Of a DNA stretch of 64,000 bases, positions 1-64,000 are shown piece after piece. The stretch is from contig NC_084805.1 in the NCBI RefSeq assembly GCF_963583255.1, positions 6,626,827-6,690,826 on the forward strand, read 5' to 3'. The translations under genes were made by a program, and so were the position numbers. Source of the stretch: Pyrus communis (lineage: Eukaryota > Streptophyta > Magnoliopsida > Rosales > Rosaceae). A model generated the notes under the pieces. The model saw nothing but the letters and a program-made list of their open reading frames with translations. It did not search any database and was not told the origin of the DNA. Positions within the stretch are counted from its first letter, which is position 1, and each line of letters opens with the position of its first letter.

Positions 1-1299
1 CTGATTGAGTGAATGATACATGGTCTCAACAAACTTTTTCACTTTGGACTGCTCTCTTTTGTGTGGATTTATTTGCTTTGAAGGTAGACAAAGTAGAATA
101 AAAATTGGAACAATCACTGAACCCACAAATTTAATCGGCTAGGAATGAGCTAACAATATACATCAAACACGCGTAAGCATGCACGTCACAGATAACTCCA
201 TCCTGCAATTATAGAAGGGGAGAAATAAGGAGTCGCAGATAATAACCAATGCGAGCATATGCGAGCACCACCAATCAGCAATACCGACAATTTTGGGTGC
301 ACCAAGGAATTGTTATCAAGTCGTTGGAAAATCAAGATTATTCAAGATCACGTAATAGCTAGCTAGATAGGGTTTCGTAGAGTATAACGACGTGGCTGGG
401 TTTGAAGCAGCAAATAATTAACATGGTATTTTCGTTCTTGTACGGTAATTCTTGATGTCAGAAGAATCATAAGGAACAGACCAAGATATTGTGGGCGCAA
501 GGATTCGATTGTGTCCTCACACTCATTTTCCTCGTCAACTTGTCGTTCTTCTCAAAGTGCATAGTGCAAGTCTCCACGTTGGTTTTGCCTGCACTAGAAT
601 AAATTTTAACAGCTGTGAGTTTATGCCAAAGCCAACCCACAAGCAAGCCGAACAAGACACGTGCTTCGGGCATGACAAGGAACTAAGTTTCGTATTTTCT
701 TTTCATACCCGTATTTTACGAGACTGGCTATAATGCTTACTTGTATATGATACAGTCAAATATTAGACGATCATATATAAGTCATGTGATATTTATATAA
801 TACAATCATCTAATCGTCAAAATAATGATTGTATTGAGTACATGTAAGTATTGTAGTCAAATTCCAATATTCTTTGTTTAATTAATTCAAACTGTTTAAT
901 CTGACCGTCGAGATGACTTTCTCACCTACACAGATATATCATAATGATTTTTTTTTATCTGAGATAGAAATTGTTGTTTGCTACACATCTATCAGAGGTG
1001 GGCATACCCTACTAACCGAAGAGCTTGAGGAGTGCATAATGTGACCTTGGCATGAGGTGGTGATATGAATTATTCTTCCACTTGACTTAATTCTTCATGC
1101 AACCAATCACTTTTAATGCCTTCTTAGTTATAAGACCATGCTACAAGACTCGGCGACAAATTAGTTAATATTATGTTCTTTAAATTAATTATTATCTCAT
1201 GGGATGAAGTACCAATAGGGAAACCTCATTTACACGATTTTGTCTTTAGAAAGCTAGGTAGGCATGCATTGCATGCTGTGATCGAATTAGGATGTGGAT
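1..1299. other. AT-rich intergenic DNA, no gene seen
   Basis: No reading frame here resembles a known protein and no RNA gene is visible. The two overlapping frames near 470-730 lie on opposite strands and neither shows a domain. The stretch ends where the 3' LTR of the Tat-type element begins. Confidence 0.6.
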
Positions 1300-1891
1300 T
1301 GTTGATGTAAATTTCCACCGTCTTCAGTCTTGACGAAAATGCATCGGCAAAATAATTAACACCTTCGATCAAGGACCTAAGCTTCACGCGCCCACAAGGT
1401 GGGGGGGTTAGGCCAATGGATCTCCGCTGCCTGAGTTAGTTTCTTTGTGAGAATAAAGTGTTTAGGGCTTTTTTAGGGTAGCAAAAGCTTTTGAAACTTG
1501 GTAGATATGGAGTATTTATAGGGATAGGGTCAACCATAGTATTAGGATTTATGGAGAAATATTCTCAAGATATTAAATAGGAAATAATATTTTGAGATAA
1601 TGGAGTAATTATCCCAAATTGATTTAAATTGGGATTACTTACTTAATCGGAGTCAATCTTCAATTAGGAATGTATTTGGGTAATTAATCCTTATCTTTAA
1701 TGCTTTGACTTTTCCTGCCAAGGGTAGGCGAGCTATGGGCAGTCGTATTCAGCTGCTGGGACCTTCAGGGGTGTGAGCTGCTCGTGGGAGCGTCTAAGAA
1801 GCCTACCCATTTATTGAGGGCAATCTTGTCTTTCTAAGGCAAAAGTCCAAGTGTTGCCTCTTAAATTAATGGGATTATTTTAGGCTCCACA
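1300..1891 (-). repeat. Probable 3' LTR of the Tat-type element
   Basis: On the minus strand the segment begins TGTGGAGCCTAAAATAA and ends CATCAACA, giving TG..CA termini. It contains a TATA-like CTATAAATACTCC near 1510-1520, as expected of an LTR promoter. A weak purine-rich stretch lies just outside the start (around 1892-1905). The boundary cannot be confirmed by comparison because the partner LTR is missing. Confidence 0.6.
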
Positions 1892-2410
1892 AATGCTCCC
1901 ACACCTGCTGGGCTGCATGTAGAAAAAGGGCAGTAGGTGTAGAAATCCCAAGCTGTGTAGGCTTGTAGAGTTGTTTCCCAATTTGAATTTGATCTTCTTT
2001 CTTGATTTGGAGATAGACTTCTTCTAGGAAAAGGAAACCAATTGCCCCCAATACCTATTTAATTCTACCTTAAGCAAAGGATTAAATAAATTTGGAGAAC
2101 AATCATCATTCCAATAAGGAAAAGAAGCCAGAGGAAATTTTTCTTCCCTCTCCCTTAGCTTTCTTCTTCTCTTGGCCTTGCCAAGAGGCGTTTCTTGTTG
2201 TAGTTCTACTTCTCCGTGCCGCACCAAGGTAAGAAAATTTTGAATTTTCTTCTTCTTAATTTTTTGGGAGTCTTGGGTTCCTGCAGCTTGGGCATTTGCC
2301 GAGAGAGAACGTGAAGGTCACAAGGTGGGTTTTTTATTTTATTCTTTTGTTTCTCTTGTTGCGAGCTGCCTTCTAAATATTTTTCTTCATACATTTTGCA
2401 GAGACTTTGA
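1892..2410. other. Spacer between the 3' LTR and the antisense ORF
   Basis: Pyrimidine-rich tracts around 2145-2180 and splice-like junctions (CAAGGTAAG near 2224 and TTTTGCAGAG near 2400) suggest that the plus-strand ORF downstream had a spliced leader. No domain is visible here. Confidence 0.35.
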
Positions 2411-4749
2411 GATGCCTTCCTCTGATCACAAAAGTGACGAATATCCTCCACATTTGTATCGTCAAGGTGGTTCTTCTGGAAAGGTGGGCTTTTTCAAGGC
2501 TGCGCATGTCAAGATCAATTCCGATGAGCTATTTTGGGATTATTTTCTTAAGGCGTACAAGCATGTGATTCTGTTAGGGGTTCTCGTCAAGTGGGTGAAA
2601 AATGATAACGGTCATGAACCATGCAGCGAGGGCACCACTGCTAGGAAGAGGGCTATCAAATTCCATTAAGATTCACTTTTCCTATGCCGCGTCTTTTGCA
2701 AAAAGTGATTTGCTCCATGAAATGCGCGCCTGCTCAGTGCTCCCCAAATGCAATTTGTGTGATGGTGAGGTTCCTTAACTTAAGTAGAATGTTTAATCTT
2801 GGTTTGACCATAAATAAGTTCTGGTACTTTTTGAAATTGGCCACAAGGAAGGTGTAGAGTGGCTAAGATCTTGCCACAGGCTACTCGATGCTCCCTATAA
2901 ACATGATCATGAATAGGCAAGAGACACTTGGAGGTAAGTAGAGATTGGGAGTTTGACTCATCTCTTGAGTTTCACGTTCCGACTATCTTTATCAGTGGTA
3001 AATGAACTACTTCATTCTTGCCCTGCTTGAATTTTTGTTGAGCTGCTCCATGACTTCAGTTTACTGATCGTGTTTCTTACTTCGTGTAGATTCAGAATTT
3101 GGCTCAACTCCAAAAACTCAGGCATATATGAAGAAAATGCACATCACCTTGGGCATTCCTGATGAGTACCGTGAGTAGAGCTGGCTGCTCAATCCTCTTC
3201 GTCAGGAGAAAGGCAAGCTACCTCCGAAAGAAGAGATAAAACGGATAAAGGATAAGGCACTTGCTTGTCCAATCGTTGCTGTAGAGCCTGCTGTCAATAA
3301 GGGTGGAAAGAAGAGATCTTCTTCACCTGCCAGTGAGCCTTCAGCTGAGAAAAAACCAATGACTTCTTCTGCTTCTCATAGAGGCTTGTCAGGTGTTAAA
3401 AAGCTTGTGGATTTGACTTCTCCAAAGGGGATGAAAACGTTTGTTGAGCCTGAGCCTATGAAACTTATTGCTCTAAAAATAGCCACGTCCATTACTGAGA
3501 GGATAACCCAACGGAAAGGTTCGGTGGTGCCCCCAGTGTCCTATTTTATGTCGAATCCCCTGTCGGGAGCTAAGTCTGGTTCAGCTTTTGAGAGGCTCGT
3601 CGTTATGAAGAGCAGAAAGGTGGATTATGTTGCTATGGTAATGCCTGGGCCTATTCCTTATTTTGCTACGACTGACTCGTCTGCTGAGAAAAGGAAATCT
3701 GCTCGCATAAGAAGTTGTGAGAGATCCATCGAGTATGAGGTTGGTAAGTTTCTCGCGGTTTGTACGCTACTGAAGGCTGACATACTTGAGGACGTCGATG
3801 CATTCGCCACGTTCGTTGACAGTGTCGGGGAAGTTGTCATCCGCTCATACTCTTTTGTGAAATATCCTGCCAACTCAAAGAGGCCCTCCTTAATTGCCAC
3901 AATGCATAAGACTTTGATCCTAGTAACTGAGTCTATGCACGTTGATCAGGATAATGTCAAGTATGTTATAGAGGCCAAAGTGGCCTTGATTGCTCAGCTT
4001 GGCTTGTCTGCTGTAAAGATTGAAAAGCTCGAATCTGAACTCGTCGTTTTGAAAAGGCCTGATGTCTCTGCTCCAATTTCTATGCAATTGGAGAATGCTC
4101 ATTAAGAGGTCGCGCATTTGAAGGCTAAGCTTAGTGTGACTCAATCGATGTTGGAAGCTGCAAAGAAGGAAGTTAGTCTTGTTTCTCCGGTGGTCATGAA
4201 CTTTGAGCGTGTCAATTCGGAGTTACGATCTGCTTGTTTTACTAAGGACGAAGAGCTTGTTTTCATGTCATGTATGCTGAAGTGTCTCATCTCAAGGAGG
4301 TTGCCAATAAGCTTGAGTCCAAGGAAGTGGATCTGCAAGATGCACTGTTTGCTAGCGAAAATCTGAGAAATGAACTGGATGAGCTGCAGGGTGTTTACAC
4401 TGGGCTTGTTGAGGAGAATATGCAACTAAAGAATGAGAAAGTCAGTCACAAAGTGGCACTTGCTTCTTGTCAGGCCGATTTCTACAAGCTTGGCTATGTA
4501 GATTATCTTCAGGGCAGGTCATCGAATTATCAGTTTTCCGAGAAGGACTTCGAGACTTTTTCTATTTCTCCAGTTGATTTGCTTGATTTCTCATTTGAGT
4601 CTGCCTTTGGTGGAGCAACTGATGGTCAAGCAGTCCAGGTAGGGCTAACTGAGGATGAGCTGATGGAAGCTTTAACTGCTAGGAGCGACGCGGCTGCTGA
4701 AGGCGTGGCAGTCGATTGGCCAATGGTTGTGCAAGTTGCCGATGAGTAG
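2411..4749 (+). pseudogene. Antisense additional ORF (aORF) of the Tat-type element, broken
   Basis: This is the ORF family found between pol and the 3' LTR of Tat-type gypsy elements, here on the strand opposite to gag-pol. Segments at 2411-2669, about 3090-4105, 4106-4270 and 4270-4749 appear to form one protein, cut by stops near 2667, 3177 and 4104 and by a frameshift near 4270. The middle part is basic and Ser/Pro-rich. The C-terminal half (about 3960-4480) is heptad-like and rich in Leu, Glu and Lys, suggesting a coiled coil, and the tail is acidic. Splice-like boundaries near 2760-3090 suggest introns. The function of these proteins is not known. Assignment to the aORF class rests on position, orientation and overall character, not on a named domain. 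Confidence 0.6.
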
Positions 4750-4904
4750 TCTTTTTGCTTAAACTTAGGAATTTTCTTCTTTTCCTTTTCGTTCTGCTTT
4801 ATTCAAACTTTTTTGGCCTTCGAGCCGGTTGATCAATTTGCTAGAAATTTAATAAACAGATTTCCTTGCTTTGCTTCAATCCTTCTATTTTGCCATGTCT
4901 TTTG

Positions 4905-7400
4905 CGAAATTTTACCGTAGAATAGGCGGCTAGGTGAGCTGCTTTAATGAAGTAAGCAATCCCACATCATCACTTAGGTTTTAGTTTCGACTATAGGGAT
5001 TCGAGAGCCTTGCCTGCTTGAGGCGACTTGCAAAACTTTACCGTAGAATGAGCGGTTATGTTGGCTACTTCAATAGAGCAGTCGATCCCACATTGTCACT
5101 TTAGGTTTTAGTCTTGGCTTTAGGGCTTCTGGAGCGTCAACTACAAGAGGAAAAATGCGAGATCTATAACTTATAAAGCCGGTGGCCGAACTCGTCTCCT
5201 CTGTAAGAAGCAGGCAAGTTCGCGTAGCTACTATAGTTGCGATTCTTGGCTTGGAATGGCTTCTCGAGCTTTGGCTCTCCCGGGGCGTGTTGCAAAGTTT
5301 TTGACTTATAAAGTCGTCAACCAGACAATTGCTTCTCATAGAAAGCAGAGGAAATCTGTGTAGCTACTTATAGGATTAAAAACACACTGATGTCTTATTG
5401 ATTTTCCTTATTAACACTAAGATTTGTCAATTGTAGAATATGAAAATAAGGGTCTTTCCCGCAGAACATTGTTTTATTTGACTACCTAAAATGTCTCAAA
5501 AACTGGGTTGTTATCCCTACTGACCAGCCGCCAAAAAATAATTATTAGACCGATTTACACTTATCTAAAGTCTACCAAATTTTATATGAAAATACTAGAC
5601 ACAGAGAGCTACACTCACACAAATTTTTGGGATTTTTGGAGTTGATTTGCTATTTAAATTAAATCGAACAAAAACAGAACAGAAACAAATTTTAAATAAT
5701 AAAAATAGATTGTAGTTCACAAGCTAAGAAAACGAGTTAGGGGAATTGCTATCCACCACCAAATAATCATGCAAAAATGTTATGTTTCAATCAAATTCCT
5801 TCTATTTCCGAATGAAGATGCTCAAGTTGGCTCAATGTTAGAACTCAACCTATTACTCTTTCTTATGTTGTATGTTAAGAGAATGGCGTTTTCAACTTAA
5901 CTTAGTCCCTAACATGCAATCTAGAATGGTGTGTTCATAGATTTAACAAGTAGAAATCATTAAGAACGAAAAGAGTTTGAGTCATCACAAGGCATCGTAA
6001 GTACTAGTGTTGTCTTACTTATCCTAGAAATTGGTTCACATGTTAATCGCAATTAACAAGTACTACTCTAGAACATATGTAGGTCCTCATTCGATAAGGG
6101 CAGGCACACACATAATCATAGCATTAGAATCCTAGATATGCTTACTAAGTATGCATCCGTAGAAAACACATAAAGAATTCATCAATGAGACAAGTAGTGA
6201 ACCAATTTTCATCCATTCATAAAAGTAATTCAAACGAAATGTCATAACAAACTTGCAATCATATTCGGGGCTTCAAAACAGCTTCTAACTACTAAAAATT
6301 TAGTTACACAATCCTTAAGTTAAAACAAAGGATAGACATGAGTTTGAGAAAATAGAACGGAAAGAAATCGACTGAGGCTTCCTTTTTACTTCCTTCCCCA
6401 ATGCTACTTTTAAACCAATTCTTGCTGCATCATTTTCTTCTCCTTAACTCACCCACTAATAGCCATTTAGTGATGACAATAAGTGAGAGGAAATGTAAAA
6501 CAATTGTAACTCCTTGGGTAGCCTTTATGCCAATTACTCCCTCTTAATCCTCATCTTTAATTCCATTTCCTCTGATATTTGAATAGGTGTCAGCTGGTTT
6601 GTTCTTGATTGCATCAGTTTTGGCTACTAGATTTATTGGATTTATTGCTTTCGATGCTTTCTTGTCAGTTACAAACTGCTCAGCCTCTTGGGAACCTTTC
6701 ATTGTTAAAACGGCCATAACTTCTTCTAGAAAAATGATATTAACAATCCGCGAAATGCTCCAGAAAATAGACATCCGTAGCTTTCCAAGAATATAAGGCT
6801 CATTCTCTAATTCATTCTGAACTGTCCGCAACTTACTTCCAAAGTCAGCTGACCTGCACAGGCAGTTTTGACGAATTTGTTACTTAAAATTCCACTTTTG
6901 TTATTTTTCTTTTCTTTACTTGACAAATCCTACAAAACACAAAAACAAAGTAAATAACTCAAAAATATAAGGAACTAACTAAGAAAAGACAAGTGAATTT
7001 GATATAAAATATATATAAATATAAGCCTATCAGCTACTATAGTCGTACTTCGGATTTAGTGGCTTCTTGAGCTTTGGCCCTCCCGGGGCGTGTTGCGAAG
7101 CTTTTAACTTATAGAGCCGTCGGCCGGACACTAGCTTCTTGTAGAAAGCAAAGGAGATTCATGTAGCTGTTATAGTCGTACTTTGGCTTTAGCTCTTGCA
7201 AAACTTAAATCGTAGACCGTCAGCCAAAAACGCTGCTTTTAAATAAGCAGACGGGTCTACGTAGTCATAGTAGGTGTAAGTCTCGGCTTACAGATTGCCT
7301 TTGGCTACCAACCGTTAGGTCGTCGGCCGGACGTCTTACTTACAAAAGAGACGACCCACGTGGCCACTTTAGGCATCGTCCCTGGCTCTCGAAGGCATTT
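4905..7400. repeat. Tandem repeats of about 105-135 bp in the 3' non-coding part of the Tat element
   Basis: Diverged units start near 4905, 5031, 5155 and 5288, and again at 7091, 7197 and about 7310. Recurrent landmarks are a TTGCRAARYTTT start, then ACYTATARAGCCGTCGGCC-like and GTAGCTACTATAGT-like stretches. Units differ by many substitutions, so the array is old. It is interrupted between 5369 and 7031 by an unrelated insertion. Satellite-like tandem repeats in the 3' untranslated region are a known property of Tat/Ogre-type elements. Confidence 0.75.
5369..7031. mobile_element. 1.66-kb non-coding insertion with 7-bp target duplication
   Basis: The segment splits one unit of the surrounding tandem array. 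AGCTACT stands immediately before it (5362-5368) and after it (7032-7038), and joining the flanks restores the unit. The insert begins TATAGGATTAAAAAC and ends ATAAGCCTATC, so the tips share a short inverted match (ATAGG/CCTAT). It is AT-rich and has no recognisable protein. The frames at 6544-6831 and 6587-6796 are on opposite strands and look like chance. A 7-bp duplication with short inverted tips points to a cut-and-paste element, but I cannot name the superfamily. Confidence 0.6.
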
Positions 7401-7999
7401 TAGGCGTAAGGTGTAGGCAGAATCTCACCTAAGAGGCCATATCCATCTAAGTTGTAGCTTGATTTCGCAAGTCGCTTAACTAGTATTGCAACAGTTTAAA
7501 ACCAAGCTAAATTCATGAAGACTTGTATGTTAAGGACAGACCATCTAGTCATTCAAACTTTTTCATGGGTAGGAATCCTGCACTTAGCATCTCTTCCAAT
7601 TAGAGGCCTGGGATCCCACAAAATTGAATCCTTCAGTCAGCTAAGTCTATTTAGGAGAAGAACTATCTTGGCCAATTCTGGGAGTTGTCCAACTTAGGTA
7701 GTTGCTACATTCAGGGGAAACTGAGCAGTCGTGCCACCCATCCACGTCTGGATATTTTGGATTAGTTTACCCTCTTCTAATTAGAGAGCACAGGACATGA
7801 CTGCAATGGGGGCATCTTCTGCTTGTCACAGAGATGGTCAGTTTGTTTATGCATTTGGCCCAGGCTTATGAATAATTCTTTCAATCTTCATTGAAAATAA
7901 AGAAATTTATTGACTTGGCTAGTCGGCAGTAATGGCATAACAACTGATAATCCTCAACATGCGAGGTCTTGTTCATCGAGCTTCTTAAGTCTTCGAACT
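7401..7999. other. Non-coding stretch between the tandem repeats and the end of pol
   Basis: Part of the 3' untranslated region of the Tat-type element. No repeat unit or domain is recognisable. Confidence 0.4.
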
Positions 8000-10900
8000 T
8001 TATTCTTCTTGAATAGGATCCAAGGAATGGTGAGAGGTCACACGTAGTACTTTCTCAGATTGTAGGCATTTCACTGCTTGTCGATTTCTTTGTATTTCAT
8101 GGTGGTGAGGGTGTAGCTGCCCCTTCTGCCTACTTGGTTGATTCTGTACAGACCTTCCTAGATGGGAACCATCTTTTTGGAGCCTTCCCATCAGGCGCTG
8201 ATTAAAGCTTTTCTGAGGACTAAGTCTCCTAGCTGGAATTGCCATATCTCCGTCTTCTTGTTATAGTTGGAAAGGGGTTGCTGTTGATAGGCCACAACGT
8301 GGGTTATAACTTTCTCACGCTTTTCCTCTGCTAGGTCTAAGTTCCTGGCCATCTCCTTCTTGTTTTGCTCGAAATTCGGCAGTATAGTACTGATGCTTGA
8401 CACCATGACATTGGGAGAAATAATTCCTTCAGAGCCATACGCTAGGGAGAATGGAGTTTGGCCGATTGCTTGTCTCTTGGTGGTGCGATATGCCCACAGA
8501 ACACCAGAGAGCTTGTCTGGTTACTTGTCCTTCTTGTTTGAGAGGGGCTTTTTAAGGCAGTCGAAGATGGTCTTGTTGGATGCCTCGGCCTGCCCGTTAC
8601 CCTGCAAATACCGAGGCATGGACATGTGTTTCTTGATGCCATACATTTTGAAAAACTTCGCCAAGTCTTTGCCCACGAATTGTAGACCATTGTCGATGAT
8701 GATGGAGTGTGGGATGCAGAAGCGGCGTATGATGTTCTTCCATATGAAGGGTTATATGTCCGTCTAGGTAGTTGTTGTCATGGGTTCGACTTCGACCTAT
8801 TTGGTGAAGTAGTCAGTCGCTACGATCATTATGCCTCTGCCCTCAATGGCAGGTGGCATTGGTCACACCAGGTCAATCACCCACTGCATGAATAGCCAAT
8901 GGCTCATCTACAGGTGAAGTTTGCTGATAGGTAGTGCAGGCATGAACTTGAAGCGCTGGCTACTATCGCACATTTATACATACTCATTGGCGTCTTGATG
9001 CATGGTTGGCCAGTAGTAGTCATCATTAAGAGATTTTTGCACCCGGGAACGGCCTCCAAAGTGGTTTCCACAAACACCCTCTTGGATTGAGCTAAGAATC
9101 TTCTGGTTGTCGGGAGGCGAAAGGCAGCAGAGATGTGGTCCTAAAAAGGATCTTCGAACAAGCATGTCGTTCCATATGTAGTAGCATGCTGCCTTCATCT
9201 GAAGCTTTATGGACTCCAATCTGTCTGCAGGGAGTGTTTCGTTGACTAAGTAGTCGATGATGGGATTTTGCCAACTCGAAGTTGTGTTGATCTGTATCAT
9301 CTCGACTGCTGGCTTCTCTAAGTACTCGACTGAGATGGAGCGCTTGAGCTGATGGTCTAAGGTAGAGCCTAAGCCTGCTAGTGCGCCTACATAGGCATTT
9401 TCTGCTCGTGGAACCTGAGTGAGTGTGTATGCTTGGAATGTCGCTAGCTACTCTCGTACCTTCTTGAGGTATCGGGTCATCCTTAGATGATTTGTTGCGT
9501 ACTCCTATGAGGTTTGGTTGGTGATTAGCTGGGAATCAGAATAGATCGCAAGCTTCTTCATACTCTGCTTCGTTGTTTGATGCCTTGAAGCTTAGAGTGA
9601 TCGCCTACACGAGCATCAAACCGTCTGGGGTAATAAGAACTAGGCCAATTCCCGATCCTTGGTAGTTGGATAATTCATCGACATACGAACGCCAAAAATC
9701 TCCTGTAGGTAGGGCTAGTACGGCTACGGCGTGCTCGGCTACCTGAGGCGTTTTCGGGCTGAATTGCTACGTCATTTAGGCTTGGGCTGAATTCTACTAC
9801 GATGTTCGCCAATGTACTAAGCCGTATTAGCCAAGTTTTAACGCCCACTTCATCACTCATTGAGAATCATCTGGGCTATGTAAAACTGATCTCAATGGAT
9901 ATTGGGTCATAACGATAACCGGATGCCCTTGAAAGTAAGGTCTGAGCTTCCGATCTGCAATAACTAGTGCCAAAATTAGCTTTTCAATCTTCGAGTATCT
10001 GGTTTCCACATCGAGGAAAGCTTTGGATGCATAGAATACAGGCAGTTAAGCCCTCAGCTCTTCTCGTATGAGGGCAGAGCTTGCTACTACTTCGGATACC
10101 ACTAGATAGATGTATAGGTTCTCTGTTGCTTCCAGCTTGGATAGTAATAGAGGTGATGTAAGGTAGTACTTCAGGTCCTGAAATGCTTTCTTGCACTCAT
10201 CGTCCTATTTGTTCTTATACGCTTTCTTAATTGCCTTGAAGAAGGGCTTGCATCAGTCGGTGGATCGCGAGAGGAAACGATTGAGTGCGGCTACTCGTCC
10301 GGTCAGACTTTGGATCTCTTTCAGAGTTATGGGAGACTTCATGTCCAAGATTGCTTTGATCAGCCTTAGATGAGCCTCGATTCCTCGTTAGGTTACAAGG
10401 TACCCTAAGAATCAGCCTGAGGAGACACCAAAAATGCACTTGGCAGGGTTGAGCTTCAGTTTGTGCTCTAGAAGGACGTCAAAAGTCTCTGCCAAGTTGC
10501 CGATGTGGTCTGACCGTTGTTTTCTTTTCACAATGATGTCGTCGATGTAAACTTCCATGGTTACTTCAATCTGCTTCTTGAACATCATGTTTACAAGCCG
10601 TTGGTAGGTTACTTTTGCATTCTTGAGGCCAAAGAGCATGACCTTGTAGCAGTATGTGCCTCGCTCAATCACGAATGCGGTTATCTCCTTATCAGGCTTA
10701 TGCATGGCAATCTAATTATAACCTGAGTATGTGGTTTTCTCCTTAACCAGCTAGTTCCCGGATGTTGAGCCAACGAGTAAGTAGATTCGAGGAACCAGAT
10801 AGTTATCTTTAGGGCACGCCTTGTTGAGGTCGATGTAATCCATGCATACTCTCCATTTGCCATTGTCTTTTTTTGTTCACCAGCATGATGTTGGCTAGCC

Positions 10901-11300
10901 ATGCTGAGTGTGCCACTTCCTCAATGAATTTGGCCTCCAATAACTTGTCAATCTCTGCCTCAATAATCCCTACTCGCTCGGGTGTGAAATGTCACCTTTT
11001 TTGGATCACAAGTTTGGCAGCGCGATCGACATGCAGCTTATGGCAAGCTATCACTGGATTAATACTAGGTATGTCAAAGGGTAACCATGTGAAAACATCA
11101 AGGTTTTCCCTAAGGAAAATCGTGAGTTCTTCCTTCTCCGTCAGGCTCAGACATAAGCCAATCTTAGCCTTTTTTTCAACTTGTGGGGGGTCAAGAATGA
11201 TGTTCTCGATGTCCTCTTGTTGGTGGCCCCAAGATGTTCAAACTCAGTAAAGATGTCGTTGTTTTGGATTATCTTGGCTGGGGGTTCGACGACGGCATCT
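8000..11300 (-). pseudogene. pol remnant (RT, RNase H, second RNase H, integrase) of the Tat-type element
   Basis: Read on the minus strand, the RT N-terminal region lies around 11110-10850 (a WRVCMDYIDLNK-like motif near 10850). The RT palm carries the catalytic YIDD box at about 10540-10552. The first RNase H region spans roughly 10300-9900. A second RNase H resembling the archaeal-type extra domain of Tat elements lies near 9700-9350, with a DELSNYQGSGIG-like start. The integrase zinc-binding region is at 9300-8970. The integrase core has readable acidic positions: ATDYF near 8812, IIDNG near 8690 and GNGQAE near 8600. The C-terminal part ends at NLRKYYV near 8045. Stops and frame changes occur throughout. 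Plus-strand frames here, including 8360-8767, are shadows. Confidence 0.85.
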
Positions 11301-11699
11301 ACTTCTCACCTTGGCCGGGCAGTTGGTCTATCGACATACTAGTCGTACTTACCTTCCTTCACAAGCTGCTCAAGGTACCTCCTCCATGTAGTTCAATCAT
11401 TGGTTGTGTGCTTGGGACCTCTGTGGAATGCAAAGTACTTTGTCTAATCCATCTTGAAGGGGTCCCCTCTTATGGGTGGTGGCGGCTTGAACCACTAGTT
11501 CTCCTTGAGGTCGCAAAGGATCTGGTTGATCAGGACTGAGAACTTGGTGTACATCTTGGGCGTCGTGCCTCTTTCGTCAATGATCGATCATTATGTCTAC
11601 TTTCTGGCTTGTTTTTGTCGTTGAGTGATTTGTCGCTCGCCTTCTTTTGAGTCGGCTCTGCATCTGTACACGGTTGCTCAGGCGGCTTTTGGGATCACT

Positions 11700-12290
11700 T
11701 GGCCTCATCCCAGAGAGAGTGGTTTTCCGCCAAAGCATAAAAGTTTGCCAGGGTCAAGTTTTCGCCCATGATTAATTCTTCAAAAGTGGGTGATTTGCTG
11801 GGAGTCCATTTCGGAAGGCTGAGCATGCAGTGCTGTCATCGCATCTGACGATTATCGCCTTCTCTGCCTTAAACTTGTTGAAGTAAGTGCGAAGTAACTC
11901 CTTCGGGTCCTTCTTTATGTTGAATAGGTGGTTAGACTTTTTCTTGATCGAATGGTAGGACGAATATTCCTTAGTGAAAACCAAGGAAAGTTCATTGAAC
12001 TTCTGGATTGATCATGGCGGCAGGGTGTAGAACCAGTCTTGCACCTCGCCTTGGAGCGTCGTGGTAATAATCTTGCACATGAGAGCGTCATTGTTGGCGT
12101 AGAGGGTCATGACGCTTCGGTTGTGCATCAAGTGCCTATCTAGATCTTCATCTCCTTTGAACAAGGTGAAATATGGCGGTCTGACCTTCTGCAATGGCTC
12201 CGTCTGCTCGATCTCATCTGTGAACGATGACCTGCTCAGGTTGGCCACGTCTCTACGAAGGGCATCATCGGAAGTGCCAATATGCTAGAA
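11700..12290 (-). pseudogene. gag remnant of the Tat-type element
   Basis: Two minus-strand blocks are readable. The first (12248-12012) covers the N-terminal capsid-like region, with a motif resembling PPYFTLFKGDEDLDRHLMH and ending at the typical WFYTLPP. The second (11984-11700) continues with a retrotransposon gag domain containing HLFNIKKDPKELLRTYFNKF and a GLPANHPL motif. They are separated by a stop near 12010. Gag forms the particle that packages element RNA. This copy cannot encode a full product. Confidence 0.8.
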
Positions 12291-12739
12291 TCCGCGTAGC
12301 TGCTCTGCTATGAGCCTTTGTACTTCCTCCCAAATTTATGCTTGGTGGGGCAGTGGAGCCTCCAACTGCCCCCAATGTTGACCTACTGGTCCATGTTGCT
12401 TTTCGGCATGTCATGCTCGATAGCGTCGCGATCGCGGTGCACGTGGTTCTTTTTGTGCTGCTTGGCGTAGTGCTGGGCGGGGGCTGCCAGTGGAACTTGA
12501 GATGGACTACTTTCATGCTCTCATCTGTCCGTCATACGGCTACCTACTCCGGTACCTCACAAAATGATCTCCTTGTGGGCCTAACCTCATGTAAACACTT
12601 CTCCTGGAATGTCCTAAGTGCTCGTCGGAGTGTGGACCTAACCTCGAATGCACACTGACTTGTGAGCTGAGTCGGGAATGAACGCTTATCTGCGTATCTA
12701 GATGGTAAAAGTTGTTTCCCTGGGGGCCCCAACAAAAGT

Positions 12740-14036
12740 AATTAGTGGTTGATTTGACTTGCTTCGAAATCGTATTCTGTTTGAGAGGTTTGTTCTCTTT
12801 GATTTTCAGTATTGGGCCGATATTTTGGGTGAGTCACCTGAGAGGTTGTTTCTATTAACTTTAGTTTTATGTTAATCAGGTCATTGATTAATTCTTGTTA
12901 GGTGACTGCTGAGCTAGTTTCTACTGCCTTTAATTTTCTATTGACAAGGAATTGATTAAATCTTGATCTCGACCCACCATATCAGCTGATATGGATCCAG
13001 AAAAAGAATTCCTACAAGTGACTAAAGATTTGTGTAACTGGGTTAACTCGTGTAAGTGGACACTAGATTTTCTGGCTGGACGGTCAAAGTTGATTTTAAC
13101 TGTTCCATCAAAATATTGTTCTATGTTGTCGGGGTTGACTAAACTATATTGGATACTAACTGGCTTACTTTCATTAATCAAACACCCATCTGAAGGCAGA
13201 CTGATATCTGACCACCTAATGGTTTTGGGTATTTTGATGTTGGCGTTTTCTTGATTAGTTTAGATTAGGAAAGTATGGTCCCTAGGACTTTTAACTAATG
13301 CTTGGAAATTCATGTTTGTTCCTGTGATGTTATAGTAGACTCTAAAAATTAAAGCTAATGGTTGGACTCCTTCAAGGACTTGGTACTCTAAAGTTTTTAT
13401 GTTTAGTGTGAGTGCTTTCAACTTGTGGGGGTCTGAAAGACTTATTGTGAGATCTAGGAAACAATCAAAATGAATTGGTCCGTTGTAAAGACTTGACTTA
13501 ATCATTCCAAGAATGTTATCACTAAAGTCATTAAATCTTGCATCTCGGAGACATAACAAAATAGAGGTATTAAGGTCTCTTCTTCTTAACGACTTGACTG
13601 CTATTTGGACTAGACCTATGTGAATGTATTTGTAACCATCTTTTCTATGAGTTTTGATTTGTTCTCGTGTGAATAATTGACAAGTTTCATGTTCTTTACT
13701 AAGAGCATAAGCTTTTTCAACTGTTTTGACTTGGTGTTCACTTCTAAAAGAGGCTACTGACCATTTCTTTTTGCAAATGTTTTTACTAGAAATCTTGGGG
13801 ATATTCCAATCTTCAAAGTCGACACTGTGATCCGTTTGAAATTCTAATTTTTGTTCTTCATTTACTATGTCTAGAATTCTACTTAAACTGGATCTAGAGC
13901 TAGTGCTGGCAATTGAATTAGATCTAAATAATCTACTCATATTGCTTAAAATGTAGGTTTTCAAAATACAGAATTCTTACTAGCTTTTACCTTCCTTGCG
14001 TATTTGCTAAACTCCCTCTCTACTCATGCGATCCGC
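12740..14036 (-). pseudogene. Endogenous caulimovirid fragment: leader and movement-protein region
   Basis: The minus-strand frame from the probable ATG at 13940 to 13260 matches the overall pattern of a 30K-superfamily movement protein of plant pararetroviruses. It has a Ser-rich start, a YIHIGLVQIAVKSL-like strand, then an acidic DAR segment followed by a long beta-rich region. Stops and frame changes follow, but related coding sequence can be traced to about 12740, where the Tat-type element begins. The ORF extends upstream to 13964 only through a non-ATG codon. A methionyl-tRNA primer site lies 260 nt upstream, as in caulimovirid genomes. Florendovirus or petuvirus-like membership is possible. 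I cannot decide the genus from this fragment. Confidence 0.75.
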
Positions 14037-14457
14037 TCATACAAATCCTATGGACTTATTGTTCGGAACACGCCTTATTTTTTGGGTTGAGAGTAAACAA
14101 TCATACTTAGAAGGTTAACAAATAAGATAAACTGTAAATGAAAACTGAAGGATGAACAAATGTAATGATTATAAAAATGATAACTCAATTACCACTTACT
14201 TAGCTCTGATACCAAATGGGGTGGAACTAGTGGTAATAATAACCCACATTGTAGAAAATTAAAGTCTTCTAGTCAAGTCATCATGAGCAGAGAAGGAGTT
14301 TAGCGAATACGCGAGGAAGGTAAAGCCAGTAAGATTTTTGCATTTTAAAAACCTACATTTTGAGCAATATGAGTAGATTATTTAGATCTAATTCAACTAC
14401 CAGCACTAGAATTCTAAACATAGCAAATGAAGAACAAAAATTAGAATTTCAAACGAT
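13850..14457. repeat. Head-to-head inverted copies of the caulimovirid leader and movement-protein start
   Basis: The minus-strand sequence from about 14036 down to 13850 recurs on the plus strand from about 14281 to 14455. It includes the stretch with GAGTTTAGC, the AAGGTAAA segment and the movement-protein ATG followed by AGTAGATTATTTAGATC. The plus copy has a short internal deletion in the Ser-rich codons and stops abruptly at the LINE junction. The copies differ at many sites, and the spacer of about 245 bp holds the primer site. Confidence 0.85.
14203..14214 (-). promoter_or_regulatory. tRNA-Met primer-binding site of the endogenous caulimovirid
   Basis: The minus strand reads TGGTATCAGAGC, the complement of the 3' end of initiator methionyl tRNA. 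This is the conserved reverse-transcription primer site that conventionally marks position 1 of caulimovirid genomes. It lies upstream of the movement-protein start in the correct orientation. Confidence 0.8.
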
Positions 14458-16090
14458 ATGTTCAGAGTTTGTGCTAATTCTTTTAAATTCAAAGCGAAAG
14501 CATGGAGTAAAAATATCTTCGGTAATGTGACAAAGAAGATAAAAGAACTCCTAAGTGAACTGGCAACTGTTCAGGACTGTATGAAGAATCCTAATAGGAA
14601 TGATTGGTTGGAGAAAGAAAGGAAATTAAATGATTCCCTTGTTGCTTTGTACATGGATGACGAAATTCTCTGGGCTCAAAGAGTTAAGGCTAATTGGTTG
14701 CAGCTTGGGGATAGAAATACTAGGTACTTCCATACCTGAACCACTATAAGGAAAAGAAGAAATGAAATCATAAAAATTAAAGATGATAATGGTAACTGGT
14801 GGTAAAAAAAGGTAAACGTATGGAGGATCTATTTATTCAAAAGTTTAAACAAAGGCTCACCAGCACCATTCAAAGTCATAGAGATAATAAGGTGTATGAA
14901 TTCATAGGTGTTGTAAATCTTGTATCTCAGTAGAACAACAATTTGCTCATAAGGCCTGTAACTGAGGCTAAAATTTTTGAGGCTGTGAAAGCTATTGGGA
15001 GCTTAAAAGCTCCTAGTCCTGATTGTCTCCACACTATCTTCTATCATGAATGTTGGAGTCATGTTAAAGGCTAGTAAACCTATCCTTAAAAATGGAATGA
15101 GATGGATTGTTAAAAATGGATTCCACATAAAGTTAAATTATTTGCTTGGTTGCTTATAAGAAATAGATTGTCTACGTACAAGAGATTAAATAAATATCAT
15201 CATAATGACCAAACTCTTTGCCCTTTATGCAATATTGTAGAGAATGATCAATTACACCGTTTTGTTTACTCTAATCATGCTTAAAAAGTTTGGAAGCTTT
15301 GTAATAACATGCATCCACCGTGTCCCCCCTCCCATTACCAATATCAATGATTGGTTAGTAGGGATGTCAGCTTTAGATAAAATGATCTTTCTGACCTTAG
15401 AAAAATCCTAATTCTTTGCTGGCCAATGTGAAATGATAGAAATAATTTTGTTTTTAAATAGATTAAACCTTATCCAACTTGTTGTCAGATGACAACGGCT
15501 ATAATTGGTAAAGATTTCCTAAAGGCTAATTTGAAACAGAAACCAAGCAAGACTAAGCAACACCATTAGATGGAAAATGCCTACAGAAGGCTTTTAAAAG
15601 CTCAATTTTGATGGGTCTGTGGAGGACACTTCTGCTGTGATGGGTTTTAAAATAAAAAATCATTAGGGGCGTGCTCGAGATCTTGGACCAATCACTATCA
15701 CCATGGCAGAAGCTCAGGCTCTCCGGGATACTTTGGCTTTGGCCAAATAATGTCAAATTAGGAAAATTGTGGTGGAAAGGGGACTCAAAGGTTGTCATTG
15801 ATGCAATTTTTGGAAAGTGTGCAGTACTGTGGATAATTAAGTCCATCATATAGGACATTAAATGGCTTGCCTCATCATTCGAACTGGTAGAATGGAACCA
15901 TTTCTACAAGGAAGCAAACTTCATGGTGGATGTTATCACTTCCCTTGAGCATAATTATACCAATTTATATATTTGGGATAGGTGTGTTCCTCCCCAAGCA
16001 AAAAAAAGGCACTCTTGTATTATTCTCGAGGCCTTGGGTGTCACCGAAGTTTCTCTTTAATTTAATCTTCTTTCTTCCAAAAAAAAAATT
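14455..16090 (+). pseudogene. 5'-truncated, internally deleted LINE (L1-type) retrotransposon
   Basis: The frame at 14458-14739 shows the conserved linker before the RT of plant LINEs, with WSKNIFGNV, ending in LGDRNTRYFHT. At 14955-15072 the RT starts (PVTEAKIFEAV, then LKAPSPDCLH) but is cut short. At 15075-15320 the sequence has already reached the zinc-binding region after the RT (KLFAWLLIRNRLSTYKRL, CPLC). 15575-15985 is the C-terminal RNase H domain (LNFDGSV, then AEAQALRDTLALA). The catalytic RT core between these parts is missing. An A-rich run at 16079-16088 is the probable tail. Stops and frameshifts make it non-functional. Confidence 0.8.
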
Positions 16091-16784
16091 AACACAAATA
16101 CATGTATGAACGACTGTATACCATTATACTAGCATTTGCCTACACATTTTGTGTGTATAAACACATTTTTTTAGAAAATGAGAATGAGAGAGGGAGAGAG
16201 AGAAAACATGAGGGGAGTGGGAGGTTTTTTTTTTCGTTTTTTTTTTTTTTTAATTTAAATATTGAAGGTATTTTAACATCACCTGTAGGTAAGGCTTCAA
16301 TAAAAAAAATTGTAAAATTTGGACATGTGAAATTACATTATTGTCCATCATTTTTTTTTTCCTTGTGTGTGATAGAAGATTAATTTGTCCTTTCATACTC
16401 ATTTGGTTGACAAAGAGGATTTCATTAATTAGTAGAGATAATATGGTCCATAATACATGTGTGGGAAAAATTAGGAATTCTCAAAGGAATGGACTAATAT
16501 CAAATAACAAAAGAAAGGAAAAATAATGCAGATCAACAGCCACCAATTTAATAACGGAAGCAACAACACAAAATTTAAAGACCATCAGAAAATAGGTAAT
16601 AGGCTTAGTTGTACTTGAAAATGATTGTTATTAGGTTGCTTTGGGCTTTCTGATGATGGGTTATGGTAAAGCCTCTTTTGGGCCAAAGTCTTATCTTGAA
16701 CTATAGCCTAGTTCACTTCAATTGTTGGTTACTTGCGCCCAAATCTACTTGGACCATAACATGTGCCTTAATTGTTACTTAGTA
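16091..16784. other. AT-rich stretch with a dispersed repeat, no gene
   Basis: The part 16140-16370 includes a GA-rich tract, poly-T runs and GTGAAATTACATTATTG. It resembles in inverse orientation the repeats at 27222-27760, so it is probably another member of that family. No protein is recognisable. Confidence 0.4.
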
Positions 16785-16942
16785 CTACGGTATAGTGATA
16801 TTCCTCTTTACTTGTAAGTGAGAGGTCTTAGGTTCAATTCTCACCAAATACAAATTTGAACCACATTATTGCTAACCCATTGTGAGGTTTAATCCACTCC
16901 CTCACCCTGTTAGTGTAGATAATATTGTTTGTTCCAAAAAAA
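16785..16942 (+). mobile_element. tRNA-derived SINE, plus-strand copy
   Basis: An internal polymerase III B box (GGTTCAATTCT, 16831-16841) follows a weak A-box-like stretch (GTATAGTGATATTCC, about 16791). The body ends in CCTGTTAGTGTAGATAATATTGT-like sequence (about 16905-16930) and an A run (16936-16942). A related copy lies on the minus strand at 47079-47232. Confidence 0.55.
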
Positions 16943-17235
16943 CATGTGTCTTTATTTTATCTTCAAGTTTTTGTAGAGTTGAGGAATTGGTTGCAACTTT
17001 TGTTTCTTAAATTTTGTGTTTTAAACTCTCTTTTATTTGTCATACATAAATACAATAATGTCACTTTGAAAATACATAAATACAATGTCGCTTTGAATAT
17101 ATTAAGTCATTCTGGAACCTCTTCTAACAAACGAACACATACCTCCTTTGACTCTCCCTTACTATCAATTTATCACTAGGCAAAAAGAGGCGTCACATTT
17201 GGTTTATGACTAATTGTTAAATTGAGTAATAAGTG
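16943..17235. other. Short non-coding stretch
   Basis: AT-rich DNA with a local duplication of AATACATAAATACAATGTCGCTTTGAA-like sequence (about 17040-17095). No gene is recognised. Confidence 0.35.
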
Positions 17236-17494
17236 TTGAGCACCTGATTTCACTTATATTACTATTGCAATATTGTGATGTGGCTGGATTGACTGTACTG
17301 TACTTATGCTCTATCATCACGTGTGAATTGGGTTTATTCTCGCTGACAGCGCACTCTTATATTTAGGCACTGTTAGGTTTAAATTTATTCACATTTTCCA
17401 CATCACTACACTTTATGGCTTCATTACCTTTCAGATGTCGGTCAACACAGCTCGATTCGGAGTCCTAGTGGATTTTCTGGGTTGGGATGTGTCA
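17236..17494 (+). repeat. 5'-truncated 5' LTR of the Tekay-like element
   Basis: It ends in GGGATGTGTCA immediately before the primer site and aligns over its first 60 bp with the 3' LTR at 23659-23715. The first 2 kb or more of this LTR are missing. Confidence 0.75.
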
Positions 17495-17497
17495 ATT

Positions 17498-17509
17498 TGG
17501 TATCAAAGC
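17498..17509 (+). promoter_or_regulatory. Primer-binding site (tRNA-Met-like) of the Tekay-like element
   Basis: TGGTATCAAAGC lies three bases after the LTR end. It differs at one base from the initiator-methionine primer site TGGTATCAGAGC used by many plant gypsy elements. Confidence 0.7.
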
Positions 17510-17510
17510 A

Positions 17511-20275
17511 TAAGTTTGGGTAGTATTGTGTTCATCACACGCGTGATGTAAGCAATACTACCCACTAGTGATAGCACTTGACATAAGAACATCAGGGGCA
17601 CAGTCACTTTTGGTCCCTGATAGCACTAATCTTTCCAAATGCACTAGTGATCATTCCGGATCTTTAGGAGGAAAATCAACTTCCGTTTAAGTCCGTCCTA
17701 AAGTAGATTATTAGAAAATTCTTTTTCCGGCCTTAGGGCGTTCCAGCCAATACTAGTTCCCAAGATTTCTTTTAGTGTTGTACCCGTCATTTCGATGAGT
17801 ATAGGCATTAAGGTACGAGTTGTTATACCTACGGTTAGTAAAAATTCCCGAAGTAGTAAGTATTTTCCCTAGAATTAAATAAACCACCTCATAGAACCAG
17901 TTCCCTACCTTTCATCTAAAACCATTTACCCAAGCAGGCTCTAACCTGTAATCAGCCTATGGTGGCGCTATTAATTGACAATACTATTTGATACTCCTGA
18001 ACTGTCAACCATTATTCAGGCGGTATGATTTCTGATACCAGACACATGTTAATATCTGGGAGTGATACCCTTATGCCAGAACGTCGGTTCACAATTTCAG
18101 GCTAGCAAACAATATCAAAATATCATATGTGCGTTAATTAGTGGCACAACTAATAGATCGATTAACAGTGACTACCTGAGCCGAAGAAATTTAGGAGCAA
18201 GCTTTGTATTAGGACGGTAAATGCATGGTTGTTAACGATATTACCCATTTGGGTAATCAAAACCTCTTCAATTAGCCACCTCTCGATCACTTCCACAGGT
18301 AAATAGTAGAATCAAAGTACGAGATAATTTCTCACTGTTAGAGTGATTTGAGTATCTAGAAAGCTGTGAAGACCTTTTAGTTTGTGTTGTGGAGTTGGTT
18401 AGTAGTATAGTACATTTCAAGAACGTATACCTTTGGCGTCATTTCTCAAAATTTTACTTGGGAAATCACCAAATGGTGAAGTGAAGTACACCATCAATCT
18501 ACTTTCTCATACTACACCAATTTTCCTTATGTCTTTTTGAACAACTCCTACGTCATTAAGAGAAGCTTAGTTACCAAATTTACCAAGTAGGAATTTACCC
18601 AACCAGGGACTAAACACCTTATCTAGGGAACCTCGAACCTATCTACTAAGGCGAAGGGCCGAACCTTGGGATCGTACCTAGATTTTAGCCATTTAGTCGG
18701 GTGACAATTAAAAACCATCAACCCTTGTTTCAAGTTGATGGCCACTCCGACAAACTTTTGGAATTCAGAATTTTCTCCCGGATCTTGTTGAGTTTGATGC
18801 GATTTTACTAATGACTTTTTCTCCTACCTTAGTAACAAGAGCAATTCTCTAAACACTGACATCTAGTTTTATACCAAAGCTCTCAACTGTCTACTTTGAT
18901 TAAATTGGTACTTTTCTTGGGAGACATGATCTCAGTAAACGATTTTCATTCCTTTTTCCAAAAGGTTTTAGTGGAAAAGGTTGAAATTCTCACAAAGTGT
19001 TGTGAGATACGAGATATTCTTGGTTTTGTCAAGTTATCAACAATTGGTTAGCGAGTTTTCGGCTATAGTGTTTTTCCTCACTTATCCACCGAGGAAAGTT
19101 AGTTTAATTCTGATGTTGGATATGATTAAAGTTTCTAAACAACTGAACTGTTGTCTCACCTTACCTTTGCTTTACACATTTCGATGACATTGATCATTTG
19201 GAAATCCATGATGACGTGTTCTCTGGATGTTTCGGTTGTGTAGAGGCAGCATGGAAGAGTATCGCTTGTATTTCCTCAACGTGGAGAACCGTTCAAAATG
19301 AACCGTCATATATGACCTAAAGTCAACAGTTGTCATTTTCATTTGGAAACCGAATGGTATTTCTCGGTAGAGAAACATGTCCAGGACCTTTATTAATCTT
19401 AAACTTCTCACATACATCTCATTTTGGAATGAGCTAAACTTCTGACGGCGGTAGTGGAAGAACTAAACCAACGTCTATGATTGCACTATCGTGTATTATC
19501 CCGATTGTGCAAAAAGACATTAAGTTTCCTTGAAATACTTTCAGCCCATCTTATTCCATTTTAGTTGGAATCCACGAGCATCGGTTTGACGTTACTTACA
19601 AATCATCAAGAAATTGTTGGAGTGATTATGATCACTTCTTGTATCCAAATGCAACTGGGGAAATATCACCATAGACTCCAGGTACGAGGTATCTTGCACA
19701 TGTCTAGATTATGGTGCTATTTTGGATGATTATTGACCGACTTGACAAGCTAGCTTACTTTCCATTAGTCTAGAAAGACCACATTCTTGATCACTTGGTA
19801 AAATTACTCATTCTTGAATTTATCGGATTTTATGATGTTTCGATCAATATCTACTTTGACTGTGATTTCATATTCACCCCTCCGTGTCGGAAGGCATTTC
19901 AGTCAACCTTGAATACATGTCTACCTTACTGCACTTTGTATTAATTTTGAAGCAGATAGACCGTTTAAGGGAATCGCTCGAACATTGAAATTTTAGTTGT
20001 GATGATTATTCTTCAATCACCAAACAAGTACTCTACTGAACGAATTGTTACCGTTGGTGATTGAATATTTCGGAAACTACAGTTGTAGTGAGATGTTATG
20101 CATTCAATCCCGTTATCTTGTACTCTAGATTTGATAGACTTGTTTTGACCCTCAGATTCTTGAGTGTTCTTTTAGTCTTCTCGACATAGTTTTTTCTTTA
20201 AATTCGAGAGAAATTCAATATGCATATGCTCACTATAGCGTTGTGAATTGCATTGATTGCATTGTTCAACCATAT

Positions 20276-20311
<36 letters not shown>

Positions 20312-21328
20312 ACTACTGTATCCCCTGTGACACGGGTTTCATTTCCAAGTCTTGGTAAACCTTTTTGAAGGTTATGAGTACTAAGGTTTTGTCCAATATC
20401 ATATTTTTACCCTCAGACTAACGACCAGTTTGAAAGAAATACTCAGACCTGAGTGGATGTGTTGTATTTTGTCTGTTCTATAATTAGCATGGTTATAACA
20501 AACAAATATCTTTATTTTTCAGTTGCATGTAACTACGGTTACAATTTTGGTTTTTTTTGTGTATGACATTGTTGAGACGTAGTATGGAGATTTTATGCAT
20601 AACACATGATTGACAGGTGAGTATTACGATCAGGTACTTGAATGGTCAAGATTTTAAGGTAGCAATTTGTGTGCTATTGACATTATTACCCGAGAGGGTA
20701 ATACGTGAGAGCGATCGAGGCACTAATCAAACGATATATGTGTATTTCCCGAGGAGGGGCAAGATAGTAATATTGCACCCTCGGGAATTATTTGTTTGTT
20801 TAACGTGACAATAGAGAGTTGTTGGTATCACGGGCTGGAGACCATAATATCGAGAACTTATTTGTTGAACTCATTAAGCAAGTGGACATTTAGGTCCGTT
20901 TACGTTAGTATTATTATTTAGTTATTTTTTTTTTTTTTGTTTGGGCATGACCCAAAGATACTAAACACTTATTCTCGGAGTACGTGAAGCTACAAGTGCG
21001 TAGGTGAAGTTTTTCTATGTTTAGTTTGGATTTCAGTACAACTATTTTAAATCTTATGCTAATATAAACGTATTTTGGCGTATGTTATTGTATACCTATT
21101 TTGACTTTCTGTTTTATAAAAGTATTGTATTATAGTATTATACTAAAGGAGAATGAAAGTTGGAGTTTGGAGGCATGAAAGAGGAATCACTGTACTCCGA
21201 TGGTGACGGAATCACATTCTCTTTTATGCAACCGTTCTTGCTTGATTTCTTCTTTATATATTTTCTTTCTATCTTGAGTATATTTTGGTATAACAAATTA
21301 TTTCAAATTTCGGGGACGAAATTTTTTT
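17511..21328 (+). pseudogene. Decayed internal (gag-pol) region of the Tekay-like element
   Basis: No long frame survives, but domain traces are readable. At 18981-19187 there is an RT-to-RNase H linker resembling FLGLAGYYRRF (here IFLVLSSYQQLVSEFSAI). At about 19690-19960 the integrase core is traceable by an IDRLDKLAYF-like motif, VKLLILEFIGFYDVSINI and a decayed DRD/F-rich block. Near 21301-21320 the sequence TTTCGGGGACGAAAT, typical of the 3' end of this class of element, precedes the polypurine tract. The region is saturated with substitutions and indels. Confidence 0.7.
20276..20311. repeat. (GT)n microsatellite
   Basis: About 17 uninterrupted GT units lie within the decayed internal region of the Tekay-like element. 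Confidence 0.95.
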
Positions 21329-21341
21329 AAGGTGGGTAGAT
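21329..21341 (+). promoter_or_regulatory. Polypurine tract before the 3' LTR
   Basis: AAGGTGGGTAGAT directly precedes the LTR start TGTGACAACC. This is the plus-strand priming site expected for a gypsy element in this orientation. Confidence 0.75.
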
Positions 21342-23085
21342 TGTGACAACCCGTCCCTAATTTTATGTTTTTATAAATTTAAAATGAGTTAATCGACGAA
21401 AATGCCTTTAGAGGCGTCGGTCTTTGAGTAAGAATGAAACTTGTTGAAGTTACGTTAACCTTAGTTGACCTGCATATAGTGGGACATATGAAACATTCTT
21501 TTAACGAATTTGTGTAGTATTGGACGATACGAACGTGTAGGAAGAAGTGGAATCGAATTTGGAGTTGCGATGGAAATTTTACAGAATTACGATCGTAAAG
21601 GGCGTTCAAAAATTTCACGTTTTCCCTGCCTCTGTAAAGACAAAGACCTGCCATCACCACCATACCTTGGCGAGCTTCACTGAGCCGCCACCAAGTTGTC
21701 ACTACTTGTCATCCTTCCCAAAGCTCAAATTCAAGTAGGATCGAACTCCCTCACCTCTCACGCGGACCTCCTACCTCTCTCACTTGCTCTGCGCTTACTG
21801 CACAGAAACGGCTATGGCGATCTCCGATGCCGTATATCACGACCACCATCATCCTTGTCTCCAACCCATCACGAGTGCAATACTATGTACAAGCACCTTG
21901 TATGGGCATTCAAACCATAAACTTGGACTCGGAGCTCTCCGAGTATTTTTATGTCGTCCCAGGTGAGGTAGTCTTCGAAACTACTCCAATTTTCTTTGTT
22001 ATAGCTTGATCTAGTCATATTTAACCTTGAAGTGTCGCTTTGGTGAAGCTGGGAGCGCATGAACATCGAAGGGAAATTTTCTAGTTTTCTAGGATACGAA
22101 AACCGTGGCCATCCAACCACTTTCAAATCATTATCCTGACCAACACCAACTATGATTGGGATTCCAGTGGGTATAGACATATTCTCTACATTCCTAGCCT
22201 CATGTAGATTTTTGCATCATTGATTTTGGTGTAGAAATGAGCTTATTAAGAGCTTTGGAAGTTGGACCAAAAACCTGCAAAACGCAAGTTCTCGCGAGGA
22301 AGACGAGTACGTACGTACTCAAGGGCACATGGGTGTGCGTGAACGTGTGTAGGTGGCTGGCGCGAACGGCGGGTGGCTGCACTTTGTGGTGGCTCATGGC
22401 AGCGTGTGAAGCGATGCTGGGAGGAACTCGAGGTCCCTCCTCAGGTTCTTTGACTTGCTGGACCCGAATCCGCCCTCCATTTTTTGAAATTCAATCATTT
22501 TAAATAGTTTCTTTAATAGCTACCACTTGATTATTATATGATTCGACGATCCAACCATTGGATCGTCACCAAACTTTAATACGTTATAGTATGTAATATT
22601 TGAGGACATTAGAAACTTACGGATTGGGAATCTGACGTACGAATCTTCCCGAATTGGATTTGTAAGCTTGTAAAATAAAACGTTGACCACCACTTAATTT
22701 TAGCAATTGGCGGAGATTTGACCGTCGGATCGTTCAAAAACTTTAGGATGTTGTTCTAGAAGCTTATTGAAACTCTTGGGAAGTTATGGATCGGAAATCT
22801 GAGATGCAGATCTTCCGGATCGAGTTACGTAGGGTTGTGGACCCTACCATCGACCTTTTACCGATGGTTGACTTTTGGTCAATGGGTTTCAAATTACTTT
22901 AGAACGTCCTTGGGGATATGTTTTATACAAGTTACATGTTCTATGGATAAGAATTCTGAGACGTGATTTGATAATTATTTTAGGCGTTAATCATTTATGA
23001 CGCCTCGATATTCATGCTAAGGAGTTTTAGCACAGACTTCAGGTGAGTGGGTCTTTTTCTTTATATATATATATATATATATATA

Positions 23086-23130
<45 letters not shown>

Positions 23131-23740
23131 CTTTATAGTTTCCTCAAATGCTTTTGAATTGATTTAGGCATATCATGCAATGATTAAATAATGTTATAAG
23201 AAATGTTGCACTGTTGTGAAATGCCAAAATGATCCTACGGGATGCGCAGGTAAGTTCAAGTAAGTTTATTATGTTGGTTAGAATTATTGAATCATTATGG
23301 CAAGCATATATTCATGTAGTTGGCTCATCATTGTTGTACACTGGTGTTAGTGCTCTCGCCCCGGGCTAGGGCCAGTCTTTTATGTGTATGTCCACCCCCT
23401 GCACAGTACGCTCGCTTTGGATCCAAGTAGGTGCTAGTCCTTACTACATGTCGTATTAGGCGACTCTGACTTGTAGGTGACCGCACATAGTGCTAATCTT
23501 CACATGATCGTAGCACTAGAGCGTATATTATTACACCCAGTCTTGTCGTACAGGTCACATTAGGTGACTCCGACTCGTGTGCTAGCATAGATTGATAAGC
23601 AATAGGTTCAGTCATACAAGTCACATTAGGTGACTCTGACTGGTATGCTCGCATAGGTTGTTAAGCACCTGATTTCACTCATATTACTGTTGCAATATTG
23701 TGATGTGGCATGCTTCTGGAGTGACTGTTATTTTGCATTT
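21342..23740 (+). repeat. 3' LTR of the Tekay-like element, 3'-truncated
   Basis: It starts TGTGACAACCCGTCCC after the polypurine tract and shares long segments with the LTRs at 35115-38355 and 55837-58030. These include the block at 23390-23640 with three small hairpins and the flanking CGTACA and CCGACTCG motifs. The last 200 bp or so, known from the 5' copy, are absent. The right limit near 23740 is where a different dispersed repeat begins. The small frames at 21379-22503 are shadows of LTR sequence. Confidence 0.75.
23061..23127. repeat. Compound (TA)n(TG)n microsatellite
   Basis: A TA run is followed directly by a TG run inside the 3' LTR of the Tekay-like element. Confidence 0.9.
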
Positions 23741-23744
23741 CATA

Positions 23745-24240
23745 CCAAATGCCCATGCAATTTAAGCATTGCCTTCCCCAACATGCATGGCTGACTCACC
23801 CACGGTCTTTACGTTTTTTTCCAATTTGCAACACATGTGCAAAATCAGGGCATAAGCCAACAAAACCTACAATAATAGGCCTTGTTGCAGCACTAATTGA
23901 AGAGCCTAACAGCTTTATGACATGGCACGATGAGAGTCGTTGGATTTCCAATGACCTGATGATCTAGACTATTGGATTTCTGATGGTAAAAAATATAAAA
24001 AGTTATCGATGTGCCATGTGGCACGTTCTGGTACGTCAGATTCAACAGTAAAAAAAATCAAACGGTCAAGAGTAATTTGATTGTTAAAAATGGAAGGCAA
24101 AAAAAGAAGAAGATGAGGATGCAACAAATATGGAAGAAGATTCATGCACAATTTGTCGAGCTGATTCAAGGCATATCCAGGTCTGAGTTATCTCTATTGA
24201 GTATATGCAAACATCTAAGTAAGTCTACATAGAAAGTTAA
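23745..24240 (+). repeat. Dispersed non-coding repeat, copy 1
   Basis: The order of motifs (GAAGAGCCTAACAGC, then GTTGGATTTCCAATGA, then TGGCACGTTCTGGT and TCAACAGTAAAA) recurs at 55380-55530 in the same order with moderate divergence. It abuts the broken end of the Tekay LTR. The short frame at 23749-23967 belongs to this repeat and is not a gene. Confidence 0.6.
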
Positions 24241-26580
24241 TATCTGGGCAAGAAGCCCTCACAAAAGCATAATCAATTTATCAAAATGGCAATAATCTAG
24301 CCAATAAGGTAATAACATTTTATTATTAATAAATTTCAAATGTAATTTATAATGTTGTTTCACAATTCTTTACTTTGTATTTGAAATTAAATTATTAGAG
24401 TTAAACATGGAGTTTTACTTTTAATGAACAAACTTACAAAGTGCACACTTAAACCCTTACAAGGCACATATAAATAAAAAATATATATATTTGTGAATAA
24501 TAATCGCCCTTATCCTTGTCGATCTGGTGGAGTTACACAAAGACAATTACTTTTCCAAAGGGCAATTGCCTTACTCCAATGAGTGTAACTACTCTAAAGT
24601 ATCTCATTTACAATAAAGAATTATGAGTAAATGGGCTTGAACTTTGGTCCTCTCAAGTAGTCCAAGGTCTCAATTAAAGAGCTTTTCATAGGGTTTATAG
24701 ACATTGGCAACCTTCCACAATTCAACTCCTCTTAAACCGTATGTATTGGTTCCATATGAACTTGGTTGGTGTAAGGTTTAAACAAACGTTTTCGAATGAT
24801 TCATTTCTATGTAGCCATTTGCAATTCACCTCAATCATTTAATCATTTCAAATTCCTCTATTTAATATTGCACAATGCATTTCTAACTAAAGTAGCCTAA
24901 ATTCGTTGGTACTTGATAACCTTCATTCAAATACAACAATAAATCTAGTATTGTCTCTAGCATTGGTTTTAGCCTTTGGGTCTTTCATGTGAGAAGCAGT
25001 TATATGAGACGGATTCATCATTACATGACTTTTTTTTTTATCTAATAATACATTGTTATGTAAAAAAAAAATTTCACATGGCAACATATCATTATATTAA
25101 GATATCATATCATGTAACAGTAAACTCGTTTCATGTAAATTGTTTTTTTTTTCTTTTTCTTTTTTTTGCGCCACTATCCTTTTTCGCTTGGGCACCATAA
25201 AGAAGTCCTCCAATGATCGATGATCATAAAAATTAATAAAAAGATAATCTTTAGAATTAAAGTGGAATTTGAAATGGAATCAAATTTGAATTGAAATCCA
25301 AATCTTTGTATTAAACTAGAACAAGTTCAATAAATAAAGGTGAGGCCAACCACCTCCAAGATTTATACAAAAATAATCGCATTCCAGTACGACCCTACCG
25401 AATTCTTCAGGCCATTAACCACCATTGAATAAACAGTACAGAAAATTATAAAGTAATTAAGCTCTTAAACCGAAAAGAAATCGAGAGTAATTACTAATTA
25501 GTGCCAAGATATTGTCATTAATATTATTTAAGGATTCGGACGCGTATAGTGATATATTCTATCATTACGTCTCTCGGATTCCGCATTGGTTGGTGCGAGA
25601 TATTCTAACATCATTGTTTCTCGGACACCCTCCTTGTTAAACCCATTTACTTCAAGTCTACAACTATCCAATCAAAGACTAATCTCGTTCCATGGGGGAA
25701 TAATGACTAATATTAATTTCACGAGAAATTTTTCAAGGTGACGGAACCACATCACTATGGACACTTTGTGTATCTGTTTAATCGGAGGATGTCACATGCC
25801 CAACTGAAGAATCTACCTGATTTATTTTTAATGAAATTATGCCGTCTGTTCTATTACAATGTTAATTCAATTAAAACTAAAACAGAAAGATACAAACACA
25901 AATCTCCAGTCCAAGTAACCCCGTCCCCGGCGAGACACACCACCCCCGATCCTTTTCAAATCTGGTACCACCACCACCACCACCTCTGATCCCGTTCAAA
26001 TCTGGTACCGCCACCACCTCCCTCTCTTGCTCTTCCTCATAGATGAACAATAACAGGCACAGTGGAAGATGGAGTTCCTCCAATCGGTAACCCGCCGACG
26101 CTATTCTACCCCTCCCCGAACCCATGCGGACCATCTTCCTCATTGTCATCTTCATCAGCATGATTTTCAAGTTTTTCTTTGACGTGCTATCTTTGCTTGA
26201 TAGGGCATGAAATTGCAAGGCAGACTAGCACAGGAGCCGACTCACTGAGTTAATGGCGGCGCGAGTTAGACATTGTAGTGGGGAAGACGGATGAAGTAGA
26301 ATCAGGGCCGGTCTTGAGATTTTGAAAGCCCTGGTCTCAAACGGTGCTCTTACATGATCTAAAATTTTGATTGCTACATTTTCTTTTATAGTTTATATAT
26401 TTCTTTTTATTATGGATTAAATTGATATAAAGAAAAAAAACAACATGAAGTCATGAAGCATAATGTGATGGTATGCACCTATCTGAAATTCCTTTTTTTT
26501 TTTTTTTGTTCGAAACTCCTTAATTTTTAAATACAAAAAGCATGGAGTAATAACTATGTAGTCATCGTATCACCGTACAA
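24241..26580. other. AT-rich intergenic DNA, no gene seen
   Basis: There are poly-T and poly-A runs and no domain in either strand. A 30-bp direct repeat built around TTCAAATCTGGTACC occurs at about 25953 and 25992, inside a stretch of higher GC (25900-26290) that has open but unrecognisable frames on both strands. Confidence 0.5.
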
Positions 26581-26589
26581 ATATCATAA

Positions 26590-26742
26590 GGAAAACTAAT
26601 GAAAAAGGTTTGAAAACTTTGAGTTTTAATGATAAGGAGAAAATAAAGGGTAAAGTGAATATTACCAGGATTGACTTTTTAGTGTAAAAATGTGGTTTTT
26701 CGTTAAAGTGAACAGTACCGTGAACTTTTCATTAAAACTCCC
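26590..26742. mobile_element. 153-bp Mutator-type MITE with 9-10 bp target duplication
   Basis: AATATCATAA stands at 26580-26589 and again at 26743-26752. The tips are imperfect inverted repeats (GGAAAACTAATGAAAAG at the left, and GGGAGTTTTAATGAAAAG reading inward from the right). The body holds the stretch GTGGTTTTTCGTTAAAGTGA. This looks like a MITE common in apple and pear DNA, though that recollection was not checked against a database. Confidence 0.8.
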
Positions 26743-27221
26743 AATATCATAATCATAACCATTAATGCTCTTTATTAGCATCTAGAGTTCATCTCATGAA
26801 AATTTTGTGTTAAATGAATCACTGGTTATAATATTGATAGCATATTACAATGAAATTTTTTTTTTTTACTGCATTTTTGCTCACGCCCTAAACCAAGGAT
26901 TATTCCCACCCACCCCCCCCCCTTCTTGCCGTTAGATTAGTTGAAAATTCGAAATTCGGGATTCGTGTCTCTAACGGTAGGTATGAGTAAAGTTGTATTA
27001 TAATTTTCTTTTGACATATAGATGACTAAGTCTTCAAATGGATGAAACTTATAATTTGATAACTTTTAAACGGTGATCAAAAGAATAAACGATTCTTATT
27101 ATTACATGTATTCTATTAAATGGTGTCATATAAGGAAGGGGCTTTTAAAGATTATATTTTTAAACTTTTAAGAATTTTAATTTATTATGATATTACTAAT
27201 TGCAGATTTATTCACAAAAGT

Positions 27222-27760
27222 TATCTCTACTAATTAATAAACACTCATTGTTAACCAAAACCCTATGAAATTATCAGTTTAACCCTCTAATTAAAACAGA
27301 ACATGAATAATAAATATGGGGCATAAATGTAATTTTACACAACCAAATTTTACTGTTTTTTTTTTTCAAAACCTCACTTACATGTAATCCTAACATATCT
27401 CTAATTTAAACAATAAAAATAAATAAATAAAACCTTCTCACTCCCACATTCTCTATCACTCTCTTCCTCTTTCTTTTTATTTCAAAAACAACACACTTTG
27501 TGTGTGCCCATATGCTAGTCTCTATTAATTAATGAAACATTCTTTGTCAACCAAAATCCTATGAAATTACCAGTTTAACCATATAATTAAAACAAAACAC
27601 GAATAAGAAATATGGAACAGAAATGTAATTTCACACAACCAAATTTTGCTGTTTTTTTTTTTTTCAAAGCTTCACCTACATGTAATCCTAACATCTCTAA
27701 TTAAAATTTAAAAAAAAATTCTCACTCCCACGTTTTCTATCACTCTACCCATATGCTAGT
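27222..27760. repeat. Tandem duplication of a 240-290 bp non-coding unit
   Basis: Units 27222-27514 and 27519-27760 share CCTATGAAATTA, CAGTTTAACC, AATGTAATTT followed by ACACAACCAAATTTT, a poly-T run, ACATGTAATCCTAACAT and a terminal CCCATATGCTAG. The second unit has lost a CT-rich part. Similar sequence in the opposite orientation lies near 16140-16370. Confidence 0.8.
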
Positions 27761-29112
27761 GTTATATAATGAAAGAAATGTTTTTTTTATTTTGAATTTT
27801 TTTTTTAACAAACAATGAAAGAAATTAAACTACAAATATTCAAAAAAAGAAACAAATAGTCTAGCTTAAAAAAAAAGCCCAAAATGGTTACTCGACAATA
27901 CCCAATAGGAAAGAAAACCTAGAATAGCTGGAAAAAAAATCAAAATTAATAAACATGAGCATCTGTGGAGTCGAACCCGTGCACAAGTAAATGACAGTAA
28001 CGCCAAACGACAACTTTGCCAAAAAAGTAGTAACATAAAACATAAAATTTCTTACGACTTATATAATAACATGTGTACCACTTGCATTACAGACATAAGG
28101 AAAAATTTATCGTGTCACCAATAAGAGCACGTTAATCAATACTTAGGTAATAATTTAATCATCAACTATATCGTTTGGTTTAAAAATTTAATCTCTCTAA
28201 CATTATCTAAAAAGAAAGGCTAAGAGACTCAAAAGGTGACATTCTACAATTTCACAGTATGACGTTAATTTACATGAAACATTGTTGATCCAATCACATA
28301 CAAGTATATACCACCAGCGGTAAAGCTAAGGAGAAGTTTCGAACGATCCCGCTACATCGGGACCCTTTTAACGTTGAACAAAAGTCATTACTTCACGTTA
28401 AGCTAGAGCTAAAAAGGCTACTCCTAGTCTAAGTGGCAGAATTATTGTTAAGGATGTAGCAAATTTATTTGAAGTATTTCAGCTAGAACTGTTATGTACA
28501 TTTTTTATCTGGCCTGGTCGAGCAGTGGTACAGCTCCAAAAAAGTACTAATTTATATGCCAACGTTATAACACTACAAGAATATTTCTCAATTATTTTAT
28601 AATTTAACAATTTAACGTTAATTATTGCGCACATTTCTAGGCTGAATTATGAATGCATGCACCGCGAGCCCAGGGACAAAATATCTTGAGTCCTGACAAA
28701 ATATCATTTCTCGGCTTATACTTTTATGAGTGAAAATATAGTGGAGACAAACTGTAACTACTACTTTGAATATTTGTATTATGATTTTCTTAGATTTATT
28801 AATTATATTAAACGTATTTGTATACATTTTTTAGATTAATGACCGATTAAATAAATTTCAACTCAAATCACAGAGACAGATATATGCGAACGAACAACTT
28901 TTTCTCAAACACCATTTTTTGTTCTTTGGGAACCAAAATACATAAAAAGTAAGATAGGAGCAGCATCATCGATCAAAATTATCGAGCACAAACACACACC
29001 ACCACCATCGGACAACCCGGAAACCAGAACCAGATCAGAACCTGACCCTAAAACTCGACTAGAAAACGGAAACACTAACATCTCAAAGTCCCAAACCACC
29101 TATAACACTAAT
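27761..29112. other. AT-rich region downstream of the glycine-rich protein gene
   Basis: Nothing here resembles a protein. The part nearest 29112 (about 28860-29112) must hold the 3' untranslated region and poly(A) site of the minus-strand gene, but no clean AATAAA on that strand can be assigned with confidence. Confidence 0.4.
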
Positions 29113-29920
29113 CTAACTCCTCCAGCTGCCGCCTTCAGCGCCACCGCCTCCTCTGGAGTAGCGAGCACCGCCACCCTCACCGCCTCCATAACCACCCTCA
29201 CGATGACCACCACCTCCGTATCCACCGCCACCGCCTCCACGGCTGTACCCACCACCTCCGCCTTCACGGCGACCGCCACCTCCGTAGCCGCCACCACCTC
29301 CATATCCACCTCCGCCGCCTCCGCGGCTGTAGCCACCTCCGCCACCGCCACCACCGGATCCGCGAGACTGAGCCTCGTTGACGGTGATGTTGCGGCCGTC
29401 GAGGTTCTGGCCGTTCATGCCTTCGATCGCGTCCCTCATCGCCTGCTCGCTGCCGAAGGTGACGAAGCCGAAGCCCCTGGACCTCCCAGTCTCACGGTCG
29501 TTGATGATCTAAAACCACAGAAAACACAGATCGCATCAGATCCACACATCAAACACCCAAATCACATCAAAGATTCACAAAAAAATTCAAAAAATAAAAG
29601 GAACCGATCGATCGTCAATCTTTGGGAGAGAAAGATTGAGATGAACGTACCCGATTTTGTGAGAGTAATAATAAGAATCATAGACAGTAACAGAGAATCA
29701 TAGATCAAGTAACACAGAGAGAAACAGAATCAGATCAGAGAGAATAACAGAACGACTGATGGCCGAGGCCGAATCGGGTCAGATCCGATCTCTCCGTCAA
29801 ACGGACCTTCGATTCGATGATCTCACCATACTGGGAAAAGGCCCTCTCCAGCGCCTCATTGTCGGTGGCCCATGCGAGCCCTCCGACGAAGCAACGGAAC
29901 TCGATCTCGGCAGAGGCCAT
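29113..29920 (-). CDS. Glycine-rich RNA-binding protein (GRP7/GRP8-like)
   Basis: Two exons, 29920-29807 and 29508-29113, encode 169 residues. The 298-bp intron (29806-29509) runs from GT to AG and splits the RNA-recognition motif after ESK at residue 38. The RRM covers residues 7-85 or so, with RNP2 CFVGGLAW (10-17) and RNP1 RGFGFVTF (49-56). The rest is Gly-rich with repeated GGGGYSRGG and GGYGGGG units plus Arg and Tyr. Length and layout match the class IV small GRPs, nuclear and cytoplasmic RNA chaperones that act in splicing, cold response and flowering in Arabidopsis. The start is set by MASAEIEFRCFVGG, the invariant family N-terminus. Arabidopsis GRP7 autoregulates through an alternative donor in this same intron. 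Whether this gene does so cannot be judged here. The long plus-strand frame at 29203-29703 is a shadow of the repeats. Confidence 0.96.
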
Positions 29921-30015
29921 GGCTACCAGTAACCCTAGTGACAAAAAGGACTCGAATTTTAGGGAAAGAACAAGAGAACAAGAGAGCACGCGGGTCAGCA
30001 GGCCCCGAACCCTCG

Positions 30016-30024
30016 TTAATATAG
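30016..30024 (-). promoter_or_regulatory. TATA box of the glycine-rich RNA-binding protein gene
   Basis: The minus strand reads CTATATTAA about 95 bp upstream of the ATG, in GC-rich surroundings. Initiation some 30 bp downstream would give a pyrimidine-rich 5' UTR of about 65 nt. A telo-box-like AACCCTAG (29931-29938) falls within it. Confidence 0.6.
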
Positions 30025-30318
30025 GGCCTCGGGCACCCTCGACCAGGGTTAACCATTTCCTTGGTGTTTGGTTACCAGGGTTTGAAGGTCCAAGCCCAGC
30101 GCGTTTGGCTACGCGTTTTACAATTTCACCATATGAATAAATTATATACACGTCGTCGTTTTTGGTTTGTTTTACGTTGAGGATATTTTTATCTCTTGTT
30201 TGGTGGGGAGTGTTATCGCCGTTGCCAAACGGGGAAAGGACAGAGTCGTGTCTTTCGGTTTGCGGAAACCCTGGTTGAAAACGACCGAGGGGACGGGTTA
30301 GTTGTGGGGTCCGCTCAT

Positions 30319-30362
30319 CACGTGACAGTGGGTTAGATATTTTAGTGACGCGAAAAATATCT
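30319..30362 (-). promoter_or_regulatory. G-box and two evening elements upstream of the GRP gene
   Basis: CACGTG lies at 30319-30324. The exact evening element AAAATATCT occurs on the minus strand at 30335-30343 and on the plus strand at 30354-30362, about 300-340 bp upstream of the TATA box. Evening elements bound by CCA1/LHY/RVE factors drive circadian expression of Arabidopsis GRP7. The sites are seen in the sequence. Their function here is inferred from that homologue. Confidence 0.65.
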
Positions 30363-30702
30363 TGTGCATAGAAGTACAGCCTTACCCCTCTCTTTTACGT
30401 AAAATTCTGTGCTTGGCCACAGCTGTTGGTATCTCCGCCGAGCATCTGACCAATTTTTTGTCTTTTAATGCTGAGCCCATATCGACATCGAGAAATTCTT
30501 AAACGGAAATGTACGATATTTTTCGCAGAACAATCAAATTTACAAATTGATTATTGATATGTCATTAAATAAAAATAACTATATTAATTAATATTTAAGT
30601 TTTTTTCTTTTTTCAAATTTTAGTAACAATTCAATCACCAAACAACAACATTATTTGATTTGGCTAGCATTATCTAATTTGTGTCGTCACATAAAAGAAT
30701 AA
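30363..30702. other. Distal 5' flank of the GRP gene
   Basis: AT-rich DNA between the promoter sites and the next Mutator-type element. No gene is visible. Confidence 0.4.
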
Positions 30703-31775
30703 ATTAAATTACACTAAATTATTTTAGTTTTCGGTCACACTACAATTTCATACTTCATTTTTTAAATAGTAAAATGTTATATATCAACTTACGAAATCCT
30801 TGTAATGTCAAACCTTTGTAACAAAACATGTTAATTAAGTTGTTAAGTAATGACATGACAGCAATGAGCTTCACATTTGTGCTGATGTGTCACCTATCTT
30901 ATGCCACATGGCCAAACAATTCATAAAAAAAATATTTTAATTATAAAGATTTTTTTGTCAAAATTATTAAAGATAATTCACTTCATTTAAAAAATTGAAA
31001 AAAAAAACAAACAAACAAACCCACATCCTAAGTTCCTGCTCCACACCCACCCACATTCCTTCCCCCTCACCCCTCTCTCTCCCTTCCTCCTTGTTAGCCG
31101 TACCCATTTCTCTCTCTAGCAACCTGCATTTCCATGGACGCTGGTGGGAGGCGTGGTGGTCCTCGATGGAATTGAGGTCCTTGTAATTTCGTTAAAACTT
31201 GCGAGAGTTAGGGTTTTTTGAGGATGAGATTTGAATGGGATTTTGACTTTTTGCGATGGTAGGGATTAAGGTTGTTCGAGAGGGTAGTGTCGACAAGCTT
31301 GAGATCGAGTCAGTCGCCGAGAGGGTGGGGTCGATGAGCTCATGGTCGGATTGGTCGCTGAGGGTTTTAAGGATAAAAGGGTCTGGAAGACATCAAAGAC
31401 AACGTGTTGAATGGCAGCGAGGACCCTGGGATCGAAAAGGTGAGGCATCTGGCTAAGGATGGGGGCTGATCGGAAGGATGGGCGTCGAATTTTGCAGAGG
31501 TCGGGAGGGAAACAGTAAAAATAGGGAAAAAGAAAAAACAAGGGAAAAGGAAGGGAAGAAAAGGAAAAAGAATTGTTTGAATGTCAATCCACGTGTCAAT
31601 CCGTAATTCTCACACTTGCCACATCAACAGTTAACAAATTAAATTGACAGAAAATTGATTGAAGTCCGACATTGTTACAAATTCGTAAAATAAGGTATGA
31701 CATTGCAATGTTTAAAAGATGAGGTGCGAGATTGTGGTACAACTCAAAGTTGAGGTAACTTAGTGTAATTTACCC
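30703..31775. mobile_element. Mutator-type non-autonomous element, about 1.07 kb
   Basis: The right tip reads inward GGGTAAATTACACTAAG and the left tip AATTAAATTACACTAAA. After the tips both arms carry the same ordered motifs in inverse orientation (a TACAATTTCATAC-type block, an AATGTCA block and a CCACATGG/GCCACATC block). Flanks resemble a degraded 9-bp duplication (AAAGAATAA and AAAAAATAA). The interior (31020-31560) is GC-richer, with an open minus-strand frame (31541-31266) that I do not recognise. It may be captured host sequence. It belongs to the same broad family as the elements at 31965-51231 and 55662-58891. Confidence 0.65.
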
Positions 31776-31930
31776 AAAAAATAATTGACTCGGAATTAGA
31801 ATACAAAATTAAATGGGAACGGGTACTTTTATACCCAAAGTTAAAGTAACTTAGTGTAATTTACCCAAAAAATAATTGACTCCGAATTAAAATACAGAAC
31901 TGAATAGGGTACTTTTATACTCAAAGTTGA
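31755..31930. repeat. Tandem duplication of about 88 bp at the edge of the Mutator-type element
   Basis: Two diverged units share GTAACTTAGTGTAATTTACC, an AAAATAATTGACTC block and TACTTTTATAC. The first unit overlaps the terminal inverted repeat, so the tip of the element has been duplicated. Confidence 0.75.
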
Positions 31931-32019
31931 AGTACGATATTGTTCTTGATAGACTAACAAATAAGAGTAAATTACATTTCACCCCCTCAGGTTTGGGATC
32001 GATTGCAACCTCATATAAT

Positions 32020-33519
32020 CAGTGGCAAAGCTACGTGAGGGCGAGGAGTGGCGGCCGCCACTCCCCTCGTCGGAAAAACAAGGCTGGAGCGCTAGCCAGC
32101 CCCTCCCCTCCTACTGCTGCTATTCTTCGTCTCCTCCAGTGCAACGGTGCTATCTGGTTTTGCTCTGCGCGCAGCAGAGCTGCATCAATTTTTTTTCAAA
32201 ACACCCAGGCCAAAACGACGTCGTTTTGGTCCTGGTTAAAAAAATTTTAAAAAGTAGAACGAAACGGTGCCATTTCGTATAAGTTGGGAAAAAAATAGGG
32301 GTGTGCTATCCACACACCCTTTTTTTACTTCTCACACATCATTTGTTAATTTATATCTGTTGATCTTCTTCAATTCATCCGATCTAATGGTCGAAAATTA
32401 GAAAGGCGTGTGAAAAGCAAAAAAACCATACCCCAGAAAATATAAATATATAGGGTGGGACTGCGTGTCCCCCATTCCATAACTTCCATTCAATCTCTCT
32501 CTCTGCTCTTTTTCATTCTCCAATCAAAGCAAAAGGTGCAGCAACACTGCCCCCCAATTCCAGTAGGTAAATTTTTTAATTCCTAAATTTATAATCCTAA
32601 ATCTAATTAATTATTTAATACGAATTTTGTTTAATTGGCATAGAATCATATGGTGATACACTAATATGATTATTGATATGAAATTATGAAATTATTTTTA
32701 GGATGAAAATTAAAATTTGAAATCTTGATTATTGATTAATTAACTGAATTATTACATAATGTATATTCATATGATTAGTTGACTTGAATATTTATTTATT
32801 GAATAATTTGTATGCTTATTGGTATTGAATAATTGAATTCTTGGTTGGATTAGTTATTATGCATATTAGTATATTAGTATAGTCTACTCTAGGATTAAAA
32901 GTCTATGATTTTTTTTTTCTTTCCATTTTACAGTTACATAATGGAACAATACTATAAGAAACAATGCTTAAATCCTCATTCAAACACTTCAAGTAGTCCT
33001 TCTTCTTCAAATATTCCAAGTAGTCCTCCTCCTCCTTCAAATATTCCAAGAAGTCATCATTCGAATATTCCGAGTAGTCCACCTCCCCCTTCAAATATTG
33101 AGAGGAATTGGTGATCTTGCAAAGGAGTTGGTGAAGACCAGAAGGTGTGCAAGCTATATGTTAGTGTATAAGCTTCTTTCATTGGCTTTGGTGTTACTGG
33201 TTGCAACCGCTTCGATGAAGAGAGCTTTTTCTACTATGAAGATTGTGAAAACATCATTGCTTAACAAAATGGGAGATCAATGGTTGAGTGATAGCATGCT
33301 TGTTTACATTGAAAGAGATGTATTTGCTTTCATTGATAATGAGCCTATTATGTGACGTTTTCATGATATGAAACCTCGCCGGCAACAATTGTAATTTGTT
33401 TGTATTGATAAATTATGGAACACATTACTATATAAAATGATTTGGTTGTTGCTACTCTTTTGAAGCTTGCAATCTTTTAACTTCGCCCCTCCCCCCATCA
33501 ATTCCTGGCTTCGTCACTG
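32020..33519 (+). mobile_element. hAT element 1, internally deleted, left end of the macrotransposon
   Basis: The tips are CAGTGGCAAAGC and (reading inward from the right) CAGTGACGAAGCCAGG, of the family whose transposases resemble zinc-finger MYM-type (TTF-type) proteins. It is 1.5 kb long against 3.45 kb for element 2. A near-palindrome with GACGTC at its centre lies at 32205-32235 and is shared with element 2 (47454-47484). Confidence 0.85.
32941..33391 (+). pseudogene. Deleted hAT transposase: N-terminus fused to the C-terminal dimerisation region
   Basis: The frame starts at the ATG at 32941 with MEQYYKK, the family's usual opening, followed by Ser/Pro repeats built on SNIPSSPPPP. At about 33094-33100 it jumps to sequence that in element 2 lies near 50315. 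It then runs into the hAT C-terminal dimerisation region (33098-33355: KRAFSTMKIVKTSLLNKMGD, then ERDVFAFI). A stop and a frame change at the junction prevent one continuous product. About 2 kb of coding sequence, including the catalytic region, is missing. Confidence 0.8.
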
Positions 33520-35114
33520 GTTATACTCATCTAGGTTTGGTTGGTAGTATTTTAAACGTATTTTCATATGTCCATAAGTATTTTTTTTTTATAGTGTATT
33601 CCAAAAAGCAGTTAGAAGAACAACCATCATTCTACCATCGCCACCACTAGACATCAATGAGTTGGAAATGATTTAAATATACACACTTTGAATTCTTTAT
33701 TAAAAATCTACAGGTGCTTTAGTGTTTTTTTAAGAAGCATTTGGCAGATTATTCTCTTAAAACCACTTGTATAAAGTACAGTTCTTCTACAAAATTTTAT
33801 CAAATGCAATCATCATTTTTGGTTGCAGAAAACGCATTTAACCATTTTAAAAACAATCTCAAGCATGTTCCTTTATAGTTCAAGCAATATGGGGTCATCA
33901 TACTTTCAGTTACATTCTTATGAAATACTTCAATTTTAATATCTAATATTCTAATGGACAGAGCATTGAGTTTCTACTTATGTATCCTAGGTTCGAAACT
34001 CCCCTCACGCCTAAATTATCGCAATTTCAACAAAAATGTTTATGAGCACAAGTCATGTAATTCAAATAGGGTTACATAAATGATAATATTTTTGCTGTTG
34101 TCCCGAATTTAAACACAAGAACCCTCGGGGAAGTTTATTGTTCAAAAAGTTCCTTTGCATATTCGCGGCAAGTGTGAAAGAATAACTTTCCCAGCGACCA
34201 AAAAGTCCCTTTGCACTTGGAATTCCATGTTTTCACCGTCAGAGTAGGTGGGTTGATGACGCTGAGATTCTCCAAAGGCAAGACCGACCAATACCCAACC
34301 AAATCTGAAAGTCTAAACGCAACCGCGTGCGAACACTCTAGTAGTCTAATCCAACTACTTTCCAATATTTACTTTTTTAGAAACTTTTTTACAACGATCA
34401 CTTAAAATGAAATTGTTATAAAAAAAACCTCCGATAGTTAATTTTATAGAATCACTACCATATGAGTGATCAACTCCACGACATTATTCCCAATTACCTA
34501 AATACAAGTATTGTCAATGAGCACAACACCAGTTTACCCACTCCTTAAACAAAAAAATTGCCAAACTGAAATCTAGAGATGGTCACCATATCTTGCCACA
34601 TCAACAAACTAACAGAAAATCTAACGAAACTAGATGGCATGGATCAAGTTAATATTTTAGGTCAATTTTAAGGACGAAATTGATTGATTTTCAAATTAAT
34701 GGACTACAATGATGAGTTAGGTCAATTTTAGAGTCATATGTGATAAAAACTCAAAATAAAGTAAAAACCTCATGTACTTACGGTTGAGAATGAATCTCAC
34801 ATTGATAGGAGGAATGATCTTGCATGGGCTTATAAGTAAGTTGGGTTAATGACAATATTGCCTATTGGTTTTATAGTGGAATCCCAATTTTCTTCTCTTA
34901 CCTCGATGTCCCTATCTCTCATTAGAAACGACTTCACCCAAGTACACCTTTATCCAGTTCAAGGGTTTGCTAAAATCGTTTCATCAAGTAAAGGTTTTAG
35001 CTGACACAATTTGACCTTATTCGATAAAAAAATTTAATCAAGGCAGAAGCTGCGAGTTCCAGCCCCGTCAATCCCAAGAGAATATAATACTAATAGCTAG
35101 TTTGAAGTTGTTGT
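33520..35114. other. AT-rich DNA between hAT element 1 and a solo LTR
   Basis: No gene is recognised. 33560-33860 resembles the AAGCACTT-type dispersed repeats also seen at 40640-40860 and 44380-44790. 34560-34740 has CCACATCAACAAACTAACAG, reminiscent of the inner arms of the Mutator-type elements, but no ends can be set. Confidence 0.4.
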
Positions 35115-35632
35115 TGACACACCTCGACCCAGAAAGTCCACTTGGACCCTGAATCGAGCTGTGCTGGCCGACACCTGGAAGGTGACGAAGCCATAAAATG
35201 TGATAGTGTACAAAAAGTGAATAAATTTGAATCTAAAAGTGTCTAAGTACCAGAGTGCGCTACGAGTGGGAGCGAACCCATTTCACACGCGATGTCAGAG
35301 CATAAGTAAGGTACAGTAGTATGGGTAAGAATCATACCCTCAAAAATATCCATTAATACTAAGATTCACCACAGATTGTTGTCGATACAAACTCAGAAGC
35401 TAAAACCTGGAGGGCACCAAACAGAAGGTGTGAGTAAGCAATAAAACCAAGCTTCCCAAAGTTATTACCTCTCTAAAAGTAATGCCCTAATGTAAAACCC
35501 GTATCGTTTTCCATAAGACAATACAACATATATACATATATCCAAACCATACTCAGAAATGACCAAAACCACGGTTTGCCATTAACTCCACCATACATTA
35601 ATAAGTAGGCCAAATGAACTAAATCAATACAA

Positions 35633-35905
35633 AGTGATATATCAGTCAGAGTCATCTAAAATGACATGTACAACTTATCCGTATCTTATCAATCATGGCT
35701 AGCATATAAGTCGGAGTCACCTCTAGTGACCTGTACGACTTATCCATATCTTATCAATCCTGGCTAGCATATAAGTCGGAGTCACCTCTAGTGACCTGTA
35801 CGACTTATCCATATCTCATCAATCCTGACTAGCATATAAGTCGGAGTCACCTATAGTGACCTATACGACTTATCCATATCTCATCAATCCTGGCTAGCAT
35901 ATAGC
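35633..35905 (-). repeat. Four tandem 65-66 bp units within the solo LTR
   Basis: Units carry, on the plus strand, GCATATAAGTCGGAGTCACC followed by GTGACCTGTACGACTTATCC, then a TATCTYATCAATCC spacer. Each unit contains one copy of the small hairpin discussed in the findings. The first unit is the most diverged. Confidence 0.9.
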
Positions 35906-37983
35906 TCAATAAGTATACCTGCACACGAGTCGGAACTACCTAAAGTGGTCTGTACGACAGGACTGGGTGTAAATAAATAAGCTCAAGTGCTACGATCACG
36001 TGAAGACTGGGCGAATAATCGCGGGTCACCTACGAGTCGGAACCACCTAAAGTGGTCTGTACGACAGGTTTGTGCACCTACCTTGAATCCAAGGTGAGCA
36101 TAAGGTGCGGGAGGTGAACATCACGTGAAAGACTGTGCCCTGGCCACGGGCGGGAGCACTAACACCGGGGTGCAGGTTTATGAGCTCTCAATGCATCTCA
36201 ATATAACATGTGCAACTCATGGCAACCAATACGACAGTATCGAAGTTGCCTAACACATAACTGTAGTCATGCTATAACACAATCGATTCAACTAGTACCA
36301 TAAACTCACCTGAACTTACCTGGGTGTCCTGAGTTCACCTTTGCACTTGAAAGCATTCCCAATAATTATATGCAAGTAATATACATATTGATATACTATG
36401 ATGCAATCTAATACTCAACCATGTCGTAGCATGTTCAATTATAAACAATACAGTGAGAAGTGTACAATCAATAACGCATTACTCCCAAACTACTTATTTT
36501 CAGGGATAATTATCCATGACGACCCAATTAACACTAATTTAACTAACTAATTCATAAAACTAAAACTTGTCTTTACCAATTTCCTTCGCCTTACTCAATT
36601 TCCCAAGCAAGGCTTTGGTCTCAAATATTTTATGGCTGCATCTAATGTCTCGTTAGACTGCCTACGTACCCTAAATAGGGATCAAGCCATTCGTAGTTCA
36701 TATCGTACTTCAAGCATTCACAATAATTATATATGAAAGTAATATACCTAATCAATTTAAAAGTGTCGATAGAACTCTCAATAATATGTACGGTAAAAAG
36801 GAAAAGATCCACTTACCTGGAGTCCACGCTATGATTCTCTAGCGCACACATCGAGGCGTCCTAAATGATTGGTCCCTGTGACCAATTATCAAATCACATC
36901 TCAGAACTCTTATCCGAAGAGTACGTAATTCACATAAAACACAACCTCAACGACATTCTAAAATAGTTTGATACCCATTGACCACAAGTCAACCGTCGAT
37001 CAAAGATCGACAGTAGGGTTTACAACCCTGTATAACTTGACCCGGAAGATCCGCATATCAGATTTCCAATCCGCAACTCCCAACGATCCACAATATGTTT
37101 CTAGAAAAACATACTAGAATTTCATTACGATCCAACGGTCAGATCTCCGCCAATTGCCTAAAACAAGTGGCCATGAACATTTATTTTACTAACTTACAAA
37201 TCCAATTCAGGAAGATCCGTAAGTCGGATTCCCGATCTGTAAATTCCTATAATCTTTAAATATTACGTATTATAATATATCCCATTTTGGTGACGATCCA
37301 ACGGTAGGGTAATCGATTCACATTTTTATCAAGTAACGTATCGTAACGAATTTAGGTTCCAACTATCAACCTACGTCATTCAAATGACAAAACTGAATTC
37401 AAGACATTTGACATAGCCTAAAAATAGCATTGGCGGCCCACTGGCCACGCGCCGCCACGGGTGTCGGCCGCCCCGACTCGCCGGAAAATCCAACTATTTC
37501 CAAAAATTCTCAAACTTCACAGAAATGAAGATCTCAGTGAGTGGAGCAACTTTCATACCTGCCACGAAGTCCAAAAGTGGATGGAAGATGGTCAATTTTG
37601 CCCACGAAGCCGGCGGATGCCTAAAACTTCCCGACGTCGATTCGTCGTCCACGGTGGTCCAACGGGGTCAAGGTTGGTTGGGTTTTTCTCCTGGGATGAT
37701 GGGCTACAAAGCCCAAGTGGTGGCATCGGCCATCGCTTTGCCGATTTGCCGGAAAATCGAAAAGGGTGGCCGGAGCACCATTGATTTTGGTCAACTTTCG
37801 TGGCCTCAAACCGCTCCATACCATGGTTAATCAAGGTGGTTCTTGGGTGGGTTTTGTAGAGGGGAATGAGAGCTTCAAGATGGTGGTGGTGGCATCGAAA
37901 AACTCCACCGGAGTTGGCCGGAATCGGCCTTGGAAGATGGTCTCGTGGTGGCGCGGGTATGGGTGCACGGGAAGCTCTCTTCC

Positions 37984-37986
<3 letters not shown>

Positions 37987-38022
<36 letters not shown>

Positions 38023-38050
38023 TTCTTCTTCTTCTTCTTCTTCTTCTTTC
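37987..38050. repeat. Poly-T and (CTT)n low-complexity tract
   Basis: A T run of about 35 bases is followed by CTT repeats. It gives rise to spurious Phe-rich and Lys-rich frames on both strands, none of them a gene. Confidence 0.95.
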
Positions 38051-38355
38051 TTTCCTCCCTCCGTTTCTGATTTTGGGTTTCCCCCACAAAGTGGGGGGTT
38101 TAATTTAAATACACACTAAACCTTGAATAACCAATTTCGAACGTCCGTAACTATATCGTTATAATCCGGACGCGCAAACGGCTTTCGCCTATACGTTCGT
38201 ACCAAAGAATACTACGAGGATATGCTTAAAGAATAAGTCCCACATCTCTCAAGTCGATGGTCAACGGAAGTCAAAGTCCTTGCCTCTAGGGCAATTTAGT
38301 AAATTCACGCTTTTAAAATAAAATAAAAACGTAAAATTTGGAACGGATTGTCACA

Positions 38356-39278
38356 TTGTGCTTTTTTCAAAATTTCTTCTGGTATGCTATGATAATAAAT
38401 AACTATGAAAAAAAAGTAAGTGTTTGATATACTATAGTAATAAAAGTGTTTTTAGCTAAAAAAAAAAAAGGTTAGAGATGGGGGTAGGATTGTCGATATG
38501 AAAGTTGCATTAATTGGTATTTGTTCACCCGCCTCCAATAGAAAAAATAAAATTAAAAAAAAAAAAGAAAATGAAAAGCATGTCTAGAGTTACTTCTGCT
38601 TTCTGCTGTTTTGGATATAATTTTGAAAAAAAAAAACATAATTAAGAGTCCACCTTTTTTAAAAAGATTAAGTAACCACAAACTAAACCCTAAGGAGGAG
38701 TGCACAATGATTCTTTGGGAACAATAATAACAAACTCCCATGTTTTTATTCCAATGAGAATATAAGGTCTTAACGTTGAATCTAAATACAAGAATTTGGT
38801 TAAACATTTAGGGAGATCAAATATTTTAAGTTAAATTTGTAAATTAAATATTATGGTTGTCAATTGTTGAATTATTAATTAAATGTCAATTAACTTGCTT
38901 GTTTCTTATTACTAACATATAATTTAACTTACAAATTTAATTTAAAATTTTAATGTTCCTAGCATTATCTTTATTTATATATCAGCTATCAAAGCTCGAT
39001 TTCTTCTTGGAGTTAATAGTCATTAACCTTTTTTAGCCATTAAATTGAAGAAATAAACTGAGAAAGACAAGTTTAAAATTAAATAAAAAGACCAACAGAG
39101 AATGGTAAAAAGTTATGAATTGTGGAAAGAGAAATTCTAAGAAAACTTATTAAAAAATAGAACTATTTATAGATTATCCATTACATTATGTTTTTAACAT
39201 AATATTTTTTAATATTAGAATAAAAATTAACGTAAAGAAGGGTCAGAAAATTTCACTTTTAAGAGTGTTTTCTTAAAG
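38356..39278. other. AT-rich 5' flank of the glucanase gene
   Basis: There is no gene. Poly-A and poly-T tracts are frequent. The part next to 39279 is the distal promoter of the beta-1,3-glucanase gene. Confidence 0.4.
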
Positions 39279-39320
39279 TATTTGGCATACGTCAACGAAT
39301 ATTTGGCATACGTCAACGAG
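39279..39320. promoter_or_regulatory. Two tandem 21-bp units in the glucanase promoter
   Basis: TATTTGGCATACGTCAACGA is repeated directly with one base of spacing difference at the end, about 195-235 bp before the ATG. On the minus strand each unit reads CGTTGACGTATGCC and so contains a TGACG core (TGA/bZIP type) overlapping a TTGAC core (W-box-like). Pathogen-induced glucanases are often controlled by such cores. Use here is inference. Confidence 0.5.
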
Positions 39321-39513
39321 AGGACTGAGAGACAGGTGGGGTCCCATCGCACGTGAGCACTTGAGTTCAGTGTCACCTTGCTTACTTTCTTACCGTTACC
39401 CTCAACTTGTTTTTTAGGGGTCTGAAGTCCGTCGTCTTCCGCACTCTGCACAAAAACAGCACACAGCTTCTCACCAGTATCCATTCTGTCGACACACTTC
39501 ATCGTCATCGTCC

Positions 39514-42500
39514 ATGGCGTCGTCGCTTTCGCACTTCCCCATCCTACTTGTCTTCTTCTTATTCACCGCTTTCCTCTCTGCAGGTACGTAATTACTTCTA
39601 GTTTCCCGGAAAATAAAGGAAAAAGTGTCACTTTCCTAAGAAAAATATAAAAATTTGTTTGCGTAATGAATTGATGAGAGCACAGTTATTAGCACTGCTC
39701 GAATTCCAAGTAACTTTGCCTTACTTACCTCATCTCGTAAGTAGGGAAAAACCCCACTGAAACGATTTGCTTTGATTGCAGAATCACAGTCCTTCATCGG
39801 CGTCAACTACGGCCAGGTCGCTGACAACCTCCCGCCGGCCTCCGACACCGCTAAACTCCTCCAGTCCACCGCCATCAAGCGCGTCCGTCTCTTTGGCGCC
39901 GACCCGGCCATCATCAAGGCCCTCGCCGGCTCCAGCATCGCTATCGCCATTGGCGCCGCGAACGGCGACCTCCCGGCCCTTGCATCCGATCCCAACGCGG
40001 CGGCGCAGTGGGTGAATTCCAACGTCCTCCCCTTCTACCCCGCCAGTAAAATCGACCTCATCAATGTCGGCAACGAGGTCCTCCTATCCAACGACCAGGG
40101 CCTCATCTCCCAGCTCCTTCCCGCCATGCGAAATGTCCAATCTGCCCTCTTTGCCGCGTCTCTAGGCGGAAAGGTCCGGGTCTCGACGGTGCACTCCATG
40201 GCCGTTTTGGCCCAGTCCGACCCGCCATCTTCCGGTCGGTTCAACCCGGGATTCCAGGACGTTCTCAAAGGACTTCTCGCCTTCCAGAGGGACAATGGAT
40301 CACCGTTTGCGGTCAACCCGTACCCATTTTTTGCTTACCAGAGCGACCCGAGGCCCGAAACACTGGCGTTTTGCTTATTCCAACCCAACGCGGGACGAGT
40401 CGACTCGGGGAGCGGAATCAAGTACATGAACATATTCGATGCTCAGGTGAGCGTGTTTTACACTATAGTGGGCCGGATTTGGGCTTTTTATAAAGTGGAT
40501 CTAGGCCCAGTTGAAAAATTGACCTGTTGGTCAACCGTCAACTGATTAGAATTTGCGTTATACGACGACTCACACGTTAGTATTTAAATCATGAGTCCAC
40601 GACATTGACATAAGAGTTTAGAACTAATGGTTTTTTTGGTAATTAGCGTTCGCTTTGCGATTTGTTTGAGAAGCACTTATGCACATAAGCACTTTTGTTA
40701 GAAGCTAAAATCAATAGAAGGGTTTCATGTACGTGCTTCTATGGAAAGCACAGATAGTTTTAAAAGTACTTTTATTATTTAGATGAGTTTTTTGTTATCT
40801 AAAAGACGTCGGTTGTTGTAGCCATTTCTAAATGCACTTCCAACCAAACACTTGGCAAATATACACCCTGCATGTGTTTAGAGTCAAGAGTAGATTAGAG
40901 AAAATTAGACAACGTGGAGTGTGAGGATTAGTTGAAAAAGAAGATGAAAGAAAATGTAGAATAAAGCAATTAATATAATATTACTATATCTTTAACTTTT
41001 AGGTCTTTTACTTGAACATCTACGAGATGTCTAATTATAAACATAAAATTTAAATTTAACAGCCTATGTTGCACTTTGGCCTTTTTTTGGTTTTTCACCC
41101 AATATGTCAAATTAAATTATTATTTTATTACATTAACCTATTATAATAAATGTTTTAAAACAATAAAATGCATTTTATAATCAATTAAAAAAAAATTGAA
41201 GTTGCTATCAATTTTGGTAGCAGAGGTGTGGGCTGTCAATTCATGTCATGTCACATCAGATTTGACTTTTTGATTTGAATACATTGTTGTTGCCTTTTTT
41301 TAATATTAGTGTTGATTTGGATATTTTGACATCTCATTTGGAAATACTCTTTGCTTAATAAAAAGGATGGATAATAAGGTTTAGGTGTAGGAAATGAGGG
41401 TTTTTGAAAACCCCAATTTCAACGGTCATTTAATTAGCATCATCCATATTACTCTTGTATTATTGTCCTTTCCTTTATCAAGGAAATGATGGGATCATTG
41501 AAATTACCTTGTATATGCAATTGATGCATGGTGACAATGTGACAGGCTGGCTAGTGGCCCATCACAATAATTTTAGATGAGGCCATGATTTCTATTGGCT
41601 TTGGATTCAGTACAACGTATTTGAAAAAAACCTAGACAAATTTTGTTGTTTCATAGAACCAAAATTTAATTTGGGACCACCATATAAAAGTATAAACCTC
41701 ATATTTCTTACTATAGGAGAAAATGTTAGCGAAACTTTAGTAGCAATGGGTTTTTTTCCCCGCAGATCCTTGAGATAGCATTCGAATCTTTTGCGGTCAG
41801 ATGATGCTGTAAGACCTCAATCTTTTACCATTGTATCGCAATATCATAGGTCATACCCATGTGAAAGAATTGGAAAGAAAATTGGAAAATGAAATCTAGT
41901 TTTGAAGTATTTTCCTTTTGTTATCGTTAATCGAACGGAGTTTTTTTCTCTGTAGCTTAGTAAATGCATAACTTGTTTGAACTATGCACGTTGTTTTCTT
42001 TTCTTGCAATGACAATTTTAATGACAAGCTAACTAATTAGAGAGTTCCAATGATTTAACCCTTATGCTTTTGAAGTCATTGATTGATGCAGTAATATAAA
42101 TGATGAAGTTTTACCATCTCTAGGTTGATGCCGTGCGGTCAGCCTTGAATGTAATTGGATTCAAGGACATTGACATTTTGATCGCTGAGACTGGATGGCC
42201 ATACCATGGAGATAGCAACGAAGTTGGAACTAGTGTGGAGAATGCAAGGGCATATAATGGCAATTTGATTGCACACCTTAGATCCATGGTTGGGACTCCG
42301 TTGATGCCTGGAAAATCTGTGGAGACTTATATCTTCGCGCTCTATGATGAGGATTTGAAACCTGGTCCAGCCTCTGAGCGATCCTTTGGTTTGTTCAAGC
42401 TTGATCTAACTGCGACATATGAAGTTGGTCTCACAAATAGTAGCCAGGTGACATATTTAAAACCTTCTAGCAAAATGTTCTCTTACCTCATCACTTTTAT

Positions 42501-43332
42501 GTGTTATATTGTTGACTGCAAATCTAGATAATTCGTTATATGGTCTGTTCAATACATATGAGAACATAATATGTCCTGTATCTGGCCGAACCTTATAATG
42601 CCTAATATTCTATGCTTTATAATACGCATGATTATTTATAACCCTTGGATTTCTATCCTTCAGACTCCATCAACACCAATGGTGTCTCCTTCACCCAAGC
42701 CTACTTCAGCACAGTGGTGTGTGCCCAAATCCGGCATTTCTGATGCTCAATTGCAGGCAAATCTTGACTATGCTTGCGACCATGGTATTGATTGCAGCGC
42801 AATCCAACCAGGAAGCGATTGTTTCGACCCAAACACTGTTGCATCGCACGCTGCCTATGCCATGAATCTGTATTATCATACTGTTGGCACAGTTCCTCTG
42901 AATTGCGATTTCTCACAAACAGCGATGCTCACATCCTCAAATCCCAGTAAGTTTTCTTTAACACGAGCACATATCGAAATGGCCTATGTTTTCCATGATG
43001 AGGACACACTTAACATAAAAGGGTGATTTACTTTCTGGGATAATAATTCATAAAGTGACCAATTAGAAACGTAAAAGTGTATAATCTTTTGACTTTTGTG
43101 GTGATAACGATTCTCTTAATAATCCAACTCCTTTTGTGAATGATTGCACTACTAATTGTGGCATTTTTCTTTTCACACATTTTATACCGGTGAAAAAATG
43201 GAACATCTCCAAAACCAGCATGACTACCTATGAAAAAATGTCTACTTGATTTGTTTCGGAACTCTTGCTAATTAAGTATGTGAATTGATTGCAGGTTATA
43301 ATGCTTGCAGTTACACTGGTGGAAGTACATGA
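39514..43332 (+). CDS. Glucan endo-1,3-beta-glucosidase (GH17) with X8/CBM43 domain
   Basis: Five exons, 39514-39583, 39782-40446, 42124-42447, 42664-42946 and 43295-43332, all with GT-AG borders and consistent phases, encode 459 residues. A hydrophobic signal peptide (about 1-26) precedes the GH17 barrel, which opens with IGVNYGQVADNLPP (29-42). The proton donor is Glu122 in VGNEVL and the nucleophile Glu267 in ETGWP. A Pro/Ser linker (about 354-370) leads to the X8 domain (372-455) with six cysteines, which binds callose or glucan. The protein ends right after X8 with TGGST and has no hydrophobic tail, so a GPI anchor is unlikely and secretion to the wall is expected. Closest in layout to Arabidopsis glucan endo-1,3-beta-glucosidase 7. 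It hydrolyses beta-1,3-glucan such as callose. The gene lies wholly inside the putative macrotransposon and shows no disabling change. Confidence 0.95.
40447..42123 (+). other. Large intron 2 of the glucanase gene
   Basis: At 1677 bp this intron is much longer than the other three (198, 216 and 348 bp). Part of it (40640-40860) contains AAGCACTT-type sequence shared with dispersed repeats at 44380-44790, so it has probably grown by a small transposon insertion. No clean ends are visible. Confidence 0.6.
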
Positions 43333-45412
43333 CTACCTGTGGAAGCAGGGAAAGTTAATATTATACCGAATAACAGATTCGTGAAGGGTTAGAAATCAAT
43401 TGGATACAAGGAATAAGGTGTTGGTGTGCTTTTTTGTTGTTTTTAATTTATATATGTAACCGTATAATTGTAAAGGTTCCTAGTTTTATTTGGGATATAT
43501 ATTAACTGTAAGAACTCTACCATAAATGGGAATGTGAATGAACTAGTTATTTCTCCAGATATTTATTCCTAAACCTTGGTAAGAAGGTTTGTTTTCACTT
43601 ATATATTTCGTACAAAAGTGGAAATTTTGTGGGGCTTGTACCACTGTTCGACTCTCGGTATTTTCCTCTCTAGGCCTTATTTCGATTACAAATTTACGAG
43701 AATCTTCGAGTATTGATTGGATTGAGTTAGAGCTTTGTTCATGTTGAAGTTGAAGACTGCATCTGACTTTCGCAAACAATGTGGCTGGTGAAATCTTTGC
43801 GGGCGCTTTCTTGAACTAGAAGTTGCCTAGTGGTAATGTTTTCCGGCCGCATTGCTTACCTCTAACCGATAATTATTTAGTGGTATTTAAACTTTACTTT
43901 GTTGGAGGAGATCATGAGCTGAATTTCATAGAGAACAATCTTTTTCCTTGCTGAACAAGAAAGAACCACACGACATGCAAATGAAACTTCAATTCCTGAT
44001 CCCAGAGTTATACTGGCATCGTTTATGCGCTTGAGTGAACACGTCAACCGTTTTTAACATCTTTAAGCGACTGTCAGCTACCACAACTACAAAATTTTAC
44101 CTTCCTATTCAACCAAAATGATTGTGTGGCTATGCGCGCGCTCTCCCTCTCTCCAATCATTTTTAACGAGAGTGGGCAACATTTTTGTTATTGTTCGATT
44201 GATGGGCACCTGGCATTGTCAGCAGCAACGATAGCCCAAGTAGCAATAGGAACTAGATTCCAACCTTTGATGGACATATCATATTTGCTTTTGCATTGTG
44301 AAGCAATTGCTACTTTGCTATGAAACATGGGATGGGCCAGGGAAGTGGAGTATATATATTTTTTAATGCCTTACATCAAAATATATTTCGTTGAAAACTA
44401 TTTTTAAAATAACTGAAAGTGTTTTTATTAAAAATATTTTTAAAACCACTTTGTAGTAAAAATTTAAGTGATTCTGGAAAAACAGTCAAGTGTTTTTTGC
44501 AAGAAGCACATATCTAATGCTTCTATAAAAAAGCACTTTAAGTGTTTAAAAAAAAAAAAAAAACATATCTGATGCTTATTCTAAAATCTATTTTACCAAA
44601 AGCACCTTAAATCATTTTAAAAGAACTTCCAAATGAACCATGCAAGTGTTTCTTTGAAAGCGCTACTATAACCCAGAAACACTCAAACTTATTTTTACTA
44701 AACGTAGTAATAAAATGATGTTAGTTATCAAAACGTACTTTCAACCATTACAGAAGCAATCACAAACACGCTATAAGCAATTACTAACTAACTAGGAAGA
44801 AAATTGTAAAGTTCTCTTGTTGACCTCACCATCCTTCAACCAAAAGGTAGAAATGAAAATTGTACATAGACAATTGATTCAATTACACTTTGTTCATGTT
44901 TGGTATATGGGATTGGATTAGATTGAATAACTTACTAAATTCAAGCTACGTTGAAGGATGAAATTATGGAGTCCGACTTCCAAAAGAAGTTAGTCATGAA
45001 AGAAACTTATATTCACATTCAACCATTTTTCTTATGATAAATGATATGCTAATATACCCTAAATTTAACTAAACTAGGGGAATGAGGGATAGTTTGAACT
45101 CAAAAGGAGTAGGTTGAAGAGGAAGATTCAAACCGACACTTACAAAATTACTAATTGTCACGCTAAACATTTCTTAACTTGACAGGTTAACAATGCCTAT
45201 GCTTGAATTTTTTTTTTCCCTATCTTATAAATGATATCATTATTGGGGTAAAATCCTCAATTGTTAGGAAACCCGCATCAAGATGTATAAGTATTATTAT
45301 TTTCAGTTACTGCAGTAAATCGCCATTCCACCTATGGTTGAAAATTGGTTCATCTATATATACTTATTAACTGTGGGCAACATTATTGATCTAGTTCGTA
45401 GATGGATTTAGT

Positions 45413-45447
<35 letters not shown>

Positions 45448-45522
45448 AAAAAAAGCCCACTTTATGAACTGCTTTGTGAACATATATTTAATACAACAAT
45501 TGTGAGGACAATGACCAAGCAA
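43333..45522. other. Glucanase 3' region and AT-rich DNA with MITE-like repeat
   Basis: The first few hundred bases include the 3' untranslated region. 44380-44790 is a repeat with many AAGCACTT/AAGTGCTTT-like motifs in both orientations, suggesting a palindromic MITE whose ends I cannot fix. A run of about 27 A follows at 45419-45445. No gene is visible. Confidence 0.45.
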
Positions 45523-45594
45523 TCCATTGTCGTCCAGCGGTTAGGATATCTGGCTTTCACCCAGGAGACCCGGGTTCGATTCCCGGCAATGGAA
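45523..45594 (+). tRNA. tRNA-Glu (anticodon TTC)
   Basis: A 72-nt gene folds as a complete cloverleaf. The acceptor pairs TCCATTG with CAATGGA and is followed by discriminator A. The D arm contains the A box (GTCCAGCGGTTAGGAT). The anticodon loop is CTTTCAC with anticodon TTC. The T arm contains the B box GGTTCGATTCC. There is no intron. A CTTTTT terminator for RNA polymerase III follows at once. The sequence is typical of plant nuclear tRNA-Glu, and no stem mismatch is seen. It sits within the putative macrotransposon. Confidence 0.97.
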
Positions 45595-45799
45595 CTTTTT
45601 GGCATTTTATTTAATTTTAATTTTACAGTTACACTTATATGCTGCTATATTTTATCTTTTTTTGGGAAAAGACGTATATGATCTGTGATCTGTGATCTAT
45701 TTGGGATGATTTTTATGTTTATTTTTCCTTTTATACAAGTGATACTCCAGGTTTTAAATGCAAAAATAAATACTCTAAACAAGTATTGTACTATCATAT

Positions 45800-46924
45800 T
45801 GGTAACCCTAAAAACTACCAAGCCTACGTGGTGCGCAGACCAAGTAACTAATAAGCTAACTACGTCATTCGGTTGAATGCGGGGCGTGCCAACTCGTCGG
45901 CCGAGGAGTAAAGTTTGTTGATGTTGTGTTGAGCGTGTTGCTGACTTCTTTATCTTGCGACTGTGGCCGAGGAAGGAACCAATCTCGACCTTTGGATTCT
46001 CGAGCCTAAAGACAAGACTGTTAGTTCTGCGAAGTTCACAAATCATTGGCGCCGAATTCGGTCACCGTGATTATATTTGTAAGAGTATAAACACGTCGAA
46101 TCGACACCAGACTGTACGAACACAAGTATTCAAAGGTGATGTATGTCTTGATGGTGAATGTGGTTCGGCCATCATAATGCCGAACTCTGAAACTCACTTG
46201 TGAATATCCAATCATAAAATCACTCGGCGTTCAATGCGCCAAATGTCATAACTCGTAACACCTTACTTTGCCGAGAAGGCTAATAATATGACCTCTACCA
46301 ATAAGGATTCGGAAACCCTTCTCGACCGAGACTTGGATAGGTAACCAGTTGGCCTCAACGCAATGCTGTTTATCCAAACTGAAGGTGAGCCTCTGCCGGC
46401 TAATTCTACAGCGACAGTACTGTTTATCCAAACTAAAGGTATTTGTCGGTTGCTTTCATAATGCTGTTTATCCAAACTGAAGGTGTGTCGGCGGGGAAAA
46501 GAAAATAAAAATCTCAAGATGTTTGAGAGGTTTTGCGCAGAGCAATTGTGTGTTGAATTGAGACCCTTGAATTGTTGCATGATGTCTTGTATTTATAGCA
46601 CCAATTCCTTCTTGAGATTGAATTAAACTCATATCTGGATTGAGAGTTCTTGTTTCGTTCCAACTTTGCTTCAACCAACCCTACTCCCATTAGGACTTTG
46701 AACTCACCCATTTTTTAGGCTTTATTCATTGTTGGTCGAGAATCCTAATTGCACTAGGACTTCCTCGACCCATTTGCTTATTTGAACTACTCTTTCTTGT
46801 AATAGGACTCGACCATCCCTGCTGATTGGCCCGGAATCACCAGACAGCCCATAATATTTTTGACACAGCGTGGGCTGAGAACAAACCTACACTTGGCCCA
46901 ACAATTTTATTTTGGGCCCAAACA
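45800..46924 (-). mobile_element. Solo LTR, 1125 bp, with 5-bp target duplication CATAT
   Basis: Read on the minus strand it starts TGTTTGGGCCC (46924) and ends GGGTTACCA (45800). CATAT flanks it at 45795-45799 and 46925-46929. A TATAAATA promoter lies on the minus strand at 46597-46590. No coding region adjoins it, so it is a solo LTR. The superfamily (gypsy or copia) cannot be told without internal sequence. Short frames within it are not genes. Confidence 0.85.
46364..46485. repeat. Three spaced copies of a 22-bp motif in the solo LTR
   Basis: CTGTTTATCCAAACTGAAGG occurs with at most one change near 46366, 46420 and 46463, each followed by unrelated spacer. In the LTR this lies just downstream of the inferred start site. 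Confidence 0.8.
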
Positions 46925-47078
46925 CATATTGAATGAATTGAATTCAATGGAACAAATATTATACTATCATATCGAATGAATCCATACAGTTATTCAACTC
47001 CCAAACCCATGCTGCTGCCACCACTCATGCCCCTTCTCCCCACTCCCCAAGCACCATAACAACCCCACTCTTTGATCC

Positions 47079-47232
47079 TTTTTTTTTTTTTTTGAACAAA
47101 AGATATTATATCTATTAAGGAACTAAGAAGTGGAGCAATAATGTGGTTCGAATACGTCTTTGATAAAAATCAAACCTAAAAGTTCTCACTTACAAGTGAA
47201 AAATACGACTAGACTGAAATATTAAGTGACAT
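47079..47232 (-). mobile_element. tRNA-derived SINE, minus-strand copy
   Basis: Read on the minus strand, it has a B-box-like AGGTTTGATTT, a shared ATTCGAACCACATTATTGCT stretch also present in the copy at 16785-16942, and an A-rich tail (the T run 47079-47093). It lies directly beside the left end of hAT element 2. Confidence 0.5.
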
Positions 47233-47272
47233 CTCTCCTAACTTCTTATACCAATTTTATTTCACTTTTTTT

Positions 47273-50200
47273 CAAGGGCGAAGCTACATAGGAACGAAAG
47301 GGGGCGTATGCCCCTCCGCTCGTCGAAAAACAAGGGCAAAAGCAACGCTTAAACCCTTCTGGTTCGGCTGGAAATTGGGATGCACCGCGCCATGGTGGTT
47401 CTGAAACCAGAAACCTGCGCGCGTAGGTTTTTTTTTATTTTTTATTTTAAAATCCAGGCCAAAATGATGTCGTTTTGGGCCTGGTATAATAAAATTAAAT
47501 TTTTGGGTAAACGACGTCATTTTGGGGGATTATCAAATAAAAAATGATAATAAACGGGGGACCACTGGTCCTCATCCCCATCCCAATCCCACCCCGTTTC
47601 AATTAAACCCCACCCACTCTTTTCCCAGATAACCAATCCTATCCCCCCACCATTACCCCCTTTCTCCCCCACACGACAAAACCCCTAAGGCCCCATATTT
47701 CATTTTTCAAAATTGTTCCAAATCCTAGGAATACAAAGCAGCCATCTCGTTCTATTGGTTGGCCACCAAGACCAAGCTCCATAGTCCAAACGCAACTCGC
47801 CATGCATTCCACACCAGCCGCTCCAATTAAGGTCAAATTTTAATTTTAATTTATTTCAAACCCTAATTGATTATTGAATACAATTTTTTGTTTAATTGAT
47901 ATAGGATTATAGGATAATACATTATATGGTTATTGATTATAGATTATTCATATGGATACTATGATTATTGATTTGTTTGTTTTTTTTTTTTTTGAAGTAT
48001 ATAAAAATTGAATACTATGTTTTTATTTATTTTTTATTTTTTATGAATACTATGAAAATTGAATTCTTGATTATTCATATGATTGTTGGTACCAATTAAT
48101 TAAATTCGTAGTCTACTTCAGGATTAAGAGTCTAAGATATATATTTTTTTCTTTCGTTATACAGTTACGTAATGGAACGATACTATAAGAAATAGTGCTT
48201 GAATCCTTCTCCAAATATTCTGGATAGTTCTCCTCTTCCTTCAAATATTCCAGGTAGTCCTCCTCCACCTTCAAATATTCCAAGTAGGGGCTCCTTCGAG
48301 TATTCTGGGTAGTGCACAACAAAGTAAGGTTATTGAGTTGGATAAAATATTAGCTAATCTTCTTGTAGACCCTGGATTGAGACATCAAATGCTTGATTAT
48401 CCACTCAAGTATTGCGAAGCAATTCGTAGATACCCCCTCCAAAATGAACCTTGTCAACCTAACTCTCACATCATGCCAAGGAAAGCTAGCGACAATCGAT
48501 GTTTTATCACAAGTTGGTTTGATAATTTTAAGTGGTTGGAGTATAGTATAATAAAAGATGTTGCATTTTGCCGTTATTGCTATCTTTTTAAATGTGATTT
48601 TGATAAAGCGGGTAGTAGTGGAAGTGATGTCTTCACTGAAAAAGGGTTTACAAATTGGAGGAAAGGACTCGAAAATTTTCGAGTCCATGAAAGAGGTGTT
48701 TGAAGTCTTCATAATAAAGCTATGCAACAAGCTAGAGACTTGATGACACAAAAACAACACATTGGAACATTTGTGATCAAGCAAATTGATGAAGCTCGCG
48801 TTAATTATCACACTTTACTGAGTGGAGCACTTGATTGCACAAGATGATTGTTGTGACAAGGTTTTGCTTTTTGTGAGCACAATCTGTGAAATCGAGCAAT
48901 AGGGGTAATTATATGGAGCTTATGCAATTTCTTGCCGATCATAATGAGAAAGTTAGGAAGATTGTGTTTGAGAATGCTCCCAAGAATCTCAAGTATACTT
49001 CTTCTGATATTCAAAAGGATCTTGTTCATGCTTGTGCTATTGAAACTATTAATGCAATCACTAAAGATATGGAAGGTACATTTTTTTTTCTCTCTCTTGG
49101 TTGATGGATCACGTGATGCTTCGACTAAAAAGCAAATGGCGGTGGTATTGCATTATGTGAACAAAAAAGGAGAAGCAATTGAAAAGTTTTTGGGTGTTCA
49201 ACATGTCACCTCTACAACTAGTAGCTCGCTTCAAGATGCCATTGAGAGATTGTTTGCTACAACAAATTTGAGTATGTCCATGTTATGAGGACAAGACTAT
49301 GATGGAGCTAGTAATATAAGAGGTGAATTAAATGGTCTTAAAACAAAAATTTTGAACAAATACCCTCAAGCATTTTATATTTATTGTTTTGCACACCAAC
49401 TCCAACTAGCTCTTGTATTCGTGGCAAAGGAAAATGAGGATGTTGCCAATTTTTTCATCAATGCTAGTAGTTTGGTTAATCTTATTGGATCATCATGTAA
49501 GCGTCGCGATGCATTTAGAGAGAAACAACATGAACAAATTCACTTGATCTTAGTAATCTTGAAACGGGTAAAGGGTTAAATTAAGAAAGTAGTCTCATGC
49601 GTCCATGTGATACACGGTGGAACTCGCATTATGGTACTATAGTTAGTATTATTGTTATGTTTGAAGCCGTGGTGGAGGTGGTTGAATGGATTAAAAGTGA
49701 TTGCAACCAAGATAATCTCGGTGAAGCAACTAGGTTATTCAAAGACATACAAACTTTGGATTTTGCGTTTCACCTTTTCTTGATGAGACTTATATTGAGA
49801 ATTACAAATGAGTTATCACAAGCATTGCAAAAGACAGATCAAGATATTGTGAATGCAATGACGTTAGTGGAAGTATGCAAGCAAAGACTACAATCCTTGA
49901 GAGATGATGACTTTGAGGACTTGTTTCATGATGTAGAAAAGTTTTGTGAGGAGCATGATATTATCGTTCATAACATGGAGGATATGCATTTCGTACCAGG
50001 AAAATCGCGGCACAAAGCTCCAAAAATCACAAACGTCCATTACTATCGTGTGGACCTCAATTTTCAAGTCCTTGATATGCAACTAAAGGAATTAAATGAT
50101 CGCTTCAATGAGGTAAACACCGAGTTGCTTCTTTGTATGGCATGTTTGAGTCCGGTGAATAATTTTGCATCTTTTGACAAAGCAAAAATAGTTCGTTTAG

Positions 50201-50725
50201 CCCAACTTTATTCTCAAGATTTTGATTGTATGGACCTCATGAATCTTCCAATTCAACTTGACAATTACATTCATGATATGAAGATGCATAGTGAGTTTTC
50301 ACCATTGAAAGGAATTAGTGATCTTGCAAAGAGTTAGTGAAGACCGGAAGGTGTGAAAGCTATATGTTAGTGTATAAGCTTCTTACATTGGCTTTGGTAT
50401 TACCGGTTGCAACCGCTTCGGTGGAGAGAGCTTTTTTTGCTATGAAGATTGTGAAAACACCATTGCGTAACAAAATGGGAGATCAATGGTTGAGTGATAG
50501 CATGATTGTTTACATTGAGAGAGATGTATATGCTTTTATTGATAATGAGCCTATTATGCGACGTTTTCATGACATGAAACCTCGCCGGTAACAATTGTAA
50601 TTTGTTTGTATTGATTAATTATGAAAGACATTACTATATAAAAAAATTTAGTTGTTGCTATTTTTCTTTAACCTTGCACTCTTTTAAGTTCGCCCCTCCC
50701 CCCGAGAATCCTGGCTTCACCACTG
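47273..50725 (+). mobile_element. hAT element 2, near full-length, right end of the macrotransposon
   Basis: The left tip is decayed (CAAGGGCGAAGCTACA instead of CAGTGGCGAAGCC). The right tip, reading inward, is CAGTGGTGAAGCCAGGA. It encloses a broken transposase gene of the zinc-finger MYM-type/TTF class. The sequence left of it (CTTTTTTT) bears no relation to the perfect duplication CATATAAT on its right. Confidence 0.85.
48171..50591 (+). pseudogene. hAT transposase, TTF-type zinc finger class, broken
   Basis: The N-terminus (ATG at 48171, MERYYKK) is followed at once by a stop and a Ser/Pro region. The TTF-type zinc finger lies at 48338-48703 (SWFDNFKWLEYS, then AFCRYCYLF). The DUF4371-like and RNase-H-fold transposase region spans about 48880-49600, with YCFAHQLQLALV (49384-49420) marking the conserved block around the second catalytic region. 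49597-50337 continues with MRPCDTRWNSHYGT. The C-terminal dimerisation region is at 50337-50591 (VERAFFAMKIVKTPLRNKMG). At least four stops or frameshifts separate the blocks (about 48190, 48703, 49288 and 49579), so the copy is not autonomous. Confidence 0.88.
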
Positions 50726-51240
50726 CATATAATATCTTTAAAATATTTTAATTTCATACATTTACTTATTATTTTATTTCAATTTCATTCATCCGTTAGA
50801 AAATCCGTTAAGTAAATCGTTAAGTGATGACGTGGTAAATATGGAATCTACATTTGTGTTGACGTGGCTACCACATTTGTGCCACATGGAATTTTTTTTT
50901 AATGCATTTAAAAGATAATAATTTACCGTAAAATAATTAATTAAAGAAAAAAAAAACCTAAAACCTATCTTCCCCGACCCACCTTCTTTAATTAATTATT
51001 TTAGGGTAAATTATTATCTTTTAAATGCATACAAAAATTATTTTTTTGCCACGTGCACAAATTTGGCAACCACGTCATCACTTAACGGTTTACTTAATGA
51101 ATTTTCTAATGGATTTATGAAATTAAAATAAAATGATAAGTAAATGTATGAAATTGAAATATTTTAAAAATATTGTATGAGGTTACATTATAATCGATCC
51201 TAAACCTGAGGGGGTAAAATGTAATTTACCCAACAAATAA

Positions 51241-54200
51241 CTAAAACCCCCAGCAAGGCAGCCACCCCACCCACTGACCACGGGCCACTCAACATCGACC
51301 ACCCACCCCCAATCTTCTACATGCCGGCAACATATCCTCCTTTCTATCTCTTTCCTCGTTCTTTCTATCTATATTTGGCCAAGCGGAAGGTAGCCATGAA
51401 TTTTTGCAAAGTATGGCCATCTCAATTCCAAAGCTAATTCAATAAACTGCAAGCAAGATGCAAAAATCAACAAAAAAAAAAAAATCATCAGATGTGTTCC
51501 CAAATGAATGAAACATTATAAATTAAGGTGAAGGTTAGGGACAAAATGACCAGTGGCGGCGCTAGGACTGGGAGGTAGATGACAACCTAGTTGGTGGGTG
51601 ATTGCACACTAGTGAAAGGGTTGTCGTGGTGGTCGCCGGCAATGGGGTGGCTCATTGCTGGGTTTTTGATTTTTTTGTTTGTAAATTTTAATTTTTCTAG
51701 GTAAAATTGAGATTTTAAGAGGAAAAAAAAATTGAATGTGGGGTGTTTTCCGTAGTTTGTGGGGGTGCCAATAAAATTACTCAATAACATAATACTAACG
51801 TGTTAGTAAATCATTTACAATTAAAATACAGAAGTGAAACTCACAACTTTAGAAATTCAATTGGTCATTTTTTTTTTTATCTTTTATGAATCAATTGATC
51901 TTTTAGTACAAGGTAATTTTCATGGGAAAAAAAAAACCCACTCAATCAGGGGAAAAAAAAAAAAAAACAGTAGAACTAATTTGAACTAGGCTGAAAAAAT
52001 CAAATTTTGACCAAAAATCAAGTGAAATAAGTTGTGAATCAAATTGAACGGGTTCGAATCAATTCTACTCACCAATCATTGTGATTAATAACAATGTCAT
52101 CATGCTCTGGTTAGTATGTCACAATGTCATCGTGAATTTATGTCGACTTCGACAACCATTGAGCTAATATTGGCTATAGTAGTTTGGTTCAATTGTCATG
52201 ACTATTTTTCATGCGCAGTTAACTCGAGCTGAAATCAATATTCATGATGTTTGAGTGGTGGGGATGAGTCAAATCGGATAGCATTCCCCACCTAAATTCT
52301 GAAATTATTAATCATATTGTGACAAAAGTCATAATCAAGCTCAATGCAATTGAATTTACATCCAATTTCCCTCTTATTCAGGCTAACATACATATCATTT
52401 GCAGTCACCCACATCACATAAATGCATCTTGCAATTGGGCCTTTGTGGGCTGTATGTATGACTGTCAGTTTTACACTTTTGATTGGTGAAAAATGAATCC
52501 TCGGTAAATTATCCTGATGTTTAGAATCTTTCACCTCAACTCACTGTGCTTCAAATTTAAACCCTTCTCCATCTCTTAGTGCAGATTAGTGTAGATATAT
52601 AAAATAAAAATTATAAAAATGGATCCTCCTGCTAGCCCAAATTGTTCGCCACTTACAAGTGTGCTCCTTTGGGTTTCTAAATTCCAATCACAAATGGGTG
52701 TCCATACATAATTAGCCCATAAAAACGCATAACGCATTTACAGATGCTCTTTTTACCAAGTGGGCCTGCTCCACGTTCCAACAAACAAAGCCTCAAATTT
52801 GTGATGGCTGGCGAGGTTTGCTTTACCTTGTTTGAACCTGACTATGTAGAAGAGGATGCTCCAAATTGGCTAAAGGGTTTAGAAAACAACTCATTGCCTA
52901 CCAAGGGGAATGATAATGAACTTTGGCCTTTGGGCCATTTCACTATGGTATGGTTCAGTGGTTGAAGAGGCTGAAATACTTTTGTGAGTTTTCTTAACAG
53001 GCGGAGGTGTGGACTGCCGTAGTGAAGTCACCAGCTGGTACCAATTATCTTTCTTCAACCGTTCACTCGTGCAAAATGAAGGTGTGGGAGAGAATTTCCA
53101 TCATCGTAGATATCTCTTTCACAGGTCTACATTGTTTCATGAGAGCAATCATAACACAACTAACCAAATATAATTCTTTCACCTTCTATATTTGATGAAG
53201 GTGAGTACTCCACAGTGAATTCTTTCACCGTCTATATTTACTTTTCAAGTTCTCAACCACTATCTATCTATATATGTTACTTTCAATTTCAACTCTTTGG
53301 TAATATAATATGGTGCCATATCAGCACCACCTGAAACCCTACTAGTTGAGAACATCTATTTATGTGCAACTTTTGTTCTTACATATTACTAAACTCCAAA
53401 TTTGGTTCACAGACATACAAATATACTAAACTCCAAGAATACTTGGGAAACAAGTTTGACCTTAAAAGTTTTAAGTCCAAATTCCTTGTACTTTCAAGGT
53501 TGCCGAATAACGTCTTTAACACTAAATCAGTGGCGTGGTCATCTCTATTGCAAGATATAAAATGCTTTGAGATGTGTATTTACAGTTTGATTGGCCGGAT
53601 AACTCCACAATTGAGAGATGTAAAATATGCATTTTAGGGCAGAAAATGAAATGAAAACTTAAATTTATATTCTTTTTTAAATCTTTTGATGATGGGTTTT
53701 TTGTAACTTTGTTTTTTTACATTTTTTTTTGTGGTGGTTCCTGCCACTCCAGTACCGAAAATTAAATGACATCTCAAAACTACATAATTTCTATTAGAGT
53801 ATGATATCTGATTTACTTTTTATGAAAACATAAAAGAAAATGTAAATATAACTCTTGCGTTTCTAATTGGATGGTGCTCCATACACCAAACTCAATCAAA
53901 AAGTTTATACACCAAATAATGTGGCACATTTTACAACTTCTAAACTTTTATTAAAATTATTAATCAAATTCTAACTTAAATTAAACTACAAATTTAATTC
54001 GTTTGAGGCAAAAATTTAGTATGTTTGACGTTATTTTTTCAAATTTGCATCTCCTCGTTGAAGATGCTCTTAAAGCTACTAAATTTGATCACACAATCAA
54101 GAGATTCAAGATAATGACATCTTAATATAGATTCTCGTAGTTGTTCAATCTCCTTTAAAAAATAAAACGGAGAGACATTATTGATTTAGACTTTTAGTCA

Positions 54201-55050
54201 AAAAAGGATAACAATTCCATTTGGTTGTTGGTTGGGGTCAAACATGTATTTGTATTTGATTTGTATGTTTCATAAGAGTTGACTCTCTCAATTTCTAATT
54301 TATTGAGATTTACCTAATGAATAAAAGATTTATTATATTTTTCATTTTTGTTACAATACACAATGATTAAGTTAGATACTATAATTGAACTAGGATAACT
54401 CGATCCCATTGAAATAGGAAAAATAATAAACTCGGGCAATTGAGTGAGCAGAAAATAATGGGGCCATTCTCAGTATATACTAGAGATTTTCAATGTTTCT
54501 ACAACACATGGCGGTATGCCACATGTTATCATATAAGTGGAGGGAATTTTTTTTTCAAGTGTCGCTCCACTTGTATAATGTCATATGATGTATGTGCCTA
54601 TGTTCCAGATTCACTGAAAAATCTCTTCTAATAATTCAAGCATTCAGTAGTTGTGTTATTTTCCTTCTAGGATCATGCCCTTATGGGTGAGTTGATCAAT
54701 TTAAGCATTCTAATTATTGTTTCTGATAAACCCTAAACATATTTTTGGGAAAATGTGAATAATTTACGTTACAAAAGAAAGCTTGTAATAAGAAACGTTC
54801 AATTTTTCGTTCTCTTGCTATAACTAAGTGATCTCTTAAGTGATCTCACCTTTGTTACCTTTATTGTATGATATTACTCAGCACTCACAGATGCTGCTGA
54901 AGTTATCAGCCCTGAGCAGTAAATCTGCGAGAAACATGAGTGGTATAGAGATCTAGTTACTCTTCACTTGTGGCACACAAATTGCATTTTTCATCCTTAA
55001 ACTAAAGGATAGTTGAAATTAACCCTCAAACACTAACAAGGCCACCACCA
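51241..55050. other. Intergenic DNA, no gene recognised
   Basis: 51241-51420 is C-rich, resembling the interior of the Mutator-type elements. 52744-52965 is an open frame of 73 codons with protein-like composition (it includes FTLFEPDYVEEDAPNWLKGLE), followed at 53001 by an acceptor-like TTCTTAACAG. I recognise neither it nor any continuation, so it may be a gene fragment or chance. The rest is AT-rich. Confidence 0.4.
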
Positions 55051-55055
55051 ACCTC

Positions 55056-55560
55056 CTTAACCTTCAAGGATAAGAAAAATTATGGCCATAAGAGCAGCCC
55101 TCTTAACCTTCAAGGATAAGAAAAATCATGCCCATAAGAGCATTTCCACCCGTTGTCTTTGGGCAAGGCCAAGGGCGGGGTTCCAGCGGTCAAATCCAAG
55201 AGGGCAAGTGGCGGGCCAAGCCATGCTACCCAACTACCTATGCAATTTAATCCCGACCTTGCGCCAATAGGCATGGTTGATGTCAGCCACATTTGGTTTT
55301 ATTTTTTTATTGTGTCTAGCTCGTGTATTACACGCGCAAGAGAGGAGAGTGGGCTGACAGCATCTGCTGTCATGGGGCCTATTGTAGCAACTCCAACAGA
55401 AGAGCCCAACGACTCTATGACGCGGCCCAATGATAGTTGTTGGATTTCCAACAGTAAAAAACAATTAAAAAACTCCTTCTGCCATCTGGCACGTTTTGGT
55501 GCATTGGATTCAACAATAAGAAAAATCAAAACACTAGGATTAATTCAATCAATAAAAATG
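55056..55560 (+). repeat. Dispersed non-coding repeat, copy 2, with a local tandem duplication
   Basis: 55380-55530 matches 23880-24060 in order and sequence (AGAGCCCAACGACTC, GTTGGATTTCCAAC, TCTGGCACGTTTTGG). Just before it, TTAACCTTCAAGGATAAGAA is duplicated in tandem (about 55058 and 55105). The 155-codon frame at 55153-55620 is part of this repeat and ends in an artefactual Lys run. Confidence 0.65.
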
Positions 55561-55836
55561 AAAAAAAAGAAAAAAAAGAAAAAGAAAAAAGGGAATATTT
55601 TTTATTTTTTTATTTTATAAATGCCCAACCATCTTATTCATTCACTTTTATTTTTAATTAAGGGTAAATTACATAAAACTACCTCAACTATGGGTCAAAC
55701 TACAATCTCATACCTTATATTTCAAACATTGCAATGTCATACCTCAACTTATGAATTCGTTGCAATGTCAGACCTTCGTTAAAATTTCCGTCAATTTGGC
55801 TATTAACTGCTGAGATGGCAGGCAGCGGGCCCACTC

Positions 55837-57007
55837 TGTGACAGCCCGTTCTGGATTTTCGAACCGTAGGGGTGAAATGACGATTTTGCCCCTAGCATGT
55901 TGGTTTCGTTGTGTGGTTGTTTTGGGTTTTGTTTGGCTGGTTTTGGACCACACATACCTTCCCACATCCCCTCACCCATTTCCCTGTCCCGTATCCTGTC
56001 CCTTTCCCTCTCTCTCTCTCTATCTCCCATTTCTATCCCCACATGTACGGACACAACCAAAACCATCCAAACCTTCACAGATCGAGGAAACAAATTACAT
56101 ATTCGTGCTCGTGAGGTCCGTAGGAGTTCAACCATACCCATTTCAGGTATTTCACGTCGAACTCGGGATACCCCGATTTGGTCACTGTTCATGCACACGT
56201 TAATTCTTGTGTTTTTGGGAATTTCAAGCTTGTAGGAAGCTTGGTGAGGTCCTTAGGAGGCTCGGGGTGGTTCGTTTGAAGGTTTTGGACGTGGGGATTG
56301 TGATTTACAAGGTTCGCTGGAGTTGGTGGTGTTTTCCCGGCGAGATTCCGTGGATTTTAGTGCTTGAAAGTGGTAGGGATTTGTTCCTCTTGTTGTAAGC
56401 TTCATTTTGGTACCAATTTTGTGAAATTTGGTTGAAAAACAAATGAAATACAAGGTTTTAAAGTTTTCTCGATTTTCCGACGCCGTCGCCAGCGCCGGAA
56501 CTTCACCGGAGAAAATGACGGAATATTCCGTCAGTTTGGATGGAATATTCCTAACGGCGTTAACAGAATCCGTTAGATTTAACGGAATATTCCTAACGGT
56601 GTTAACTGAACCGTTAGTGTGCCAGGCACATGCCTGCGCGTGGGGGCGCGTGCGGCGGTGGAAAATTTTTCTAAAAATATGGGGATGTTCTTGAGGTTAA
56701 GTAGATCACGTTGGTGTATTCATACACCCCATTTGAGCATTGTATGAGAAGTTTTTTTCGTAAGGTTGGTTATGTGCTTTAAAAGTAACCTTTTTATAGT
56801 TATTTCGCATATAAGTGAGACCTATCCCGAGGACGAGCGCGGTCACTCGTGGCAAGGGGGTTACGACCCTTCTACATACCAGTGAGTGGGCTTTTGGTTT
56901 TCCGGATATGCCTATATACTTATGTTTTTCCCTGAAAATGAATTGAAACGTTTGTACGTTTTTATGCCATGCATTATGTTTGCCGTTTGTTTATGCATTG
57001 TTAGTAG

Positions 57008-57076
<69 letters not shown>

Positions 57077-58030
57077 TGGTGCTGCGGGCGCATAGGTAAG
57101 TGCCAGGTGAGTATAGTTTATGCTTATATTTAGTAGTGGTTTGAGATGCGTAGAGAGCTCATAACCTGCACCCCCGGTGTTAGTGCTCCTGCCTAGAGTT
57201 GGGCATAGTCCTTCACGTGATGTTCACCTCCCGCACCACACGCTCATCTTGGATCCAAGTTAGGTGCACAGTCCTGTCGTACAGACCACTTTAGGTGGTT
57301 CCGACTCGTAGGTGACCCGCGATTATTCGCCCAGCCTTCACGTGATCGTAGCACTTGAGCGTACTTATATTACACCCAGTCCTGTCGTACAGACTACCTT
57401 AGGTGGTTCCGACTCGTGTGCAGGTATAGTTAGTGAGATGGAGATTTAAGCTCTAGATTCAGCCGTACAAGTCACGTTAGGTTACTCCGGTTGACAGATT
57501 CATGGCATTGATTTTGACATTTTCCTGAGCACTTGCATTTATTCGAGGCATTTGACATGAAATATTTCTAAGCACGACTTATATATATATATATATATAT
57601 ATTCTACTTTTCTGGGAAGTATACAGGTTTTATGGCGAGGGGTTAAAACTTGTTTATGAAATGGTTTTTGAAAAACTTTGTTTTTGCCCACTCACACTTT
57701 TTGTTTTGCGCCCCTCCATGTTCTAGTTGGCTAGTACTTGTGGTGGCTTCCCAGAGGATTTCCCTGGCATATTTGACAGATTATCACCAGTGTAGGACCA
57801 CCTTTGGGGTGTGTTTTTGTAGTGTTGTTTCTCCCGGACTGCATTTGGTCTTCGTGCTCTGAACTTTGTTTTCACGCTTACGCTTGCACATGTATGTTCT
57901 TACGTTGTGTATAGCTGGTTTTTATTTATTCGTACTTTTATTATTATTTTATTCGCTTCCGCACTGTGCACATGGTTACGTCACTTCCATGTGACGGCCA
58001 GCATGCCCTGATCTCGATCGGGGTGTGTCA
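55837..58030 (+). mobile_element. Solo LTR of a Tekay/Del-like chromovirus, plus strand
   Basis: It starts TGTGACAGCCCG and ends CGGGGTGTGTCA, flanked by the perfect 5-bp duplication CACTC (55832-55836 and 58031-58035). It is 2194 bp with no adjoining internal region. The block at 57180-57490 carries three hairpin units like those of the LTRs at 21342 and 35115. The perfect duplication suggests a younger insertion than the other two. Confidence 0.92.
57008..57070. repeat. (AT)n microsatellite
   Basis: About 30 AT units lie inside the solo LTR. A second, shorter TA run lies at 57578-57602. Confidence 0.95.
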
Positions 58031-58035
58031 CACTC

Positions 58036-58109
58036 ACTCACCAACTAGAATAAAAAAATTATTATTTATTAATAAATTATTATTTATTAATAAATTATTA
58101 TCTATTTAT

Positions 58110-58141
<32 letters not shown>
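58036..58141. repeat. AT-rich tract with (ATTATTTATTAATAA) repeats and poly-A
   Basis: Three units of TAAATTATTATTTATTAA-like sequence are followed by about 30 A residues, directly beside the solo LTR inside the Mutator-type element. Confidence 0.85.
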
Positions 58142-58147
<6 letters not shown>

Positions 58148-58261
58148 ATCTCCTTCCTGTTGGTCCCCTTCATTTCCTCATCTTCATCCTCCTATTTCCT
58201 AACCCAAACCATAGTTGTAGAACCCATTTCTTCTTCCGAGCCCAAACCCCTAAGCGACAGT

Positions 58262-58591
58262 AACAACCCGAATACGATTTCGAAAATTTCCTCCTCGGCG
58301 ACGTCGCGCTAGCTGGCGGTGGATCCTATGTCAACCTTACGAGGTTGTCCATCTCAAGCTCCGATCTTCTCCTCGGAGAAAACCCTTTCAATTTGTCGAC
58401 AGGAATCTCAACAACCCGCCATCGTTTTCCACCGAATTTGCTTTCTTGATGACGCCTGGCAGCGGCGACGATCTCTTTGTCATCTTTGTTCCCGGAGATT
58501 TGGGGTTTAGATTATCGGATAAGGGCCCATTTGGATTAACGGTGAGAAACAGTTTGTGGGGATTGAATTTGATACTGAAATTGAATGGAGA
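58262..58591 (+). pseudogene. Captured L-type (legume) lectin-domain fragment
   Basis: Three consecutive frames give one recognisable lectin fold segment. First comes EYDFENFLLGDVALAGGGS and onward (58268-58440), the beta-strand start with the lectin-type FLLGD motif and an NLTR segment. Then follows FSTEFAFLMTPGSGDDLFVI and a VPGD loop (58424-58560). Last is FVGIEFDTEIEW (58553-58589), containing the EFDT motif that precedes the metal-binding loop of legume lectins. Frame shifts near 58435 and 58550 and the lack of the rest of the domain show a dead fragment. An upstream hydrophobic run (about 58142-58200) could be the source gene's signal peptide. The donor was probably a lectin receptor-like kinase or soluble lectin gene. 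I cannot say which. Confidence 0.75.
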
Positions 58592-58622
58592 TAGGAAGAG
58601 GAGATGAGAATGAAGGGACGAA

Positions 58623-58652
58623 CAAGGAGAGAGTTTTTTTTTTTTTTTTTTC
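58623..58652. repeat. Poly-T run
   Basis: A run of about 20 T residues lies inside the right arm of the Mutator-type element. Confidence 0.9.
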
Positions 58653-58900
58653 CTTAATTAATTATTTTTCAAATACAAAATTAATAATTAATACTTTTTT
58701 ATTCTAGTTGACGAAGGAGTGGGCTCCGCTCTTGTCACATCATCATTTAACAGTTAAATTGACATAAAATTTAACGAATGTCTGACATTACAATGAGTAC
58801 ATAAGTTAAGATATGACATTATAATGTTTAAAACATAAGGTATGTAATTGTAGTTCGACTTAAAATTGAGGTAGTTTTGTATAATTTATCCTTTAATTAA

Positions 58901-61799
58901 TTATGCTTGTTGTAAAGCTCTGTTTTGCTTTGTATTTGAAATTAAATTATTGGAGTTAAATAAGGAATTTTATTTTTAAAGAACAAACATACAAAGATCA
59001 CATTTAAATATACGTACAAGGAATAAAAAAATAGTGAAAATATGACTTTAGTCCTTTAAATTCAGTTTTCTTCATATAAAACCCTGCATAACTTTTTTAC
59101 TCAAAGAAAACCCAATGACTAGGATCCACATAAGCAAATTCATTAACTTCATATTAATTCACACATTTTACATTTTTCGCATGCCTAAAATACCCTATTA
59201 CATACTTGATGTAGACAATTAATTGTAAGGAAATAGTAAATGATTTTGCAACAAGAAAAAAAAAAGACATTAATGTTAAAAATTTATTGCATATTAATTT
59301 TTTACAAAGGTTTTGAATTTTCATAAAACTATTCGATTCAGTTTTTTCACCCTACTCTTGAATACTTTTGAATTTATCATTTTTTATTAATATATTAGAA
59401 CATTGTATTTACCTACAACAATTATACGATGGGTGTAATGTAATATCTTTCTTTACAATGATACAAAATATTGTATGTACCAACAGCAAAACTTGCCTAA
59501 CATAAGTACTTGTACATGGAAAATAATTTACCTATAACAAAAGAAATGCAGTTTGATGTATAAAATCAACAATATTATGTTCCACTCATGTTTATACAAC
59601 AACAAAACGTGTCTAACATATATAACAATACATAGAAAATAATTTACCTACAAGTTAGAGGAATGTTATTTGATTCAAAATATATAACATAGGTGTAGTA
59701 TTTTTTTTTTAAATAATTGGAACAAACTAATTTACCTACCAATTAATATGGATAAAACTGCTACAAAATATATCACGAAAAAAAAAACTACTTTTCTAGT
59801 TTGACATAGATACGGTTAATGCAAACACTTTTTTCATTTTATTTCACTTTTTCTACTACTTTTAATTTGGCATAAATTTAGGAATTTGAAAAAGGGACCA
59901 TAAAGCATGAGTGGCATGAGTGTAAATAAATTGCATTAATAGGTCAATAGTGTTCCTATATGTTTGCAAATTTTAAATTTGAGCTTAAACTGGATCTTTA
60001 AAGATAAATAGGTTTTTATATAGAAATAATGAATTGTAAGGATCAAAATATAAAGCACCCTAAAAAATATATATTTGTGAATAGTAATAGTACACATTTT
60101 GTGCCAAACCTCATAAAGTTTGTACCATAATTGAACCATCTCTCCATCAAGAATCTGATTGATAGCAAGTTATGCTATTTTCTAGTGAAACATTACCATG
60201 AATATTTGTCCACATGTCTTGCACCACTCTTTATAAGATGCAAGGACACTGTGATCATTGTGATGGGCATATGGATCCCATGTGTGGAATATTGGACATT
60301 TCCTTTAGAATACGAAGCTAAAAAGGAAAATATATTGTCACGTTTGGGCTAACTATATATATTTATGATTTTGTTCGTACTATTACTTAGAGTGATTATG
60401 ATGGTGTTTAGTGGAGACATATATTAACCACACCTAATAGGAAAATGACATGTGGACAATATGCTCAATGTGACGGTTGTACTCTTGACGTCTTGAGTAG
60501 ACAACAACATTACCTAAAGAGAATAAGACGTAGTATTGCTTAGGATAATGAGATTTTATGCCCACTAATCGACCATGTGCTCTCCCACCTGCCCATAATA
60601 CGATGTACCATAGGGACATAACCAGTTCAGTGATGGCATAAAATCGACTCTCCGGAGTGTGCCCTTGAGTGTCCAGTGCATATGCGTTTACCAACATGGA
60701 CCTTTAAGACTACTAGCTAGCAGGATTGCAAAGACTGACTTGCATCATTAACAACTGCCCAGTATGCTCTGCAGCCTCCCTTCCCACCTGCATGCTAGGT
60801 TTTTTTTTCCTATAAATAATCAGGTCAAACAGAGAAAATGGTAATTGTCACCTACTACTCAGAACTCTCCAAAGTTCTATTTTTCTCTCCACTACTTTTC
60901 TAACTTACACATTAGAGGCCTTTTGGCAAATACCCTCCCCATTTTTTCTGGATGTTAGGCTAACATTGTTTATTCTCTTGTAAATGAAATTTCGTCAAAT
61001 CAGCAGTGTACGAAATTTGCATCCACAATTCGTGCTTGCATTATGAAAAAAATTGAGTTATACTCAATACGTGCTTAGATATCTGAGTGAAGAAAGTAAA
61101 TTCCAAAATCTTTCTTTAGTGTTCTTCTTTCTTCATTCATCATTAATCATCGATCACGGCCCCCCACGCACTTTTTATTCGAGGACCAGGTCGCCGCGAA
61201 TTGGGATTGTCGCAACTTCATCGATGCCTGAAATCGTCACCACGATTGCGGTTGCAGTGCCATGCCATAGCCACGCCTGCGAAGCAACAGTAACAGTAGC
61301 AATGTCAGCAGCTGGGGTAGTGCGGCCCTACCATGTTCCGCCAACTCTAGCCGAATAGCCACCGCCAGTTGGCAACCACCCTACCGAAGTGTTGCCATTG
61401 GTTCAGCTGTCTCCTACTGAACGACGCTAAACACACAACACCCTATCCCCCTACCTTCCCTTCCCCAGGAGGCGGTCCCAATTTGAATCAATTTTGCAGC
61501 TCGAGCTGGTTAATCAACTATATCCATAATTGTATTCTATTTTACAGTATAGAAAACTAGATTTTAATCCTTAAATAAGATGAAGCTTAGAAAAATGTAT
61601 AAGATTAAAAATTGATTTTAGTCCCTAGACTCTATTTAATGCCAACATATGTATTCAATGTATCTCTTTATTTTATTTATATTTGTATGGTGTTCATAAA
61701 TTAAATTTTATGAAAATATTATAAATTTTAATTCTCATATGGTAGGTATCTTATATAAGAAAATGTTTTCGTAGAGATTTTTCGGAAACTTATGTTTTT
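58901..61799. other. AT-rich intergenic DNA, no gene recognised
   Basis: The frames at 60434-60697 (minus) and 61053-61358 (plus) have no domain I know. The region around 60420-60720 has more balanced base use than its surroundings and may be a fragment of an old element. Confidence 0.45.
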
Positions 61800-62090
61800 A
61801 CATTTTTTTCTTATGTACCACTAATTCATTACAATATATTTAGCTACGAACATTTTGGTACACTAGGTTAGTATAATATGTTTAGGTACGAACATTTTGG
61901 TACACTAGTTTAGTATAACATTTCGTTACACTAGTTTAGTACGATATATTTTGGTATGGAATTTTTGGTACACTTATGTTTTTGTATATTTTCTTATGTG
62001 TCACTAATTCACTACAATATATTTTGGTATACTAATTAGCAAAATATATTATGATACATACGTTTAAGTACACTAATTAGATGAAGTTAA
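61800..62090. repeat. Degenerate tandem repeat of about 35-45 bp
   Basis: The motif ACATTTTGGTACACTAGTTT followed by AGTATAAYAT recurs near 61850, 61895 and 61920, with weaker copies on to 62080 (TTTTGGTATACTAATTAG). The units are AT-rich with variable spacing. Confidence 0.65.
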
Positions 62091-63156
62091 ATAAAATTAA
62101 TGAATTAAAATGTGTATAATGACAAATTTAAAATTTAATGTAATGACATTACATAAGATATCTATTAAATTTAAAAAAAAAATATAATATAAATTTAAAT
62201 CAAATATACAATAAAGAACTAAAATTAATATCCAATCTAACATCAGGTGTTTTTTTTTTTTTTTTAATGTTGATCTTCTTCATTACAACCCTACACTCTC
62301 CCCCTCACTTCACTCACACTTAAAATATACAATGATAGTTTTTTTCTCTCTACTTCTAATTTCGTAATTTACACAACTCATAGTTTAATCCACTACTAAT
62401 CATATCAATATTGTGTTAACTTAACCAATTGCACAATCTGACAATTGTTGGAATTTATCATAAAAAATTTCAGTGCATTAATTAAAAATAGAATAAATCA
62501 ATCTAAATTGTAATTAATCCATTAATATTTTCGATATGAGAATATATTCTCCAACAATAATATTACTTTGAAAAATTTCTCCATACAAAGAGCTATATAT
62601 TTTCCTTGCAATGATATCTGGCGCATGCAAATAGAATGCGTGCCAAGCACTAAGAATCCAAGTGCATATATCTAATTCCAACTCATCTAATTAAGCACAG
62701 AATCTCTTTGCTTCCAAATGATCGATCAATCACATAAAACTCATAGTGTACGTGTGTATGATGTGAGAGCATAAATTAATTAATACAGGCTAACAAACAC
62801 CCACGTTCTACAAAAGTAAGTTAAGATTTGATTAGTTGTGAAAAATATATCCTAATCATTACTAATTATTGTTTTGTACATCTGCCACCAAAAAGTATAT
62901 ATATATCCTAATCATTACTAATTATTGTTCCGTGAGTCATTCATTGGTTATTTAAATCTCGGATCTGAACAAGGCCACCACTGTTAGAGAACGCTACATG
63001 TTAAATGAGTTAATCCATTGAACACATAACGATTTCTAAGAAGAGTGATAACGCTTACCACCAAATAAGGGTGGTGAGCAAATTAAAACTCTTATATTAT
63101 CGGTGATAATCTATTAGTTTACACCCTTGAATAAATTGATTTCCATTAAAGTTGAG
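62091..63156. other. AT-rich intergenic DNA with a 29-bp direct repeat
   Basis: ATATATCCTAATCATTACTAATTATTGTT occurs in two near-identical copies (about 62846 and 62902; the repeat shares its central CCTAATCATTACTAATTATT exactly). No gene is seen. Confidence 0.55.
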
Positions 63157-63452
63157 TGTTAAGAGATTAAAATTTTATTTTAGTTTTGTATATATCTACA
63201 CCTACACGCACGCCACACATAAATTTAGAATTCTTTACAATCTCACAATTCTCAAATAACAACTTCAATACTTTATTATTCTCCATAAGGAGGTATTTAT
63301 AAGATTACATAAGAGTAATGCAAGGAAATAAATCTAAACAATCATTTGTCAACAAGACAAGGAAACCTAGACCAAATCAAATCATATCAAAACCCTAATT
63401 AAATCATACAAAAAATCAAATCCTAAAATACTTTCCTTTTTATTTTCCAACA
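63157..63452 (-). repeat. 3' LTR of a minus-strand LTR retrotransposon (copia-like)
   Basis: Read on the minus strand it starts TGTTGGAAAATAAAAAGG (63452) and ends AATCTCTTAACA (63157). It contains a TATAAATACC promoter on the minus strand near 63295 and an AATAATAAAG poly(A)-type signal about 35 bp further. Just outside the start the minus strand reads GAGTTTGAGGAG, a polypurine tract. At 296 bp, with TGTTGG..AACA ends, it fits a copia-like or small non-autonomous element. Confidence 0.8.
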
Positions 63453-64000
63453 CTCCTCAAACTCATGATGTGAAATCATGACTAACTCCTCTTTTCGAAT
63501 GCCCAGCTAGAACTAGCGCCAATCTTTTTGAAAGCTTAGCAAATCACAATTAGTCAGAACTAACGCCTTTTTTTCAAATGCCCAGCTGGAACTAGCGCCA
63601 ATCTTTTTGAAAAGCCAACTAGAACAAACGTCTCTTTTCGAAAGCCCGACGAACAAATCATAATCCTCGGAACTAACGTCTCTTTTCGAAAGACCAACTG
63701 TAACTAGCGCTAATCTTTTCAAAAACCCAAATGTAACTAACATCTTTTTTCAGAAGCCTGATAAATAAGTCTTTTGATATGATGGAACTAACGCCTCTTT
63801 TCAAAAGTTCAGTTGAAACAAAAGCTAATCTTTTCGAAAGCCCAACTAAAACTAACGCCTCTTTTCGAAAGCCCCAATCACCAAATCTTTTTATTTTTCT
63901 TCAATTTTTTGTTTCATCCTTCTTGTTTTTTTTTATTCCTCAAACTCATAATCAACCTAAATTAAAAAAAAATAAAAAATAAAACAAAACCCAAAAGCCT
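63453..64000 (-). mobile_element. Internal 3' part of the LTR retrotransposon, cut by the window edge
   Basis: It begins at the polypurine tract and runs out of the window. Most of it (63490-63880) is a minisatellite of about 33 bp whose units alternate between CTAGCGCCAATCTTTTTGAAA-like and CTAACGCCTCTTTTCGAAAG-like forms. On the minus strand part of it is open (63743-63513) and reads as a repeated VGLSKRDVSS-like peptide, but no domain is visible. It may be untranslated. Confidence 0.65.

Follow-up and report, generated by a model that had tools for sequence, protein, structure and literature searches.

The locus described here raises the question of how a complete beta-1,3-glucanase gene came to lie, between two hAT transposons, inside a miniature element of the pear genome. 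The window, by which we mean the whole 64,000-nucleotide stretch that was analysed, corresponds to C3:6626827-6690826, and searches of its own genome covered 487 Mb in 29 contigs of one haplotype. The outer boundary of the structure is formed by the following features.

31956..31964 and 51232..51240, no strand: left and right copies of the 9-bp duplication AACAAATAA that flanks the MITE
31965..32019, + strand: left tip of a Mutator-type MITE
32012..32019, no strand: left copy of the 8-bp target duplication CATATAAT, whose second copy starts at 50726
50726..51231, + strand: remainder of the MITE, opening with the second CATATAAT

The segment inserted between the two parts of the MITE measures 18,706 bp and is bounded by CATATAAT on both sides. 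When it is taken out together with one CATATAAT, a 553-bp long palindrome remains between the two copies of AACAAATAA, and its arms run across the junction. The sequence-only reading of this DNA had proposed a Mutator-type MITE cut in two by a segment of this length, with the palindrome restored on its removal; both proposals hold, the AACAAATAA and CATATAAT pairs are exact, and the landmark positions it gave are right to within two bases. Random pairs in the window agree at a frequency of 3.85e-5 for 8-mers and 1.3e-5 for 9-mers, and since both duplications also lie at the predicted places, their agreement is not due to chance. The MITE has long terminal inverted repeats and a 9-bp target duplication, and target duplications of this length are a mark of Mutator-type elements. 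Its family is large, with at least 119 matches (40 of 1,380 candidates scored), and an independent member on C17 (L040) is uninterrupted at the insertion point. Six further loci in the MITE search turned out to be hAT left ends.

The inserted segment begins and ends with a hAT element.

32020..33519, + strand: hAT1, 1500 bp, which supplies the left end of the putative macrotransposon
47273..50725, + strand: hAT2, 3453 bp, which supplies the right end of the putative macrotransposon

As had been read from the letters, the segment opens with the left end of one hAT and closes with the right end of a second in the same orientation, and these outer ends abut one target duplication. The 8-bp target duplication, transposase domains and terminal inverted repeats place both bounding elements in the hAT superfamily. 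hAT1 is an internally deleted relative of family copies of 3.3–3.5 kb, and its dimerisation match (20.9 bits) falls just below the cut-off of 21.4 bits. hAT2 contains DUF4371 and Dimer_Tnp_hAT (Pfam; 23.0 bits for the latter, same cut-off), but the two domains lie in different frames and the transposase is broken. The terminal inverted repeats are short, CAGTGGCAAAGC / ...GCTTCGTCACTG in hAT1 and CAAGGGCGAAGC / ...GCTTCACCACTG in hAT2. The left end of hAT2 is diverged and reads CAAGG against the family terminus CAGTG, a point that counts against the explanation preferred below.

Over the last 424 bp, at the right end, hAT1 and hAT2 are 90% identical; to the left of this stretch the alignable pieces are mostly 70–83% identical (73% in the first 60 bp), indicating that the two elements represent separate insertions and are not mutual copies that arose in this event. 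Circle integration or tandem duplication of a single hAT is ruled out by inner flanks that differ and by elements that are about 70–90% alike in their alignable parts. The earlier claim that the inner flanks are unlike each other is thus correct, with GTTATACT (33520–33527) next to hAT1 and CTTTTTTT (47265–47272) next to hAT2.

We drew 19 loci of the hAT family from at least 38 matches to the left end of hAT1 (40 of 370 candidates). In ten, a right end is accompanied by an 8-bp duplication with 0–2 mismatches, at lengths of 0.86–1.25 kb or 3.3–3.5 kb. Two have 3 mismatches (L039, and L028 at 6.1 kb, which is probably a chance pair), and the scan gave no convincing pair of end and duplication at seven of the 19. 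The family moves like ordinary hATs, with 8-bp duplications. The two flanks of hAT1 itself mismatch at 3 of 8 bases; because family copies with 3 mismatches occur, this alone would neither prove the case made by the earlier reading nor exclude ordinary decay.

Between the two elements lies the cargo.

33520..47272, + strand: cargo, 13,753 bp, homologous from edge to edge with C3:6837151-6846894 (9,744 bp)
35113..38355, no strand: 3.24-kb repeat, missing from the 6.84 Mb copy
39514..43332, + strand: glucan endo-1,3-beta-glucosidase gene, frame intact, 459 aa
39514-39583, 39782-40446, 42124-42447, 42664-42946 and 43295-43332, + strand: its five exons
45523..45595, + strand: tRNA-Glu (TTC), shared with the 6.84 Mb copy
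45800..46978, no strand: 1.18-kb insertion flanked by near-identical sequences of about 16 bp, missing from the 6.84 Mb copy

Both the glucanase gene and the tRNA-Glu gene had been recognised correctly from the sequence. The encoded protein has a GH17 and an X8 domain and shares 96% identity along its full length with a Pyrus ussuriensis x P. communis protein (P0006) and with an unnamed protein (P0005); its identity to a Prunus protein is 86%. A neighbouring 'GRP gene' that had also been named is unconfirmed: a six-frame Pfam scan of 51240–61000 returned no match. The two repeats missing from the 6.84 Mb copy were probably inserted after the move and, if both came later, the mobile segment measured about 14.3 kb.

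The second copy of the cargo lies on the same chromosome, at C3:6837151-6846894, 174 kb downstream. It holds the closest relative of the glucanase in our protein search (92 of 174 candidates scored), at C3:6840496-6843688 on the same strand, where the exons match at 93, 85 and 93%; two stretches around it were compared with the window. The next matches by score among these candidates are at 72% (C15) and about 41% (C8 and C1), and another is found on C1 at 69%. Homology between the two copies runs from 33520, the first base past hAT1, to 47272, the last base ahead of hAT2. Inward from these edges the agreement is free of mismatches for 23 bases on the left and 32 bases on the right; outward it is no better than chance, whether the comparison is made with the hAT ends or with the MITE. 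In the old locus the left junction reads ...ATCTGTCG followed directly by GTTATACT..., and the right junction ...CTTTTTTT followed directly by TACGAGG.... Neither a hAT nor a doubled target is present at the edges of the 6.84 Mb copy, which indicates that GTTATACT and CTTTTTTT are the hATs' own targets; beyond both edges lies other DNA.

33520..33527, no strand: GTTATACT, original target of hAT1, uninterrupted at C3:6837151
47265..47272, no strand: CTTTTTTT, original target of hAT2, uninterrupted at C3:6846887-6846894

The sequence-only reading had expected these two 8-mers to be target sites with partner duplications on the outer sides of the hATs at a donor site. They are indeed genuine target sites, each uninterrupted at an edge of the homology at 6.84 Mb, but partner duplications are not seen there, since the locus is in the pre-hAT state and, in the one haplotype, carries no excision footprint. 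In the stretches compared, which include exons 1–4 of the old copy, the cargo stems from one donor interval between the target sites of both hATs. A 41-bp stretch, 83% like hAT2, lies 2.7 kb to the right of the old copy's edge; being away from the edge, it is read as an unrelated fragment. The search for a donor in C3:6.57–6.75 Mb returned repeats only, apart from the window itself.

These edges bear on two other origins of the structure. If the segment had been duplicated via another route and the hATs had inserted at its edges afterwards, two insertions would have had to fall exactly at the breakpoints without target duplications of their own, and the CATATAAT pair in the MITE would be a coincidence; we give this course of events practically no credence. 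A composite insertion, formed by reversed-ends transposition with re-replication as in maize Ac (PMC4270019), would likewise yield transposon termini around a segmental duplication, 8-bp target duplications and a donor copy that is kept. However, the composite insertions in the available part of that account join two re-replicated flanks at an internal junction, whereas the cargo here is collinear with one ancestral interval in the compared stretches, and the old copy is without a hAT. We thus regard a composite insertion as very unlikely.

To establish which copy is older, we used synteny with C2, which we take to be the partner chromosome of C3 from the apple-tribe genome doubling. On the right side of the 6.84 Mb copy, the flanking stretch 1.4–3.0 kb past the edge has its best partner at C2:28150032-28151596 (− strand; 79% over 1.6 kb). 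Glucanase exons 3 and 4 match C2:28158740-28159590 (− strand; 74–79%), and C3:6722080, where a gene by eye encodes an LRR receptor-like protein, is matched by C2:28302788 (− strand; 90%). The three matches form a collinear inverted block, so the glucanase belongs at 6.84 Mb. Near and beyond 28.30 Mb on C2, the expected counterpart of the window, no glucanase match was found among the 92 of 174 candidates scored; the C2 anchors bracket the window on one side only. Judged from sequence comparison, the 6.84 Mb copy is in the ancestral place and the window copy is derived.

Two other assignments were rejected. The window as the gene's ancestral place is ruled out by the C2 synteny, and the 6.84 Mb copy cannot be the whole-genome-duplication partner of the window copy, given the separate and more diverged exon matches on C2. 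The protein comparison points the same way as the synteny: of 443 residues, P0006 and P0005 depart from the 6.84 Mb copy at 6 and 5, respectively, but at 20 and 19 from the window copy. We infer that the C2 glucanase has decayed, only from its level of identity and from exon 2 being unlisted among its matches. 'Stops' in the C2 match are no proof of decay, because the window's own exon-3 match, extended beyond the exon, shows stops as well.

The structure is very probably the product of hAT macrotransposition, by which a glucanase/tRNA locus, copied from that at 6.84 Mb, would have entered the MITE. In this course of events, one haplotype would first have acquired hAT1 at GTTATACT and hAT2 at CTTTTTTT, both pointing the same way and flanking the gene. 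Transposase acting in trans, supplied by an autonomous relative, would then have brought hAT1's left end and hAT2's right end together, and the whole interval, probably still without the window-only repeats, would have been excised and reinserted into the MITE. Segregation or recombination with a hAT-free 6.84 Mb haplotype would have brought both copies onto one chromosome, the outcome being a dispersed duplication of the complete gene with its flanks. A single transposition using these two ends would account for all four breakpoints, those of the source being two hAT targets and those of the destination one hAT-type duplication. The source persists and carries neither hATs nor footprints, so that a different haplotype most likely served as the donor. 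The earlier proposal that the glucanase, the tRNA-Glu and associated repeats were moved here as cargo in one event is therefore supported by the source edges and the C2 synteny as far as the single event is concerned; 'moved' should read 'copied', as the original remains, and the repeats at 35113–38355 and 45800–46978 may postdate the event.

The same outer and inner junctions would be expected if a single hAT had entered the MITE, doubling CATATAAT, and a double crossover or gene conversion with a haplotype carrying hAT1, gene and hAT2 had followed. The 424-bp right end shared by hAT1 and hAT2 would offer similarity for such an exchange. Nevertheless, we consider this two-step recombination unlikely, because the MITE must already have held a single hAT and diverged elements must have exchanged twice, whereas macrotransposition requires one event.

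An assembly error, in which two loci were joined at hAT repeats, has in its favour that hAT ends are common repeats. It is, however, contradicted by the 8-bp and 9-bp duplications, which are independent and which, together with the MITE palindrome, close exactly. Nor does the variant of one locus assembled twice fit, as the window and old copies differ in seven non-coding or mostly non-coding pieces by K2P distances of 0.046–0.160. We hold such an error to be extremely unlikely.

The macrotransposition that we favour is a mechanism already known, chiefly from work on maize Ac/Ds macrotransposons, in which Huang and Dooner (2008) is cited; a natural, gene-duplicating case with both source and target identified is unusual. 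In the excerpts consulted, a Ds-Ac pair in maize mobilised up to 100 kb (PMC3260210), and macrotransposons of 10.3 and 28 kb are described near p2, with excision of the 28-kb segment shown by a modified 8-bp footprint (PMC9910405). As described there, these cases resemble ours in their paired hATs, the cutting of the outer ends, the 8-bp target duplication and the carriage of the DNA in between (PMC3260210, PMC9910405). They concern active maize lines, whereas the pear case is natural and old, carries an open-frame gene, and allows both the ancestral source and the target to be read.

Ds-l4-483 of maize B73 is a natural compound of a complete Ds-like element, extraneous and transcribed sequence and a truncated second copy; it is 7.3 kb long and has an extra copy of the target duplication (PMC3260210). 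According to the same excerpt, the truncated second copy duplicates the first (PMC3260210). The pear hATs, by contrast, clearly differ, and between them lies a single contiguous locus that includes a complete gene and whose source is identified. Directly oriented termini transpose in transgenic rice carrying maize Ac/Ds, as mentioned in part of PMC3744419; that system shares with ours the directly oriented ends of nearby hATs, but it is engineered and has another outcome. In the copying of aphid CYP6CY3, a hAT adjoins the breakpoint of the relocated gene copy (PMC7202869). Its authors leave open recombination or alternative transposition (PMC7202869), whereas in pear a hAT terminus abuts the target duplication at each end. 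Within these partial sources, the macrotransposon cases are from maize, with the natural compound Ds-l4 and its transcribed sequence among the relatives, and we make no claim of absence elsewhere.

In the pear case the source, the carrier and the target can all be read to the base, which provides a concrete search rule: the homology is bounded by the inner ends of two direct hATs, a target duplication lies outside them, and the original is found uninterrupted at another place. Applied across assemblies, this rule could measure how frequently genes have been spread by paired hATs. The usual explanations for dispersed gene duplications in plants are retroposition, capture of gene fragments or unequal recombination, and complete intron-bearing copies far from their source often have no stated cause. 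Paired-hAT macrotransposition might be a regular and uncounted route by which whole genes with their promoters are duplicated to linked sites in this plant lineage, here restoring a second working glucanase, under selection, after the C2 partner had decayed; this wider proposal is speculative, and we think it rather doubtful.

With regard to the state of the copied gene, comparison of the glucanase pair over 443 codons (exons 1–4 without the first four codons of exon 3) gives 22 residue differences, a Ks of 0.065 and a Ka of 0.022. The Ka/Ks ratio of 0.34 is pairwise and by itself no proof that the window copy is under selection. Of the 20 residue changes that can be polarised with Prunus as outgroup, 14 fall on the window branch, indicating that the window copy evolves faster; its open frame of 459 codons has been kept. 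By our own arithmetic, the odds that an 8- or 9-bp duplication stays intact at this divergence are about even for each, and the perfect duplications are thus compatible with an old event.

Between the two glucanase copies, the one carried in the macrotransposon and its counterpart at the paralogous locus 174 kb downstream, the window branch carries 14 of the 20 polarisable residue changes (window glucanase residues 15–401; Prunus as outgroup). Judged from these sequences, the relocated copy is changing at a faster rate.

Two further segments of the cargo were noted. The repeat at 35113–38355 (3.24 kb) is without counterpart at the paralogous locus; about four 65-bp tandem units lie toward its left part (35639–35898), and opposite-strand relatives occur as pieces at ∼ 22.5–23.7 kb and ∼ 57.1–57.4 kb of the window. 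The insertion at 45800–46978 (1.18 kb) has near-identical copies of ∼ 16 bp on both sides (TATTGTACTATCATAT and TATTATACTATCATAT).

At the C17 locus L040, two facing arms of the target MITE family are situated at 860–1126 and 1863–2167, with ∼ 0.7 kb between them. Several arm pairs among the matches listed in the genome search show similar spacing, so longer elements bearing the same long terminal repeats may also belong to this family. Left of the target MITE, two 76-bp direct repeats (31742–31908; 88% alike) each contain TGTAATTTACCC followed by AAAAAATAA and resemble MITE tips.

A 234-aa open reading frame at 13260–13964 (minus strand) matches the Pfam family Viral movement protein (PF01107, E = 1.1e-16) and is possibly a remnant of an endogenous pararetrovirus or retroelement.
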